From a virus, in IMG/VR virus record IMGVR_UViG_3300006793_005564, positions 1 through 40,519 of that record: a stretch of DNA of 40,519 bases; one strand, 5' to 3'. Each line of letters starts with the position of its first letter. Within the stretch, counting starts at the first letter, position 1. The notes beneath the pieces were generated by a model. The model was not told where the DNA came from and searched no databases. It saw nothing but the letters and a program-made list of their open reading frames with translations. Of the stretch, positions 1 through 40,519 are shown piece after piece. The position numbers were made by a program, and so were the translations under genes.

Positions 1-2
1 TA

Positions 3-806
3 ATTAAACAAGGTATGAAAAAAGAAGTTAGTATATGCTTCTCAGATTTGCGTGGCTTCACCCCACTAGGAGAAAGTTTTGGTGATGATGTTCAAGGACT
101 AACAAAAATAATGAATGGTTACATGGATGCCATTACACAGCCTATACTTGATGCAGACGGAATGGTTATTAAGTATATAGGCGATGCAAGTATGCACATA
201 CATAATGCACCAATGGACGATCCTAATCATCCTGCAAGTGCTGTGAAAACAGGAATACTTATGCTTAGAGCAGTAGAGGAATTCAATGATAAAATTGTTA
301 AAGAAGGCAGACCGCCAGTTGGTATGGGTGCTGGTATTAATACTGGGCTCGGTTATATTGGAGAGATGGGCTCCACTGCAAGACACAGTTATGATATACT
401 TGGCGATGCTGTAAGTACTGCGGCAAGAATAGAGAGCAAGTGTAAGGAATATGGTTGCTTGTTGTTAGTGGGAGGAGACACTTACAAGCACACAAAGAAT
501 CAATTCTTTTATCTTAAAGTAGATGACCTTGCAGTAAAAGGAAAGACTGTGGGTATTGAAATATACACAGTACTTGATCTCAAAGTAGACAAATATGCAG
601 GTGCAAAACAACTACACGAGGACATGCATATGAATTATCGTAAGCAAAATTTTGATAAAGCAATTAAATTATGTGAGCAACTACATGATGCCTTTGAAGG
701 CAAAATGAAAGGTTATTATGATATGTGGATTGAACGTTGTGAATTTCAAAAGACTCAAAAACTTCCTAAAGATTGGGACGGTGTATTTATAGCAACGTCT
801 AAGTAA
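3..806 (+). CDS. Class III adenylate/guanylate cyclase, probably 5'-truncated by the window edge
   Basis: Class III nucleotide cyclases make cAMP or cGMP from ATP or GTP. Numbered from the ATG at base 15, the catalytic domain fills residues 1-195. Visible motifs are FSDLRGFT (metal Asp11), KYIGDASM (purine-selecting Lys53, metal Asp57), INTG, and YDILGDAVSTAAR (Asp127, Arg138). The Asn that normally precedes this Arg by four residues is Ser134. The C-terminal 70 residues resemble a short TPR-like tail ending in DWDGV, as in bacterial CHASE2-type cyclases (recalled, not searched). The ATG has no properly spaced Shine-Dalgarno. The frame is open to the left edge, and the preceding codons (I-K-Q-G) look like the usual lead-in to the first cyclase strand, so an N-terminal sensor part may lie outside the window. 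Lys plus Asp favours ATP. Family is secure; activity and true start are not. Confidence 0.85.
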   Translation: MKQGMKKEVSICFSDLRGFTPLGESFGDDVQGLTKIMNGYMDAITQPILDADGMVIKYIGDASMHIHNAPMDDPNHPASAVKTGILMLRAVEEFNDKIVKEGRPPVGMGAGINTGLGYIGEMGSTARHSYDILGDAVSTAARIESKCKEYGCLLLVGGDTYKHTKNQFFYLKVDDLAVKGKTVGIEIYTVLDLKVDKYAGAKQLHEDMHMNYRKQNFDKAIKLCEQLHDAFEGKMKGYYDMWIERCEFQKTQKLPKDWDGVFIATSK

Positions 807-1430
807 CTACTCTCCAGGCTCCCAAGTCTGTAAGTTGAAGAAGAATTGTGCATAGTATCTTCCGTCTTTTATTAACTGTCTTGCATGAAAAAGTTCTAAT
901 GGTATTCCTACATCATGTTTTAGTATAGGCCAATAGTATCGCTTAATAATTCTTTCAAGTCTTTTAACATCGGCTTCTAATGCATCGAGTAGACTATTAT
1001 TAAATTCTAAGTCAGTTAGCAAACTACTAAGCCATAAGTGATGTTCACTAGTAGGGTCATAGCGTCTAGTCATATCTCTTGCATCGTAATATAGTGCTCT
1101 AATAGGATTTATGCCTTTTCGATACCTATTTAATACATGTGGAAAAGAAAAGTCTCCGGATCTTGTTCTAGATTGTCTTGTTAGTGCGGCATATTCTTTT
1201 TTGAGTGCGGCTTTAAGGGACTCTAAACTTTCACCAGTCTTTCTATCGTACTCCTTGCTTATTTTGTCTGCTAGTCTTATTTGTCTAGCCGTAAAATGAT
1301 GCTTACATGTTTCTATGTCTTCAATAGTGTACACACCGTCAAGTAAGTCGTGTGGTAGTGTTTCAGTCTTTGAAAATTTTTCAAGTTCGGCTTGAATCCG
1401 GACGCAAATAAAATCTATAACTTCTGGCAA
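807..1430 (-). CDS. Unknown late-operon protein, 207 aa
   Basis: I do not recognise this family. The protein is mostly helical and rich in Arg, Lys, Leu and Tyr, with no signal peptide, membrane segment or Cys motif. The start is a TTG at 1430, chosen because AAGGAG lies about six bases upstream, an almost perfect Shine-Dalgarno. It is the last gene of the minus-strand set gp14, lysozyme, gp15, Nudix, so late expression and a virion or assembly role are inferred from position only. Its stop codon directly abuts the stop of the convergent cyclase gene, with no base between them and no visible terminator. Confidence 0.7.
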   Translation of the reverse strand: MPEVIDFICVRIQAELEKFSKTETLPHDLLDGVYTIEDIETCKHHFTARQIRLADKISKEYDRKTGESLESLKAALKKEYAALTRQSRTRSGDFSFPHVLNRYRKGINPIRALYYDARDMTRRYDPTSEHHLWLSSLLTDLEFNNSLLDALEADVKRLERIIKRYYWPILKHDVGIPLELFHARQLIKDGRYYAQFFFNLQTWEPGE

Positions 1431-1448
1431 AACAGACTCCTTGCAACA

Positions 1449-1877
1449 TTACTTAGTTGCGTTGACTTCTAAAATTCTATGTAGTTTGTCTGTGCCGCCG
1501 TTACGGGTTAATGTTACTCTTGCACCCTGGTGCAATGGTTGAGGCCATCTTCCTATATCAATCCATGCATAACCAGAACTTTCTTCGTTAAGTGTCGGAG
1601 AAAACTCTTTTTCTACTACAGCGGCAAAACTATAATAGTAAAAGTTTTTGTCCTTACTTTCGTAAACATCAATAGGGTTAAGTTTGTGTAACTCGGGCAT
1701 AAAACCTATTTCTTCGTTTAGTTCACGTTGTAATGCTTCGAATGGTGTTTCGCCATTATCTATAATTCCACCAAAGAATCCCCAGGTATGTTTAAAACGT
1801 TTATCACTGTTTCTTAGTTGTAATAAACATCTACCTGTGTCCTGTGCTAAAAATACAACACCTGCGGCAGTAATCAA
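1449..1877 (-). CDS. Nudix hydrolase
   Basis: Nudix enzymes hydrolyse nucleoside diphosphates linked to another moiety, such as oxidised dNTPs, ADP-ribose, NADH or capped RNA ends. The complete signature G-x5-E-x7-REUxEExGU is visible as GIIDNGE followed seven residues later by RELNEEIGF; its Glu residues bind the catalytic metal. The length, about 142 aa, is normal for a single-domain member. No ATG is available. The best start is TTG at 1877, which overlaps the gp15 stop as TTGA and has GGAG nine bases upstream; TTG at 1892 is an alternative. The gene is translationally coupled to gp15. The substrate cannot be read from the sequence. Confidence 0.85.
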   Translation of the reverse strand: MITAAGVVFLAQDTGRCLLQLRNSDKRFKHTWGFFGGIIDNGETPFEALQRELNEEIGFMPELHKLNPIDVYESKDKNFYYYSFAAVVEKEFSPTLNEESSGYAWIDIGRWPQPLHQGARVTLTRNGGTDKLHRILEVNATK

Positions 1878-3223
1878 AGTACTAATCTCCAAAATCCTGG
1901 ATTATATGTACCTTGCCAACTACTTATCCACTGTGTACCTGTCCATTTGTATTGCTGTGTTGTATATGTATTTTTCATGTAATGTTTTGCTCCAGCATTG
2001 GTACTAGCATCAAACACCACTGTCCATGCGTTCCCGTCGAATTCTATTATGTCATCGGCACTTGCTGATATCTCTCCCCATTCTATAAAAGTAGGAACTA
2101 TAGGTCCTGTTAATAGATATCGTTGTCCGGTTGCCTGAGCAATTAATGAACCACCTGGTCTAGAAACACCCGGGTCAATTATTTTATCTACTGGTGTAAG
2201 TGTGTCACTTGGTAGTGTGTCTGCATCTACATTGAATACTAAATTGTTTTCATCTAGAGTATTAGCAACAATACTACCTATAACCAATTGGTCAACTTGA
2301 TCAGCATCTGGGCTAATATTAAGTTCTAATCTACTTGTACTTTGCAATTCTCCGTGCATTTCTATTATGTCTTGCCATTTTGTTGGTCCACCCATTGCTG
2401 TTAATAATGTAGCACCACCACTAACAACTTGTACTTTATAGTCACTAGGTGAAACAATTACTGTAGCATCGTCGTCTAACGCACCAAAGAAGTCAGCATA
2501 ACTGCTATCAAAACCTAAGTCTGCAATACTATCGACACTATGTATATCGTTAACAATTCTTTGAATAATTGTTTGTCTTTTAACTTTAGCAGGAGGACTA
2601 ATCCATATAGGAACAGCAAATGATAATGTAGATATATCAAGTGATTCGTCTACTCCTTGCGGTAAACTTCTACTACTCCAGTTAATATCCATAAGTTCTA
2701 CTTCAAAAATACTGGTCCAGTCTAACGGGTTATCGTTAACTTGTAATTGTATGCCAGGGTTAAAAATTACAAAAATTTGTTCTAATATTTGTAACTTCAT
2801 CTCGGTGTTTGTTGTCCATACATCAACTTGTATATTCAAGTTATATGGAACAGGCATATATCTTTGTGTAGTATATAGGTTGCCTTGTGCAGATGTATAT
2901 GAGCCAGATTCAACGTCCCATTCTCTTTCTGCTACTTGATTTGTATCAACTAGAAAAGGGTCTTGAATTCTATCTTTTGCTGGCTGTATACTCTGTATAC
3001 TAATTGTAATTTGCGGAGCATTGTTTACAGCATTCTCTGAATTGTTACGCAATATTTGTGCAACCATTCTACTGATATCGCCATATCGTGCAGGCACTCT
3101 GTTAAGACGTTCTGCGCCTTTAACTATTTCTTTAACTTTAAAGTTTGAGAATACTCGTACAAGTTGTAACAGATAACGTTTTACCTGTGCATCATACCAA
3201 TAATCTAAGTTTTTGCCTGCCAT
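1874..3223 (-). CDS. gp15: Tail completion and sheath-stabilising protein, gp15-like, with C-terminal extension
   Basis: T4 gp15 caps the tail tube and sheath and joins the tail to the neck. The N-terminal 225 residues fit this family: an opening YWYDAQVKRYLLQLVRVFSN (compare T4 FYNSSFRRYATLMGDLFSN), then an RVPARYGD segment, a long middle domain and a late W-x-PP segment. T4 gp15 has 272 residues. This one has 449, with about 200 extra C-terminal residues. That tail includes IIEFDGNAWTVVFDAS and YKWTGTQWISSW, short Trp-rich units like those in this phage's sheath and gp14. It follows the lysozyme by six bases without a clear Shine-Dalgarno, so it is probably coupled. Confidence 0.75.
   Translation of the reverse strand: MAGKNLDYWYDAQVKRYLLQLVRVFSNFKVKEIVKGAERLNRVPARYGDISRMVAQILRNNSENAVNNAPQITISIQSIQPAKDRIQDPFLVDTNQVAEREWDVESGSYTSAQGNLYTTQRYMPVPYNLNIQVDVWTTNTEMKLQILEQIFVIFNPGIQLQVNDNPLDWTSIFEVELMDINWSSRSLPQGVDESLDISTLSFAVPIWISPPAKVKRQTIIQRIVNDIHSVDSIADLGFDSSYADFFGALDDDATVIVSPSDYKVQVVSGGATLLTAMGGPTKWQDIIEMHGELQSTSRLELNISPDADQVDQLVIGSIVANTLDENNLVFNVDADTLPSDTLTPVDKIIDPGVSRPGGSLIAQATGQRYLLTGPIVPTFIEWGEISASADDIIEFDGNAWTVVFDASTNAGAKHYMKNTYTTQQYKWTGTQWISSWQGTYNPGFWRLVL
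1921..1928 (-). promoter_or_regulatory. Possible internal late promoter inside gp15, before the Nudix gene
   Basis: On the minus strand GATAAGTA lies about 43 bases before the Nudix TTG start at 1877. It is inside gp15 coding sequence and could be a chance match. Confidence 0.3.
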
Positions 3224-3229
3224 AATTTA

Positions 3230-3700
3230 TTATACGTTTTCTAAACGTTCCATTAATCTTTCTGCACGGTTAGTTACTTGTTTGTGCCATCTTGAATCTC
3301 TGCCTTCTATTGCGGCAGTTTTCCAGTCGCCTTCAACAATACCGGCATGCATTTTTTTAAATTTGCTTAGCCTTGTACGACCCATATTAAACATCATATT
3401 AACCAGGATTTGCTGTACTTCGTCGGGTAAGTCTCCAAACACCCCGTCTTCGTATAGTAACTCACACTCGCTAATTGCTGTGTCGAGGTCTTTTTCGAAG
3501 CACTCTTTTGTTCTTTCTTCTGATATTGGCGTTCCAACTTCTTGTCCGTACTCGGGGTCTGTCTCAAGAACGAGGTGGCCAACACCAAAGGTTGGGTAAC
3601 CAAGGTGGTCGAGATAGATTTCATTAACTACTCCTTCGTCAATTTTCAGTTGTTCAAAAACTGCTTCTCTGTCTAATTTTGTGTCTTTTCCAAAAAACAT
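3230..3700 (-). CDS. T4-type lysozyme / endolysin (glycoside hydrolase family 24)
   Basis: The enzyme cleaves the MurNAc-GlcNAc bond of peptidoglycan. At 156 aa it is close to T4 gpE (164 aa). The T4 triad Glu11-Asp20-Thr26 has exact counterparts in Glu22 (KIDEG), Asp31 (YLDHLGYPT) and Thr37, followed by GVGH. The C-terminal helices with MMFNMG and SRWHKQVTNRAER also match. There is no signal peptide, so release would need a holin, which I do not see here. It lies between the neck and tail-completion genes, so it could be either the lysis enzyme or a virion lysozyme like the gp5 domain; context does not decide. The ATG at 3700 has AGGAG six bases upstream. Confidence 0.9.
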   Translation of the reverse strand: MFFGKDTKLDREAVFEQLKIDEGVVNEIYLDHLGYPTFGVGHLVLETDPEYGQEVGTPISEERTKECFEKDLDTAISECELLYEDGVFGDLPDEVQQILVNMMFNMGRTRLSKFKKMHAGIVEGDWKTAAIEGRDSRWHKQVTNRAERLMERLENV

Positions 3701-3708
3701 TTCTGCTC

Positions 3709-4764
3709 CTATGTGTCTGTCCTAGGTTTTACAACCTGGCTTAAATTTGTTTTCTCAGCGACAATTTCTCCGTCACTGTTTGTTGTATATGTATCATTAT
3801 TAATAAACGATGCTAGTGTTTTATTAGCAGTTGCCCAAGTTCGTTTATTATCATCAGCATACTTGACCCATCTCGTTCCTTTCTTTTGAAACAATCTATG
3901 TGGAGAGAAGTCAGTTCGTAAAAAGAAATCTCCGTCACTTGTGCCTGAAGTTGGGAACGATGCTCCACTGCCTACTAGACTTAATCCATTAGGTGCCGAA
4001 GCGTCACTTGGCTCTATGTATGCTTTGTCTGGTGCATTAGGATCAACATATAAATGACTTGCTCTATTCAATCTTGAATCTGAAGCAACATCATTTTCTG
4101 CTTGTTCTAATAACTTATCGTTAATAATAATTTCGTCAGCATATTTACTAAGTAGATTTCTAAGGTCACCTTCTTCTTCACCAGTACCAAGTATGTCTCT
4201 GTACTCTTGTGAATCTGTTATAGGTCCACACTTAACTCTCCACAAGTGAGGCCACCAACGTGGATCAAACCCTTCGGACGGTCTTGCACCTTCTTGCACT
4301 ACATAGTATCTATTAATTGCTTCATCGCTACCTAATAACATGTCATCACGTAAGTGAGGTAACTCTAATACATCACCTGGCATTAATTTTCTTCCTATTG
4401 TTTCCATCATAGTTTCTATATGAAAATTAATGAATACTGTATCATTTGCCAGGAATGCACCAAATTGTGTCAAGTCAAATCCATCATTGTCTTGCAATTG
4501 GTATGTACCAATCATTTCAAAAATATCTTCACTGTACTTCCTGTCTCTATTTTCAAGAAACAATAAGTCCTGTATGAAAATATCTGATGTTTCACCGTTT
4601 GTACTTGGTCTTGTAGGATCATTAGAGTCTCCAATGTCCTGAATACCTAAGTATTTGTGTACATGTACACCGGTACCGCCAGCATGAAGATGCTCACCAA
4701 CGACTCTATCAAAAAACTTATAGTCGTTAGTTTTTGTCGGATTCCATAATTTTAACTTTCCCAT
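3709..4764 (-). CDS. gp14: Neck protein gp14-like
   Basis: T4 gp14 forms part of the neck that closes the filled head. The central part (about residues 60-190) has the family layout: a D-I-F-I-Q-D segment, a helix ending in FEMIG, FDLTQFGAFLANDTVFIN, METIGRKLMPGDVLELPH, then WWPHLWRVKCGPI. At 351 aa it is longer than T4 gp14 (256 aa). The extra C-terminal region holds a GDFFLRTD...LFQKKGTRWVKYAD unit similar to repeats in the sheath. The ATG at 4764 is chosen because upstream in-frame codons run through a late promoter octamer; five bases separate octamer and ATG. It is the first gene of the minus-strand late operon. Confidence is moderate because neck proteins diverge quickly. Confidence 0.65.
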   Translation of the reverse strand: MGKLKLWNPTKTNDYKFFDRVVGEHLHAGGTGVHVHKYLGIQDIGDSNDPTRPSTNGETSDIFIQDLLFLENRDRKYSEDIFEMIGTYQLQDNDGFDLTQFGAFLANDTVFINFHIETMMETIGRKLMPGDVLELPHLRDDMLLGSDEAINRYYVVQEGARPSEGFDPRWWPHLWRVKCGPITDSQEYRDILGTGEEEGDLRNLLSKYADEIIINDKLLEQAENDVASDSRLNRASHLYVDPNAPDKAYIEPSDASAPNGLSLVGSGASFPTSGTSDGDFFLRTDFSPHRLFQKKGTRWVKYADDNKRTWATANKTLASFINNDTYTTNSDGEIVAEKTNLSQVVKPRTDT

Positions 4765-4769
4765 AACAC

Positions 4770-4777
4770 TATTTATC
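4770..4777 (-). promoter_or_regulatory. T4-like late promoter for the gp14 operon
   Basis: On the minus strand the octamer GATAAATA occurs, close to the T4 late consensus TATAAATA read by gp55-type sigma. It ends five bases before the gp14 ATG at 4764, so transcription would start at about the start codon. It faces away from the promoter at 4806. Confidence 0.7.
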
Positions 4778-4805
4778 AGAACTTTAACCAAGCAAAAATA
4801 GTACT

Positions 4806-4813
4806 GATAAATA
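4806..4813 (+). promoter_or_regulatory. T4-like late promoter for the methyltransferase/epimerase pair
   Basis: GATAAATA ends exactly five bases before the ATG at 4819 and no Shine-Dalgarno fits between. It forms a divergent pair with the octamer at 4770-4777, with 28 bases between them. Confidence 0.7.
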
Positions 4814-4818
4814 TCAAT

Positions 4819-5391
4819 ATGAATAGAGATACTATGTTACACGACATCAAAGAGCAGTTGGGCGAAATAAATATTGCAATTGAAGTAGGTGTTTGGAGGG
4901 GAGACTATAGTAGATCTATGATTTCAAAATTACTTCCTAAGACATTTTATGGTATAGATCCTTATGCTTTATATGAAGGATATACTGATAAACCGTCGCT
5001 TACTGAGTTTGCAGACCAAACTAATTTAGATATGCTATACAATAATGTTGTAAAGACATTTGAACAGTTTAATAGCGACTACGGCTCAACTAAAAGCATT
5101 TTAGTAAGAGATTTAGGAGCCAAGTATGCATCTCAGTTTGCAGATAACTCAATTGATTTTATCTATTTAGACGGTGATCATAAGTATGAACCTGTTAAAG
5201 AAGAGATAGAATCGTGGTACCCTAAAGTTAAAATAGGCGGTATATTAGCAGGGCATGACTACACAGAAAGAAGCCACATAGAAGAATTTGGCGTTATTCC
5301 AGCAGTAGACGAATTTATAGAAAGAACAGGATTAAAACTAAGTACAACACTACCAGAGCCTTATGCTTCTTGGTGGGTAACAAAGACATAG
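4819..5391 (+). CDS. Class I SAM-dependent methyltransferase (Methyltransf_24-like)
   Basis: A Rossmann-fold methyltransferase. Motif I is AIEVGVWRGDYS (residues 20-31). Asp and Pro follow in YGIDPYAL. The central acidic strand is FIYLDGDHKYEPVKEEI, followed by VKIGGILAGHDY, an arrangement typical of small-molecule or sugar methyltransferases. The length, 190 aa, suits a single catalytic domain. There is no target-recognition domain and no DPPY-type motif, so DNA methylation is unlikely. Its partner eight bases downstream is a nucleotide-sugar epimerase, suggesting joint glycan modification late in infection (inference). It would use SAM, which the phage metK could supply. Confidence 0.75.
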   Translation: MNRDTMLHDIKEQLGEINIAIEVGVWRGDYSRSMISKLLPKTFYGIDPYALYEGYTDKPSLTEFADQTNLDMLYNNVVKTFEQFNSDYGSTKSILVRDLGAKYASQFADNSIDFIYLDGDHKYEPVKEEIESWYPKVKIGGILAGHDYTERSHIEEFGVIPAVDEFIERTGLKLSTTLPEPYASWWVTKT

Positions 5392-5398
5392 GACACAC

Positions 5399-6355
5399 AT
5401 GAAAATTTTTATTACAGGACACGACGGCTTTATTGGCTCACACATGGTTGAGAGACTAAAGAATGACCACGAACTAGGATTTCTTGAATATGATCTAAGA
5501 GATCATGCACAGGTAAAAGCACAACTACATGACTTTAATCCAGACGTTATAGTGCATTTAGCGGCAAGAACAGAAGTAGAAGATAGTTTTTATGAACAAA
5601 TTGTATTTTCAGAAGTAAATTATGTAGGTACTGTAAATCTAATTGAAGCGGCTTCATCCTTACCAAACTTAAAAAACTTTGTGTTTGCAAGTACAATGGA
5701 AGTGTATGGTTGGCAACCTATTAGTGATGTCATTAGAGATGGCCATGACGTACCAGAAGACATTTTTGCTTTCACAGAAGATACCCAACCTAATCCGAAT
5801 GCCCCTTACGCCGTTGCAAAATATGGATGCGAGAAATATTTAGAATATGCTAATAGAAGTTTAGGATTACCATTTACTGCAATTAGACAAACTAATGCAT
5901 ACGGCAGAAAAGACAATAACTTTTTTGTAACAGAGCAAATTATTTGGCAAATGCTTGACAATCCAGAAGAAGTATTTTTAGGATACGGCAAGCCATATAG
6001 GAACTTTATTTTTATTGAAGACCTATTAGATGCCTGGGAGGCTGTAATTCGTAACCCAGAAAAATGTGCTGGTGAGATATTTTGTTTAGGACCAGACAAT
6101 GCTATTAGAATTTCAGACTATGTTGATCTTATTGCTAAGAAGTTAGGATGGGAAGGCAAAGTGCATTGGGACAAGAAACCTGAACGCCCTGGTGAGATAT
6201 TCATTCTCAACAGTTCAAATGCAAAAATTACAGAAAAACTAGGATGGGAACCTAAGGTTACCTTAGATGAAGGCTTAGATAGAACTATTGCTATTTGGAA
6301 AGAAATTCATAGCAAAAACACCAAATTTAAGAATATTACCAATATAATCGCATAA
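5399..6355 (+). CDS. NAD-dependent sugar-nucleotide epimerase/dehydratase (extended SDR)
   Basis: Extended short-chain dehydrogenases change the sugar of a nucleotide sugar by 4-epimerisation or 4,6-dehydration. The N-terminal TGHDGFIGSH carries the G-x2-G-x2-G NAD-binding pattern, LAARTEV follows, then ASTMEVYGW with the catalytic Thr/Ser, and APYAVAKYGCEKY gives the Y-x3-K pair. The C-terminal substrate part includes RNFIFIEDLLDAWEAV and RPGEIFIL. At 318 aa it is a complete enzyme. AGGA sits six bases before the ATG. The substrate cannot be assigned. Pairing with a methyltransferase suggests making a modified sugar for virion decoration or host surface change. Confidence 0.85.
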   Translation: MKIFITGHDGFIGSHMVERLKNDHELGFLEYDLRDHAQVKAQLHDFNPDVIVHLAARTEVEDSFYEQIVFSEVNYVGTVNLIEAASSLPNLKNFVFASTMEVYGWQPISDVIRDGHDVPEDIFAFTEDTQPNPNAPYAVAKYGCEKYLEYANRSLGLPFTAIRQTNAYGRKDNNFFVTEQIIWQMLDNPEEVFLGYGKPYRNFIFIEDLLDAWEAVIRNPEKCAGEIFCLGPDNAIRISDYVDLIAKKLGWEGKVHWDKKPERPGEIFILNSSNAKITEKLGWEPKVTLDEGLDRTIAIWKEIHSKNTKFKNITNIIA

Positions 6356-6382
6356 TTTTTGCATCTATTTTATATATAGTTG

Positions 6383-6410
6383 TTGACAAGGTTAAAAGAT
6401 GTGTTAATAT
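6383..6410 (+). promoter_or_regulatory. Sigma70-type promoter for the 388-aa gene
   Basis: TTGACA at 6383-6388 and TAATAT at 6405-6410 are separated by 16 bases. AAAGGAA lies before the ATG at 6446. An early-type promoter in the middle of a late region is unusual. Confidence 0.65.
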
Positions 6411-6445
6411 ATGACATATCTTTTTTCTAAAGGAATAACTAAAAT

Positions 6446-7612
6446 ATGGCAAAACGCAAACCAAGAGCAAAGAACGTATACTTTTCTCCAGAACCAGATT
6501 GGAAGTCGTTGATGACTGCAACAACTGAAGAGGAAAGAGTTAAAGTATTCCGAGAGGCCGACTATTTTACTCGTACAGAAATTGCTGATAAGAAAAAGAT
6601 ACAAGTATCTCGTAAATGGATCGAAAATAAATCACCGTGGACTAGCAAAGATAAAGAGATAATTCTAGCAAACCCAGACTGGGCCTTTAGTGCAACCAGC
6701 AGTATATTCTTCATAGAAAGTAAACTAGGATTCATTCCAGAAAAAATTATGACGTTTCTTCAACGAAGGAAAGAAGAAGAATGGATTCCCCGTGGCAAAA
6801 AAGCATTAGTTGAGAAGAAAGAAAAAGTACAACTACAAAAAGAGAAACCTAAAGTAAGTATCCAAGATAGAATGCGAGAGCAGATAAGTGACCTTTGTGG
6901 TGACATAGAGTACTTCTTAGACGAACTGATTGACGGTGACAAGGCTCTCAAAGAGTTTGATCCATACAAAATGATGATGGCATATCAACCAGAAGTTAAA
7001 ATGCCTCATGCTAAATTAATTAAAGAAGAGTTTGCTAGAGGACACGAAGAGGCAATAGAAGTTATAGAATGGCAAGACGAACAAATTAAAGAAGCATATA
7101 GTAACTTTACGTTAAAGCAACGTAAAGACTACTTACAGTACTTTGAAATGATTAATACTGCTTGTGATACCATAGTACAAACAAAAGCGACTACACGCAA
7201 AGCTCGTAAGCCTAAGGCTAAGTCTAAAGAGAAGATAGTAACAAAACTAAAGTTTAAGGTAAACGACCCAGAATTAGGTGTAGCAAGTGTACCACCTACA
7301 GACATTGTTTATGCAAGTGAATGTTGGGTATACAATGTTAAGACTAGAAAGATAGGTGTGTACAAAGCAAAAGACCCAGATCCTAAAAACTTACGAAGAG
7401 AAGGCTCAGGGCTTAATGTTAAAGGCACTACACTACAAGGCTTCTGCGAAGAGTCAAGTGTACAAAAAACACTCCGTAAGCCTAAAGAACAACTAAAATC
7501 CTTTGAAGGCGCCAAAACTGCTTGTAAGAATAGTTTTGAAGCAATCAAGACAACAGATACCAAAATGAATGGTAGATTCAACGAGCACACCATTATATTA
7601 AAGACGTTTTAG
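6446..7612 (+). CDS. Unknown Lys-rich protein, 388 aa, early-type promoter
   Basis: I do not recognise a named family. The protein is basic and soluble, with no signal peptide. Residues 38-62 (FTRTEIADKKKIQVSRKWIEN) could be a small helix-turn-helix. A strongly charged Lys/Glu stretch lies near 115-140, and a Lys/Arg-rich linker (TRKARKPKAKSKEK) precedes a compact C-terminal domain of about 130 residues containing VKGTTLQGF and KTTDTKMNGR. Basic linkers and the possible helix-turn-helix suggest nucleic-acid contact, but that is inference. It has its own sigma70 promoter and AAAGGAA Shine-Dalgarno, so early or middle expression is likely although its neighbours look late. Confidence 0.75.
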   Translation: MAKRKPRAKNVYFSPEPDWKSLMTATTEEERVKVFREADYFTRTEIADKKKIQVSRKWIENKSPWTSKDKEIILANPDWAFSATSSIFFIESKLGFIPEKIMTFLQRRKEEEWIPRGKKALVEKKEKVQLQKEKPKVSIQDRMREQISDLCGDIEYFLDELIDGDKALKEFDPYKMMMAYQPEVKMPHAKLIKEEFARGHEEAIEVIEWQDEQIKEAYSNFTLKQRKDYLQYFEMINTACDTIVQTKATTRKARKPKAKSKEKIVTKLKFKVNDPELGVASVPPTDIVYASECWVYNVKTRKIGVYKAKDPDPKNLRREGSGLNVKGTTLQGFCEESSVQKTLRKPKEQLKSFEGAKTACKNSFEAIKTTDTKMNGRFNEHTIILKTF

Positions 7613-7644
7613 CCAGCATTGTCCGTAATAACCAACTAAATTGT

Positions 7645-7652
7645 GATAAATA
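7645..7652 (+). promoter_or_regulatory. T4-like late promoter for gp13
   Basis: GATAAATA ends five bases before the gp13 ATG at 7658. An in-frame GTG at 7643 overlaps the octamer, which argues against that earlier start. Confidence 0.7.
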
Positions 7653-7657
7653 GTGTT

Positions 7658-8419
7658 ATGCCAGAGAATCAAATAGGATATAACAGCAGAGAAGATCTCG
7701 TAAGAGAGATGCAACTTAGGTTAGCAGACGACATTGTTGATGTAGAGCTCGACAGAGATCACTACGATGTAGCAATAGATTCTGCTATGAAAAAGTATAG
7801 ACAACTAAGTGCAGGGGCGGTTGAAGAAAGTGTTATCTTTATTCAAACGCAAATAGGTGTAACAGAATACACATTACCAGATGAAGTCATGGAAGTTAGA
7901 AGACTTTACCGTAGAGGTGTTGGTAGTAATTCGGGCACTGGTTCAAACTTTGATCCGTTTGATGTTGCATTCAACAATATGTATCTTTTAAATGCAGGCC
8001 AGATAGGTGGCTTAGCAACGTTTGATGCATTCTCACAATACAAAGAAACAATAGGTAGAATATTCGGAAGTGAATACAATTTCCTCTGGAATAGAAATAC
8101 CAAGCAACTTAAGATATTAAGAAATGTTTCTACTGACGAAGAAGTAGCAGTTGGAGTTTATAACTTTATACCAGAAAGTTTATTACTAGGTGATATCTAT
8201 GCAGGTAAATGGTTAGGTGACTTTGCATTAGCTCAGTCTAAACTTATACTTGGTGAAGCAAGAAGTAAGTATATGGGCGGTATCCCAGGAGCAGGTGGAA
8301 ACATTGTTCTTAATGGAGAAGCAATGAAACAAGAAGCCCAAGCAGATATGGAAATGCTTATACAGTCAGTACACAATATGGAAGAAGGTAACTTGCCGTT
8401 AGGATTCGTAATAGGCTAG
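7658..8419 (+). CDS. gp13: Neck protein gp13-like
   Basis: gp13 with gp14 makes the neck that seals the packaged head and receives the tail. The 253-aa protein has the pattern I recall for marine T4-like gp13: an N-terminal helical part (REDLVREMQLRLADDIVDVEL), then YTLPDEVMEVRRLYRRG, a variable centre, and a C-terminal core AGKWLGDFALAQSKLILGEA with MGGIPGAGGNIVLNGEAMKQEA. It belongs with gp14 and gp15, which here lie on the opposite strand 3 kb away. No ribosome-binding site fits between the late octamer and the ATG. Confidence 0.75.
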   Translation: MPENQIGYNSREDLVREMQLRLADDIVDVELDRDHYDVAIDSAMKKYRQLSAGAVEESVIFIQTQIGVTEYTLPDEVMEVRRLYRRGVGSNSGTGSNFDPFDVAFNNMYLLNAGQIGGLATFDAFSQYKETIGRIFGSEYNFLWNRNTKQLKILRNVSTDEEVAVGVYNFIPESLLLGDIYAGKWLGDFALAQSKLILGEARSKYMGGIPGAGGNIVLNGEAMKQEAQADMEMLIQSVHNMEEGNLPLGFVIG

Positions 8420-8453
8420 GTTCTTTTTTCTATTGAATTTACTTACATCTGAT

Positions 8454-8461
8454 GATAAGTA
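8454..8461 (+). promoter_or_regulatory. Possible late promoter variant before dNMP kinase
   Basis: GATAAGTA differs by one base from the main octamer and lies 23 bases upstream of the ATG at 8485, with AGG just before the start. The same variant precedes the gene starting at 34949. A chance match is possible. Confidence 0.35.
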
Positions 8462-8484
8462 TTTTTCGCACATACAGGTAATTT

Positions 8485-9156
8485 ATGAATATTATTGGAC
8501 TAGTAGGGTTTATAGGATCAGGTAAAGACACAGTAGCAAACATGTTTGTTGACAATCATGGCTGTGTACAGGACAGTTTTGCCGCTCCCCTCAAAGACTT
8601 ATGCTCAACTATATTTGGTTGGGAAAGACATTTACTCCAAGGTGATACTATTGAAAGCAGAGACTTTAGAGAGACCCCAGACCTCTATTGGACTAAAAAA
8701 CTTAATATTGATAACTTTACTCCTAGATTAGCACTACAACTAATGGGAACAGAAGTACTTAGAAATCACTCTCATGAAGATATTTGGCTAAACAGTTTAG
8801 AATATAGATTGAGAATAAGGCATCAAACAGATCCTTGTGTTGTTATAAGTGATGCTAGATTTCAAAACGAATTATCATTAATAAAATCTATGAATGGCTT
8901 TGTTATTTGGGTACAACGTGGAGAACTACCCAGTTGGTATGATGTTGCAAAAACATCTCAAACAAATGCTGTTAATAGAAAAATAATGCAAACACGTTAT
9001 AACGAAGTTCATGAAAGTGAATGGAATTGGGTAGGCCATCCCGTAGATTATATTATTAAAAATAATGGCACGTTAGACGAGTTAATACAGCAAGTTGCTG
9101 AAATAAGAGCAGACATAGACGTCAAAAACCCGCCTACAGCACTAAAAATTGTGTGA
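8485..9156 (+). CDS. gp1: Deoxynucleoside monophosphate kinase (T4 gp1-like)
   Basis: The enzyme phosphorylates dNMPs to dNDPs, recycling nucleotides from degraded host DNA. The P-loop GFIGSGKDT (residues 8-16) with the K-D-T ending is typical of the gp1 family. It is followed by SFAAPLKDL, then RLALQLMGTEVLRNH and VVISDARFQNEL, which parallel T4 RRLMQALGTDLI and IVPDTRQDHE. The C-terminal DYIIKNNGTLDELIQQV matches the family's final strand and helix. The length, 223 aa, is close to T4 gp1 (241 aa). It sits between neck and sheath genes, unlike a replication cluster position. Confidence 0.85.
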   Translation: MNIIGLVGFIGSGKDTVANMFVDNHGCVQDSFAAPLKDLCSTIFGWERHLLQGDTIESRDFRETPDLYWTKKLNIDNFTPRLALQLMGTEVLRNHSHEDIWLNSLEYRLRIRHQTDPCVVISDARFQNELSLIKSMNGFVIWVQRGELPSWYDVAKTSQTNAVNRKIMQTRYNEVHESEWNWVGHPVDYIIKNNGTLDELIQQVAEIRADIDVKNPPTALKIV

Positions 9157-9228
9157 AGGTATATTTATCTAAAACCCCCAAAACCTTGTTACCCAATATT
9201 CTATAATACCGCATAATACCGTCTTTTG

Positions 9229-9236
9229 GATAAATA
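9229..9236 (+). promoter_or_regulatory. T4-like late promoter for the tail sheath
   Basis: GATAAATA lies 40 bases upstream of the sheath ATG. Unlike the leaderless group it leaves a leader that contains GGGAG before the ATG. Confidence 0.7.
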
Positions 9237-9276
9237 CATGTATCCATAACAAATTATATATAAATGGGAGAACAAT

Positions 9277-12093
9277 ATGGCTACATTAACCTCACCAGGA
9301 GTTAGCATTACCGTAACAGACGAAAGTTTTTACGCGGCGGCTGGCACTGGAACTGTACCTCTTATTGTTATTGCTACAGCAGAAGACAAAACCGCACCAG
9401 ACGGTTCATCAACTGCAAGTTACACAACATCAGCAACTGCTGGTAATGTGTATTTGATCAATAGCCAACGAGAGTTACTTACAAATTACGGTAACCCTAA
9501 CTTTAGAAAAAGTGGGGCAACACCTTTACACGGAGACGAACTTAACGAGTACGGCTTACAAGCGGCTTACAGTTTCTTAGGAATTGCCAACAGAGCATAC
9601 GTCCTTAGAGCTGACATCGACTTGTCAGAACTTACAGGTTCTACATCGGCTCCATCAGCGGCACCGGCAAACGGTTCATACTGGTTAGACACAAGTGCAA
9701 CAACTTGGGGTCTCAAAGAATGGAGCGGAACTGGTTGGGATATTAAACCAACATTATCACCATCTAAAGACCAAGTTACTACAGGAGCCTCACCGGCACC
9801 TAAAGCATCTATTGGTGTAGACGGTAACTATGCAGTTGTTTACTTTCAAGACACTGGCGCAACAATGTCAGATATCAAACTATTTGAAAAGATTTCAGGT
9901 GCATGGTATCAGATTGGTACTACAGGTTGGGACTCAGCATCAAGCGGTGACTTCCAAATCGCTAGACACACTAACGTTCCTTCAACAAGAAGCGGTGGTG
10001 GTGCATTAGCGGCAGGCGATCTATACTTACAAACTAACACATTGAACAATGGTTCAGTAGTTGGTTTAAAACTTTACAACTCTACTACATCAGCATGGAC
10101 TAATCAGTTAGCATCATACAGACAAACATCTGCAGAAGCATACGCTGATTACGGTACTGCAAGTTTAGGTGATCTTTGGTTTAAATATTCATCAGAAGAT
10201 GCAACTGTTAAACTAAAAAGACATAACGGTGCAAGTACATTAAGTATTTCAAGTTCAGCGGCTATAGCCGATGACGTTATTGTTACAACTGGTCATACTA
10301 GTGGTACTACTGCAATCAAACTTGACATCAATGACAGATTTGCTGTTAACGGTGCAAGTGGATATGTTAATGTAACATTCCATAACTTTGATAGTGATTC
10401 AAACGGCAAACTAAGTGTTGATGACATGGTTCAAGCAATTAACTCAGCATTGAGTTCAGCAAACCAAGTTAATACACAGGCAGGATCAATTACATGTTCA
10501 AATGTTTCCGGTAAGATCTCACTAGTTAATAGTGCTGGTACAGACATTAATATTGTTGCTGGAGATGTTTCAGGCTTTAACGCCGCAGACCTAAATCTAC
10601 TAGAGAAAAATAGTAACTGGGAAGATTTAACATTCATATCTTCATCTTCTGCTCCAACAGGAACATTAGCAGATGGTACTTTATGGTACGATAACTTACT
10701 TGACAATACTAATATTGACTTTGTCTTTAAAGGTGCAGACAGTAAGTGGAATTCATATCCATTCGACGTAAACATTGCGGCATCAGAGCCAACAGTACAA
10801 AGTGACAAAGGTTCACTTGTAACTGGTGACTTATGGGTTAGTAGTGCAGACTTAGAAAACTATCCTAAGATTTACAAGTACAATTCAGCATTAGCGGCAG
10901 GTAGCAGATGGGTATTAATTGATAATACAGATCAAATATCAGCAGATGGAATTATATTTGCAGACATGAGAAGTGCTATTACACAAGGCGCCGGCGTTGC
11001 TATGGACAGTGATTGTCCTAATCCTTCAATATATCCTTTGGGAATATTAGGTTGGAACAAACGTTTGTCAGGTGGTAATATTAAGAAGTATTCAACAACT
11101 AACGCAAGATGGGAAGACTACAGCGGCAACTTTGCCAGTGGTGCTCCTAAATTGCTTAGAAAAGCACAAAGAGGTGCAGTTGTTACAGCATTACAATCAG
11201 CATTAGCAAGTAACCAGGATATCAGAAATGAAACTAATAGATATAATCTAATAGCAACTCCAGGTTATGCAGAAACGTTAGATGAAATGATTACACTAAA
11301 CACTGATCGTAAAGAAACAGCATTTGTTATTGCAGACGCTCCTTTAGGATTAGCAAGTGATTCTACTTCAACTCAAGCATGGGCAACTAACACAGCAGTT
11401 GCTACAGCAAACGGCGAAGATGGATTAGTAAGTGGATCAGCATACGCGGCTGTTTACTACCCACATGGTATGTCAACAAACTTAGACGGAACCAACATTG
11501 TTGTTCCTTCAAGTTCAATTGCATTGAGAACACTGGCCTATAACGACCAGGTTGCTTTCCCTTGGTTTGCTCCAGCAGGTTTCCAAAGAGGTATCGTTAG
11601 TAATGCTACTTCAACTGGTTACTTAGATAGAGCAACAGGTGAATTTAAAGCAGTTGCATTGAATGAAGGTCAAAGAGACAGTCTATACAGCAACAAAGTT
11701 AACCCAATTGCTAACTTCCCAGGAAGAGGCATTAACGTATTTGGACAAAAGACTTTAAGTCCTACATCAAGTGCGTTAGACAGAGTTAACGTTGCACGTT
11801 TAGTTGTTTACATAAGAGAAAGACTTGATGATTTAGTTAAGCCATTCTTGTTTGAACCAAACGATGCTTCTACAAGAGCAGACGCTAAAGCAATCGTAGA
11901 TAGATTCTTAGCAAACCTTGTTACTCAAAAAGGTTTATTTGACTTTGTTACAGTTTGTGACACAACAAATAACACCGCAGAAAGGATTGACAGAAACGAA
12001 TTGCACATTGATATTGCTATACAGCCTATCAAAGCAATCGAGTTTATTTACATTCCGATCAGAGTACAAAACACTCTTGGTTCGACTGCATAA
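9277..12093 (+). CDS. gp18: Tail sheath protein gp18-like, enlarged by internal repeats
   Basis: gp18 forms the contractile sheath. The N-terminal TSPGVSITVTDESF and the C-terminal 150 residues (VNVARLVVYIRERLDDLVKPFLFEPND, RADAKAIVDRFLANL, ending near IEFIYIPIRVQNT) are classic sheath signatures. T4 gp18 has 659 aa; this has 938. The excess lies roughly in residues 124-550, where at least six copies of a short unit occur, of the type A-P-x(n)-G-D-L-W-x-x-T...K-x-Y-N-x-W: GSYWLDT, GDLYLQTNT, GDLWFKYSS, GTLWYDNL, GDLWVSSA. These probably form domains on the sheath surface (inference). It has its own late promoter and Shine-Dalgarno and a terminator just after the stop, so it is a separate, strongly expressed unit. 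Confidence 0.92.
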   Translation: MATLTSPGVSITVTDESFYAAAGTGTVPLIVIATAEDKTAPDGSSTASYTTSATAGNVYLINSQRELLTNYGNPNFRKSGATPLHGDELNEYGLQAAYSFLGIANRAYVLRADIDLSELTGSTSAPSAAPANGSYWLDTSATTWGLKEWSGTGWDIKPTLSPSKDQVTTGASPAPKASIGVDGNYAVVYFQDTGATMSDIKLFEKISGAWYQIGTTGWDSASSGDFQIARHTNVPSTRSGGGALAAGDLYLQTNTLNNGSVVGLKLYNSTTSAWTNQLASYRQTSAEAYADYGTASLGDLWFKYSSEDATVKLKRHNGASTLSISSSAAIADDVIVTTGHTSGTTAIKLDINDRFAVNGASGYVNVTFHNFDSDSNGKLSVDDMVQAINSALSSANQVNTQAGSITCSNVSGKISLVNSAGTDINIVAGDVSGFNAADLNLLEKNSNWEDLTFISSSSAPTGTLADGTLWYDNLLDNTNIDFVFKGADSKWNSYPFDVNIAASEPTVQSDKGSLVTGDLWVSSADLENYPKIYKYNSALAAGSRWVLIDNTDQISADGIIFADMRSAITQGAGVAMDSDCPNPSIYPLGILGWNKRLSGGNIKKYSTTNARWEDYSGNFASGAPKLLRKAQRGAVVTALQSALASNQDIRNETNRYNLIATPGYAETLDEMITLNTDRKETAFVIADAPLGLASDSTSTQAWATNTAVATANGEDGLVSGSAYAAVYYPHGMSTNLDGTNIVVPSSSIALRTLAYNDQVAFPWFAPAGFQRGIVSNATSTGYLDRATGEFKAVALNEGQRDSLYSNKVNPIANFPGRGINVFGQKTLSPTSSALDRVNVARLVVYIRERLDDLVKPFLFEPNDASTRADAKAIVDRFLANLVTQKGLFDFVTVCDTTNNTAERIDRNELHIDIAIQPIKAIEFIYIPIRVQNTLGSTA

Positions 12094-12110
12094 GTTAAAC
12101 TTAACACTAA

Positions 12111-12135
12111 AAGGCGTCATTAGGCGCCTTTTTTT
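12111..12135 (+). terminator. Rho-independent terminator after the sheath gene
   Basis: The stem AAGGCG/CGCCTT with an eight-base loop is followed by seven T residues. It begins 18 bases after the sheath stop. Confidence 0.8.
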
Positions 12136-12176
12136 GTGATTATAATAACATACTTTAATATATTTGAGCCAAAAGT

Positions 12177-12184
12177 GATAAATA
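12177..12184 (+). promoter_or_regulatory. T4-like late promoter for the tail tube
   Basis: GATAAATA lies about 51 bases before the tube ATG. GTAGGAG precedes the start. It follows the sheath terminator, so tube expression is independent of sheath. Confidence 0.7.
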
Positions 12185-12235
12185 TTTGCATATAAACGAT
12201 TATCGTTATTATTTTATTAACGTAGGAGAAATACA

Positions 12236-12856
12236 ATGGCATTAGAGGCTATACCAACATTAAATAAATTCGGAGTACCAACTGGTGACAGTACTACCGG
12301 AACTGGCATATTAATGCCAAAACTAAAGTATCGATTTAGAGTAACATTCTTTGAAGGCTTTGGTGGTGCAGTTGCAGGTGATAACTTAGTTATTACTCAA
12401 AACGTACAATCAGTAGAAAGACCAAAATTAACTCACGAAGAAGTTACAATTGATTCTTACAACTCAAGAGTATATATCCAAGGTAAACATACCTGGGACC
12501 CAATTACTGTAACTGTAAGGGACGACATGACTAATGGTACTTCTAAGGCAATCGGTAGACAGTTGCAAAGACAATTTAACCATTTCCAACAAACAACACC
12601 AAGTGCTGGTTCAGATTACAAATTCCAAACAGCAATTGAAGTACTAGATGGTAGTTCAACAGAAGCAACTGAGTATTGGGTATTAGAAGGATGTTTCCTT
12701 ACTAATGTTAACTATGGTGATCAAGACTATTCTGCAACAGATCCTGTTCAGATCGTAATGACTATCAAGTATGATAACGCAACACAATATGATACAGATT
12801 CTTCACCATTAAGTCCGGCTCCAACAGCAGGTTCAGTTAGTACTAACAGAGCGTAA
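12236..12856 (+). CDS. gp19: Tail tube protein gp19-like
   Basis: gp19 hexamers stack into the inner tail tube. This 206-aa protein shows the tube-fold pattern: KLKYRFRVTFFEGF, then ITQNVQSVERPKLTHEEVTIDSYNS, GKHTWDPITVTVRDD, a helix with a Phe/Gln-rich end, and a final WVLEGCFLTNVNYGDQDY strand pair. T4 gp19 has 163 aa; the excess is mainly an N-terminal stretch and a Pro/Ser/Thr-rich tail. It directly follows gp18, the usual T4 order. A late promoter and strong Shine-Dalgarno fit a high-copy virion protein. Confidence 0.88.
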   Translation: MALEAIPTLNKFGVPTGDSTTGTGILMPKLKYRFRVTFFEGFGGAVAGDNLVITQNVQSVERPKLTHEEVTIDSYNSRVYIQGKHTWDPITVTVRDDMTNGTSKAIGRQLQRQFNHFQQTTPSAGSDYKFQTAIEVLDGSSTEATEYWVLEGCFLTNVNYGDQDYSATDPVQIVMTIKYDNATQYDTDSSPLSPAPTAGSVSTNRA

Positions 12857-12881
12857 GACTAGCCATGCTAGGAGTTAGCAG

Positions 12882-14213
12882 ATGGCTTTAGACTTTTTAG
12901 GAAAATACAGTGGCGATCAGAAATTTCTACTTAGAGATTTTAGGAATGCCGCAAGATTAACGCCCGGTGTTAATCCGCCAAGACAAAAGTTTGAGGGTTA
13001 TGTAAATTTTATACTTAACCGTGAGCTTTATGCTACTCTTTATGGCGACCAATCAACCAATGAATTTAGAACACAAATCAGTAGTTTAGTTAGAACTGCT
13101 GATTTACCTTCTGTTGTATTCCAAACTGAAACTAAAAATGCATATAACAAAAAAAGAATTGTAAACACAGGTGTTACATATAATCCTGTGAGTATGACAG
13201 TCTTTGATACTGTAGGTAATGAATGGATTACTACATTAATGAAATATTTTTCATATCATTTTATGGATCCTCGTAATAATCAAAAAACTGATGACAGAGA
13301 CATAGCCGCCGGAAATATCAGAGAAGGCGGAGTAGAAAACATTAATTCGTCATATGGTACTACCAGTAACAACAGCCAGTTTGATTCTAATGCCGCTGGT
13401 TATAACTTAAATGCTTCTGCACAATTTTTTGAACGCATTGATTATGTATTGTACCACGGAAACAAAGGTGTCCAATATAGTATTATAAATCCAATGATGT
13501 CAGAATTCAAACCAGGTAGTATAGATTATTCCTCAAGTGATGTGCAAGAATTTACAATGACATTTGATTATGAAAAATTTACAGTATATAATAAACTAAA
13601 CTTTGATTTAGCGGCTGAAGACGTAGACAGATTTGAAGAACTAGGCGCAATTACAGGCGATTTATTTGAAGGTGGTGAAGAAACCAAGCCATTAGTACTA
13701 CAAAAAGCAAACGAAAGAACACTAGGATACTTAGGATCAGAAGAAGACAGTAAAGCCAGGAGTTCACAACCAGCATATGCATCTCCAGTACCACCAGCAG
13801 ATCCAAAAACTGATCCAGACGGCTCCGCAAACGGAACTCAGGAAGACGCAACAGCCACCGGAACAGGTGATGACACAGAAACAAATAATGCACCAGATAA
13901 TGAATCACCTTCAGGAACATACTCAAACCAAATAGGAGAAGGAATCTTAGCAGGTTCATCTGCAGACAGTTCGTTATTTGGCAGTGATATTTTAGGCGAT
14001 ATAGCAGATTCGGCCTTATCTGCAGTACTTAGAGGGCAGAATGTTAAAGATGCAGTTATTAGTACAGCAGTTCATAACATATCAACAGCAATAGGTAGTG
14101 CTATTGCTGAAAACAACGCAACAGAAGAAAGTACTGAAGTTGCAGAAGCAGTTGGTGAAGATAATAAAATAGACCCTACTGCTCCTAATAATGGTGACGG
14201 AGCACCTTCATAA
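12882..14213 (+). CDS. Tail-tube-like protein, possible baseplate-tube junction protein (gp54/gp48-like)
   Basis: Residues 1-260 look like a divergent tube fold: DFRNAARLTPG..., FEGYVNFILNRELYATL, then VRTADLPSVVFQTETKNAYNKKRIVNTG and PVSMTVFDTVGNEW, the same order as in gp19 (here SVERPKL...WDPITVTVRDD). T4 gp54 and gp48 are tube-fold proteins that start tube assembly on the baseplate, so that role is proposed. A second tube paralogue is the alternative. Residues 270-443 are low-complexity Ser/Thr/Asp/Glu/Pro-rich with an Ala-rich helical patch. It follows gp19 by 25 bases with AGGAG upstream, and its stop overlaps the next start as TAATG. Confidence 0.55.
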   Translation: MALDFLGKYSGDQKFLLRDFRNAARLTPGVNPPRQKFEGYVNFILNRELYATLYGDQSTNEFRTQISSLVRTADLPSVVFQTETKNAYNKKRIVNTGVTYNPVSMTVFDTVGNEWITTLMKYFSYHFMDPRNNQKTDDRDIAAGNIREGGVENINSSYGTTSNNSQFDSNAAGYNLNASAQFFERIDYVLYHGNKGVQYSIINPMMSEFKPGSIDYSSSDVQEFTMTFDYEKFTVYNKLNFDLAAEDVDRFEELGAITGDLFEGGEETKPLVLQKANERTLGYLGSEEDSKARSSQPAYASPVPPADPKTDPDGSANGTQEDATATGTGDDTETNNAPDNESPSGTYSNQIGEGILAGSSADSSLFGSDILGDIADSALSAVLRGQNVKDAVISTAVHNISTAIGSAIAENNATEESTEVAEAVGEDNKIDPTAPNNGDGAPS

Positions 14214-14650
14214 TGCCATCTTCTAGTTTATACGAAACGTTTGGTAACGAGGTAAAATATTCAATCAGTGAAGGAACACTACATGCATATCTCGAAAATA
14301 GCACAATAGCATTTCCTCTTCCAGAAGCGGCTTCAGATATCCTTGCAGGATATGTTTCTTTTGATAAGTCAATTGATGGACAGTTACTTGATCAAGTAAT
14401 GCAAAAATTAATAGTTGCAGGATTCCAAAAACCAAAAGCAAAAACAATGGCAACTGTATTATTACAAGTTGCAGAATCAGAAGGTATCAATCCTCTAACA
14501 TATTTTGATGATCCTGATAAAGCATTAACATTAACTCAAGATAGTTATGATGCAATGAATAATATTCGACCAGCAGGCAACAGAATTAGTGTCACTACTG
14601 CAATCAATAATTCTAAAAATACCAGACTTAACAATTTAATTCAGCCATGA
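14213..14650 (+). CDS. Unknown tail-cluster protein, 145 aa
   Basis: I do not recognise the family. It is a small soluble protein, helical in the middle (LLDQVMQKLIVAGFQKPKAK and MATVLLQVAESEG), with an Asn-rich C-terminus. Its start overlaps the stop of the tube-like gene (TAATG) and its stop overlaps the gp4-like start (ATGA), so all three are translated from one message. Position suggests a tail or neck assembly factor. Nothing in the sequence gives a specific activity. Confidence 0.7.
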   Translation: MPSSSLYETFGNEVKYSISEGTLHAYLENSTIAFPLPEAASDILAGYVSFDKSIDGQLLDQVMQKLIVAGFQKPKAKTMATVLLQVAESEGINPLTYFDDPDKALTLTQDSYDAMNNIRPAGNRISVTTAINNSKNTRLNNLIQP

Positions 14651-15123
14651 ACAGTAAAAAGTTTGCAAGTGGCAAATACCTTGTGGAAAACCGTTCCAAG
14701 TATGTTGGTGACAAGCCACCAGTGTACCGAAGTAGTTGGGAGTTAGCATTTATGAGAATGTGCGACGCACATCCTAACATACATAAATGGGCAAGTGAGA
14801 ATGTTAGAATACCTTATAGAAGTCCCCTAGACGGTAAGTACCACAACTATGTTCCAGATTTTATGATACAGTACACTGATAAAAATGGTGCTCAGCATGT
14901 TGAACTTATAGAAATAAAGCCTGCTAATCAAACCACAATGGAAAATGCAACTAATAGTAGGAATCAAACGCAAGTGGCATTAAATGCCGCCAAGTGGACA
15001 GCCGCACAAGAATGGTGCAAACGCAAAGGCATACGATTTAAAGTAGTTAACGAAGATCAAATATTTCAAACTAAGAAAAAACGTAATCCAAAGAAACGTA
15101 TTACTAAAAAGAGAGTTAAGTAG
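14647..15123 (+). CDS. gp4: Head completion protein gp4-like, PD-(D/E)XK nuclease fold
   Basis: T4 gp4 (also called gp50/65) acts on filled heads before tail joining. Features typical of the family are YRSSWELAFMRMCDAHPNI, IPYRSPLDGKYHNYVPDF and LIEIKPANQT. The PDF...E-I-K motif is the PD-(D/E)XK nuclease core; the Glu of SWEL fits the extra acidic residue of this fold. The C-terminus is very basic (KKKRNPKKRITKKRVK), suiting DNA contact. The length, 158 aa, matches T4 gp4 (about 150 aa). An ATGA overlap links it to the gene upstream. Confidence 0.85.
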   Translation: MNSKKFASGKYLVENRSKYVGDKPPVYRSSWELAFMRMCDAHPNIHKWASENVRIPYRSPLDGKYHNYVPDFMIQYTDKNGAQHVELIEIKPANQTTMENATNSRNQTQVALNAAKWTAAQEWCKRKGIRFKVVNEDQIFQTKKKRNPKKRITKKRVK

Positions 15124-15128
15124 TACCG

Positions 15129-15821
15129 ATGCTTTTATGTGCCGGAGACAGTTTTGGTAGATTTAGTACTCCGTTAGGCAACAAAAAATATGCTAATGGA
15201 GTAAGTGCTGTAGAATTATTAATAGATAAATTAAACATTACAGGAACAGAAATTGCATGGCCAGGTGCAAGTGTAGATGCCACTGTAGCCAAGACAATAG
15301 ATCACATAACTAAAAATAAAGGCATAAAATTTTTAGTTTTTTATATAACAGCAAACGTTAGAATTATGTATTCTACTAGAGAAACAGATGATTATTATTT
15401 TGCGGACAGCGGATACAATGATTCAGATTTTTTTAATGACCAAGAGATTTTTAATGTCCATTCTAACGATGGTAAAGGACACACACCTGATGCTTTTAAG
15501 TATTTCTTACACCAACCTACTTATAAAAAATATTATGATCGATATGCATACATAAATTTTCTATCAAATGTGTGTAAAATGCGAGGAATAAACATTCTTT
15601 ATGTTTATACAACAAATAACGAATTAGATTCGCAACTACTACTAAACAATTCGGATCATGTTAGGTTTATAGATCTAGGTGACGTAAAGAGAATGATTAC
15701 GAGTCCAGCAGATATGAAACACAGGGGCGGCAATCATCTTTACCCTGAGGAACATAAAGCATTCTTAGAAAAAATTCTAAACCTCCACGAATCATTTATA
15801 TTAAACTCACTACAAAAATAA
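15129..15821 (+). CDS. SGNH/GDSL hydrolase-like protein
   Basis: SGNH hydrolases are esterases acting on acyl or acetyl groups of lipids, glycans or peptidoglycan. The protein begins MLLCAGDSFGRF, matching block I (G-D-S) with Ser8 as the likely nucleophile, and ends with GGNHLYPEEH, a plausible block V with a catalytic His. The Asp usual three residues before that His is not clearly present. The centre (IKFLVFYITANVRIMY, INILYVYTTNNE) has the alternating strands of the fold. No signal peptide. It sits between gp4 and gp16, so a virion-associated or glycan-modifying role is possible. Fold moderate, activity uncertain. Confidence 0.55.
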   Translation: MLLCAGDSFGRFSTPLGNKKYANGVSAVELLIDKLNITGTEIAWPGASVDATVAKTIDHITKNKGIKFLVFYITANVRIMYSTRETDDYYFADSGYNDSDFFNDQEIFNVHSNDGKGHTPDAFKYFLHQPTYKKYYDRYAYINFLSNVCKMRGINILYVYTTNNELDSQLLLNNSDHVRFIDLGDVKRMITSPADMKHRGGNHLYPEEHKAFLEKILNLHESFILNSLQK

Positions 15822-15829
15822 TATAAATA
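15822..15829 (+). promoter_or_regulatory. T4-like late promoter (exact TATAAATA) for gp16
   Basis: TATAAATA, identical to the T4 late consensus, ends five bases before the ATG at 15835, leaving no Shine-Dalgarno. Confidence 0.7.
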
Positions 15830-15834
15830 GTAGT

Positions 15835-16305
15835 ATGACCAAAAAACTAGAAGAAGAATTTAATTTACCACCTATGGACGAAGCCATTGAGGCTGAAAAA
15901 GTAGAACATGAACCCGTAAATATACAAACTGTCGAAGATGCAATAACTGTTAGTGAAAAAATTAACAATGCATTAGCAGAAGTTAGAGGCATGGAAGAAC
16001 ATGATAAAGAAATGGATAACATTGCTGTACAGGCAGTTGAAAGTTACGAACAGTTAATGAGTCTTGGTATGAACATGACAGATATGGCGGCAGGTAGTGT
16101 GTTTAACAATGCGGCAAACATGCTAAAAATTGCTCTTGAAGCCAAAGACAGCAAAGTATCTAGAAAACTAAAACAAGTTGACTTAATGTTAAAGAAAGCA
16201 AATTTAGATCAGAGGGTTAAAGCAAAGGGCGGCGATGCAGACTTCAGTGCAACGGCACTTAGTCGCAACGATTTACTTAAGATACTCGGAGAAAATGATA
16301 AATAG
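15835..16305 (+). CDS. gp16: Terminase small subunit gp16-like
   Basis: The small terminase recognises phage DNA and regulates the gp17 packaging motor. This 156-aa, almost fully helical protein has an acidic N-terminus, a central region (AVQAVESYEQLMSLGMNMT... VFNNAANMLKIALEAKDSKV) and a basic coiled segment SRKLKQVDLMLKKANLDQ, the layout I recall for gp16 of marine T4-like phages (T4 gp16 has 164 aa). Primary sequence is poorly conserved in this family, so gp17 about 2 kb downstream supports the call. Late octamer and ATG are five bases apart. Confidence 0.65.
   Translation: MTKKLEEEFNLPPMDEAIEAEKVEHEPVNIQTVEDAITVSEKINNALAEVRGMEEHDKEMDNIAVQAVESYEQLMSLGMNMTDMAAGSVFNNAANMLKIALEAKDSKVSRKLKQVDLMLKKANLDQRVKAKGGDADFSATALSRNDLLKILGENDK
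16297..16304 (+). promoter_or_regulatory. T4-like late promoter for the 114-aa protein
   Basis: GATAAATA overlaps the last codons of gp16. The ATG at 16347 lies 42 bases beyond with TAGGAG in front, so this message has a normal leader. Confidence 0.7.
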
Positions 16306-16346
16306 TTTTATAGTGGTATTTCCACGCAATCATTTAGGAGAATAAA

Positions 16347-16691
16347 ATGGCACAATCAAAAGGAAACGGCGCAGGTGTAGCCGAATTTGTAACAGGTACT
16401 TTAGTTAATAAAGCAAACCTAGTTGCAGTTTTAGTTGACACAGGTGCAGATCTACAAGCAGAAGATGACGCAACTGGTGAAGCAGTTGAAAGAGCAATGC
16501 AATACATACAACCTTTAATGTATGTAATTCCAACAGCAAATGCTGGACAAATCCATGCAATCGTTGACGGAAGTCAGTTTGATGCGGCTTCATTACAAGC
16601 ACAACTAAGAGCAATCGGAACATCCGCTGTTAATAGTTATGACTTCAGTGGCGCAACTGTAACTTTAGGTACTGGTTTAACAGTAGCATAA
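16347..16691 (+). CDS. Unknown small virion-type protein, 114 aa, monocistronic
   Basis: I do not recognise the family. The protein is Ala/Gly/Thr/Val-rich with no Cys, no charged clusters, and alternating strand-like segments (FVTGTLVNKANLVAVLVDTG, MYVIPTANAGQIHAIVDG, SGATVTLGTGL). It has its own late promoter, a strong Shine-Dalgarno (TAGGAG) and a strong terminator right after the stop. Only sheath and tube get similar treatment here, so I infer an abundant structural protein, perhaps a head decoration or internal protein. This is inference from composition and expression signals only. Confidence 0.75.
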   Translation: MAQSKGNGAGVAEFVTGTLVNKANLVAVLVDTGADLQAEDDATGEAVERAMQYIQPLMYVIPTANAGQIHAIVDGSQFDAASLQAQLRAIGTSAVNSYDFSGATVTLGTGLTVA

Positions 16692-16711
16692 TTTTTTAGT
16701 TAAGCAAATTT

Positions 16712-16740
16712 AAAAAGGCACATTTTATTGTGCCTTTTTT
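16712..16740 (+). terminator. Rho-independent terminator after the 114-aa gene
   Basis: The stem AAAGGCACA/TGTGCCTTT with a six-base loop is preceded by A residues and followed by a T tract. Confidence 0.85.
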
Positions 16741-16751
16741 TATGGAAGAAT

Positions 16752-16759
16752 GATAAATA
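16752..16759 (+). promoter_or_regulatory. T4-like late promoter for the 229-aa protein
   Basis: GATAAATA lies just after the terminator at 16740. The ATG at 16782 is preceded by CAGGAG. Confidence 0.7.
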
Positions 16760-16781
16760 CATGTAACAGGAGATTTTAACC

Positions 16782-17471
16782 ATGCAATTTAAAGATTTTT
16801 TAGCAGAAAGTTTAAACAAAGAATATTCATACCGCGTTAAAATTGCCGCTGACTGTAATGCTGATCATTTAGCAGTTATAGAAAAAGCATTAGGCAAATA
16901 CAACGTAGTAAGTGTAGCAGATTTTAAACGTAAACCAATTTCAGAAAACCCAGTTGAGTTTTCAAGAACTAAGGGAGTTAAATTTGTTTCTGAAGTTTGC
17001 AGTACAGATGTTGTAGTAGGTTATCCTGTCAATAGTAGAATATTAGAAGTTTGGTTAGCAGTCAATTTAGGTATAGACCATGACAGAGTTTTATGTTATG
17101 ATGTAAAAGATCCAAGAAGACTTCAATCAGAACAAGCAGAAGAAAGAGCTGAAGCAGATGTAGACAGACAAGTTAGCGAAGAAGATGCAGTTTTAAACAA
17201 TGAAGAGCAAGAGCACTATGTTGTTGAAGAAGACGAAAGCAAAGACTATGGCTACGGCGAAGAGCATAATGCTAAGTTCATTGCAGAACTACAAAAAATC
17301 AAAGATGAAAAAGGTGCAGACTATTTCCGTAACTATCCTAGCAAAGGTGAGTTAATGGGAGATGCCTTAAGACCTACATGGGATAGCATTAATAATGTTC
17401 CTAATATGGGTGCTGGGCAAGAATCAAGCAAAGAAGTAACAACTATTAATCAATCAGGCGGTATCAAGTAA
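16782..17471 (+). CDS. Unknown late protein, 229 aa
   Basis: I do not recognise the function. Residues 1-120 form a compact domain starting MQFKDFLAESLNKEYSYRVK and containing VEFSRTKGVKFVSEVCSTDVVV and LEVWLAVNLGIDHDRVLCYDVKDPR. The second half is strongly acidic and Glu-rich (EEDAVLNNEEQEHYVVEEDESKD as the most acidic patch) and ends with YFRNYPSKGELMGDALRPTW. The MQFKDFL opening resembles the N-terminus of T4-like capsid-core proteins, which suggests a head assembly role, but weakly. Its stop overlaps the next start (TAATG). Confidence 0.7.
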   Translation: MQFKDFLAESLNKEYSYRVKIAADCNADHLAVIEKALGKYNVVSVADFKRKPISENPVEFSRTKGVKFVSEVCSTDVVVGYPVNSRILEVWLAVNLGIDHDRVLCYDVKDPRRLQSEQAEERAEADVDRQVSEEDAVLNNEEQEHYVVEEDESKDYGYGEEHNAKFIAELQKIKDEKGADYFRNYPSKGELMGDALRPTWDSINNVPNMGAGQESSKEVTTINQSGGIK

Positions 17472-18316
17472 TGAGTAAGATGAACGATTTGGATGTATGT
17501 AAATCATTATTAAATATTATAGATGAGATGTATGAGGCAGACGGTATTACACCGATAATGCCTGCTCCAGATCCTAGAGAAGCATGTCATAGCAAAACAC
17601 ATGACTGTGCAACTAAAGTCATTCACCCAACATGGGGCGAAGGCAAGCCAATGTATGAAAGTCATGCTGTACCAACAGACGAAGGTTATGTTGCATGGTA
17701 TGATGTTGAATTTGATCATGGCATAGAAAAAGAAGTACCTGCAGAAGATATGGAAATTATCACACTTGCAGAACACGGTGCCGTAAATGCTAGTGAATTC
17801 AAACCGCACATGATGTTTCATCCAGAAACAGGTGAAGGCGTAGAAGTTAAAAAGAAAGCAGACCACGACAAGTATGCTAAGAAAGGTTATGTACATGACA
17901 AAAAAGATGTGAAACCTAAAAAAGTTGACGAAGCAATGAGTGATGCTTATGGTGTGGTTAATGCAGAACCTGAGCAAATAGAAGGTTCAGTTGAATTTAA
18001 ACAGCACAAGAACACTGACAAAGGTTCAGTAAGCATAGAAGCAAGTGCAGACGATATGCAAGAACTTGCAAAAGTTTTAAAACTTGCAGGACTAACACTA
18101 CCAAAAGAAATGAATGCAGAGCCAGACAACGACCCAGAGCAAGAAGATGTGTTGATGTCTCCACCAGAAGCAGATGATTGTTGTGATGACGAAAATTGTG
18201 ATGACGATTGCGGTGATGAAGTAAAAGTATCAGTTCCTGGGAACGAAGTACCGTCAGATGCAAAGCAGACTTTGGTTAATATTATTAAAGATAAACTCCA
18301 ACAACGTCTCAAGTAA
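17471..18316 (+). CDS. Unknown acidic protein with SH3/KOW-like domain and Cys-rich tail, 281 aa
   Basis: Residues 45-95 (KVIHPTWGEG...YVAWYDVEFDHGIEKEVPAEDMEI) look like a small beta-barrel of SH3/KOW type. A second unit near 110-145 (HMMFHPETGEG, KKADHDKYAKKGYVHDKKD) looks like a His/Lys-rich helix pair. Around residues 230-250 a run of Asp/Cys occurs (ADDCCDDENCDDDCGDE) with five Cys spaced for possible metal binding. No named family is recognised. The gene overlaps the preceding start/stop and ends 38 bases before gp17. Joint late expression with gp16 and gp17 suggests a packaging or head role. Confidence 0.7.
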   Translation: MSKMNDLDVCKSLLNIIDEMYEADGITPIMPAPDPREACHSKTHDCATKVIHPTWGEGKPMYESHAVPTDEGYVAWYDVEFDHGIEKEVPAEDMEIITLAEHGAVNASEFKPHMMFHPETGEGVEVKKKADHDKYAKKGYVHDKKDVKPKKVDEAMSDAYGVVNAEPEQIEGSVEFKQHKNTDKGSVSIEASADDMQELAKVLKLAGLTLPKEMNAEPDNDPEQEDVLMSPPEADDCCDDENCDDDCGDEVKVSVPGNEVPSDAKQTLVNIIKDKLQQRLK

Positions 18317-18328
18317 ATTCCTATTCGA

Positions 18329-18336
18329 TATAAATA
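18329..18336 (+). promoter_or_regulatory. T4-like late promoter (exact TATAAATA) for gp17
   Basis: TATAAATA lies 18 bases upstream of the gp17 ATG. GGAGC precedes the start at a short but workable distance. Confidence 0.65.
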
Positions 18337-18354
18337 CTAGCATGGAGCAATTAC

Positions 18355-19965
18355 ATGCCTAGAGGAACCGCGGATACTAGTTTAGTCAAACCTGCTAATC
18401 AGATTTTTGACTATGATGCAAAAACTATACTAGAATTTAAACAATGTGCCGACGAAGTAGACGGTCCGCTATACTTCATGACAAACTTTATGGCGATACA
18501 ACACCCTACTAAGGGTAATATGTCGTTTGAACCGTTTGATTATCAGTTAGACCTCATAGCAAATTACAATCATTACAGATACAGTATCAACATGTTGGGT
18601 AGACAGATGGGTAAAACCACTGTAGCCGCAGGATACTTGCTATGGTATGCAATGTTTAAGCCAGACAGTACAATACTTGTTGCGGCTCACAAAGCCGTTG
18701 GTGCAAGTGAAATTATGCAACGTATACGATATGCATATGAAAGTTGTCCTGATCATATCAGAGCAGGTGTAATGGAATACAATAAAGGTAGTATTACTTT
18801 TGATAATGGTTCACGTATTGTTAGTAGTACAACCACTGAAACTACTGGACGTGGTATGTCCTTAACACTTGTATACTTAGATGAGTTTGCATTCGTTAGA
18901 AATACTATTGCAAAAGAGTTTTGGACCTCACTATCACCGGCATTAGCAACAGGTGGTAAGTGTATTGTTACTAGTACACCAAACAGTGATGATGATACTT
19001 TTGCAACTATTTGGGCAAATGCAATAAACACTTTTGATGAATACGGTAATGAATCAGAAGATGGCACAGGAAGAAATGGATTTAAAGGATACAAAGCAAT
19101 TTGGGACCAACACCCAGACAGAGACAGCACATGGGCGGCACAAGAACGTAACAGTATAGGCGAAGAACGTTTTAGACGTGAGCATGAATGTGAATTTGTT
19201 ATTTACGATGAAACACTGATTAGTTCTTTAAAATTAGTAGACATGAAAGGCACAGATCCAATTAGAACAATGGGACAAGTGCGTTGGTATAAGCATCCAC
19301 ACCCAACATGCACTTATGTAATTGGACTAGATCCGAGTACAGGAACAGGCGGTGACGCCGCAGGTATACAAGTTATAGAATTGCCTACTATGGTACAAGT
19401 TGCAGAATGGCAACATAACCTAACTCCGATCGAAGGGCAAATGAAAGTAATGATGGAAATAATGCAGTACTTACAAGAACTGCAAGTAGCACAGATATAT
19501 TGGAGTGTTGAGAACAACAGTATAGGCGAGGCGGCACTTGTTGTGATCAGAGACACTGGAGAAGAAAGTTTTCCAGGAGACTTTTTGCATGAGCCTAAAA
19601 AAGTTGCAGGTAGACGTGCAAGAAAAGGTTTTCATACAGCACATAGAACAAAAGTAGAAGCCTGTCTAAGTGCTAAACGTTTAATAGAGCAAGATAAAAT
19701 TACACTTAATAGTAAACCTTTACTGTCAGAGTTAAAAAACTTTGTTGCTAAAGGTAACAGTTTTAGTGCTAAACCAGGAGAACATGATGACTTAGTTATG
19801 TCTCTGATGCTAACAATTCGAATGATCAATTTTATTGCTACATTCGAAGATGATGTGTTTACAGCAGTTAATAGCACACTTGCAAATCCAAACGACTATG
19901 GAGATTACGATCAAGATTGGGACGACAACGACGATGACGGTCCTATGCCACTTGGTATACTTTGA
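18355..19965 (+). CDS. gp17: Terminase large subunit gp17-like (packaging ATPase and nuclease)
   Basis: gp17 pumps DNA into the prohead and cuts it at headful. The ATPase domain has Walker A GRQMGKTT (residues 82-89), Walker B VYLDE (173-177) and the coupling motif VTSTPNS. The RNase H-like nuclease domain has VIGLDPSTGTGGD with Asp326 as the first metal ligand, an acidic YWSVENNS segment, and HDDLVMS (477-483) with Asp478 or Asp479 as another ligand. The length, 536 aa, is near T4 gp17 (610 aa) and apparently complete. The ATPase motifs make this one of the most secure calls in the window. Confidence 0.96.
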   Translation: MPRGTADTSLVKPANQIFDYDAKTILEFKQCADEVDGPLYFMTNFMAIQHPTKGNMSFEPFDYQLDLIANYNHYRYSINMLGRQMGKTTVAAGYLLWYAMFKPDSTILVAAHKAVGASEIMQRIRYAYESCPDHIRAGVMEYNKGSITFDNGSRIVSSTTTETTGRGMSLTLVYLDEFAFVRNTIAKEFWTSLSPALATGGKCIVTSTPNSDDDTFATIWANAINTFDEYGNESEDGTGRNGFKGYKAIWDQHPDRDSTWAAQERNSIGEERFRREHECEFVIYDETLISSLKLVDMKGTDPIRTMGQVRWYKHPHPTCTYVIGLDPSTGTGGDAAGIQVIELPTMVQVAEWQHNLTPIEGQMKVMMEIMQYLQELQVAQIYWSVENNSIGEAALVVIRDTGEESFPGDFLHEPKKVAGRRARKGFHTAHRTKVEACLSAKRLIEQDKITLNSKPLLSELKNFVAKGNSFSAKPGEHDDLVMSLMLTIRMINFIATFEDDVFTAVNSTLANPNDYGDYDQDWDDNDDDGPMPLGIL

Positions 19966-19974
19966 TAAAACTTT

Positions 19975-19982
19975 GATAAATA
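19975..19982 (+). promoter_or_regulatory. T4-like late promoter for the 638-aa protein
   Basis: GATAAATA follows a ten-base tandem repeat (TTTGATAAAA/CTTTGATAAA). AAGGAG precedes the ATG at 20004. Confidence 0.7.
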
Positions 19983-20003
19983 GTATTATAAGGAGTAATC
20001 TAA

Positions 20004-21920
20004 ATGGCAGTAAACATTGACGTAGTTGCAGAAAAAGTATTTAATCTACTTGCAGGTAGTGGCTACGAAATCTCAAGCCTAAATTCAGAAGGCGAAAAAG
20101 TAATTGATCCAGTTGAGGCATCAAGATTTGTTGTTAATCAGCCTAATATATTAGTTAGACTAGACAAAGCAACAGAAACATTATCAATGGGTGTAAGAGA
20201 AGATTACGATAATGACACTCTTAGAGACGGGTTAAAACATTTAGCAAACGATTACTTAATGAATTTCGATTTTAGAATATTTGGTAAAGCACTAAGACCT
20301 AAATCCGAAACTATAGATATTGCAAAAAGATCGGAGAAGAAGATGGGCGATGTATTAGAAGCATTAAACGAATTAAGAAAAAGAGCAGGTTTAGAAATAC
20401 ACGAAGGTGAAGTTGGATCAGGATTCCAAGATCCAGAGAAGTCAGGTAAGAAACTAAACGAATTTCAGTTTGACCCAGGCACTATTAAATATGTTGACAG
20501 TTTTATGTCAGATGAACTTCAGCAGTTCAAAAGAAACCGTAATGTAGGCGAAATTATTTTGCCAAACAATATGGATAGGTTCATAGATAATGTCATTAGA
20601 AAAGACAGCCGCCTAAGCAGACAAGAAGCATACCAATTGGTATTAGCATGGATTAAAAACCGTGTTAGAGAATCAGTAGGCGAGAATACTAAGGACGCCT
20701 GCCCAAAGTGTAACGGACTTGGTTGGATACCAGATAGACCAGAAGAGGACTGTCCTGAATGTGGCGGCGAAGATGAAGATGACGGATACTTTGGTGGTAC
20801 TAAGGAATACGAAAGTATGGAAGAGGCCGCAACAAAAACAGTAAACGGTTGTACAGTTTATAGCGACGGTAGTCCACTAAGTTTTGCAGATTGGAGAAAA
20901 GAGGTAGAAATGGAAACAGGTCATCCAATGAGACGTTCAGCAGAAGATCAAAAAATGGATTACAGATCTTACCTTAACAGATGTAACGAAAGTGTATGGG
21001 AGAACATATCCGAAGGATTCAGTTCTATGTCTGGTAGTAGCAAAACAAGTTACCAAGGCTTAGATAATGTCAAACTTATTGTTAGACATAAGAAAGAAGT
21101 TAACGAAGAAGTTAGAGGTTCAAGAAGCAGAAACATCCACAGTATCTTTATACAACGTGGAGACGAAAGATTTAAAATGGCGGAAAACAATTTAAAAGCC
21201 GCTCGTGCAATGGCAAGACATGTTAAAAATGGTGGAGAACCGTTTGACACAGTTGGTAATGCTATTAATGAGATGGCTACAGAGCAGAAGAAACTCAGAG
21301 AGTTTGTTCGTTATGTTAAAAAGTCTGGATTAGTCAACGAAGAAAATGAGACTTATGTAAATATTGCAGTTGAAAATATTAACTCTATTACAAGTGCATT
21401 TACAAAATTAGCAGGTGTTAAGTCATATGCTAATGCAGTTGAACATGTATCAGACAGAGCAACATCTGAAATTATTCAAGATGATATAGATTTAGAAAGT
21501 CAATTCACTGAAACACACTTTGATGATAGAGTCGCTAGTGTGCAAGATTCTATTAAGTCTGCAATGTTTAGAAAAACTCAATTTGAGAGTTCAATAGATA
21601 GAGCAGTAAGTAAAGAATCATTTGCATCACTTAAAAACATGCTTTCAGAAGATGATGGTATGGAATTTGCTACACCTCATGCTAAATTGGGATACCAAGT
21701 TGGCCAGATGAGTAATAGTGTTGCAGATTCGAGATTAGGTTCTTATCTAACAGGTATTAGTAAGAAGCTCTATAGCGGGGACAGGATGTCACAGCACGAA
21801 TACACAACTATTAAGAGTTGTTTGTTAGGTGCCCATGCAGGACACGAAGTACCTACTAGTGTAGCAGAGAGCGTAGAAGATCAGTACGAAAAATTCATAG
21901 AGCAATTTGACATTCTATAA
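20004..21920 (+). CDS. Unknown large protein with a DnaJ-type zinc module, 638 aa
   Basis: I do not recognise a named function. Near residues 235-258 it has CPKCNGLGWIPDRPEEDCPECGG, a pair of C-x2-C-x-G knuckles like the DnaJ cysteine-rich region, so zinc binding is likely. The N-terminal 150 residues are a mixed alpha/beta domain (FVVNQPNILVRL, YLMNFDFRIFGKAL). Residues 340-420 include VKLIVRHKKEVNEEVRGSRSRNIHSIFIQRGDERFKM, a likely basic beta domain. The C-terminal 200 residues are helical. It follows gp17 with its own late promoter and Shine-Dalgarno and ends at a hairpin cluster, so it is probably a virion or head-maturation protein (inference). Confidence 0.8.
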   Translation: MAVNIDVVAEKVFNLLAGSGYEISSLNSEGEKVIDPVEASRFVVNQPNILVRLDKATETLSMGVREDYDNDTLRDGLKHLANDYLMNFDFRIFGKALRPKSETIDIAKRSEKKMGDVLEALNELRKRAGLEIHEGEVGSGFQDPEKSGKKLNEFQFDPGTIKYVDSFMSDELQQFKRNRNVGEIILPNNMDRFIDNVIRKDSRLSRQEAYQLVLAWIKNRVRESVGENTKDACPKCNGLGWIPDRPEEDCPECGGEDEDDGYFGGTKEYESMEEAATKTVNGCTVYSDGSPLSFADWRKEVEMETGHPMRRSAEDQKMDYRSYLNRCNESVWENISEGFSSMSGSSKTSYQGLDNVKLIVRHKKEVNEEVRGSRSRNIHSIFIQRGDERFKMAENNLKAARAMARHVKNGGEPFDTVGNAINEMATEQKKLREFVRYVKKSGLVNEENETYVNIAVENINSITSAFTKLAGVKSYANAVEHVSDRATSEIIQDDIDLESQFTETHFDDRVASVQDSIKSAMFRKTQFESSIDRAVSKESFASLKNMLSEDDGMEFATPHAKLGYQVGQMSNSVADSRLGSYLTGISKKLYSGDRMSQHEYTTIKSCLLGAHAGHEVPTSVAESVEDQYEKFIEQFDIL

Positions 21921-21929
21921 CTAATCCAC

Positions 21930-21946
21930 ATCGTGCAATGCACGAT
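21930..21946. other. Perfect hairpin after the 638-aa gene
   Basis: The seven-base arms ATCGTGC and GCACGAT flank a three-base loop. There is no T tract, so it is more likely an RNA-stability or processing structure than a terminator. Confidence 0.6.
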
Positions 21947-21970
21947 AGCAACACAATTGATGTTGCTTTT
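21947..21970 (+). terminator. Possible weak terminator
   Basis: Arms AGCAACA and TGTTGCT flank a seven-base loop and are followed by TTT. It directly abuts the preceding hairpin. Confidence 0.5.
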
Positions 21971-21992
21971 AGAGTAGACAAATAAGCAATTT

Positions 21993-22015
21993 ACCCACTT
22001 TATAGTGGGTTTTTT
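21993..22015 (+). terminator. Rho-independent terminator ending the late block
   Basis: Arms ACCCACT and AGTGGGT flank a four-base loop, followed by a run of T residues. It isolates the late packaging genes from the early gp32 unit. Confidence 0.85.
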
Positions 22016-22026
22016 GTGGCTGGAAA

Positions 22027-22034
22027 GATAAATA
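22027..22034 (+). promoter_or_regulatory. Possible late promoter upstream of gp32
   Basis: GATAAATA lies 152 bases before the gp32 ATG. It could give gp32 late as well as early expression; the distance makes this less sure than the others. Confidence 0.45.
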
Positions 22035-22089
22035 AAAGTGTTAAGAAAAAATGTGTCAATATTTTTTAAGATTTATTTTAAAAAAACGG

Positions 22090-22118
22090 TTGACTTTTCT
22101 TATCTAGGCATTTATAAT
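22090..22118 (+). promoter_or_regulatory. Sigma70-type promoter for gp32 and uvsX
   Basis: TTGACT and TATAAT are separated by 17 bases, preceded by AAAAACGG as at the other early promoters. Transcription would start near 22125. Confidence 0.8.
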
Positions 22119-22124
22119 AAACCC

Positions 22125-22147
22125 GTTATCCACATGTTGTAGATAAC
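22125..22147 (+). promoter_or_regulatory. Inverted repeat in the gp32 leader containing a DnaA-box-like 9-mer
   Basis: GTTATC and GATAAC flank 11 bases at the predicted transcript 5' end. The left arm runs into TTATCCACA (22126-22134), identical to the consensus DnaA box. It may be an RNA stem for gp32 autoregulation, a protein site, or chance. Confidence 0.4.
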
Positions 22148-22186
22148 AAACATGGCAAACATGGCAAACATATTAGGAGAAATATC

Positions 22187-23218
22187 ATGGCCTCATTAGC
22201 AGAAATCCGAGCAAAGCTCGCCTCAATGGAAACCAAACCCGGTTCCCAGAAAACACAATCCGATAACGCAATCTTCCCTCATTGGAACATTGACGAAGGT
22301 ACATCAGCAACACTTAGGTTCTTACCTGACAGTAATACTGACAATACTTTCTTTTGGGTTGAACGTCAAATGATTCGTCTAACCTTCCCAGGTGTATTAG
22401 GCGGAGAAAACAAACCAGTTACAGTACAAGTACCTTGTGGTGAAATGTATGGTGATACTTGTCCAGTATTAACTGAGGTTCGTCCTTGGTTTAAAGACGC
22501 AAGTCTTGAAGATATGGGCAGAAAATATTGGAAGAAACGTTCTTATATTTTCCAAGGTTTTGTTGTTGACAGCCCTCTATCAGAGGAAGCACCTGAAAAC
22601 CCAATTAGACGATTTGTAATATCGCCTCAAATCTTTAACATTATTAAGTCCGCTTTGATGGACCCAGATATGGAAAACATTCCAACTGATTATGTTAATG
22701 GATGTGACTTTAGAGTTACTAAAACTACTAAAGGGCAATATGCAGATTACAGTACATCAAACTGGGCTCGTAAAGATAGTGCATTAGATGAAAATCAACT
22801 AGCGGCAATTGACACTAACGGTTTATTTGCATTAAGTGACTACTTGCCAGCACAACCATCCGCTGAACATTACAGAGTAATATCAGAAATGTTTGCGGCA
22901 TCAGTTGACGGTGAATTATATGATCCGAATAAATGGGGTAACTTCTACAAGCCATATGGCGTTGAAGTTCCTGCAACAGCGGTTCAAGATACAAGTGCAT
23001 CAGCTCAAACAACACCAGTTGCTACAGCACCTGCACCTGCACCAGTAACAGCACCTGCACCAGCAGTAGCGGAAACAACAGCACCTGTTGTTGAAACTGC
23101 ACCTGCTCCGGCACCAGTGGCTGAACCAGTAGCAACTGCACCAGCGGCTGATGAAGATAAAGGCAAAAAATCAGCAGATGACATTCTGAATTTGATCCGT
23201 AACAGATCAGCATCGTAA
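22187..23218 (+). CDS. gp32: Single-stranded DNA-binding protein gp32-like
   Basis: gp32 coats single-stranded DNA in replication, recombination and repair. The first residues carry the cooperative region (LAEIRAKLASME). The core includes HWNIDEGTSATLRFLPD, like T4 gp32 NGQAVIRFLPS, then VPCGEMYGDTCPV and YWKKRSYIFQGFVVD. T4 gp32 binds zinc through His64, Cys77, Cys87 and Cys90; only two Cys are present here and the position of the third is Leu, so zinc is probably lost. Residues 270-320 are a Pro/Ala/Val/Thr-rich linker and the tail ends DEDKGKKSADDILNLIRN. At 343 aa it is longer than T4 gp32 (301 aa). AGGAG precedes the ATG, and uvsX follows by nine bases. Confidence 0.88.
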   Translation: MASLAEIRAKLASMETKPGSQKTQSDNAIFPHWNIDEGTSATLRFLPDSNTDNTFFWVERQMIRLTFPGVLGGENKPVTVQVPCGEMYGDTCPVLTEVRPWFKDASLEDMGRKYWKKRSYIFQGFVVDSPLSEEAPENPIRRFVISPQIFNIIKSALMDPDMENIPTDYVNGCDFRVTKTTKGQYADYSTSNWARKDSALDENQLAAIDTNGLFALSDYLPAQPSAEHYRVISEMFAASVDGELYDPNKWGNFYKPYGVEVPATAVQDTSASAQTTPVATAPAPAPVTAPAPAVAETTAPVVETAPAPAPVAEPVATAPAADEDKGKKSADDILNLIRNRSAS

Positions 23219-23227
23219 GGAGTTATC

Positions 23228-24334
23228 ATGCAGAAACCATTTGACTTAACAAAGTTCAGAACGGGTATCACAAAAAGCATCAGTGGTATCAGTGCAGGAT
23301 TCCATGACCCTAAAGATTGGATCAGTACTGGTAACCACACACTCGACTATTTGATTAGTGGAGACTTTGCCGGGGGTGTTCCTCTCGGTAAAGTAACGGT
23401 GTTTGCAGGTGAGTCCGGCTCTGGTAAATCATTTATTTGTTCTGGTAACATTGTAAGGAACGCACAAAAGCAAGGATGTCAAGTTGTATTATTTGACTCA
23501 GAAAATGCGTTAGACGAGCAATGGCTACAAGCATTAGATGTAGAAACAACACCAGATAAACTATTGAAAATTAGTGTAAGCATGATTGATGACGTTGCAA
23601 AAGCAATATCAGAGTTCATGAAAGACTATAAAGCAAACTACGGTGATTTAGAGTATGATGACATGCCTAAGTTATTGTTTGTTATTGATAGTTTGGGTAT
23701 GTTGTTAACACCTACTGATGTTACACAATTTGAAAAAGGTGATATGAAAGGTGATATGGGTAGAAAGCCAAAGGCATTAGCGTCTTTAGTTAGAAACACC
23801 GTAAACCAAATAGCACCATATCCAATTGGAATAGTAGCAACAAACCACACATACGCATCGCAAGACATGTTTGACCCTGATGATAAAATCAGTGGAGGAC
23901 AAGGTTTTATATATGCGTCAAGTATTGTAGTAGCAATTAAAAAACTTAAACTCAAAGAAGATGAGGACGGTAATAAAGTTAGTACAGTACAAGGTATAAG
24001 AGCCGCTTGTAAAGTAGTGAAATCGAGATACAGCAAACCTTTTGAAGGTGTGCAGATTAAGATTCCATATGAAACAGGAATGGACCCTTATAGTGGTATG
24101 GTAGAGATGCTTGAAGCAAAAGGCATCATTACAAAAACTGGTAACAAACTATCTTATGTATCGCCTGTAACTGGCGAAGAAATTAAGGAGTTCAGAAAAC
24201 AGTGGACTGATGAACGTCTTCAGGTAATTATAGACGAGTGGGATCAAAATCCTATTGCACAGAAAGAAGCAATAGAAGATATTGATCCTGATGATCTTGA
24301 ACCAACTGAAGAGGAATATACAGATGAGTCCTGA
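23228..24334 (+). CDS. uvsX: UvsX RecA-like recombinase
   Basis: UvsX forms filaments on single-stranded DNA and drives strand exchange and recombination-dependent replication. Walker A is GESGSGKS (residues 61-68). VVLFDSENALDEQWL follows with the catalytic Glu, then LLFVIDSLGML (Walker B), GRKPKALASLVRN and GIVATNHTY, the order of the RecA core. The length, 368 aa, is near T4 UvsX (391 aa). AAGGAG precedes the ATG. Its stop lies inside the next gene, and a UvsY candidate follows, the usual cluster. Confidence 0.95.
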   Translation: MQKPFDLTKFRTGITKSISGISAGFHDPKDWISTGNHTLDYLISGDFAGGVPLGKVTVFAGESGSGKSFICSGNIVRNAQKQGCQVVLFDSENALDEQWLQALDVETTPDKLLKISVSMIDDVAKAISEFMKDYKANYGDLEYDDMPKLLFVIDSLGMLLTPTDVTQFEKGDMKGDMGRKPKALASLVRNTVNQIAPYPIGIVATNHTYASQDMFDPDDKISGGQGFIYASSIVVAIKKLKLKEDEDGNKVSTVQGIRAACKVVKSRYSKPFEGVQIKIPYETGMDPYSGMVEMLEAKGIITKTGNKLSYVSPVTGEEIKEFRKQWTDERLQVIIDEWDQNPIAQKEAIEDIDPDDLEPTEEEYTDES

Positions 24335-24563
24335 AGTAGCATTACTGCATGAAGTATGGGATTCGGTAAGAACCCATATTGCAGTTAAGGAACGTTTACC
24401 TGAAGCAGAACGATTACTAAGGATGTTCGAAGAGCACATCGACATGTCAGATATTGAGGAAAATGCTCATGAATTTGACAAGGTTATGAAAGCCGCAATA
24501 ATTACTCATTATGACGAAGGCTTTGATGAAGATGCAGACGAAGACGAATATTCGGAGTATTAA
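24324..24563 (+). CDS. Unknown small acidic protein between uvsX and uvsY, 79 aa
   Basis: The start at 24324 (MSPEVALLHEVWD) overlaps the uvsX end and has GAGG nine bases upstream; an upstream in-frame start at 24282 lacks one. The protein is helical with EVWDSVRTHIAVKERLPEAERLLRMFEEH and ends in an acidic tail (DEGFDEDADEDEYSEY). No named family is recognised. Position and overlap suggest a recombination accessory factor. Confidence 0.7.
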   Translation: MSPEVALLHEVWDSVRTHIAVKERLPEAERLLRMFEEHIDMSDIEENAHEFDKVMKAAIITHYDEGFDEDADEDEYSEY

Positions 24564-24565
24564 AA

Positions 24566-25027
24566 ATGAGTACCTGGTATAATAAAGTTGTTGGAGATTT
24601 AGGTACTATTGTAGACAGTATTACTTACTTTGAAAATGAACTACAAGAGGCCAGGTTCGAGTGTAGGATAAAAGGGAGTCTGGAAAAAGCCAGTTCTTCC
24701 CTTCCTGGTTTAACAGAGTATCGTTTTAATCAACTACAAGAGATTGAAGCGATACTCGAACACTTGAATATTGAACTTCGCAAAGTTCGTTCAGTTACAT
24801 TTCGCAAATACTTAGAAGCATATAACAGACAACTAAGCAGTAGAGATGCTGAAAAGTTTGTTGATAGCGAACAAGATGTAATTGACCTTACACACCTTAC
24901 TAACCAATTCAGCCTTTTACGAAATCAATACTTAGGTATTATGAAAGGACTTGATACTAAGCAGTGGCAAATAGGTCACATTACAAGACTGCGAACAGCA
25001 GGAATGGAAGACATAGTAATCGAGTAA
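24566..25027 (+). CDS. uvsY: Probable UvsY recombination mediator
   Basis: UvsY loads UvsX onto gp32-coated single-stranded DNA. The 153-aa protein is helical throughout. Its C-terminal third, DAEKFVDSEQDVIDLTHLTNQFSLLRNQYLGIMKGLDTKQWQIGHITRLRTAG, follows the order of T4 UvsY (ADKDVLKVDTSLQYWGILLD, then IKSRGFAIKHIQDMRAF). The length fits (T4 137 aa). The location directly downstream of uvsX, with one small gene between, supports the call. Sequence identity is low, so this rests on pattern plus position. Confidence 0.65.
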   Translation: MSTWYNKVVGDLGTIVDSITYFENELQEARFECRIKGSLEKASSSLPGLTEYRFNQLQEIEAILEHLNIELRKVRSVTFRKYLEAYNRQLSSRDAEKFVDSEQDVIDLTHLTNQFSLLRNQYLGIMKGLDTKQWQIGHITRLRTAGMEDIVIE

Positions 25028-25030
25028 TTT

Positions 25031-25411
25031 ATGATATATGGTGTTGGTACTGATATTTTAGATAATAATAGACTTAGCGATTACGAAAAAAGCACTAAGT
25101 TAGCATTCAAGATACTCAGTACTACAGAACTTAACATTTACCAAGAATTAACAAAATCCCAAGCAATTAAGTACTTAGCCAAGCAATTTACCTGCAAAGA
25201 AGCAGTTTCTAAGGCATTTGGCACAGGTATTAGGGGCGATGTAGTAATGTCAAATATGGAAATATTGAGGGATAATCAAGGTAAACCATACCTAAATCCT
25301 CTTGGAAAACTCCAGGATTATATGGATTCTATGGGTATAACTGCCGCACATTGTTCCATATCTGACACAAATTTGCATACTATTGCCGTCTGTGTATTAG
25401 AAAACGGTTGA
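25031..25411 (+). CDS. acpS: Holo-[acyl-carrier-protein] synthase (AcpS-like phosphopantetheinyl transferase)
   Basis: AcpS moves 4'-phosphopantetheine from CoA to a serine of acyl carrier protein, activating it for fatty-acid synthesis. The full signature is present: GVGTDI with metal-binding Asp8, RILTTTEL-like segment (KILSTTELNIYQ), KQFTCKEAVSKAFGTGI with metal-binding Glu57, and NMEILRDNQGKPYL, ending HCSISDTNLHTIAVCVLE. The length, 126 aa, equals bacterial AcpS. No ACP gene is seen in the window. It follows uvsY by three bases, so it is co-transcribed with the recombination genes. Its TGA stop lies inside the -35 box of the next promoter. Confidence 0.88.
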   Translation: MIYGVGTDILDNNRLSDYEKSTKLAFKILSTTELNIYQELTKSQAIKYLAKQFTCKEAVSKAFGTGIRGDVVMSNMEILRDNQGKPYLNPLGKLQDYMDSMGITAAHCSISDTNLHTIAVCVLENG

Positions 25412-25435
25412 CAAATACCAAATACTTGCTATAAT
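25408..25435 (+). promoter_or_regulatory. Sigma70-type promoter P1 upstream of the AAA+ gene
   Basis: TTGACA and TATAAT are separated by 16 bases, preceded by AAAACGG and with TTGC before the -10 box. The acpS stop codon overlaps the -35 box. Its transcript has a leader of about 110 bases. Confidence 0.8.
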
Positions 25436-25487
25436 AGTGGCATAGTTAGGAAGTTAACAAAGACTTTTAACTAGTTCAACTAAACGG

Positions 25488-25515
25488 TTGACAAGTTAGT
25501 AATTGATGTTATACT
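25488..25515 (+). promoter_or_regulatory. Sigma70-type promoter P2 upstream of the AAA+ gene
   Basis: TTGACA and TATACT are separated by 16 bases, again after AAACGG. It is the second of two promoters in tandem, 80 bases apart. GGGAGG precedes the ATG at 25553. Confidence 0.8.
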
Positions 25516-25552
25516 ATACTAGTAAGTTAAATTATTGCTGTGGGAGGCAAAT

Positions 25553-26581
25553 ATGACAAACACAAACCAAGTAAAAATATTCCAAGGTACATACAGAAAT
25601 GCTCCAATTACGGATACTGTATTTCCTTTGGTGAAGCCAATACAATATGGCAAAAAAGGCATGTTCATTACTGTAGATGCCAGTAAGGTATTAGATCCAT
25701 CTAAAAAAGCAATTCGAGTATTGATCGAATCTGAAAAAGATGTTTCATATGTACCGGTAGAAGATCAAGTCGTTGAGGAAGTTGTTGCTGAAACAACTGA
25801 AACAGACGAAGAAGCACTTGATCGTATTGCAAAAAGATTTGAAATCTTAGACCAAATGACTGATGCTGTAGCAAACGGTGTTGTTAGAGGACTTATTGTA
25901 AGTGGCCCTCCAGGAGTTGGTAAAAGTTTTGGTGTTGAAAAAGTGTTAGAAGAATATGACATGATGACAAAGTTGTCTAACCAAGCACCAAGGACTGAAA
26001 TTGTTAAAGGTTCAATGACACCAATAGGTTTATTCCAAACATTATATAATAACTCGGCGGCAGGTAACATCTTAGTATTTGATGACTGTGACTCTGTGTT
26101 GTTTGATGAAGTATGTTTGAATATGCTTAAGGCTGTTTTGGACTCAGGCAAGAAAAGAACTATTAGTTGGAAATCAGAATCTGTCGCTTTGCGAAGAGAA
26201 GGTATTCCAGATAGGTTTGAGTTCAAAGGTGGTTGTATCTTTATTACTAACGTTGACTTTGAAAACGTTCGTTCTAAGAAGATCAAAGATCACTTAGCGG
26301 CTCTTATGTCCAGATGTCATTATATCGACCTAGAGATGGGTAGTGTTAATGATAGGTTTTTGAGAATTAACCAGATCGTTAGGGATGGTATGCTAGAAGA
26401 ATACAACTTTGGAGAAGATGGAAACAAAGAAGTTGTAGAATTTATGGTAGACAAAGCGACTAGGTTAAGAGAAATTTCATTAAGGATGGTCCTTAAAGTT
26501 GCAGACTTAAAGCAAATGTCTCCGGACACTTGGAAGGATCTTGCAGAGACCACCTGTATGAAAAGACTAACAGATTTTTAG
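25553..26581 (+). CDS. AAA+ ATPase of unknown role
   Basis: The AAA+ core has Walker A GPPGVGKS (residues 118-125), Walker B ILVFDDCD (173-180) with Asp-Asp, a sensor-1-like CIFITNVDF, and a possible arginine finger in LMSRCHY. Residues 1-100 are a separate N-terminal domain of beta character followed by an acidic linker (VEEVVAETTETDEE). The length is 342 aa. It is not gp44 (no clamp-loader SRC motif or zinc region) and not gp41 (wrong fold), so it may be a remodelling ATPase. The start is the ATG at 25553 with GGGAGG; an upstream TTG at 25535 overlaps the Shine-Dalgarno. Two tandem promoters suggest strong early need. Confidence 0.85.
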   Translation: MTNTNQVKIFQGTYRNAPITDTVFPLVKPIQYGKKGMFITVDASKVLDPSKKAIRVLIESEKDVSYVPVEDQVVEEVVAETTETDEEALDRIAKRFEILDQMTDAVANGVVRGLIVSGPPGVGKSFGVEKVLEEYDMMTKLSNQAPRTEIVKGSMTPIGLFQTLYNNSAAGNILVFDDCDSVLFDEVCLNMLKAVLDSGKKRTISWKSESVALRREGIPDRFEFKGGCIFITNVDFENVRSKKIKDHLAALMSRCHYIDLEMGSVNDRFLRINQIVRDGMLEEYNFGEDGNKEVVEFMVDKATRLREISLRMVLKVADLKQMSPDTWKDLAETTCMKRLTDF

Positions 26582-26610
26582 TTCTCCCACACTAAAACTT
26601 TTAGTCGACT

Positions 26611-26643
26611 GGAGCACTAGCAATTATGCTAGTGTTCCTTTTA
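26611..26643 (+). terminator. Strong hairpin/terminator between the AAA+ and TonB-receptor genes
   Basis: The 12-base arms GGAGCACTAGCA and TGCTAGTGTTCC (one G-U pair) flank a four-base loop and are followed by TTTT. I see no convincing promoter between it and the receptor ATG at 26672, so it may act as an attenuator. Confidence 0.8.
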
Positions 26644-26671
26644 TTATATTAACTTTAACTAAAGAGGTAAA

Positions 26672-28246
26672 ATGAAAGTAAGTAAAATGTTGGTAGCACT
26701 AGGTCTTCTGAGTGTGATATTGATTCCAACAAATCTGATAGCAGAAGAAATAGAAGAAGTAATAGTTGTTGGGGCAACTGTTCAAGAAACAGATACTGAC
26801 GCAACACAAGAAGTATCTTTAATAGAAGTACTAATGCCAGCTCAGCCTGATATCCCAGGTGGATATGGTGGGTTTGCAGGATACAACGAAAGAGGTGCTC
26901 AAACAGTACATTCTACAATTTATGTAAATGGTGTACCATCAAACGATTCTGGATCTGGCTGGTATGACTTTGCTCATGACTTAGCAACTGGTTCTGAAAA
27001 AGTAAAAGTAGTAACCGCACCAAACGGTGTTGCTTACGGCTCTGGTTCTTTAGGCGGTGCTGTTTTTATAACAGACTCATTTGAAACAGGTGCTACTGTA
27101 AGGTACGGCGATGAACACGAGTTTGTTAACTTACAATATGGTGAGGAAGACCTCGGGTTCAGTTTAACATCATTTGATGTTAACAATGGTAGTGTTAGGA
27201 CAGATAACGAAGAAGATGACTACTACAATAATGTTTCTGCAAAAGCAATGTTTGATGCAGGTTTGTTAGATGTTGTAGTTACTTATTCAGACTATGAATA
27301 TGATTATGATAATTGTTATACTGCTAGTTTTACTCAGAGTAACGATTGTTTACAAGCAGGTACAAGAGGTACAATAAGTGCTAGGAATGATAATGTAACA
27401 ATTGGTTATACATTCAATGATTCCGAATACTTTACAGAAGGTGTTGCAGGCACACTAAATGAATCAAGTAGATTGTATATCGATACAAGAAGGTCTAAGA
27501 CATTTGGTAAAGCAACTATAACATATGGTTCAACATTAGATCAAGAACAATACAACGAGTACGAGCAAAACAACTCGAGTGCATACTTGTTATCTAACTT
27601 TGGTGCATTTGATATTGGTATTAGAGCGTCAAGTGATGCAACTGTAGTTAGAGCAGGTTTTGAAAAGAATGGTTGGTCAGGTAGTATTGGTAGTAGTTTT
27701 AGGAATCCTGGTCTTTATCAGTTGTATGGTGACTCGTGGGTCCAAGCAAACTCTACATTACTTCCTGAAGAAGCAGTAGGTGGAGAGATTGGATATTACG
27801 GTATTACTGTATTTAGATATAACTTTAGTGAAGGTATCGACTATGATTCACAGAGCTATATGTACATGAACACAGGTAGTTATGCTACTGAAGGTGTAAG
27901 GTATAATAACACGTTTGCTATTCCTTATGGTGGATTAGACATAATGATCGGCTATACAAATAGTGATCAGCCTAGAATACCTGAATGGAAAAGTGCCATC
28001 AATGCATTTTTTACTGTAGGTAACTGGCGTTATACATTTACTCATTCTACTATGCTAGACAGAGAACCAAGTTTATACGATACATCACTTGACAATATTC
28101 AGGCACTTGACTTTAATGTTTCAAGAACATTTGGTCGTTTTAATTTAGCAATGCATGTACAAGATGTATTTGATGATGAGTACGAAGTTTTACCAGGATA
28201 TGGTGCCGGTGGCAGAAGTTTTGTATTGACAGTAATCTACAAATAG
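26672..28246 (+). CDS. Phage-encoded TonB-dependent outer-membrane receptor (BtuB-like)
   Basis: TonB-dependent receptors import scarce ligands such as cobalamin, iron complexes or sugars. Residues 1-24 are a signal peptide ending LIA. EEIEEVIVVGAT (25-36) is a TonB-box-like start. The plug (45-135) includes NERGAQTVHSTIYVNGVPSND and APNGVAYGSGSLGGAVFITD, classic plug strands. The rest is beta-barrel with many alternating aromatic/polar strands. The C-terminus VQDVFDDEYEVLPGYGAGGRSFVLTVIYK matches the BtuB-type end, although the last residue is Lys, not Phe. At 524 aa it is shorter than E. coli BtuB (614 with signal), but frame and both termini are intact. Two Cys near residues 216-228 may make a loop disulfide. 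AGAGG precedes the ATG. The ligand is unknown. Confidence 0.87.
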   Translation: MKVSKMLVALGLLSVILIPTNLIAEEIEEVIVVGATVQETDTDATQEVSLIEVLMPAQPDIPGGYGGFAGYNERGAQTVHSTIYVNGVPSNDSGSGWYDFAHDLATGSEKVKVVTAPNGVAYGSGSLGGAVFITDSFETGATVRYGDEHEFVNLQYGEEDLGFSLTSFDVNNGSVRTDNEEDDYYNNVSAKAMFDAGLLDVVVTYSDYEYDYDNCYTASFTQSNDCLQAGTRGTISARNDNVTIGYTFNDSEYFTEGVAGTLNESSRLYIDTRRSKTFGKATITYGSTLDQEQYNEYEQNNSSAYLLSNFGAFDIGIRASSDATVVRAGFEKNGWSGSIGSSFRNPGLYQLYGDSWVQANSTLLPEEAVGGEIGYYGITVFRYNFSEGIDYDSQSYMYMNTGSYATEGVRYNNTFAIPYGGLDIMIGYTNSDQPRIPEWKSAINAFFTVGNWRYTFTHSTMLDREPSLYDTSLDNIQALDFNVSRTFGRFNLAMHVQDVFDDEYEVLPGYGAGGRSFVLTVIYK

Positions 28247-28254
28247 TGTATAAT
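28226..28254 (+). promoter_or_regulatory. Perfect consensus sigma70 promoter at the uvsW start
   Basis: TTGACA (28226-28231), 17 bases, TATAAT (28249-28254). The -35 box lies in the last codons of the TonB receptor and the uvsW ATG at 28261 falls at the expected +1, so the mRNA may be leaderless. Confidence 0.85.
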
Positions 28255-28260
28255 TAACTT

Positions 28261-29718
28261 ATGGCAAATGTAACTCTAGAAATAAAAGACGAAGTAAACG
28301 TTAGGTTCGTAGGACTTGACGTTAAGACTAGACGTAAAATTTCTGAAGAAACAAAATACTTTTTACCTTACGCATATCATATGCCGGCTTACAAGTTGGG
28401 TCGATGGGATGGTTGTGTAAGGTTCTGTGACATTGGCGGCAGGACTTACATGAATTTGTTAGATCGCTTGTTGCCAATAGTTACTAAAGAGGGCTATAAT
28501 GTTGATGTAGTAGACCATAGACAGAGTTGGAGTTTTGATTTCCAACATGTTGAATCAACTAGTTATGATAGTGTAAGTTGGCCTCCTAAACATCCAGCGG
28601 CTGGCTTACCTATTATACTTCGAGATTATCAAGTAGAAGTTATTAATCGTTTCCTTGATAATCCTCAATGCTTACAGCAAGTAGCCACAGGTGCAGGTAA
28701 AACACTTATTACAGCAGTATTAAGTCACAAGTGCCAGGACTTTGGTAGAACTATAGTTATTGTACCTAATAAAGATTTAGTAGTACAGACAGAAAAAGAT
28801 TATAAGAATTTAGGTTTAGATGTTGGTGTATTATTTGGCGATAGAAAAGACTATGATAAAACACACACAATTTGCACATGGCAAAGTTTAGCAGTACTAG
28901 AAAAGAAAACAAAGGCGGGAGAAGCCGAAGTAGACCTAGATGTATTTTTAGACAATGTTGTCTGCATTATGGTAGACGAAGTACACAAAGCAAAAGCAGA
29001 TGTACTCAGAGACCAATTAAGTGGTATGTTTAAGAATGTTCCTATACGTTGGGGACTAACAGGAACAATACCCAAAGACGACCATGAAGCAGTTGCATGT
29101 ACCTGTGCATTAGGACCTGTAATAGGTAGCCTAAGTAGTAAAGAACTACAAGAAATGGGTGTATTGGCTGACTTGGATATTAGCATATTACAAATGAAGG
29201 ATGCTCCGGCAGGCTTTAATAGTTATGCCCAAGAATTAAAATGGCTTACAACAGACGAGACACGGCTACAGCACATTTCAAGTGTTATAGCTCAGTTATC
29301 TAAGAGTGGTAACACCCTGGTATTAATTGATAGAATTAGAACAGGTGAAATATTCACTGAACAAAATCCAGACTGGGTTTTTGTAAGTGGCGGAATGAAA
29401 GTGAAGGATAGGCAAACCGAGTACGATGAGATATCGGAAATGAACAACAAAGTCATTGTTGCAACATACGGTGTAGCCGCAGTAGGAATTAACATACCTA
29501 GAATATTTAATCTAGTAATGTTAGAACCAGGAAAAAGTTTTGTTCGTGTTATACAGAGTATCGGTAGAGGTATTCGTAAAGCAGAGGACAAAGATTATGT
29601 TAATGTGGTTGACATCACAAGTGATTTAAAGTATAGTAAAAGACATTTAACAAAAAGAAAAGTCTTCTATAAAGAACAGGGCTTTAGGCACACAATTACA
29701 AAGGTGGAATATAAATGA
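28261..29718 (+). CDS. uvsW: UvsW-like DNA/RNA helicase (superfamily 2)
   Basis: T4 UvsW unwinds R-loops, Holliday junctions and stalled forks and shifts replication to the recombination mode. The N-terminal domain (1-110) with AYKLGRWDGCVRFCD resembles T4 FRYGNWDGRIRLLD. The helicase core has VATGAGKTLITA (motif I, 142-148), VDEVHK (motif II, DEVH 239-242), GLTGTIPK (motif III), VIVATYGVAAVGINI (motif V) and VIQSIGRGIRK (motif VI). The length, 485 aa, is close to T4 (503 aa). It opens an operon of eight genes in which every junction overlaps. Confidence 0.93.
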   Translation: MANVTLEIKDEVNVRFVGLDVKTRRKISEETKYFLPYAYHMPAYKLGRWDGCVRFCDIGGRTYMNLLDRLLPIVTKEGYNVDVVDHRQSWSFDFQHVESTSYDSVSWPPKHPAAGLPIILRDYQVEVINRFLDNPQCLQQVATGAGKTLITAVLSHKCQDFGRTIVIVPNKDLVVQTEKDYKNLGLDVGVLFGDRKDYDKTHTICTWQSLAVLEKKTKAGEAEVDLDVFLDNVVCIMVDEVHKAKADVLRDQLSGMFKNVPIRWGLTGTIPKDDHEAVACTCALGPVIGSLSSKELQEMGVLADLDISILQMKDAPAGFNSYAQELKWLTTDETRLQHISSVIAQLSKSGNTLVLIDRIRTGEIFTEQNPDWVFVSGGMKVKDRQTEYDEISEMNNKVIVATYGVAAVGINIPRIFNLVMLEPGKSFVRVIQSIGRGIRKAEDKDYVNVVDITSDLKYSKRHLTKRKVFYKEQGFRHTITKVEYK

Positions 29719-30212
29719 AAATATTAACAGTAGAAGACGTACCATACGAACTTGATACAGTACCGGAGCAGATTGACGATTTAAGATATTGTGCTCTTGA
29801 TGCCTCGGATAAAGAGTGGGTAGACTTCTTCTTTTTACCATTGATCTTTTTGGAGAGTTTTTATGCTCCTGCAATTTGTTTGCAGATAGGTGAACATAAG
29901 GTCCAAATGCCAATGGATTGGAGCATACTATTATGCGACGAGGATATGGGAGGAGTTGAAACTATCCCATTAGCAAGTTTAAATAATAGGGGATTTAGAG
30001 CATTGTCAATGAATCCAATGAGTAACAGAATACCTGATAGTTTAGATGTAACAATAACCAACATATATCAAGACGTAAAATGGTTCTTTCCTAAACTTAA
30101 ACATGGACATCTTTTAGCAGTACCTCTAGAAGATAAGAAAAGTCCTAAGTGTGTATTCTTTGTTAAAGAATTAAATAAGGTACAAGACTTTGATATAGGA
30201 GATTTAATTTAA
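29715..30212 (+). CDS. Unknown conserved-looking protein, 165 aa
   Basis: I do not recognise a named function. It reads as a compact soluble domain: WVDFFFLPLIFLESFYAPAICLQIGEHKVQMPMDWSILL in the first half, then ETIPLASLNNRGFRAL, and DVKWFFPKLKHGHLLAVPLEDKKSPKCVFFVKE at the end. The hydrophobic segment near residue 40 is broken by charges, so it is not an obvious membrane helix. The start overlaps uvsW (ATGA) and the stop overlaps metK (TAATG), so it is co-translated with both. Confidence 0.75.
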   Translation: MKILTVEDVPYELDTVPEQIDDLRYCALDASDKEWVDFFFLPLIFLESFYAPAICLQIGEHKVQMPMDWSILLCDEDMGGVETIPLASLNNRGFRALSMNPMSNRIPDSLDVTITNIYQDVKWFFPKLKHGHLLAVPLEDKKSPKCVFFVKELNKVQDFDIGDLI

Positions 30213-31309
30213 TGTATGAATTTACTAGTGAGAGTGTCAGCAGAGGACACCCAGACAAAGTAGCAGATGCTATTAGCGATGCTGTAGCAACATATCTTAT
30301 TGATGGTAATACTAATCATAGAGCGGCAGTTGAAACACTTGTAACAACTAATATGGTTACTCTTGCAGGAGAATATAAAAGCGACAAGTTTAGCAAAGAT
30401 GTAATTGCACAAATTGTTAGAGATACTGTAAAAAAGATTGGTTACGAACAAGACGGTTTTCATTGGAAACATTTAAAAATATATAACGAGTTACATGGTC
30501 AGTCGCCTGACATTGCAATGGGGACAGATGATTTTGGTGCAGGTGACCAAGGACTTATGTTTGGGTATGCATGTGATGAAACTCCTAATTATATGCCAAG
30601 TGCAATTTACTACAGTCATAAGATTCTCCAAGCATTAGATGATGCTAGGGCGGCCGGTGATGGTGATTGGTTAGGCCCGGATAGTAAAGCACAAGTTACT
30701 TTTAATTATGATAGTGTAGGAAAACCAACAGGCATTAAAACTATTGTATGTAGTACACAACATAGTGATGATGTAAGTACACAAATGGTTAGAGATAATG
30801 TTGAAACTATTATTAGAGAATGTGTTGGTAGCGATTACAACCTGTCAGAGACAGAATTTTTAATTAACCCAACAGGCAGATTTGTAATTGGAGGACCAGA
30901 TGGAGATAGCGGTGTTACTGGAAGAAAAATTATTGTGGATACTTATGGCGGGTATGCTCCACATGGTGGGGGTGCATTTAGCGGTAAGGACTGTACTAAA
31001 GTCGACCGCTCAGCCGCATATATGGCTCGCTACTTGGCAAAGAACATTGTAGCAACAGGCAAGGCAAAAAATGCCACGGTACAATTAAGTTACGCAATTG
31101 GTGTTAAACAACCAACTAGTGTATATGTATATGCAGACGGAGAAGTAAGAAAAGAGTTTGCAGACTACTTTATGGACAATATAGATCTTACTCCAAAAGG
31201 TATTATTGATAGGTTTAAACTATTTGATATAGATTTGACAACTACTACAAACTATGGACACTTTGGTAAAGAAGAAATGCCATGGGAAAAGGTAGAGTTA
31301 AAACTATGA
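30212..31309 (+). CDS. metK: S-adenosylmethionine synthetase (MetK-like)
   Basis: MetK makes SAM from methionine and ATP. The hallmark motifs are all present: GHPDK (residues 12-16) near the start, GAGDQGLMFGYA (109-120; the methionine-site loop), GGPDGDSGVTGRKIIVDTYGG, and GGGAFSGKDCTKVDRSAAY with the phosphate-binding loop. At 365 aa it is slightly shorter than E. coli MetK (384 aa), but no motif is missing. The first codon overlaps the preceding stop (TAATG). It is followed, with overlaps, by apt and a MTA/SAH nucleosidase, so all three are probably co-expressed. Early expression is likely from the promoter at 28226. Confidence 0.95.
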   Translation: MYEFTSESVSRGHPDKVADAISDAVATYLIDGNTNHRAAVETLVTTNMVTLAGEYKSDKFSKDVIAQIVRDTVKKIGYEQDGFHWKHLKIYNELHGQSPDIAMGTDDFGAGDQGLMFGYACDETPNYMPSAIYYSHKILQALDDARAAGDGDWLGPDSKAQVTFNYDSVGKPTGIKTIVCSTQHSDDVSTQMVRDNVETIIRECVGSDYNLSETEFLINPTGRFVIGGPDGDSGVTGRKIIVDTYGGYAPHGGGAFSGKDCTKVDRSAAYMARYLAKNIVATGKAKNATVQLSYAIGVKQPTSVYVYADGEVRKEFADYFMDNIDLTPKGIIDRFKLFDIDLTTTTNYGHFGKEEMPWEKVELKL

Positions 31310-31866
31310 GCATCAGCACAGTAAACATAGATTTAAAAAACCATATTAGAACAGTATCCGGATTTCCTAAAGCAGGTATTGAATTTAGAGACATAACAAG
31401 TTTATTAGAAAATCCAAAAGCATTTAACAAATCACTAATGGATTTAACTGGACTTGCAATGAGTTTTGGTGCTGATAAAATTGTTGGTATCGAAAGCAGA
31501 GGTTTTGTATTCGGGGCACCGCTTGCCAGAGACTTAGAAGTGCCTTTTGTAATGGCAAGAAAGCCAGGCAAGTTACCCGGACAATGTTACACCCAAAGTT
31601 ACGACCTAGAATATGGTAGTGCAAGTTTAAGTATACAATGTAACACATCAGTACTAAGCACTGACAAAGTTATAATCATAGATGACTTAATTGCTACAGG
31701 CGGAACAGCAATAGCCTGTGCTGATATATTATACAATGCATTTGATGTTGCTAAAGAAAATATTTTAGTTTTAGCACTAATAGACTTGCCCGATCTGGGA
31801 GGAAGTGCTATAATACAAGAACAAGGTTACAATGTAAAGACATTGATTGAATTTGAAGGCGAGTAA
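31306..31866 (+). CDS. apt: Adenine phosphoribosyltransferase (Apt-like)
   Basis: Apt converts adenine and PRPP to AMP and pyrophosphate. From the ATG at 31306, which overlaps the metK stop as ATGA, the protein has 186 aa, near the E. coli size (183). The N-terminus KNHIRTVSGFPKAGIEFRDI is the Apt hood. KIVGIESRGFVFGAPLA (59-75) is the base-binding region, MARKPGKLPG follows, and VIIIDDLIATGGT (122-134) is the PRPP loop. An upstream GTG-type start at 31282 would lie inside metK and adds nothing recognisable. The neighbouring nucleosidase would release adenine, its substrate. Confidence 0.95.
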   Translation: MSISTVNIDLKNHIRTVSGFPKAGIEFRDITSLLENPKAFNKSLMDLTGLAMSFGADKIVGIESRGFVFGAPLARDLEVPFVMARKPGKLPGQCYTQSYDLEYGSASLSIQCNTSVLSTDKVIIIDDLIATGGTAIACADILYNAFDVAKENILVLALIDLPDLGGSAIIQEQGYNVKTLIEFEGE

Positions 31867-32444
31867 TGAAAAATATTATTATTATGGCACTAGAGGCCGA
31901 AGCACCAAACATGGCAGAGTGGGAAAATGTATTTTTTACTGGTGTTGGTAAAGTTAATGCGGCAATCACAACTGCTAAGTTATTAGAACGTTATCCAGAT
32001 GTAGAAAATGTTTTTAACTTTGGAACAGCAGGTGGCATAGCACCTAACCTTTCAGGCATACACAAGATGGGCAATTTTGTACAACGTGATATGTTGTGCT
32101 GTCCGTTTGGAGTACCAGAAGGCCAAACACCATTTGAAAGTTACACAAAGTTAACATTTGATTATGAAGCACTGACATGTAGTACAGGTGATAACTTTGT
32201 TACAGATAGCAATTTATCTATTCCAGCAGATGTTGTTGATATGGAAGCCTATGCAATAGCAAAAGCAGTATTAGTTGCAGATTGTGAACGAGGTGATACA
32301 GACGAAGCAGACTTTATAAAGTTTCATTGTTATAAATATATCAGTGACGAAGCAGACGAAAGTTCAAAAGACGATTGGCAGAATAATGTTGCAGACGGTG
32401 AAGAACATTACATTAAAATTTATAAGGAAATAGTTAATGGCTAA
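31866..32444 (+). CDS. mtnN: Methylthioadenosine/S-adenosylhomocysteine nucleosidase (MtnN-like)
   Basis: This family hydrolyses methylthioadenosine, S-adenosylhomocysteine or 5'-deoxyadenosine to adenine plus the ribosyl product. The three catalytic residues of E. coli MtnN (Glu12, Glu174, Asp197) have counterparts: the Glu pair in MALEAE (10/12), Glu127 in VVDMEAYAIAKA, and Asp161 in YISDEAD. TGVGKVNAA (25-33), NFGTAGGI (51-58) and STGDNFV also match. The length is 192 aa against 232 in E. coli; the middle is shortened. The start overlaps the apt stop (TAATG). It completes a SAM to adenine to AMP salvage route. A general purine nucleosidase is the alternative; the motif set favours MTA/SAH. 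Confidence 0.87.
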   Translation: MKNIIIMALEAEAPNMAEWENVFFTGVGKVNAAITTAKLLERYPDVENVFNFGTAGGIAPNLSGIHKMGNFVQRDMLCCPFGVPEGQTPFESYTKLTFDYEALTCSTGDNFVTDSNLSIPADVVDMEAYAIAKAVLVADCERGDTDEADFIKFHCYKYISDEADESSKDDWQNNVADGEEHYIKIYKEIVNG

Positions 32445-32907
32445 AAAGGCACCAGTACTACCATTAAAAGAAGTAATGGCGGCTTTGGACAAAAAGGATA
32501 AAGGTTGGTATAACAGACTAACACCTGAAAAAAGAAAAGCATTTAGCACATGGATGATGATGCGTTATGCTAGTAGTGTGCAAGGTCGTAATGCGGCTAA
32601 CTTTTTGTTTATGGTTAATGAGTTAGTTAACAAAGACTTTGAAGATATTTACAAGCACCCAGAATTACAATGGTTACTAATGAGTGCATGTGGTACAGGT
32701 AAGATTGAATTTCATCCATACATTAAGCCACCAAATAGTAGAAAGAAAAAAGATAAAGTAAGCGAGTTTATTCTAAGCATCTATCCACATCTTAAGAGCG
32801 ATGAGCTAGAACTAATGCTAAGTATAAACAGCAAAGACGATTTAAAAGAGTTTGCAAAAGCACATGGATACGATGACAAAACAATCAAAGACATCTTCGG
32901 TAAGTGA
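32437..32907 (+). CDS. Unknown replication-operon protein, possibly clamp-loader small subunit gp62-like
   Basis: The 156-aa helical protein contains GWYNRLTPEKRKAFSTWMMM, ANFLFMVNELVNKDFEDIYKHPELQWLL, and a basic stretch IKPPNSRKKKDK followed by two short helices. The order of a central helix with a MN/VNEL segment, a GK-x-H patch and a C-terminal helical end loosely recalls gp62 of T4-like phages, but similarity is weak and gp44 is not in the window, so I keep it as a possibility. It overlaps the nucleosidase gene by eight bases and the following zinc-finger gene by 35. Confidence 0.65.
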   Translation: MAKKAPVLPLKEVMAALDKKDKGWYNRLTPEKRKAFSTWMMMRYASSVQGRNAANFLFMVNELVNKDFEDIYKHPELQWLLMSACGTGKIEFHPYIKPPNSRKKKDKVSEFILSIYPHLKSDELELMLSINSKDDLKEFAKAHGYDDKTIKDIFGK

Positions 32908-33577
32908 TCCACAATGCAAGTGGTGTGGCAAGACATTTAAGTCTGAGAGAACTCTTGCTGTCCATATGTGCGTTAGAAAAAGACGCTGGGCAGACAAAGA
33001 TTTAACTCATATTAGATTAGGCTACAGAGTATTTCAGTTGTTTTATGAACTCAATACTTCTGCTACTAAAAGTAAAAGCATGGAAGACTTTATTCGTAGT
33101 CAATACTATGAAGGCTTTACTAAGTTTGGTAGAAGTTGTGTATTGAATGAATACTTACAGCCTGAAAAATTTGCAGAGTGGTTAATTAAAGAAGGTAAAA
33201 AACTAGCAGACTGGAGCAAAGATTCTGTATATGATGAATTCTTATTACAGTATGTTAAAAAGGAACCAGGGCTAAAAGCATTAGAAAGGAATGTAGTGTA
33301 TTTGTCTGAATGGGGACAAGAACATAAATGTGATTGGCAAGATTATTTTAAGTTAGTTAGCACCGCAAGAGCAGTTCATGATTTGCGTAGTGCAAAAATC
33401 TCGCCTTGGTTACTTTATCTAAGTGAAACAGGCGATACATTGTTAACAAGGCTAAGCACAGAACAAATAGGAATGGTAGATCACATAATTGAAGCAAAGT
33501 TTTGGTTAAGTGTATTTGCAAAAAACCCAGAAGAAGTAGAACGTATTCAATCAACATGTAAGGAAGCAGGTATATAA
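32873..33577 (+). CDS. Unknown protein with N-terminal C2HC-type zinc finger
   Basis: Near the N-terminus is CKWCGKTFKSERTLAVHMC, a C-x2-C-x12-H-x-C finger, so zinc-mediated nucleic-acid or protein binding is likely. The remaining 200 residues are helical, with Trp/Tyr/Leu-rich segments (LGYRVFQLFYELNTS, FAEWLIKEGKKLADWS, LRSAKISPWLLYLSETG) and no known motif. The start is uncertain: ATG at 32873 or 32864, or TTG at 32852; all lie inside the preceding gene. The stop overlaps thyX (TAATG). A regulator or replication accessory role is inferred from the finger and operon only. Confidence 0.7.
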   Translation: MTKQSKTSSVSDPQCKWCGKTFKSERTLAVHMCVRKRRWADKDLTHIRLGYRVFQLFYELNTSATKSKSMEDFIRSQYYEGFTKFGRSCVLNEYLQPEKFAEWLIKEGKKLADWSKDSVYDEFLLQYVKKEPGLKALERNVVYLSEWGQEHKCDWQDYFKLVSTARAVHDLRSAKISPWLLYLSETGDTLLTRLSTEQIGMVDHIIEAKFWLSVFAKNPEEVERIQSTCKEAGI

Positions 33578-34251
33578 TGAAAGTAAAACTAATTAGTCAC
33601 TCACAAGCACCAGATTACAATGAGTCAGCATTAGACTTAGTGGCCTATTGTGCCAGAGTAAGTAATCCAGATAATCAAAACAACAAAGAAACAAGTGAAA
33701 AACTTGTTAAGTATTTGATGAAGCATAAGCATTGGTCACCACTTGAGATGGTATCAGCATGTTTAGAAATTGAAACAACCAGAGACATAGCAAGACAACT
33801 GTTACGTCATAGAAGTTTTAGTTTCCAGGAGTTTAGTCAACGTTATGCAGATCCAACAAAAGATTTGGAGTTTGAAATTCGCCAAGCAAGATTACAAGAT
33901 CCTAAAAACAGACAGAATAGTGTACCGCTGGATCCAGAGATGGACGGCCATGCTGTATTACAAGGCACTTGGAAAAACAAGCAACAACGGGTCATAGATG
34001 CCGCCTTAGACGCTTATAACTTCGCTGTAAGCAACGGTATTGCCAAAGAGCAGGCCAGAGTAGTACTTCCTGAAGGAAACACGTTAAGTAGGTTGTATGT
34101 AAACGGTACATTGCGTAGTTGGATACATTATATAGAATTGCGTGGTGCTAACGGAACACAATTAGAGCATATAGAACTTGCTCATGCTGTAGCAGATGTT
34201 ATTGCTAAAATATTCCCTATTGCAGAAGAATATAAAGAAAAAAATATCTAA
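33577..34251 (+). CDS. thyX: Flavin-dependent thymidylate synthase ThyX
   Basis: ThyX methylates dUMP to dTMP using methylenetetrahydrofolate and reduced FAD, leaving tetrahydrofolate rather than dihydrofolate. The signature R-H-R-x7-S is present as RHRSFSFQEFS (residues 77-87). KHWSPLEMVSACLEIE precedes it, and the C-terminal RVVLPEGNTLSRLYVNGTLRSWIHYIELR carries the substrate-binding Arg. The length, 224 aa, is typical. It is the last gene of the uvsW operon. Its TAA stop overlaps the TAG stop of the convergent minus-strand gene within CTAA (34248-34251). Confidence 0.95.
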   Translation: MKVKLISHSQAPDYNESALDLVAYCARVSNPDNQNNKETSEKLVKYLMKHKHWSPLEMVSACLEIETTRDIARQLLRHRSFSFQEFSQRYADPTKDLEFEIRQARLQDPKNRQNSVPLDPEMDGHAVLQGTWKNKQQRVIDAALDAYNFAVSNGIAKEQARVVLPEGNTLSRLYVNGTLRSWIHYIELRGANGTQLEHIELAHAVADVIAKIFPIAEEYKEKNI

Positions 34252-34949
34252 CCCGGAGCATCTCTGTGTGCTACACCATCTTTATTTGTTCTATCTAAGG
34301 CATTATCGTCATGCACCATTAATCCTTCGAACAGGAAGTCATAGTAGTATCCGTTTATATTAGATCTGCTCCACACAATATCATCTACTAACATATCTTG
34401 AAAATGTATTCCTGTGTTTCTTGTACCTGATTGCACATGCACCGGAATACTGTAACATAACTGTGGTGCTGTGAAAACTCTATACCCAGCATCTATTAAT
34501 CTAACCATTCCTACTGGTCTAAAATGTGAACATGCTCCCCAACTTCCGCCACCAACTATAATTGTACCACCAGGTGGCACAAATTGGCTCACATCTTCGA
34601 GTTCGCACTCAGCATACATTTTTTTACGTGGATTGCATAGATAGTGTTTGTAATGCATTGGTGTAAATTCTTTGTCTTGATCTTCGCCTGTTAAAATTTT
34701 ATCCTTATCAAAAGTAGGAGCATCTGAAGTTCTATAAGTAGCACTAATCAGTGTATCAAACTTAAAATTTTGTAGGAAACCGTGACATTTTTCTTGGTAT
34801 ACGGTTTGATAATCCAGCCATTCATCATAAGAGTACTTAGCAAATGCATTGGGACCATCTGCCGCTTTGATAATCGAAACCATTGAAAATGGGCTCCATA
34901 TGTCTATCAATATCACTGCATCTACGTGGATTTGTGGCTTTTTATTCAT
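34248..34949 (-). CDS. Possible isochorismatase-like cysteine hydrolase, late-type promoter
   Basis: The pattern of an N-terminal DAVILIDIW strand with Asp, and a later GGTIIVGGGSWGACSHFRPVGMVRLIDAGYRVFTAP, resembles the isochorismatase-like fold: a strand, a glycine turn, a Cys at the start of a helix, then a G-Y-x-V strand. The catalytic Lys is not clear, so activity is uncertain. The protein has 233 aa with no signal peptide. It is the only minus-strand gene in the right part of the window. The late-type GATAAGTA lies five bases before its ATG, so it is probably expressed late, against the direction of the early thyX operon. Confidence 0.6.
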   Translation of the reverse strand: MNKKPQIHVDAVILIDIWSPFSMVSIIKAADGPNAFAKYSYDEWLDYQTVYQEKCHGFLQNFKFDTLISATYRTSDAPTFDKDKILTGEDQDKEFTPMHYKHYLCNPRKKMYAECELEDVSQFVPPGGTIIVGGGSWGACSHFRPVGMVRLIDAGYRVFTAPQLCYSIPVHVQSGTRNTGIHFQDMLVDDIVWSRSNINGYYYDFLFEGLMVHDDNALDRTNKDGVAHRDAPG

Positions 34950-34954
34950 ACTAT

Positions 34955-34962
34955 TACTTATC
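34955..34962 (-). promoter_or_regulatory. Late-type promoter variant for the 233-aa minus-strand gene
   Basis: On the minus strand GATAAGTA ends five bases before the ATG at 34949, the same spacing as four other late genes. It faces away from the early promoter that starts 16 bases further on. Confidence 0.6.
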
Positions 34963-34977
34963 TTTTTCTAAAAACGG

Positions 34978-35005
34978 TTGACAAAACACAGATATTTGCT
35001 ATAAT
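34978..35005 (+). promoter_or_regulatory. Sigma70-type promoter cassette A
   Basis: TTGACA and TATAAT are separated by 16 bases. The stretch from GGTTGACA through TATAATA is identical to cassette B at 36776. GGTAGGAGT precedes the ATG at 35041. Confidence 0.85.
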
Positions 35006-35040
35006 AGTTGAACATTAAGCAAAAACAGGTAGGAGTGTAT

Positions 35041-35298
35041 ATGAACTTATTGGAAATCAAAAAAGCCGTTCAAAGCGGAAACTTCAGTTTAGCAGAACTT
35101 AATGAGCTTGGTGCTTATATCAATTCTGTAAAAACTTTCAATGCTAAAACTAGCATCAACGTTGGCGACAAAGTATACGTGGTTCAAAAGACCAAACGTA
35201 CTTTAGGTACTGTTGAAAAAGTCAACATTAAAAAAGCCATTGTGACTTTGCCAGAAGGCCGTTACAATGTTCCTCTTTCAATGTTAGAATCTGCATAA
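35041..35298 (+). CDS. Small KOW/SH3-like protein, 85 aa
   Basis: The N-terminal half is helical (LLEIKKAVQSGNFSLAELNELGAYI). The C-terminal half, INVGDKVYVVQKTKRTLGTVEKVNIKKAIVTLPEGRYNVPLSML, is a short beta-barrel pattern of the KOW/SH3 type that often binds nucleic acid or ribosomes. The start at 35041 follows GTAGGAGT; an in-frame start at 35008 lies at the transcription start and is unlikely. A lipoprotein gene follows nine bases after the stop. The function is unknown. Confidence 0.75.
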   Translation: MNLLEIKKAVQSGNFSLAELNELGAYINSVKTFNAKTSINVGDKVYVVQKTKRTLGTVEKVNIKKAIVTLPEGRYNVPLSMLESA

Positions 35299-35307
35299 GG
35301 AACCCAA

Positions 35308-36774
35308 ATGAGAATATCAAAATCTGCAGGGTTAATCTGTATAGTTTTTCTCATTGGTTGTGGTGGAAGCGGAACATCGCCTTCTGTTGCGTTGGAACCA
35401 CTTACACCGCCACCAACATCACCGCCACCAACACCACTATTTAATACAGAACCAATTGTATTAGATGACCCACAAACATACTACAATACGATTTGTAGTA
35501 GTCCTGTAATCTCTTCGGTTATACCAATCGATATAAACACAGATGAATATGATGATTTTGTAATTCATTACTGGTGCGATCAAGAAGAATTCGGTACTTC
35601 TGTTAGAGGTGAAACTGCTAACATTCTTGTAGCATTTGTCAGTGATGGTTTTGGTGGTTACAATGTAGACAACTATAATGTATTTGGCGAAAGTTATCCT
35701 AGTCTAGGTGGTGCAAGTAGAAAGTTCAAAGTGTTTGACATCAATGGCGACGGCAAACAAGATATTGCGTATGCTATGAATAACGAAGATGGCCGTAGTG
35801 CATATTCGTGGGAAGATCAACTAAGCAACGGCACACAACCAACTGTATTGTTAAGTACTGAAACAGGATTTACTGTTGAGCGTATGGGAGAAGAAGACTG
35901 GGGACATGCTGTTAGTATAACTGAATCAGGCGATGTTGTGTTTGCAGGATTTAATTACGGCACACAGGCATATAGATTACAAGGAGAGGAATGGATTGAT
36001 GTTACATCAGAGTATCCTACAGTTAGTCCTTCGGCACATTTGATAAAAAATGGCACTATAGCAAATGCTGAAAGGCAACCAGACGGTTTTGGATTCTACT
36101 TAACCAAAGTTACCAATGGCGTTTGGGAAAGGTTTGCAGAATATATGTTTACAAAAGACTTTGATATACAATGGGAGTCTTGGAATAACAGTGGCACAGG
36201 AAACTATGACCCATATCCTGTATCAACATTCTATGGTAAAAAGTATATAGGAGGCATGTTTGATACAATGTGCGAATTTGATGGTATGTTAATTGCAAAA
36301 TTAAATGCCGCTACTCTCAAAGATGGGTCAGAACCTATTGAGGGGCAATATTATCAAGAGACAGATACATACCCTGTAAACATGTTGATGTTTTTTGCAC
36401 TAGTTGATGGAGAAATAGTGTTGCAAGATAGCCCTATTACAGTTGAAGACATAAATGTAAATTACAACAACTGGACTTGCAATGATATAAACAATGATCA
36501 AGGCAGTGATATTGTTGCTAGTGTATTCTCTGAAACATGGATTGATAGCAGAGAATATAGGGGCGGTGTGCCGATTGTTTATCTCAATGATGGAACTGGT
36601 AGTTTAACAAGTGTTGATATTAGCGAATGGCCCACATTCTCACAAGAAGTAGATACTGCTGGATTTATGCATGATATTGACAATAATGGCACCACAGATC
36701 TCATTATTCACACCCTAAGTACCCATCAAGTTAGGGCAGATATAGAGATTTATACCACAAATAGTGGCATTTAG
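35308..36774 (+). CDS. Lipoprotein with FG-GAP/VCBS-like calcium-binding repeats (beta-propeller candidate)
   Basis: Residues 1-17 form a lipoprotein signal with lipobox LIGC (Cys18). The residues after Cys are Gly-Gly-Ser, not Asp, so outer-membrane sorting is expected in a proteobacterium. A Pro-rich linker (30-44) follows. At least four acidic loops of the D-x-N-x-D-x-x-x-D type occur: DINTDEYDDF (75-84), DINGDGKQDI (144-153), DINNDQGSDI (about 392-401) and DIDNNGTTDL (about 456-465), as in FG-GAP/VCBS beta-propeller proteins. It has 488 aa, with AAGGAA before the ATG. The ligand is unknown. It is transcribed early with the KOW-like gene. Confidence 0.8.
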   Translation: MRISKSAGLICIVFLIGCGGSGTSPSVALEPLTPPPTSPPPTPLFNTEPIVLDDPQTYYNTICSSPVISSVIPIDINTDEYDDFVIHYWCDQEEFGTSVRGETANILVAFVSDGFGGYNVDNYNVFGESYPSLGGASRKFKVFDINGDGKQDIAYAMNNEDGRSAYSWEDQLSNGTQPTVLLSTETGFTVERMGEEDWGHAVSITESGDVVFAGFNYGTQAYRLQGEEWIDVTSEYPTVSPSAHLIKNGTIANAERQPDGFGFYLTKVTNGVWERFAEYMFTKDFDIQWESWNNSGTGNYDPYPVSTFYGKKYIGGMFDTMCEFDGMLIAKLNAATLKDGSEPIEGQYYQETDTYPVNMLMFFALVDGEIVLQDSPITVEDINVNYNNWTCNDINNDQGSDIVASVFSETWIDSREYRGGVPIVYLNDGTGSLTSVDISEWPTFSQEVDTAGFMHDIDNNGTTDLIIHTLSTHQVRADIEIYTTNSGI

Positions 36775-36777
36775 TGG

Positions 36778-36805
36778 TTGACAAAACACAGATATTTGCT
36801 ATAAT
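36778..36805 (+). promoter_or_regulatory. Sigma70-type promoter cassette B
   Basis: TTGACA and TATAAT are separated by 16 bases, starting three bases after the lipoprotein stop. Identical to cassette A through the -10 box. GGTAGGAG precedes the ATG at 36840. Confidence 0.85.
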
Positions 36806-36839
36806 ATACGCATAATTTGTAAAAAAGGTAGGAGTTTTT

Positions 36840-37355
36840 ATGCAAACATTAGTAATCCATACACAACACAAAGAAAACTACGGTGCTCACGACTGGAATG
36901 GTGAGGGTGAATGTCCTCAGTATTGGAAGTTCAAGGGCGGTAGCACTTACTTTGTGACTGACCTAACTGGTAAGCAGATCAACAAGATCGCCCAGCATGG
37001 TATTCCTACCCTCTCAGCAATGATTGAGAGTAGCAATGAAAGTTTCGAAGAATATATCCTGGATTGGGAAATCCGTGACCTTGGTAAAAATGGCGACGGC
37101 AAAGGTCCTATTTGCGAACCATGGGAAACTCCAGTAGAGTTTTACTGGAAGATGGACCGTTGGTTATGTCGTACCCATCACACTCCCAATCCTGAATATA
37201 GCCATTGGAACCGTGCCATTATTGGCAAGGCAGAGCAATGGATTCCGTTAGAAGAAAACGGACGTTCAGACTACCAATGTCAGTATAAGACTGCTAATGG
37301 TTGGTTTGATTCAAGCTCTGATCAACTCAAAGCAGAAATACAAGGAGCGGCGTAA
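36840..37355 (+). CDS. Unknown early protein, 171 aa
   Basis: I do not recognise the family. It is soluble and rich in Trp, Gly, Glu and His, beginning TLVIHTQHKENYGAHDWNGEG, then CPQYWKFKGGSTYFVTDLTGK and WEIRDLGKNGDGKGPICEPWETP. The many Trp and His residues suggest a binding protein. GGTAGGAG lies close before the ATG. Its stop overlaps the next start (TAATG). Confidence 0.75.
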   Translation: MQTLVIHTQHKENYGAHDWNGEGECPQYWKFKGGSTYFVTDLTGKQINKIAQHGIPTLSAMIESSNESFEEYILDWEIRDLGKNGDGKGPICEPWETPVEFYWKMDRWLCRTHHTPNPEYSHWNRAIIGKAEQWIPLEENGRSDYQCQYKTANGWFDSSSDQLKAEIQGAA

Positions 37356-37582
37356 TGAAGTTTACTTTAAATTTAACACACCTAGCAACAAATATACCTG
37401 CTAGTGAACCACTTTCAAGTCTAGAGGCTATGTGGTGGTTGGCAAGTTTAGCCGCTGACGATTCTAGAAACCATGTTAACAGTTATTTTTTAGAAGACAG
37501 GGTTTTTAGAAGTGTTTCCAGTAGGACTGGTATCGAATATGATGACGGCAATTGGGAAATAGACGGGGTAGTTTCTGGTTGA
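37355..37582 (+). CDS. Unknown small early protein, 75 aa
   Basis: A short soluble protein starting MKFTLNLTHLATNIPASEPL, with a helix SSLEAMWWLASLAAD and an acidic end. No family is recognised. It starts by a TAATG overlap with the preceding gene, and its TGA stop lies inside the -35 box of promoter cassette C, so gene and promoter are interlocked. Confidence 0.65.
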   Translation: MKFTLNLTHLATNIPASEPLSSLEAMWWLASLAADDSRNHVNSYFLEDRVFRSVSSRTGIEYDDGNWEIDGVVSG

Positions 37583-37606
37583 CAAATCCTATAATTTTGC
37601 TATAAT
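37579..37606 (+). promoter_or_regulatory. Sigma70-type promoter cassette C
   Basis: TTGACA and TATAAT are separated by 16 bases. GGTAGGAGTTTTT then ATG (37642) matches the cassette B ribosome-binding region. Confidence 0.85.
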
Positions 37607-37641
37607 ACATGTATAGTTTAAATAAAAAGGTAGGAGTTTTT

Positions 37642-38913
37642 ATGAACCCATGTAACATTATACAACAACTAGAAAGCGATAACAGTTCTCTAGCCAAGCA
37701 ACAAATACTTAAAGACAACATTGACAATGCAGAATTTATTGCAGGGTCTACAATGTGTCTTGATCCTCTTGTAACTTTTGGCGTTAAGCAAGTGCCAACA
37801 ACAGACACTATGGGACCAGGAGTTAGTTGGGATTTATTTAAGTCATTAGCAGACAAATTAATTGCTAGAGACCTAACAGGACATGCGGCAAGAGATGCCA
37901 TTCAAACACTAGCAGACCATAGCACTATCGACCAATGGAACGATTGGTACCGTAGGATTCTTATCAAAGACCTACGTTGTGGTACTGGTGCTAAACTGTT
38001 CAACAAAGTACAAAAAGATACTATTCCTCTATTTGGTTGTATGTTAGCACATGATGGTGCTAAACATCCTAAAAAGATTGTAGGCGAATGCTTTATTGAA
38101 TACAAGTATGATGGAGTAAGAGTTATTGCTATTGTGCAAAACGGTGATGCTACATTGTATTCACGTAATGGTAAGTTACTAGAAAACTTCCCACACATCA
38201 ATGAAGCACTAAGCAGATCAGAGTTTGAAGGCTTAGTATTTGATGGCGAAGTAATGAGCGAAGATTTTCAAACATTGATGAGACAAGTACACAGAAAAGA
38301 GGGTGCTCAAACTGAAGATTCATATCTAGCAGTATTTGACATGCTCACACTTGAAGAGTTTAACGCAGGTGGAACAGAGCATGGTGCTATGTTTAGACGC
38401 CAACGTATACTAGACATTAGCAGTAACTTTAACAGCAGAATACAGTTAGTTGATGCAACAGTTGTAGACTTAGACACAGACGAAGGGCAGGTACAGTTCA
38501 AAGATATGAACAAACTTGCGTTAGCCGAAGGCTATGAGGGTCTAATGATAAAGCCTATCAATGATCCGTACAAGTGCAAACGTTCACATGCTTGGTTAAA
38601 GATCAAGCCGTTCATTGAGGTAACACTTGAAGTAGTAGGCGTTGAAGAAGGCACAGGCAAAAACGAAGGCATGTTAGGTGCTCTTGTTGTTGCTGGTAAT
38701 GACGATGGCAAAGACTTTCATCTAAATGTTGGTAGTGGCTTAACTGATGACATGCGTAAAGATGTATGGGCAGTTAAAGATGCTGTAATCGGACAGTTAG
38801 TTGAGATTAGAGCTGATGCGGCAACACAAAGTCAAGACGCTGATGACATTTGGAGCCTTAGGTTCCCAAGGTTTAAGACCTTTAGAGGATTTGAACTAGG
38901 AGAAAAGTTGTAA
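37642..38913 (+). CDS. gp30: ATP-dependent DNA ligase (gp30-like)
   Basis: The ligase seals nicks in Okazaki fragments and repaired DNA. The nucleotidyltransferase domain has motif I EYKYDGVR with adenylated Lys155, then FDGEVM (motif III-type), EGLMIKP (motif IV) and AWLKIKPF (motif V). The helical N-terminal domain (1-140) includes LIKDLRCGTGAKLFNKV. The OB-fold end has GALVVAGNDDGKDFHLNVGSGL and LRFPRFKTFRGF. The length, 423 aa, is near T4 gp30 (487 aa). The start at 37642 follows GTAGGAGT; an in-frame ATG at 37609 lies at the transcription start and is unlikely. It is the first gene of the final early operon. Confidence 0.93.
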   Translation: MNPCNIIQQLESDNSSLAKQQILKDNIDNAEFIAGSTMCLDPLVTFGVKQVPTTDTMGPGVSWDLFKSLADKLIARDLTGHAARDAIQTLADHSTIDQWNDWYRRILIKDLRCGTGAKLFNKVQKDTIPLFGCMLAHDGAKHPKKIVGECFIEYKYDGVRVIAIVQNGDATLYSRNGKLLENFPHINEALSRSEFEGLVFDGEVMSEDFQTLMRQVHRKEGAQTEDSYLAVFDMLTLEEFNAGGTEHGAMFRRQRILDISSNFNSRIQLVDATVVDLDTDEGQVQFKDMNKLALAEGYEGLMIKPINDPYKCKRSHAWLKIKPFIEVTLEVVGVEEGTGKNEGMLGALVVAGNDDGKDFHLNVGSGLTDDMRKDVWAVKDAVIGQLVEIRADAATQSQDADDIWSLRFPRFKTFRGFELGEKL

Positions 38914-39215
38914 TGGCTTGGCAGAAAGATTTTTTAGTTGAGGAGAAACCTCATATGGATGGTACTTGGGGAGGAACCCACAGAGTCTATGCTTTCCCTA
39001 ACGGCTATGGAGCAAGTGTTATACCAGAGTATAAAGATATAACAACCAGAGACGGTAGGTTTCGTAGAACGCCTATCAAGGGTAGTTGGGAAGTAGCAGT
39101 TCTATTTGAAGACGAACTTTGTTATACAACACCTCTTACTAGTGATGTTATTCGCAGACTCAATGACCCACAAGTAGATGATATCCTGATTAAAATACGC
39201 AATCTAAATAGTTAG
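38913..39215 (+). CDS. Unknown small protein, 100 aa
   Basis: A compact beta-rich protein starting MAWQKDFLVEEKPHMDGTWGGTHRVYAFPNGYGASVIPEYKDI, with a following RRTPIKGSWEVAVLFEDELCYTTPL strand set and a helical end. It looks like a single folded domain. No family is recognised. It overlaps the ligase stop (TAATG) and precedes glyA by six bases, so it is part of the ligase operon. Confidence 0.7.
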   Translation: MAWQKDFLVEEKPHMDGTWGGTHRVYAFPNGYGASVIPEYKDITTRDGRFRRTPIKGSWEVAVLFEDELCYTTPLTSDVIRRLNDPQVDDILIKIRNLNS

Positions 39216-39221
39216 GTAAAT

Positions 39222-40364
39222 ATGGGTATGGACCAAAAAATACTCGATATTCTCGGCAGAGAAAAAAACAGACAAGATAATTCAATAGAACTCATAGCAA
39301 GTGAAAACTATGCCAGTGAGGCAGTGATGGAACTAAGCGGAAGTATATTTACAAATAAGTATGCTGAAGGTTATCCAGGAAAACGTTACTATAATGGTTG
39401 CGACCACATGGACGAAATTGAGTCTATGGCTATAGAAGAAGTTACTAAACTGTTTGGTTGTAACTTTGCTAATGTACAACCACATTGCGGAGCAAATGCC
39501 AATACGGCAGTTTACCAAGCATTCTTAGAACCAGGTGATAAGATACTAGGCATGGACTTAGCAAGTGGTGGACATTTGAGCCACGGGTCACCACCTAACA
39601 TTTCAGGTAAAATTTACCAAGCATATCATTATGGCGTAGATGCCGAAGGGTTATTAGATTACGATGCTATAATGGACCAAGCAAAAGAAGTACGACCACA
39701 GATGATTGTTGCTGGTGCTAGTGCATACCCAAGACAAATAGATTGGGCAAAGTTTAGAATTATAGCAGATGAAGTAAATGCTTTACTTCTAGTTGATATG
39801 GCACACTACAGCGGTCTTATAGCAGGTAAATGCTACGATAGTCCTATTCAGTATGCTGATGTAGTAACAAGTACAACACACAAGACGCTACGCGGTCCTA
39901 GGGGCGGTATTATACTGTGGAACAAAGAAGAATACAGTAGACGTATTAATAGTGCAATCTTCCCAGGCACACAAGGTGGCCCATTAATGAATATGATTGC
40001 CGCTAAAGCACAATGTTTTGTTGAAGCAAATTCTTCTGCATTTGGCATGTATGCAAATGATGTATTAGTAAATGCTAGAGCATTTGCAGAACAACTTACA
40101 GCAAATGGATTTGAATGCTTGACAGGAGGCACAGATTCGCATATAATATTACTTGACTTAACAAACAGAGGAATGAGCGGTAAGTCCGCGGCAAACTTAT
40201 TAGAGATGAATGGTATAACAGTTAACAAAAATGGTATACCAAACGACCCTAGGAGTTTTACAGAAACAAGTGGTATCAGGTTAGGTACTGCGGCTGAAAC
40301 AACTAAAGGCCACGACACTCAATGGTTTAGAAATTTAGCAGATGAGATTGCCGATATTATATAA
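39222..40364 (+). CDS. glyA: Serine hydroxymethyltransferase (GlyA-like)
   Basis: GlyA transfers the serine side-chain carbon to tetrahydrofolate, giving glycine and methylene-THF. This PLP enzyme shows IELIASENYAS, NKYAEGYPGKRYYNGC, QPHCGANANTAVYQA, VDMAHYSGLIAG (Asp192) and the PLP-lysine motif STTHKTLRGPRGG with Lys221. It has 380 aa against 417 in E. coli, with the loss mainly near the C-terminus and no core motif missing. With ThyX, which returns THF, it could feed dTMP synthesis without dihydrofolate reductase. The stop overlaps the mazG start (TAATG). Confidence 0.95.
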   Translation: MGMDQKILDILGREKNRQDNSIELIASENYASEAVMELSGSIFTNKYAEGYPGKRYYNGCDHMDEIESMAIEEVTKLFGCNFANVQPHCGANANTAVYQAFLEPGDKILGMDLASGGHLSHGSPPNISGKIYQAYHYGVDAEGLLDYDAIMDQAKEVRPQMIVAGASAYPRQIDWAKFRIIADEVNALLLVDMAHYSGLIAGKCYDSPIQYADVVTSTTHKTLRGPRGGIILWNKEEYSRRINSAIFPGTQGGPLMNMIAAKAQCFVEANSSAFGMYANDVLVNARAFAEQLTANGFECLTGGTDSHIILLDLTNRGMSGKSAANLLEMNGITVNKNGIPNDPRSFTETSGIRLGTAAETTKGHDTQWFRNLADEIADII

Positions 40365-40519
40365 TGAAAAAGAAAGAAGAAATGTTAGTAATCACAATGG
40401 AAGAATGTGGTGAACTAATACAAGCATGTAGCAAGATGATACGTTTTGATGAGCCATGCGACACAAAGCAGTTACAAGAAGAAATAGGTGACGTTATGTG
40501 TATGATAGAAATACTTAAA
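40364..40519 (+). CDS. mazG: MazG-like nucleotide pyrophosphohydrolase, cut by the right window edge
   Basis: MazG-type enzymes hydrolyse nucleoside triphosphates to monophosphates. The 52 visible residues carry the metal-binding pattern E-E-x2-E (EECGE) followed about 25 residues later by E-x2-D (EEIGD), the EExxE/ExxD set of the all-alpha NTP pyrophosphatase fold. The frame is open to the last base, so the C-terminus is missing. It starts by a TAATG overlap with glyA. In phages, MazG has been linked to dNTP recycling and to ppGpp, but the substrate cannot be told here. Confidence 0.8.
   Translation, partial: MKKKEEMLVITMEECGELIQACSKMIRFDEPCDTKQLQEEIGDVMCMIEILK

Follow-up and report, generated by a model that had tools for sequence, protein, structure and literature searches.

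An open frame at the left edge of a virus record encodes the catalytic end of a phage CHASE2-type membrane cyclase whose active-site region differs as a block, at seven or more positions, from those of its cellular relatives and of many of its phage relatives. As far as the sample shows, this active-site type arose once, inside phages; it is carried on very different sensors, and in the same virus population the gene closes a row of curli genes. The original prediction, a class III nucleotide cyclase with Ser in place of the transition-state Asn, was right, and the observation is larger than was then stated.

The Window Gene and Its Catalytic Domain

The window, by which we mean the whole 40,519-base linear virus record analyzed, opens with a frame of 267 codons (positions 3–806) that runs off the left edge, with no stop ahead of the window start. 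The frame matches PF00211 at 60.8 bits, against a curated cutoff of 21.9 (E = 1.7e-16). An AlphaFold2 model of the fragment (pLDDT 93.0, pTM 0.90; 39-row alignment) is predicted to adopt the class III fold: the top solved-structure match is P. aeruginosa CyaB (3r5g; Z 27.2, rmsd 1.8, 189 aligned), and S. platensis CyaC (1wc3) matches with Z 26.1 and rmsd 1.7 (187 aligned). Residues are numbered from the ATG at window position 15, an internal Met and not the gene start; the 5′ part of the gene lies beyond the contig end. On this numbering the protein has D11, K53, D57, D127, S134, and R138 just where the original prediction placed them. The features are as follows.

3–806, + strand: 3′ part of a phage CHASE2-type membrane class III cyclase gene (open frame, PF00211, in-frame extension in relatives)
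15–581, + strand: catalytic domain, residues 1–189 of the 263-aa frame (AlphaFold2 model, 3r5g match)
168–173, + strand: Ile52-Lys53; the base-recognition Lys is kept, and the relatives' preceding Asp is Ile
183–203, + strand: metal Asp57, then Ser59-x-His61-x-His63 on strand β3 (Ile/Ala/Trp in most relatives)
387–395, + strand: Ser125-Tyr-Asp127, including the base-selecting position (Asp-Tyr-Ser/Thr in most relatives)
414–416, + strand: Ser134, replacing the transition-state Asn
426–428, + strand: Arg138, the transition-state Arg, kept
582–803, + strand: C-terminal helical tail, last residues DWDGVFIATSK

The tail of the window type is common to most cellular CHASE2 cyclases and absent from the type found in Pelagibacter phage HTVC008M. 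Rfam and tRNA scans returned nothing.

The description of the virus as T4-like stands only broadly: it encodes a T4 gp15-type protein (PF16724), but its terminase (18355–19965) is closest (60%) to those of PA5oct-type large Pseudomonas myophages. This PA5oct-like terminase is unlike those of the Kyanoviridae records that bear known curli modules, and the curli module of this population thus sits in a distant phage lineage. Elsewhere in the window are a TonB-dependent receptor plug protein (PF07715, 5.8e-08; 26672–28246) with a signal peptide apparent by eye, which would be an outer-membrane protein made during infection and possibly serves receptor masking; a single row of SAM synthetase, phosphoribosyltransferase (APRT-like by eye), and PNP_UDP_1 nucleosidase-like genes (30212–32444) that looks like methyl-cycle and adenine salvage; a 4′-phosphopantetheinyl transferase-like protein (PF01648; 25031–25411); a lipoprotein-like protein with an FG-GAP repeat (PF13517; 35308–36774); and a serine hydroxymethyltransferase (PF00464; 39222–40364).

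The Full-Length Protein in the Same Virus Population

Two contigs, L002 and L003, carry a domain 100% identical to that of the window, and in both the frame continues for 428 further codons before a stop, the leftward in-frame extension for which the original prediction had proposed looking. L002 matches the window at 99.87% over 5,285 nt. L410, a longer cut of L003's contig, matches at 99.96% over 2,765 nt and so belongs to the same virus population, from which the missing part of the gene can be read. The full-length cyclase (L003:4735–6789, 685 aa) combines CHASE2 (PF05226, 5.9e-33) with PF00211 Guanylate_cyc (1.2e-15), in the order one TM helix, CHASE2 sensor, three TM helices, cyclase, and C-terminal tail; hydrophobic segments span residues 1–29, 309–338, 337–356, and 359–380. 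The N-terminal membrane or sensor part that had been supposed missing is accordingly present in these near-identical contigs: in L003 and L410, beyond the window itself, CHASE2 lies between TM helices and N-terminal to the cyclase. The full-length model has pLDDT 89.3 and pTM 0.69; in BFVD the closest structure, matching over the whole length at 39% identity, belongs to an uncultured phage.

Two simpler accounts of the frame were discarded. The 428-codon extension rules out a short soluble cyclase with ATG 15 as its start. A broken gene or assembly artifact is ruled out by the uninterrupted frame of the relatives that reach the start—with one exception, L014, whose frame is broken inside the sensor—and by a catalytic dN/dS of 0.07.

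Active-Site Residues Switch as a Block

We call proteins with Asp127 and Ser134 S-type, and those with Ser or Thr at 127 and Asn134 N-type. Viral relatives came from five scans (the best 80 of 178, the best 80 of at least 585, and the best 80 of 134, plus 46 and 76), and cellular relatives were the best 80 of at least 573. These 423 loci, 419 of them with a cyclase, gave 319 distinct proteins (239 phage, 80 cellular), a set in which contigs recur and partial copies may count as separate proteins. Among the matches listed, 149 phage proteins have Ser at position 134, and Asn occupies it in 88 phage and all 80 cellular proteins, with two phage rows lacking that column. Position 127 is Asp in 149/149 Ser134 proteins and Ser or Thr in 168/168 others; Ser134 is accordingly found in 149/149 S-type proteins and in 0/168 others having the column. 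Across the same 319 distinct proteins, D11, K53, D57, and R138 are invariant wherever the column is filled.

These counts bear out the predicted conservation of the metal Asp pair, the Lys, and the Arg, and the predicted Ser at 134, now seen to be fixed throughout a phage clade. Two of the original emphases shift. Asp127, listed as a conserved residue, is present in the window protein, but its own family of CHASE2 cyclases otherwise carries Ser or Thr there. And Ser134, presented as the change, is real but is one of at least seven positions in the active-site region that switch together. In a catalytic-only alignment of 305 distinct rows, again among the matches listed, positions 52/59/61/63/125/127/134 read I-S-H-H-S/G-D-S in 138 of 141 S-type rows, and the remaining three agree wherever letters are present. 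N-type phage and cellular rows read D at 52, I/V/L/Q at 59, A/C/G at 61, W/F/Y at 63, S/T at 127, and N at 134, with position 125 variable. No intermediate between the two strings was seen against the 141 S-type rows among these matches. The Ser-x-His-x-His motif could serve something besides plain cAMP synthesis.

A Single Origin Under Purifying Selection

To place the S-type we used a tree of the catalytic domain with the seven switching columns removed (104 rows). S-type domains group together as one clade (SH-aLRT 98), next to a sister set of seven N-type phages (SH-aLRT 99 for the two together). The tree has long cellular branches, two of which meet, a warning sign, and we take from it no more than the S clade and its sister. 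The full-length tree was set aside for this purpose because sensor and catalytic parts have different histories; in it, L267 and L268, with an N-type catalytic part and an S-clade sensor, fall inside the S clade.

A cellular donor of the S-type domain was sought with the A3 profile, which scores S-type domains at 301 to 507, N-type phages at 139 to 363, and cellular CHASE2 cyclases at 145 to 254. No cellular S-type was found in 398 genomes from the phylum of G001 and 148 from the phylum of G003; these scans cover two phyla, with at most 6 candidates per genome scored in one set. The best score in the 546 bacterial genomes, 238 bits, lies within the ordinary cellular range, and a cellular source was set aside on this evidence.

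Median dN/dS is 0.07 for the catalytic part (303 pairs) and 0.14 for the sensor part (100 pairs). Such strong purifying selection speaks for a working enzyme.

Probable Catalysis Without the Conserved Asn

Four residues before the catalytic Arg, where class III cyclases typically carry Asn, the window protein has Ser134. The Asn is reportedly essential in the mammalian cyclase, to go by the title of work by Yan from 1997. We compared 113 distinct cellular class III domains from 118 loci, about 20 of them of CHASE2 type (a few of these from genomes already among the 80 cellular relatives) and part of them selected for a higher share of Asp at 127. Of those carrying Ser, Thr, or Ala at this position, 83/83 have the Asn, as do 27/30 of those with Asp; the three exceptions, close relatives of one another, have Val or Ile instead. 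None of the 113 has Ser at 134.

The Asn-Arg pattern is typical of class III and not defining: M. avium Ma1120 has the Lys and the Asp, carries Ala where the Asn would be, and still makes cAMP as an active adenylyl cyclase; introducing the Asn (A164N) cuts its efficiency on ATP about tenfold, with kcat/Km going from 1.25 to 0.13 in the printed units (PMC4215837, available portion). Because Ma1120 is active with Asp and without Asn, loss of the Asn need not kill an enzyme; with Asp at 127, the Asn appears dispensable. Asp127 and Ser134 may then be parts of one functional switch and, by analogy with A164N, an S134N change may well reduce S-type activity. We infer both points from a published enzyme, a small set of cellular domains, and one event in phages; since the Asp127/Ser134 pair has a single origin, it counts as one event, not as replicated coupling.

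Two other readings of the altered site were weighed here. The S-type domain might be catalytically dead, with a structural role as sensor or scaffold in the curli apparatus, as the lost transition-state Asn, the several altered residues of the active-site region, and the lack of a PF00027 receptor in the viruses (0/20 records) would allow. We consider this fairly unlikely, since no row with the column has lost the metal Asp pair, the base Lys, or the catalytic Arg, dN/dS is 0.07, the catalytic part is much more conserved than the sensor, and Ma1120 works without the Asn. Alternatively, the site might make another cyclic nucleotide (cGMP, cCMP, or cUMP), perhaps avoiding host cAMP receptors or phosphodiesterases; the base-selecting position 127 does switch in a block with six more positions, with no intermediate relative to the 141 S-type rows. 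A different product is nonetheless unlikely, in our judgment: Lys53 and Asp127 correspond to the Lys-Asp pair that specifies ATP in the cyclases of PMC4215837, whose available text gives guanylyl cyclases a Glu in place of the Lys.

Catalytic Domains Are Exchanged Between Sensors

The S-type domain behaves as a swapped output cassette: the sensors that it is attached to differ widely, and the change from one part to the other falls sharply at the linker. Among the matches listed, full-length S-type proteins form 6,216 pairs, 4,440 of which have catalytic domains at least 75% identical; in 3,019 of those 4,440, the sensors are less than 40% identical. Between the window type and the cyclase of Methylophilales phage Melnitz, identity climbs from ~28% to ~88% between alignment windows starting at −80 and −20, just ahead of the catalytic domain. 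The reverse case also occurs: S-type L304 and N-type L355 have 86% of the sensor in common and 46% of the catalytic domain. Similar catalytic domains on divergent sensors, together with this reverse case, indicate that the output domain has been exchanged between sensors. A natural domain swap is also seen in L267 and L268, which join an N-type catalytic domain without the tail to a sensor related to that of S-type proteins such as L048.

The Cyclase Closes a Curli Gene Row

The window ends before the neighboring genes are reached; in L410, from the same population, the upstream row comprises CsgF (PF10614), CsgG (PF03783), a curlin-type protein found by curlin profiles with no Pfam match of its own, FecR (PF04773), a 498-aa ORF, a second curlin-repeat protein (PF07012), and three small ORFs, followed by the cyclase. 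The cyclase is thus the last gene of a csgF-csgG-curlin-FecR-curlin row. The 498-aa ORF (L410 3871–5367), between FecR and the second curlin gene, has no Pfam match.

We scored this row with profiles grown from Melnitz and HTVC008M proteins, taking one locus per distinct cyclase and requiring 5 kb or more of upstream sequence. Among the matches listed, CsgG and FecR are each found in 82/84 S-type loci, and in 27/31 and 28/31 N-type phage loci, respectively. Cellular loci give 0/50 for CsgG and 11/50 for FecR, both lower bounds because the profiles come from phages. One more phage locus, with an unreadable motif, also has the curli row. Membrane sensor cyclases of this kind, beside curli genes, are thus carried by many marine phages.

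A phage curli, FecR, and cyclase module is already known from pelagiphages: the available text of PMC9599517 reports CsgF, CsgG, CsgA/B, FecR, and adenylate cyclase in Pelagibacter podo- and myophages and proposes a cAMP–curli link and an alphaproteobacterial origin of the module. PMC7029224 and PMC9004378 describe curli genes, and the word "cyclase" is absent from both main texts.

A Proposed Receptor Cyclase Reporting to the Host

The original prediction had also offered interference with cyclic-nucleotide defense. PADLOC models of the Pycsar cyclase PycC do match the catalytic domain (E = 8.4e-16), but they match only within the catalytic domain common to class III cyclases, the gene sits in a curli row and encodes a membrane receptor with a CHASE2 sensor, and a PADLOC scan of 13 neighboring proteins found no adjacent Pycsar effector. 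A Pycsar-like role is therefore highly improbable, and this part of the prediction is not supported.

We think it probable, by a modest margin, that the domain is the output end of a phage membrane receptor cyclase: an adenylyl cyclase working as a homodimer, through which envelope or curli state is sensed and relayed to the host as cAMP. The CHASE2 sensor is predicted to be periplasmic and would sense envelope state or the phage-made curli apparatus, either the curli pore or the FecR protein; gene order makes the exported FecR-domain protein the probable sensing partner. The homodimeric S-type domain would convert ATP to cAMP, perhaps more slowly or under different regulation, and a host receptor would read the signal. 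FecR or curli sensing with a cAMP report is proposed by analogy with S. meliloti, whose CHASE2 cyclases, in the available text of PMC13001267, raise cAMP through the outer-membrane barrel NsrA and a CRP-type regulator. Each of 20/20 virus records has one PF00211 gene, which fits a homodimer; a heterodimer with a second phage cyclase was not seen in these records, which may be fragments. The reader of the cAMP signal is the weakest link of the proposed mechanism: a cyclic-nucleotide-binding PF00027 protein occurs in 0/20 virus records, so the receptor would come from the host or from another family. A rise in host cAMP, as first suggested, is plausible.

Discussion

Among the closest known systems is the pelagiphage curli (T8SS), FecR, and cyclase module of PMC9599517, which has its gene row and kind of cyclase in common with the window population. 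The window virus differs from those pelagiphages in its PA5oct-like terminase and in carrying an S-type cyclase, not the HTVC008M type; the main text of that paper contains none of the terms CHASE, catalytic, active site, or asparagine. The cyclase of Melnitz (gene 104 of MZ577097) shares 75% identity with the window protein over the domain and has the S-type active site and, as in the window population, a place downstream of csgF, csgG, curlin, FecR, and curlin; its sensor shares only ~32% identity with that of the window type. The main text of the Melnitz paper takes up the curli pore and never uses the word "cyclase." The HTVC008M protein (KC465899) is a CHASE2 cyclase in the same gene row but is N-type (Ser127, Asn134), lacks the C-terminal tail, and is 37% identical.

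Alphaproteobacterial CHASE2 adenylyl cyclases (most of loci L164–L243; S. meliloti CyaD1/D2/K in the available text of PMC13001267) have the architecture of the phage protein, and most of those listed share a tail ending WDGVF.AT.K. The cellular CHASE2 cyclases differ in having Ser/Thr127 with Asn134 in 80/80 and CsgG upstream in 0/50 of the matches listed. Ma1120 (4wp8, 4wp9; available portion of PMC4215837) is, like the S-type, a natural class III cyclase with the base Lys and Asp and without Asn, but it is cellular and has Ala instead of Ser; its PDB chains, which cover the catalytic domain, match the fragment model with Z 21.6 and rmsd 2.2 (165 aligned).

A cyclase in such phages is thus known, whereas a phage-only, all-or-none active-site type with cassette-like spread was not found described. 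The variant was not found in print, the main texts of PMC9599517, PMC9004378, and PMC7029224 included, and literature searches on CHASE2 in phage curli or guanylate cyclase in Pelagibacter phages returned no paper; one on a cAMP receptor in Pelagibacter gave a single, unrelated paper. More tentatively, the S-type may be a phage-evolved class III catalytic type: a block of seven or more changes absent from the cellular proteins compared, a base-recognition mode that makes the transition-state Asn unnecessary, possibly a new Ser-x-His-x-His ligand site or product, and an interchangeable cassette on many CHASE2 sensors in the phage curli operon. This broader reading is possible, if somewhat doubtful.

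For published phage curli operons, the available texts propose functions without test and leave open how they are controlled. With a conserved receptor cyclase closing the row, of a phage-only type swapped between sensors, there is a concrete handle on whether these phages signal with cAMP, and the S-type is a natural test of class III catalysis without the Asn reported to be essential in mammalian enzymes.

Follow-up and report, generated by a model that had tools for sequence, protein, structure and literature searches.

A virus-only family of BtuB-like TonB-dependent receptors among the repair genes of large phages: candidate importers of cobalamin

The 40,519-base IMG/VR virus record IMGVR_UViG_3300006793_005564, analyzed here as a whole and called the window below, carries myovirus structural genes (sheath, tube, and terminase) on one side and, on the other, a recombination and nucleotide block with gp32, UvsX, an AAA+ ATPase, UvsW, MetK, ThyX, a ligase, and GlyA. 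The two sides separate cleanly by promoter class. The T4-like late motif KATAAATA stands upstream of 8 of 17 structural genes (positions 4819-20004) and of 0 of 18 others (22187-39222), and the pattern is reversed for sigma70 sites matching at least 11 of 12 consensus positions, which precede 0 of 17 structural and 8 of 18 non-structural genes. The recombination block also includes a gene for a 4'-phosphopantetheinyl transferase (ACPS; positions 25031-25411, E = 7.3e-14), unexpected for a phage, and a 488-aa protein with FG-GAP repeats, possibly an adhesin or a virion surface protein, is encoded at positions 35308-36774 of the window. The first-pass annotation had placed a TonB-dependent receptor (TBDR) in the recombination region between an AAA+ ATPase and uvsW. 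Both flanks were confirmed, the upstream gene belonging to phrog_1250 and the downstream one encoding a UvsW-type helicase (Table 1), and the receptor itself is borne out by a Plug match, a 22-strand model, and BtuB as the nearest structure.

The receptor ORF starts with ATG, has no internal stop, and fills exactly the interval given in Table 1. The Pfam domain Plug (PF07715) was found on residues 38-130 (E = 5.8e-8; 33.6 bits against a gathering cut-off of 23.9), and it also scores above the cut-off in 11 of 11 viral records tested. The sole NCBIfam match is the B12 receptor model TIGR01779 (BtuB), aligned over residues 62-524 (E = 2.5e-10); its score of 39.5 bits lies far under the equivalog cut-off of 599.7, and for this reason we describe the viral receptor as BtuB-like and do not file it as BtuB. 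An AlphaFold2 model built from an alignment of 29 viral rows (pLDDT 79.8, pTM 0.80) has the topology of TonB receptors, a plug and then 22 strands that are joined by turns of 2-4 residues on the periplasmic side and by loops of 2-21 residues on the outer side. The model of a distant member with 38% identity (L035) likewise has a plug and 22 strands, plus a small hairpin in loop L3. From sequence and model together, the ORF is predicted to encode a complete, loop-trimmed TonB-dependent receptor. The earlier description of the protein as near full-length needs adjustment to this extent: it seems rather to be complete, with trimmed loops, at about 500 mature residues by eye compared with 594 in mature BtuB. 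The signal-peptide-like N-terminus is the least conserved part of the family; in the TonB-box-like segment, E29 and V32 are present in 52 of 53 dereplicated viral rows. The terminal lysine noted earlier is real, but the suggestion that it alters BAM-dependent assembly is unsupported: in the 29-row alignment the relatives end freely in Lys, Arg, Gln, Trp, or Tyr, and therefore we give this residue no functional meaning.

Table 1. Features of the receptor locus in the window (aa, amino acids; AF2, AlphaFold2)
Feature	Position	Strand	Basis
Sigma70-like early promoter of the AAA+ gene	25488..25515	+	11/12 consensus positions
Upstream AAA+ ATPase gene (phrog_1250)	25550..26581	+	
AAA+ terminator hairpin, 33 nt upstream of the TBDR start	26611..26638	+	
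TonB-dependent receptor (TBDR) gene, 524 aa	26672..28246	+	ORF, Pfam Plug, AF2 22-strand barrel, Foldseek BtuB
Signal-peptide-like N-terminus, residues 1-24	26672..26743	+	By eye: basic n-region, hydrophobic core, Ala before EEIEE
TonB-box-like segment EEVIVVGA, residues 28-35	26753..26776	+	TonB-box reading by eye
Predicted plug domain, residues 36-139	26777..27088	+	Pfam Plug 38-130 and predicted model
Second plug apex, residues 87-105, motif GxGWYDFAHD	26930..26986	+	Conservation; aligns with BtuB plug apex
Predicted 22-strand beta-barrel, residues 140-524	27089..28243	+	Strand count on AF2 model
Extracellular loop L2, acidic motif DNEEDD, residues 178-183	27203..27220	+	Row conservation, BtuB alignment
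Extracellular loop L3, YEYDYDNC...C, residues 208-226	27293..27349	+	Row conservation, BtuB alignment
Sigma70-like uvsW promoter, overlapping the TBDR 3' end	28226..28254	+	12/12 consensus positions
Downstream UvsW-type helicase	28261..29718	+	

Among solved structures, BtuB is by far the nearest to the viral receptor, by sequence profile as well as by predicted fold. The profile of the viral family matches BtuB in the PDB with E = 1.4e-21 (80 bits), the next non-BtuB chain reaching 4.5e-5 (26 bits); such an alignment profile was required, as the PDB search with the window protein as a single sequence gave chance matches only. Comparison of a predicted structure with BtuB, a check proposed by the first-pass annotation, recovered both plug and barrel and ranked BtuB first: the best 11 PDB matches of the model in Foldseek are all E. 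coli BtuB (top E = 3.6e-22, TM 0.78/0.70). The small size of BtuB may itself favor it in structure matches. Profile-profile alignment against 13 cellular BtuBs extends over 500 columns (probability 99.9, E = 1.2e-34, 20% identity). With BtuB, the gammaproteobacterial TonB-dependent B12 transporter described by TIGR01779, the viral receptor shares the plug and 22-strand barrel, a full-length profile alignment, and the C-terminal region. It differs in being virus-encoded, only about 20-24% identical, about 90 residues shorter, free of a cobalamin riboswitch, and placed outside the cellular BtuBs, and in having an invariant cysteine pair in L3 and the GxGWYDFAHD plug motif.

Conservation within the viral family is concentrated at the second plug apex and in loops L2, L3, and L7. 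The apex is the most conserved segment of the receptor, with a mean top-residue frequency of 0.81 and 9 of 19 positions at 0.98 or higher; the corresponding means are 0.79 for L3, 0.78 for L9, and 0.72 for L7, and are as low as 0.45 for the periplasmic turns. Three residues of L2 (D178, E181, and D183) and seven of L3 (Y208, Y210, D211, Y212, D213, C215, and C226) are present in 53 of 53 dereplicated rows, and the invariant cysteines C215 and C226 likely form a disulfide. The acidic residues on the ligand side align with the calcium cage of BtuB: E181 with D193, D183 with D195, and Y212-D213 with Y229-D230. D193, D195, and D230 are members of this cage in BtuB. As to the remaining proposed cage positions, D169 is Asp in 33 of 53 rows, and D225 is Asp in 47 of 53 with an ambiguous alignment. 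In BtuB the cage of five aspartates lies beside the B12 site, Y229 and D230 are listed as B12 contacts, and the affinity for B12 drops 1000-fold at low calcium (PMC7360065). A conserved ligand side combined with weakly conserved periplasmic turns is what a transporter of one fixed ligand would show, and not a blocker under attack.

Further evidence on the ligand comes from the regulation of cellular relatives. When 369 gammaproteobacterial genomes were searched with the viral profile at E = 1e-15, only three places passed, all of them remote relatives. These three proteins, chosen by the viral profile alone, are all encoded directly behind a cobalamin riboswitch (3/3), as are the tested BtuB-type loci. 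For control, 20 other TBDRs of the same class were drawn by the Plug domain without regard to B12; one of them (L232) has a cobalamin riboswitch upstream, that of L220 being on the other strand, and the chance of three riboswitches in three under this mixture is 4/1771, or about 0.002. This set replaced a first control set (L175-L194) with cobalamin riboswitches in 7 of 20 cases, which was biased because it had been drawn with the BtuB model. As a separate observation, L180, L184, L188, and L193 represent a second group of cellular receptors with cobalamin riboswitches and with no match to the viral profile, perhaps another class of B12 receptors. At the viral gene, the Rfam scan found neither a cobalamin riboswitch nor any other Rfam element, and riboswitch control of this gene was therefore rejected. 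Altogether, the profile kinship, the riboswitch-linked kin, the aligned acidic residues, and the conservation of the ligand side make cobalamin or a related corrinoid the best guess for the ligand; because of the long stem of the viral clade, the ligand may have changed.

Relatives of the receptor were confirmed in 237 IMG/VR stretches after viral contigs had been scanned with the family alignment. Two of them are 100% copies of the window gene with the same flanks in other contigs, and the same receptor gene between the same flanks recurs in contigs of many IMG/VR datasets. A single Plug gene is present in each of 11 longer records, the largest of which spans 340 kb, so at least part of the receptor-carrying group has jumbo-size genomes. 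The closest cultured UvsW proteins (48-54% identity) come from jumbo phages of Pseudomonas, Sinorhizobium, Agrobacterium, and enterobacteria, and the annotations of Paride and Phosso show no receptor of this kind beside UvsW. The INPHARED phage collection contains the receptor in no record apart from two Salmonella chromosome contigs filed there as phage (AGRM01000004.1 and AFYI01000005.1), which carry a true btuB and would give a false "phage BtuB". On the cellular side, the genomes of 84,980 prokaryote species were scanned with two patterns of the family, which detect only proteins keeping those motifs, and gave 110 matches, none of them a relative; the viral clade is thus not cellular, but a scan limited in this way does not show that no TonB receptor resembles the viral ones. 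None of 385 alphaproteobacterial genomes matches the viral profile at 1e-15. A cellular scan for the phage GlyA, aimed at inferring the host, gave scattered and often metagenome-assembled phyla and yielded no host call.

The place of the gene is largely fixed. In 83 of 105 loci, the window included, the receptor is the immediate upstream neighbor of UvsW and follows the AAA+ gene, either directly or with one inserted ORF in between, and in 13 more one flank is missing at a contig end. Among the 105 loci two other contexts occur, of the L031/L034/L045 type and of the L099/L104 type. The most divergent receptor group (L031, L032, L034-L036, L041, and L045) has a different genomic context, with the receptor of L031 and L032 located, by eye, downstream of an SbcCD/gp46-47-like pair, which indicates additional movement of the gene from one phage lineage to another. 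In L099 and L104 the receptor gene, beside structural genes, follows an MTA/SAH-nucleosidase-like gene, a further link to SAM recycling. In one lineage (L052, positions 2512-3621, and 36 further loci), cluster c9, a conserved protein of about 370 aa that matches neither Pfam nor NCBIfam, is encoded between the AAA+ gene and the receptor, nearly abutting the latter.

To avoid favoring receptor carriers, contigs were also searched by UvsW alone. Of the 80 nearest ones, 60 have the receptor upstream, 18 have the AAA+ gene directly before UvsW, and 2 are cut at the edge (60/78 informative). In all 18 empty sites, about 101-115 bases long, the AAA+ gene is followed by an intrinsic terminator and this in turn by a sigma70-like UvsW promoter, the promoter-like sites of receptor-less loci scoring 10-12 out of 12. 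Of 55 distinct upstream regions, 52 contain a hairpin equivalent to the AAA+ terminator, and the other three are shortened by start calling. Since the empty sites keep both signals, the receptor is an insert between two older ones; the possibility that the hairpin is a receptor-specific attenuator was rejected, given that loci lacking the receptor have this terminator behind the AAA+ gene as well. The receptor gene has neither a T4-like late motif upstream, on which ground late expression was rejected, nor its own sigma70 site with at least 11 of 12 consensus positions. With both promoter classes lacking, the simplest reading is that transcripts of the early AAA+ unit would pass the terminator and extend into the receptor gene, an unrecognized type of promoter being possible.

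The first-pass annotation had also called for a phylogeny against host receptors. In a quick tree with 54 cellular receptors, 35 dereplicated viral proteins group separately from these in a single clade (SH-aLRT 100), and this clade branches outside the cellular BtuBs and not within them; its stem amounts to 1.6 changes per column by a method that flagged long branches. The receptor is under purifying selection, with dN/dS of 0.10-0.23 over 11 pairs (dS being saturated in some) and mostly lower values for UvsW and AAA+. Its distances correlate with the UvsW distances (r = 0.59) and with the AAA+ distances (r = 0.63), neither value being reached in any of 2000 shuffles, compared with 0.97 between UvsW and AAA+, which points to long co-inheritance with faster change or some exchange. 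Judged from these sequences, the receptor gene is old in the viruses that carry it and has been kept functional. Recent capture from a host was rejected, as the two-pattern scan of 84,980 species gave no cellular relative; it is also contradicted by the remoteness of the kin in the 369 gammaproteobacterial genomes and by the single viral clade.

Near the receptor, the window has metK, an MTA/SAH-nucleosidase-like gene, thyX, and glyA. These are genes of the SAM and one-carbon cycle, where a B12-dependent methionine synthase of the host would act. Proteins with B12-binding and radical-SAM domains are encoded in 6 of 16 receptor-carrying records searched (among them L119 61-1908, L121 1375-3228, L122 1-2184, and L123 1405-2907) and are not universal, the absence of a gene meaning little because the records are incomplete; for the L119 protein, no INPHARED phage relative was found at E 1e-20. 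Phage NrdA belongs to the B12-independent class I in two records scanned, and NrdB is adjacent in the lineage of the window. A demand for B12 through a phage class II ribonucleotide reductase (RNR) was rejected for the records examined, both scanned NrdA types being class I. The SAM-cycle and radical-SAM genes are hints of B12 demand, not proof.

In the mechanism that we propose, transcription running past the AAA+ terminator would yield the receptor early in infection, Sec would export it, and BAM would fold it into the outer membrane of the host. Cobalamin or a related corrinoid would be bound there by its plug and extracellular loops, probably together with calcium; host TonB-ExbBD would then open the plug, and periplasmic and inner-membrane proteins of the host would complete the import. 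The likely benefit would be that, while virus is being produced, enzymes of the host or the phage are less limited by B12, the users being the host methionine synthase, which would feed the phage SAM genes, or the phage B12-binding radical-SAM proteins. The function that we judge most likely, with a probability of about 0.55, is TonB-driven uptake of cobalamin or a similar corrinoid by infected cells. Import of a limiting nutrient such as cobalamin or iron was among the roles first suggested for this gene, and this role, above all for cobalamin, gains support from the riboswitch-linked kin, the conserved ligand-side residues, the TonB-box-like segment, and the purifying selection.

Many TonB receptors carry iron compounds, and an importer of siderophores or heme, which could supply, for example, the phage's own di-iron class Ia RNR in iron-poor water, is an unlikely though serious alternative. 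It would fit the assignment of NrdA, and of NrdB in the one family-scanned pair, to class Ia, as well as weak matches of the viral profile to heme and colicin I receptors. However, in the profile search every iron receptor scores more than 50 bits below BtuB, and all tested nearest cellular kin are found behind cobalamin, not iron, regulation. In two-His heme receptors a barrel histidine pairs with a plug histidine, whereas the viral family has no invariant barrel histidine to form such a pair. Less probable still is a superinfection or receptor-swap device that occupies the outer membrane or the host TonB, thereby blocking phages or colicins that depend on BtuB-like receptors. Conservation is highest on the plug apex and loops that face the ligand, which is unexpected for a mere blocker, even though the very short extracellular loops (2-21 residues) would suit a receptor offering little to bind and the TonB-box-like segment is retained. 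The gene also sits among early genes without a late promoter, where exclusion could still act early. The decoy and receptor-swap roles suggested by the first-pass annotation, though conceivable, have found no positive support.

A non-transport role in the outer membrane or the virion, such as virion shedding or envelope damage, is improbable: the protein has the full architecture of a TonB receptor and a conserved ligand side, and its gene lacks the late promoter that precedes 8/17 structural genes. The remaining alternative, a host fragment joined to the viral contig by assembly error, had been raised at the outset and is refuted by the recurrence of the gene with fixed flanks across many IMG/VR datasets (83/105 loci, and 60/78 informative nearest UvsW loci). 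In agreement with this, the two patterns used found no relatives in 84,980 species genomes, and composition is unchanged across both junctions of the receptor gene, so that we regard the chance of such an error as negligible. As to the broader picture, in which these receptors are a virus-only, long-established clade of energized cobalamin transporters and lytic jumbo-type phages install a near-core B12 importer early in infection, we consider the odds to be even.

A TonB receptor encoded by a phage has precedent; the new part is a clade that is BtuB-like, virus-only, and near-core. The marine megaphage Mar_Mega_1 encodes a SusC-type TonB-dependent receptor, proposed to help carbohydrate uptake (PMC9723777), which is the sole clear phage-encoded TonB receptor found in the literature searched and has in common with the viral receptor that a large phage encodes it. 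The phage SusC protein A0A8D9FQQ5, which we infer from the shared name to be that of Mar_Mega_1, belongs to another TBDR class: it has 805 aa and 11% identity with the window receptor (TM 0.61/0.42). The Foldseek match to this protein is far weaker than that to BtuB, and no SusD-like gene was found among the annotated neighbors of the viral receptor genes. In the tail region of the pelagiphage Skadi-1 there is a "TonB-dependent receptor" annotation, which its authors took as a pointer to the host receptor (PMC10504331); only the annotation name is shared with the window receptor. TonB is not mentioned in a study of marine jumbo phages (PMC9123017). On phage-encoded BtuB, the literature searched contained nothing relevant, an earlier mention in subscription papers or preprints being possible. 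Phage T5 has a small lipoprotein, Llp, that blocks the TonB receptor FhuA; both are phage genes at work on TonB receptors, but Llp blocks a receptor, whereas the window protein is one.

TonB-dependent receptors are known as entry ports of phages. With a phage that makes such a receptor itself, the question shifts from how the phage enters to what it brings in. The location of the gene at a fixed place among the repair genes of large uncultured phages suggests a nutrient importer that is built into infected cells. Vitamin B12 is exchanged between marine microbes and is often scarce, and a virus directing its uptake would couple infection to vitamin traffic. Finally, the receptor family is large, its members are small, and their ligand side is strongly conserved; it would also serve transport studies as a minimal BtuB-like scaffold.

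Follow-up and report, generated by a model that had tools for sequence, protein, structure and literature searches.

A predicted early FG-GAP-type lipoprotein of marine phages is related to lipoproteins of SAR86 bacteria and evolves independently of a phage BtuB-like receptor

Organization of the locus

The window, that is, the whole stretch of viral DNA analysed (40,519 nucleotides, positions 1 to 40,519 of IMG/VR record IMGVR_UViG_3300006793_005564), carries on its plus strand a gene for an FG-GAP-type lipoprotein, which is the second gene of a two-gene cassette headed by a predicted early promoter, and, further upstream, a gene for a BtuB-like TonB-dependent receptor. The features considered here are the following:

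26611-26638, plus strand: terminator-like hairpin separating the AAA gene from the receptor gene, with no early promoter after it
26672-28246, plus strand: BtuB-like TonB-dependent receptor, 524 aa, proposed in the initial annotation as partner of the lipoprotein
34978-35005, plus strand: predicted early promoter (sigma-70, extended -10) ahead of the two-gene cassette, TTGACA-N16-TATAAT, 12/12 match, TG before the -10 box
35041-35298, plus strand: small protein of 85 aa without Pfam match, first gene of the cassette, found upstream of the lipoprotein also in L002, L008, L026 and L056
35308-36774, plus strand: FG-GAP-type lipoprotein gene, 488 aa, ATG start, AAGGA upstream
35308-35361, plus strand: signal peptide and lipobox LIG-C18, Gly at +2, read directly; Cys18 invariant in 20 phage sequences
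35395-35439, plus strand: Pro/Thr-rich tether, read directly; most relatives have one
35530-35556, plus strand: acidic loop 1, DINTDEYDD, residues 75-83; N77, D79 and D83 invariant
35737-35763, plus strand: acidic loop 2, DINGDGKQD, residues 144-152, corresponding to the second FG-GAP_3 stretch; not conserved in subfamily B
36484-36510, plus strand: acidic loop 3, DINNDQGSD, residues 393-401; D393, N395, D397 and D401 nearly invariant
36673-36699, plus strand: acidic loop 4, DIDNNGTTD, residues 456-464; D456, G461 and D464 nearly invariant
36778-36805, plus strand: second predicted early promoter, identical over about 31 nt to the copy at 34978, preceding 36840-37355

The lipoprotein family

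The lipobox, Pro-rich tether and four acidic loops on which the initial annotation was built were all borne out. The lipobox lies in the context LIG-CGGSG, with no Asp at +2; both C and G are conserved across relatives, and a lipobox with Gly at +2 is present in all phage members. The Pro-rich stretch spans residues 34-43. In the alignment of 20 phage relatives, whose rows are open frames with some start codons placed manually at the lipobox, loop 1 varies at its first D and loop 2 is absent from the diverged subfamily B. Shuffled sequences of the same composition contained on average 0.13 loops of the calcium-type form D-x-[ND]-x-[DN], and four loops were reached in 0 of 5000 shuffles. The mature protein has a pI of 4.05 and is predicted to be directed to the outer membrane, lipid-anchored in the bacterial envelope.

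The claim that the phage encodes a lipoprotein with a propeller signature holds as well. Pfam FG-GAP_3 (PF13517) scored 31.1 bits against a cut-off of 26.9 (E 3.6e-7), which several relatives also passed, and a search of the PDB with the family profile (alignment A5, 20 sequences) rendered the integrin alpha-4 propeller (E 2.5e-8), a match restricted to the approximately 120 C-terminal residues that form the last two blade-like segments. Internal repeat matches were weak to moderate, the best one (92.6% probability) involving these same two segments. From sequence, this FG-GAP/integrin-type signature suggests a putative propeller-like fold. Family members are 488-568 aa long, and the lipoprotein matched no PHROG and none of 50,697 phage records.

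In close pairs dN/dS is 0.06-0.21, which indicates that this is a working gene, and the gene is under strong purifying selection. Its sequence has nonetheless diverged fast among phage relatives: beyond its near-copy, the distance from the window gene is 0.7-2.2, as compared with 0.05-0.3 for the helicase. Since dN/dS stays well below 1, this divergence does not amount to positive selection.

Early promoters bounding a cassette

The two promoter copies (34978 and 36778) bound a cassette of 1.8 kb, the second copy lying just 3' of the lipoprotein gene. Perfect matches to TTGACA-N16/17-TATAAT number six on the plus strand of the window and none on the minus strand, where 0.05 would be expected per strand of 40.5 kb, and other genes of the window too have early promoters ahead of them. 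The sites share the extended consensus GGTTGACAAA-N8-TTTGCTATAATA. Between 24000 and 40519 of the window and in relatives, this consensus is followed by a ribosome site, AGGTAGGA, and is found on the plus strand only. T4 late promoters (TATAAATA) occur in the window at chance level.

Among the 25 intact lipoprotein loci with enough upstream sequence, 24 have an early-type site ahead of the lipoprotein (14 perfect, 10 with one mismatch), located 100-381 bp upstream of the codon for the lipobox Cys, and the promoter is also present ahead of the lipoprotein in the unrelated phages L054 and L055, which have another genome plan. These promoters are sequence matches, and early expression of the lipoprotein is thus predicted at the promoter level. 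No such early promoter was found upstream of the receptors of lipoprotein-bearing phages. A lipoprotein-free clade (L031, L033, L041, L047, L049, L051 and L052) has a perfect early promoter 40-75 bp upstream of the receptor; going by promoter presence in these two sets of phages, early expression would be swapped between receptor and lipoprotein.

Repeated early promoters are described as mediating gene shuffling in T4-like phages, in the elements known as PeSLs (Arbiol 2010 and Comeau 2014, as reported in PMC4503421; see also the related discussion in PMC4177764). By analogy, swapping of promoter-bounded cassettes may have been the route of exchange here. The comparison with PeSLs at this site covers the promoters: in both cases early promoters recur at the borders of a unit that phages gain, lose and exchange. 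Two loci, L010 and L004, retain an intact receptor and, from the lipoprotein, about 40 residues of the C-terminus. The remnant in L010 (18681-19353) stands in place of the full gene beside early promoters at 18636 and 19360, and could represent a cassette deletion caught mid-way or an assembly joint.

The BtuB-like receptor and its relation to the lipoprotein

That the phage also encodes a real TonB receptor, as initially annotated, is supported by a Plug domain (PF07715; 33.6 bits against a cut-off of 23.9, E 5.8e-8) and by a profile comparison with solved receptors, in which BtuB was matched with E 3e-20 and the others with 1e-4 or worse. A TonB-box-like start (IEEVIVVGA-like) is conserved in most of receptor alignment A4, and the sole NCBIfam match was TIGR01779, the B12-receptor equivalog (E 2.5e-10; 39.5 bits, far short of its cut-off of 599.7). 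Judging from these matches, the protein is a genuine, short, BtuB-like TonB-dependent receptor. Phage receptors of this kind (ca. 520 aa) were observed in 48 loci, mostly belonging to one T4-like group, and also in L034, L035, L038 and L048, in another genome context; no isolate in the phage collection carried a member of this family. A TonB-dependent receptor from a marine megaphage (PMC9723777) is similarly phage-encoded and from the sea, but it is of the SusC type, whereas the present one is BtuB-like, short, and found in T4-like phages. Two further phages, L014 and L027, have the receptor and no FG-GAP lipoprotein, and encode a small lipoprotein (13151-13651 and 8967-9500, respectively; lipobox LTGC, ca. 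160 aa, without NCBIfam match) between MetK and the phosphoribosyltransferase.

The comparison drew on 48 loci with receptor relatives and about 30 with relatives of the lipoprotein. The expected co-occurrence of the two genes in related phages was found, the receptor being present in 17 of the 19 lipoprotein contigs that are informative, i.e., that have enough upstream sequence, but it largely reflects the shared position of both genes within a single conserved block, and each of them is also found alone. The order in one phage group is SSB, AAA, receptor, helicase, small protein, MetK, phosphoribosyltransferase, SAH nucleosidase, two small proteins, ThyX and lipoprotein, and this order from SSB to lipoprotein is conserved with some losses. 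The two lipoprotein contigs without receptor, G002 and G009, contain no Plug protein of any sort that we could find (G001 also lacks the receptor, and was left uncounted with just 3.3 kb upstream of the lipoprotein), and the receptor without lipoprotein is seen in many contigs, including G018 (98.6 kb), G026 (72.7 kb) and G021 (46 kb). Either gene served as a seed for the scans behind these counts, which do not represent independent events, and absence from a contig, which is a metagenomic fragment, is weak evidence.

The two genes were also compared between close pairs. L017 and L068 have lipoproteins that are 96% identical (dS 0.11) and receptors that are 59% identical (dS 1.69), while L017 and L018 have receptors that are 97% identical (dS 0.09) and lipoproteins that are 74% identical (dS 1.12), so that each of the two has been exchanged without the other. 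In a mirror-tree analysis of 14 genomes, the correlation of the lipoprotein with the receptor (0.59) was the lowest and that with the helicase (0.93) the best, and the partial correlation between lipoprotein and receptor given the helicase was -0.36. The analysis gave no sign of specific co-evolution of the two proteins beyond background. In addition, the genes lie 7 kb apart and have separate promoters. The proposal that the lipoprotein is the partner of the receptor at 26672-28246, in a dedicated barrel-lipoprotein pair, finds little support in swaps, distances and promoters; a looser functional link, open to any variant, would be compatible with these same tests. Looking for independent swaps is a cheap way to decide whether neighbouring phage genes are truly partners.

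Relatives in SAR86 bacteria

The nearest cellular relatives of the lipoprotein are found in SAR86 cluster bacteria (L096-L106 and L114). They are homologous over the full length, with 36-42% identity, a similar length and, in most of them, a lipobox. Unlike the phage gene, they are chromosomal single genes in varied neighbourhoods, with no phage block around. They were recovered by searching bacterial genomes with a subfamily A profile, and the full-length gene is present, with E below 1e-100, in 16 of 107 SAR86-family genomes, many of which are incomplete. No such receptor was found within 8 kb of the lipoprotein gene in the SAR86 relatives, and matches to the phage receptor family in SAR86 genomes were no more than weak.

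The lipoprotein of L025, which occupies the usual slot beside ThyX, groups with the SAR86 sequences (100/100) in a tree built without subfamily B, and a single clade for the phage sequences was rejected (AU p 1e-63, a difference of 88 log units); L025 forms a long branch, so that its exact place is less sure. On this tree, the phage members of subfamily A do not form a single clade, and at least two exchanges of the lipoprotein between phages and SAR86-type bacteria would be needed, their direction being presumed. The relationship of the phage and SAR86 sequences also hints that these phages may infect SAR86-like hosts.

Possible functions of the lipoprotein

We tentatively favour the view that this is an early FG-GAP lipoprotein, related to those of SAR86 and carried in a mobile cassette, that changes the infected cell's surface, with superinfection exclusion as the most likely purpose. 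It builds on the lipoprotein signal, the FG-GAP signature, the cellular relatives with repeated exchange, the early promoter, the purifying selection and the independence from the receptor, and from there we infer the direction of transfer, the membrane, the topology, the binding target and the exclusion. The cassette would be transcribed by the host RNA polymerase right after DNA entry, and the lipoprotein would leave the cytoplasm, receive its lipid at Cys18 and end up in the outer membrane, where its propeller-like domain would bind or cover a component of the host surface. The most likely benefit would be to shut out superinfection, the receptor on which this phage or its competitors depend being masked or altered. 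Early expression, a lipidated envelope protein, bacterial relatives and replacement by diverged versions fit a change of the infected-cell surface, which is a probable effect of the protein. Exclusion, in turn, fits the early promoter, since superinfection-exclusion proteins are typically made early (PMC9586334). Llp of phage T5, which is lipidated and periplasmic, blocks a TonB-dependent receptor (PMC9586334), and the present protein resembles Llp and the Cor protein of T1-like phages in being a phage lipoprotein, predicted to be made early and targeted to the outer membrane. Llp and Cor are, however, small and not propellers, whereas the FG-GAP proteins described here, at 488-568 aa, lie outside that small-lipoprotein class; no sequence shared with T5 Llp was detected.

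The SAR86 lipoprotein may instead serve a housekeeping purpose, and the phage would do no more than boost it, which would count against exclusion. The phage would then reinforce a surface function of its host without keeping other phages out, by capturing ligands for the TonB receptors of the host, stabilizing its envelope or aiding adhesion. A stand-alone role of this kind agrees with the single gene that SAR86 carries in varied contexts away from receptors, with the gene having been exchanged more than once between phages and SAR86-type bacteria, and with purifying selection, but the scarcity of the full-length gene among SAR86-family genomes, even though many are incomplete, indicates that the lipoprotein is not a core function, and we consider this alternative possible, if on the unlikely side. 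A nutrient-uptake pair, in which the lipoprotein would cap the phage BtuB-like receptor as BtuG caps BtuB, with which it is co-encoded (PMC10404256), the two together raising cobalamin-like uptake for the methionine/SAM cycle, appears improbable. The frequent presence of both genes in lipoprotein-bearing contigs, the much better match of the receptor profile to BtuB than to any other solved receptor, and the nearby genes for MetK, SAH nucleosidase, phosphoribosyltransferase and SHMT, with their possible link to methionine synthesis, would fit it; the independent swaps, the mirror-tree result, the contigs with one gene only and the separate promoters oppose it. As in Bacteroides BtuB/BtuG (PMC10404256, PMC6143338), a predicted acidic-propeller lipoprotein and a BtuB-like barrel are encoded in one genome, but the suggestion of a BtuB/BtuG-like pairing is mostly not sustained: the profile search of the PDB rendered integrins only, plus one chance ferritin match, at E up to 1, with no sequence match to BtuG, the bacterial relatives lack a neighbouring receptor, and these relatives are gammaproteobacterial whereas BtuB/BtuG is from Bacteroidota. 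No cobalamin riboswitch turned up in a search for one. Use of B12 by the phage ribonucleotide reductase was considered as a further reason for uptake and ruled out, the enzyme being of class Ia and not B12-dependent. Two reasons for B12 are thereby removed.

Exclusion aimed at the phage-encoded rather than a host receptor could be imagined from the action of T5 Llp on a TonB-dependent receptor (PMC9586334) and from the predicted location of both proteins in the same envelope. It requires a matched pair, however, and pairing is broken by the swaps and by the genomes with only one of the genes, which makes this variant very improbable. We regard as equally remote that the protein belongs to the virion or tail, or that it is inert cargo picked up by chance: in G002 the gene is placed after tail-fibre-like genes, but a lipobox and an early promoter are ill-suited to a virion part, and a dN/dS far below 1 is ill-suited to inert cargo.

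To extend surface alteration with superinfection exclusion to a general scheme is more doubtful. It might be that large propeller-type early exclusion lipoproteins have been taken by marine phages from SAR86-type hosts and are swapped as versions by promoter-bounded cassettes, so that the host surface would be re-coated by a variant of a lipoprotein native to that host. To our knowledge, phage proteins that rework the Gram-negative cell exterior are known mainly from coliphages and are mainly tiny. Here, an uncultivated group of marine phages keeps a large lipoprotein whose relatives are in SAR86, an abundant ocean group. Should it exclude other phages, it would constitute a new class; should it feed the host, it would be a new kind of virus-carried envelope gene. 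The SAR86 relatives of the lipoprotein, the evidence for at least two exchanges, the near-perfect early promoter and the purifying selection are reported here as new, and no paper on phage FG-GAP lipoproteins or on SAR86 phages with TonB receptors was found in the open-access literature.

Neighbouring metabolic genes

MetK, the phosphoribosyltransferase and an MTA/SAH nucleosidase are encoded together at 30212-32444 of the window, with ThyX at 33577 and SHMT at 39222. These genes may make up a phage-borne set for the recycling of SAM and adenine, in which the nucleosidase would split SAH and the transferase would salvage the adenine.
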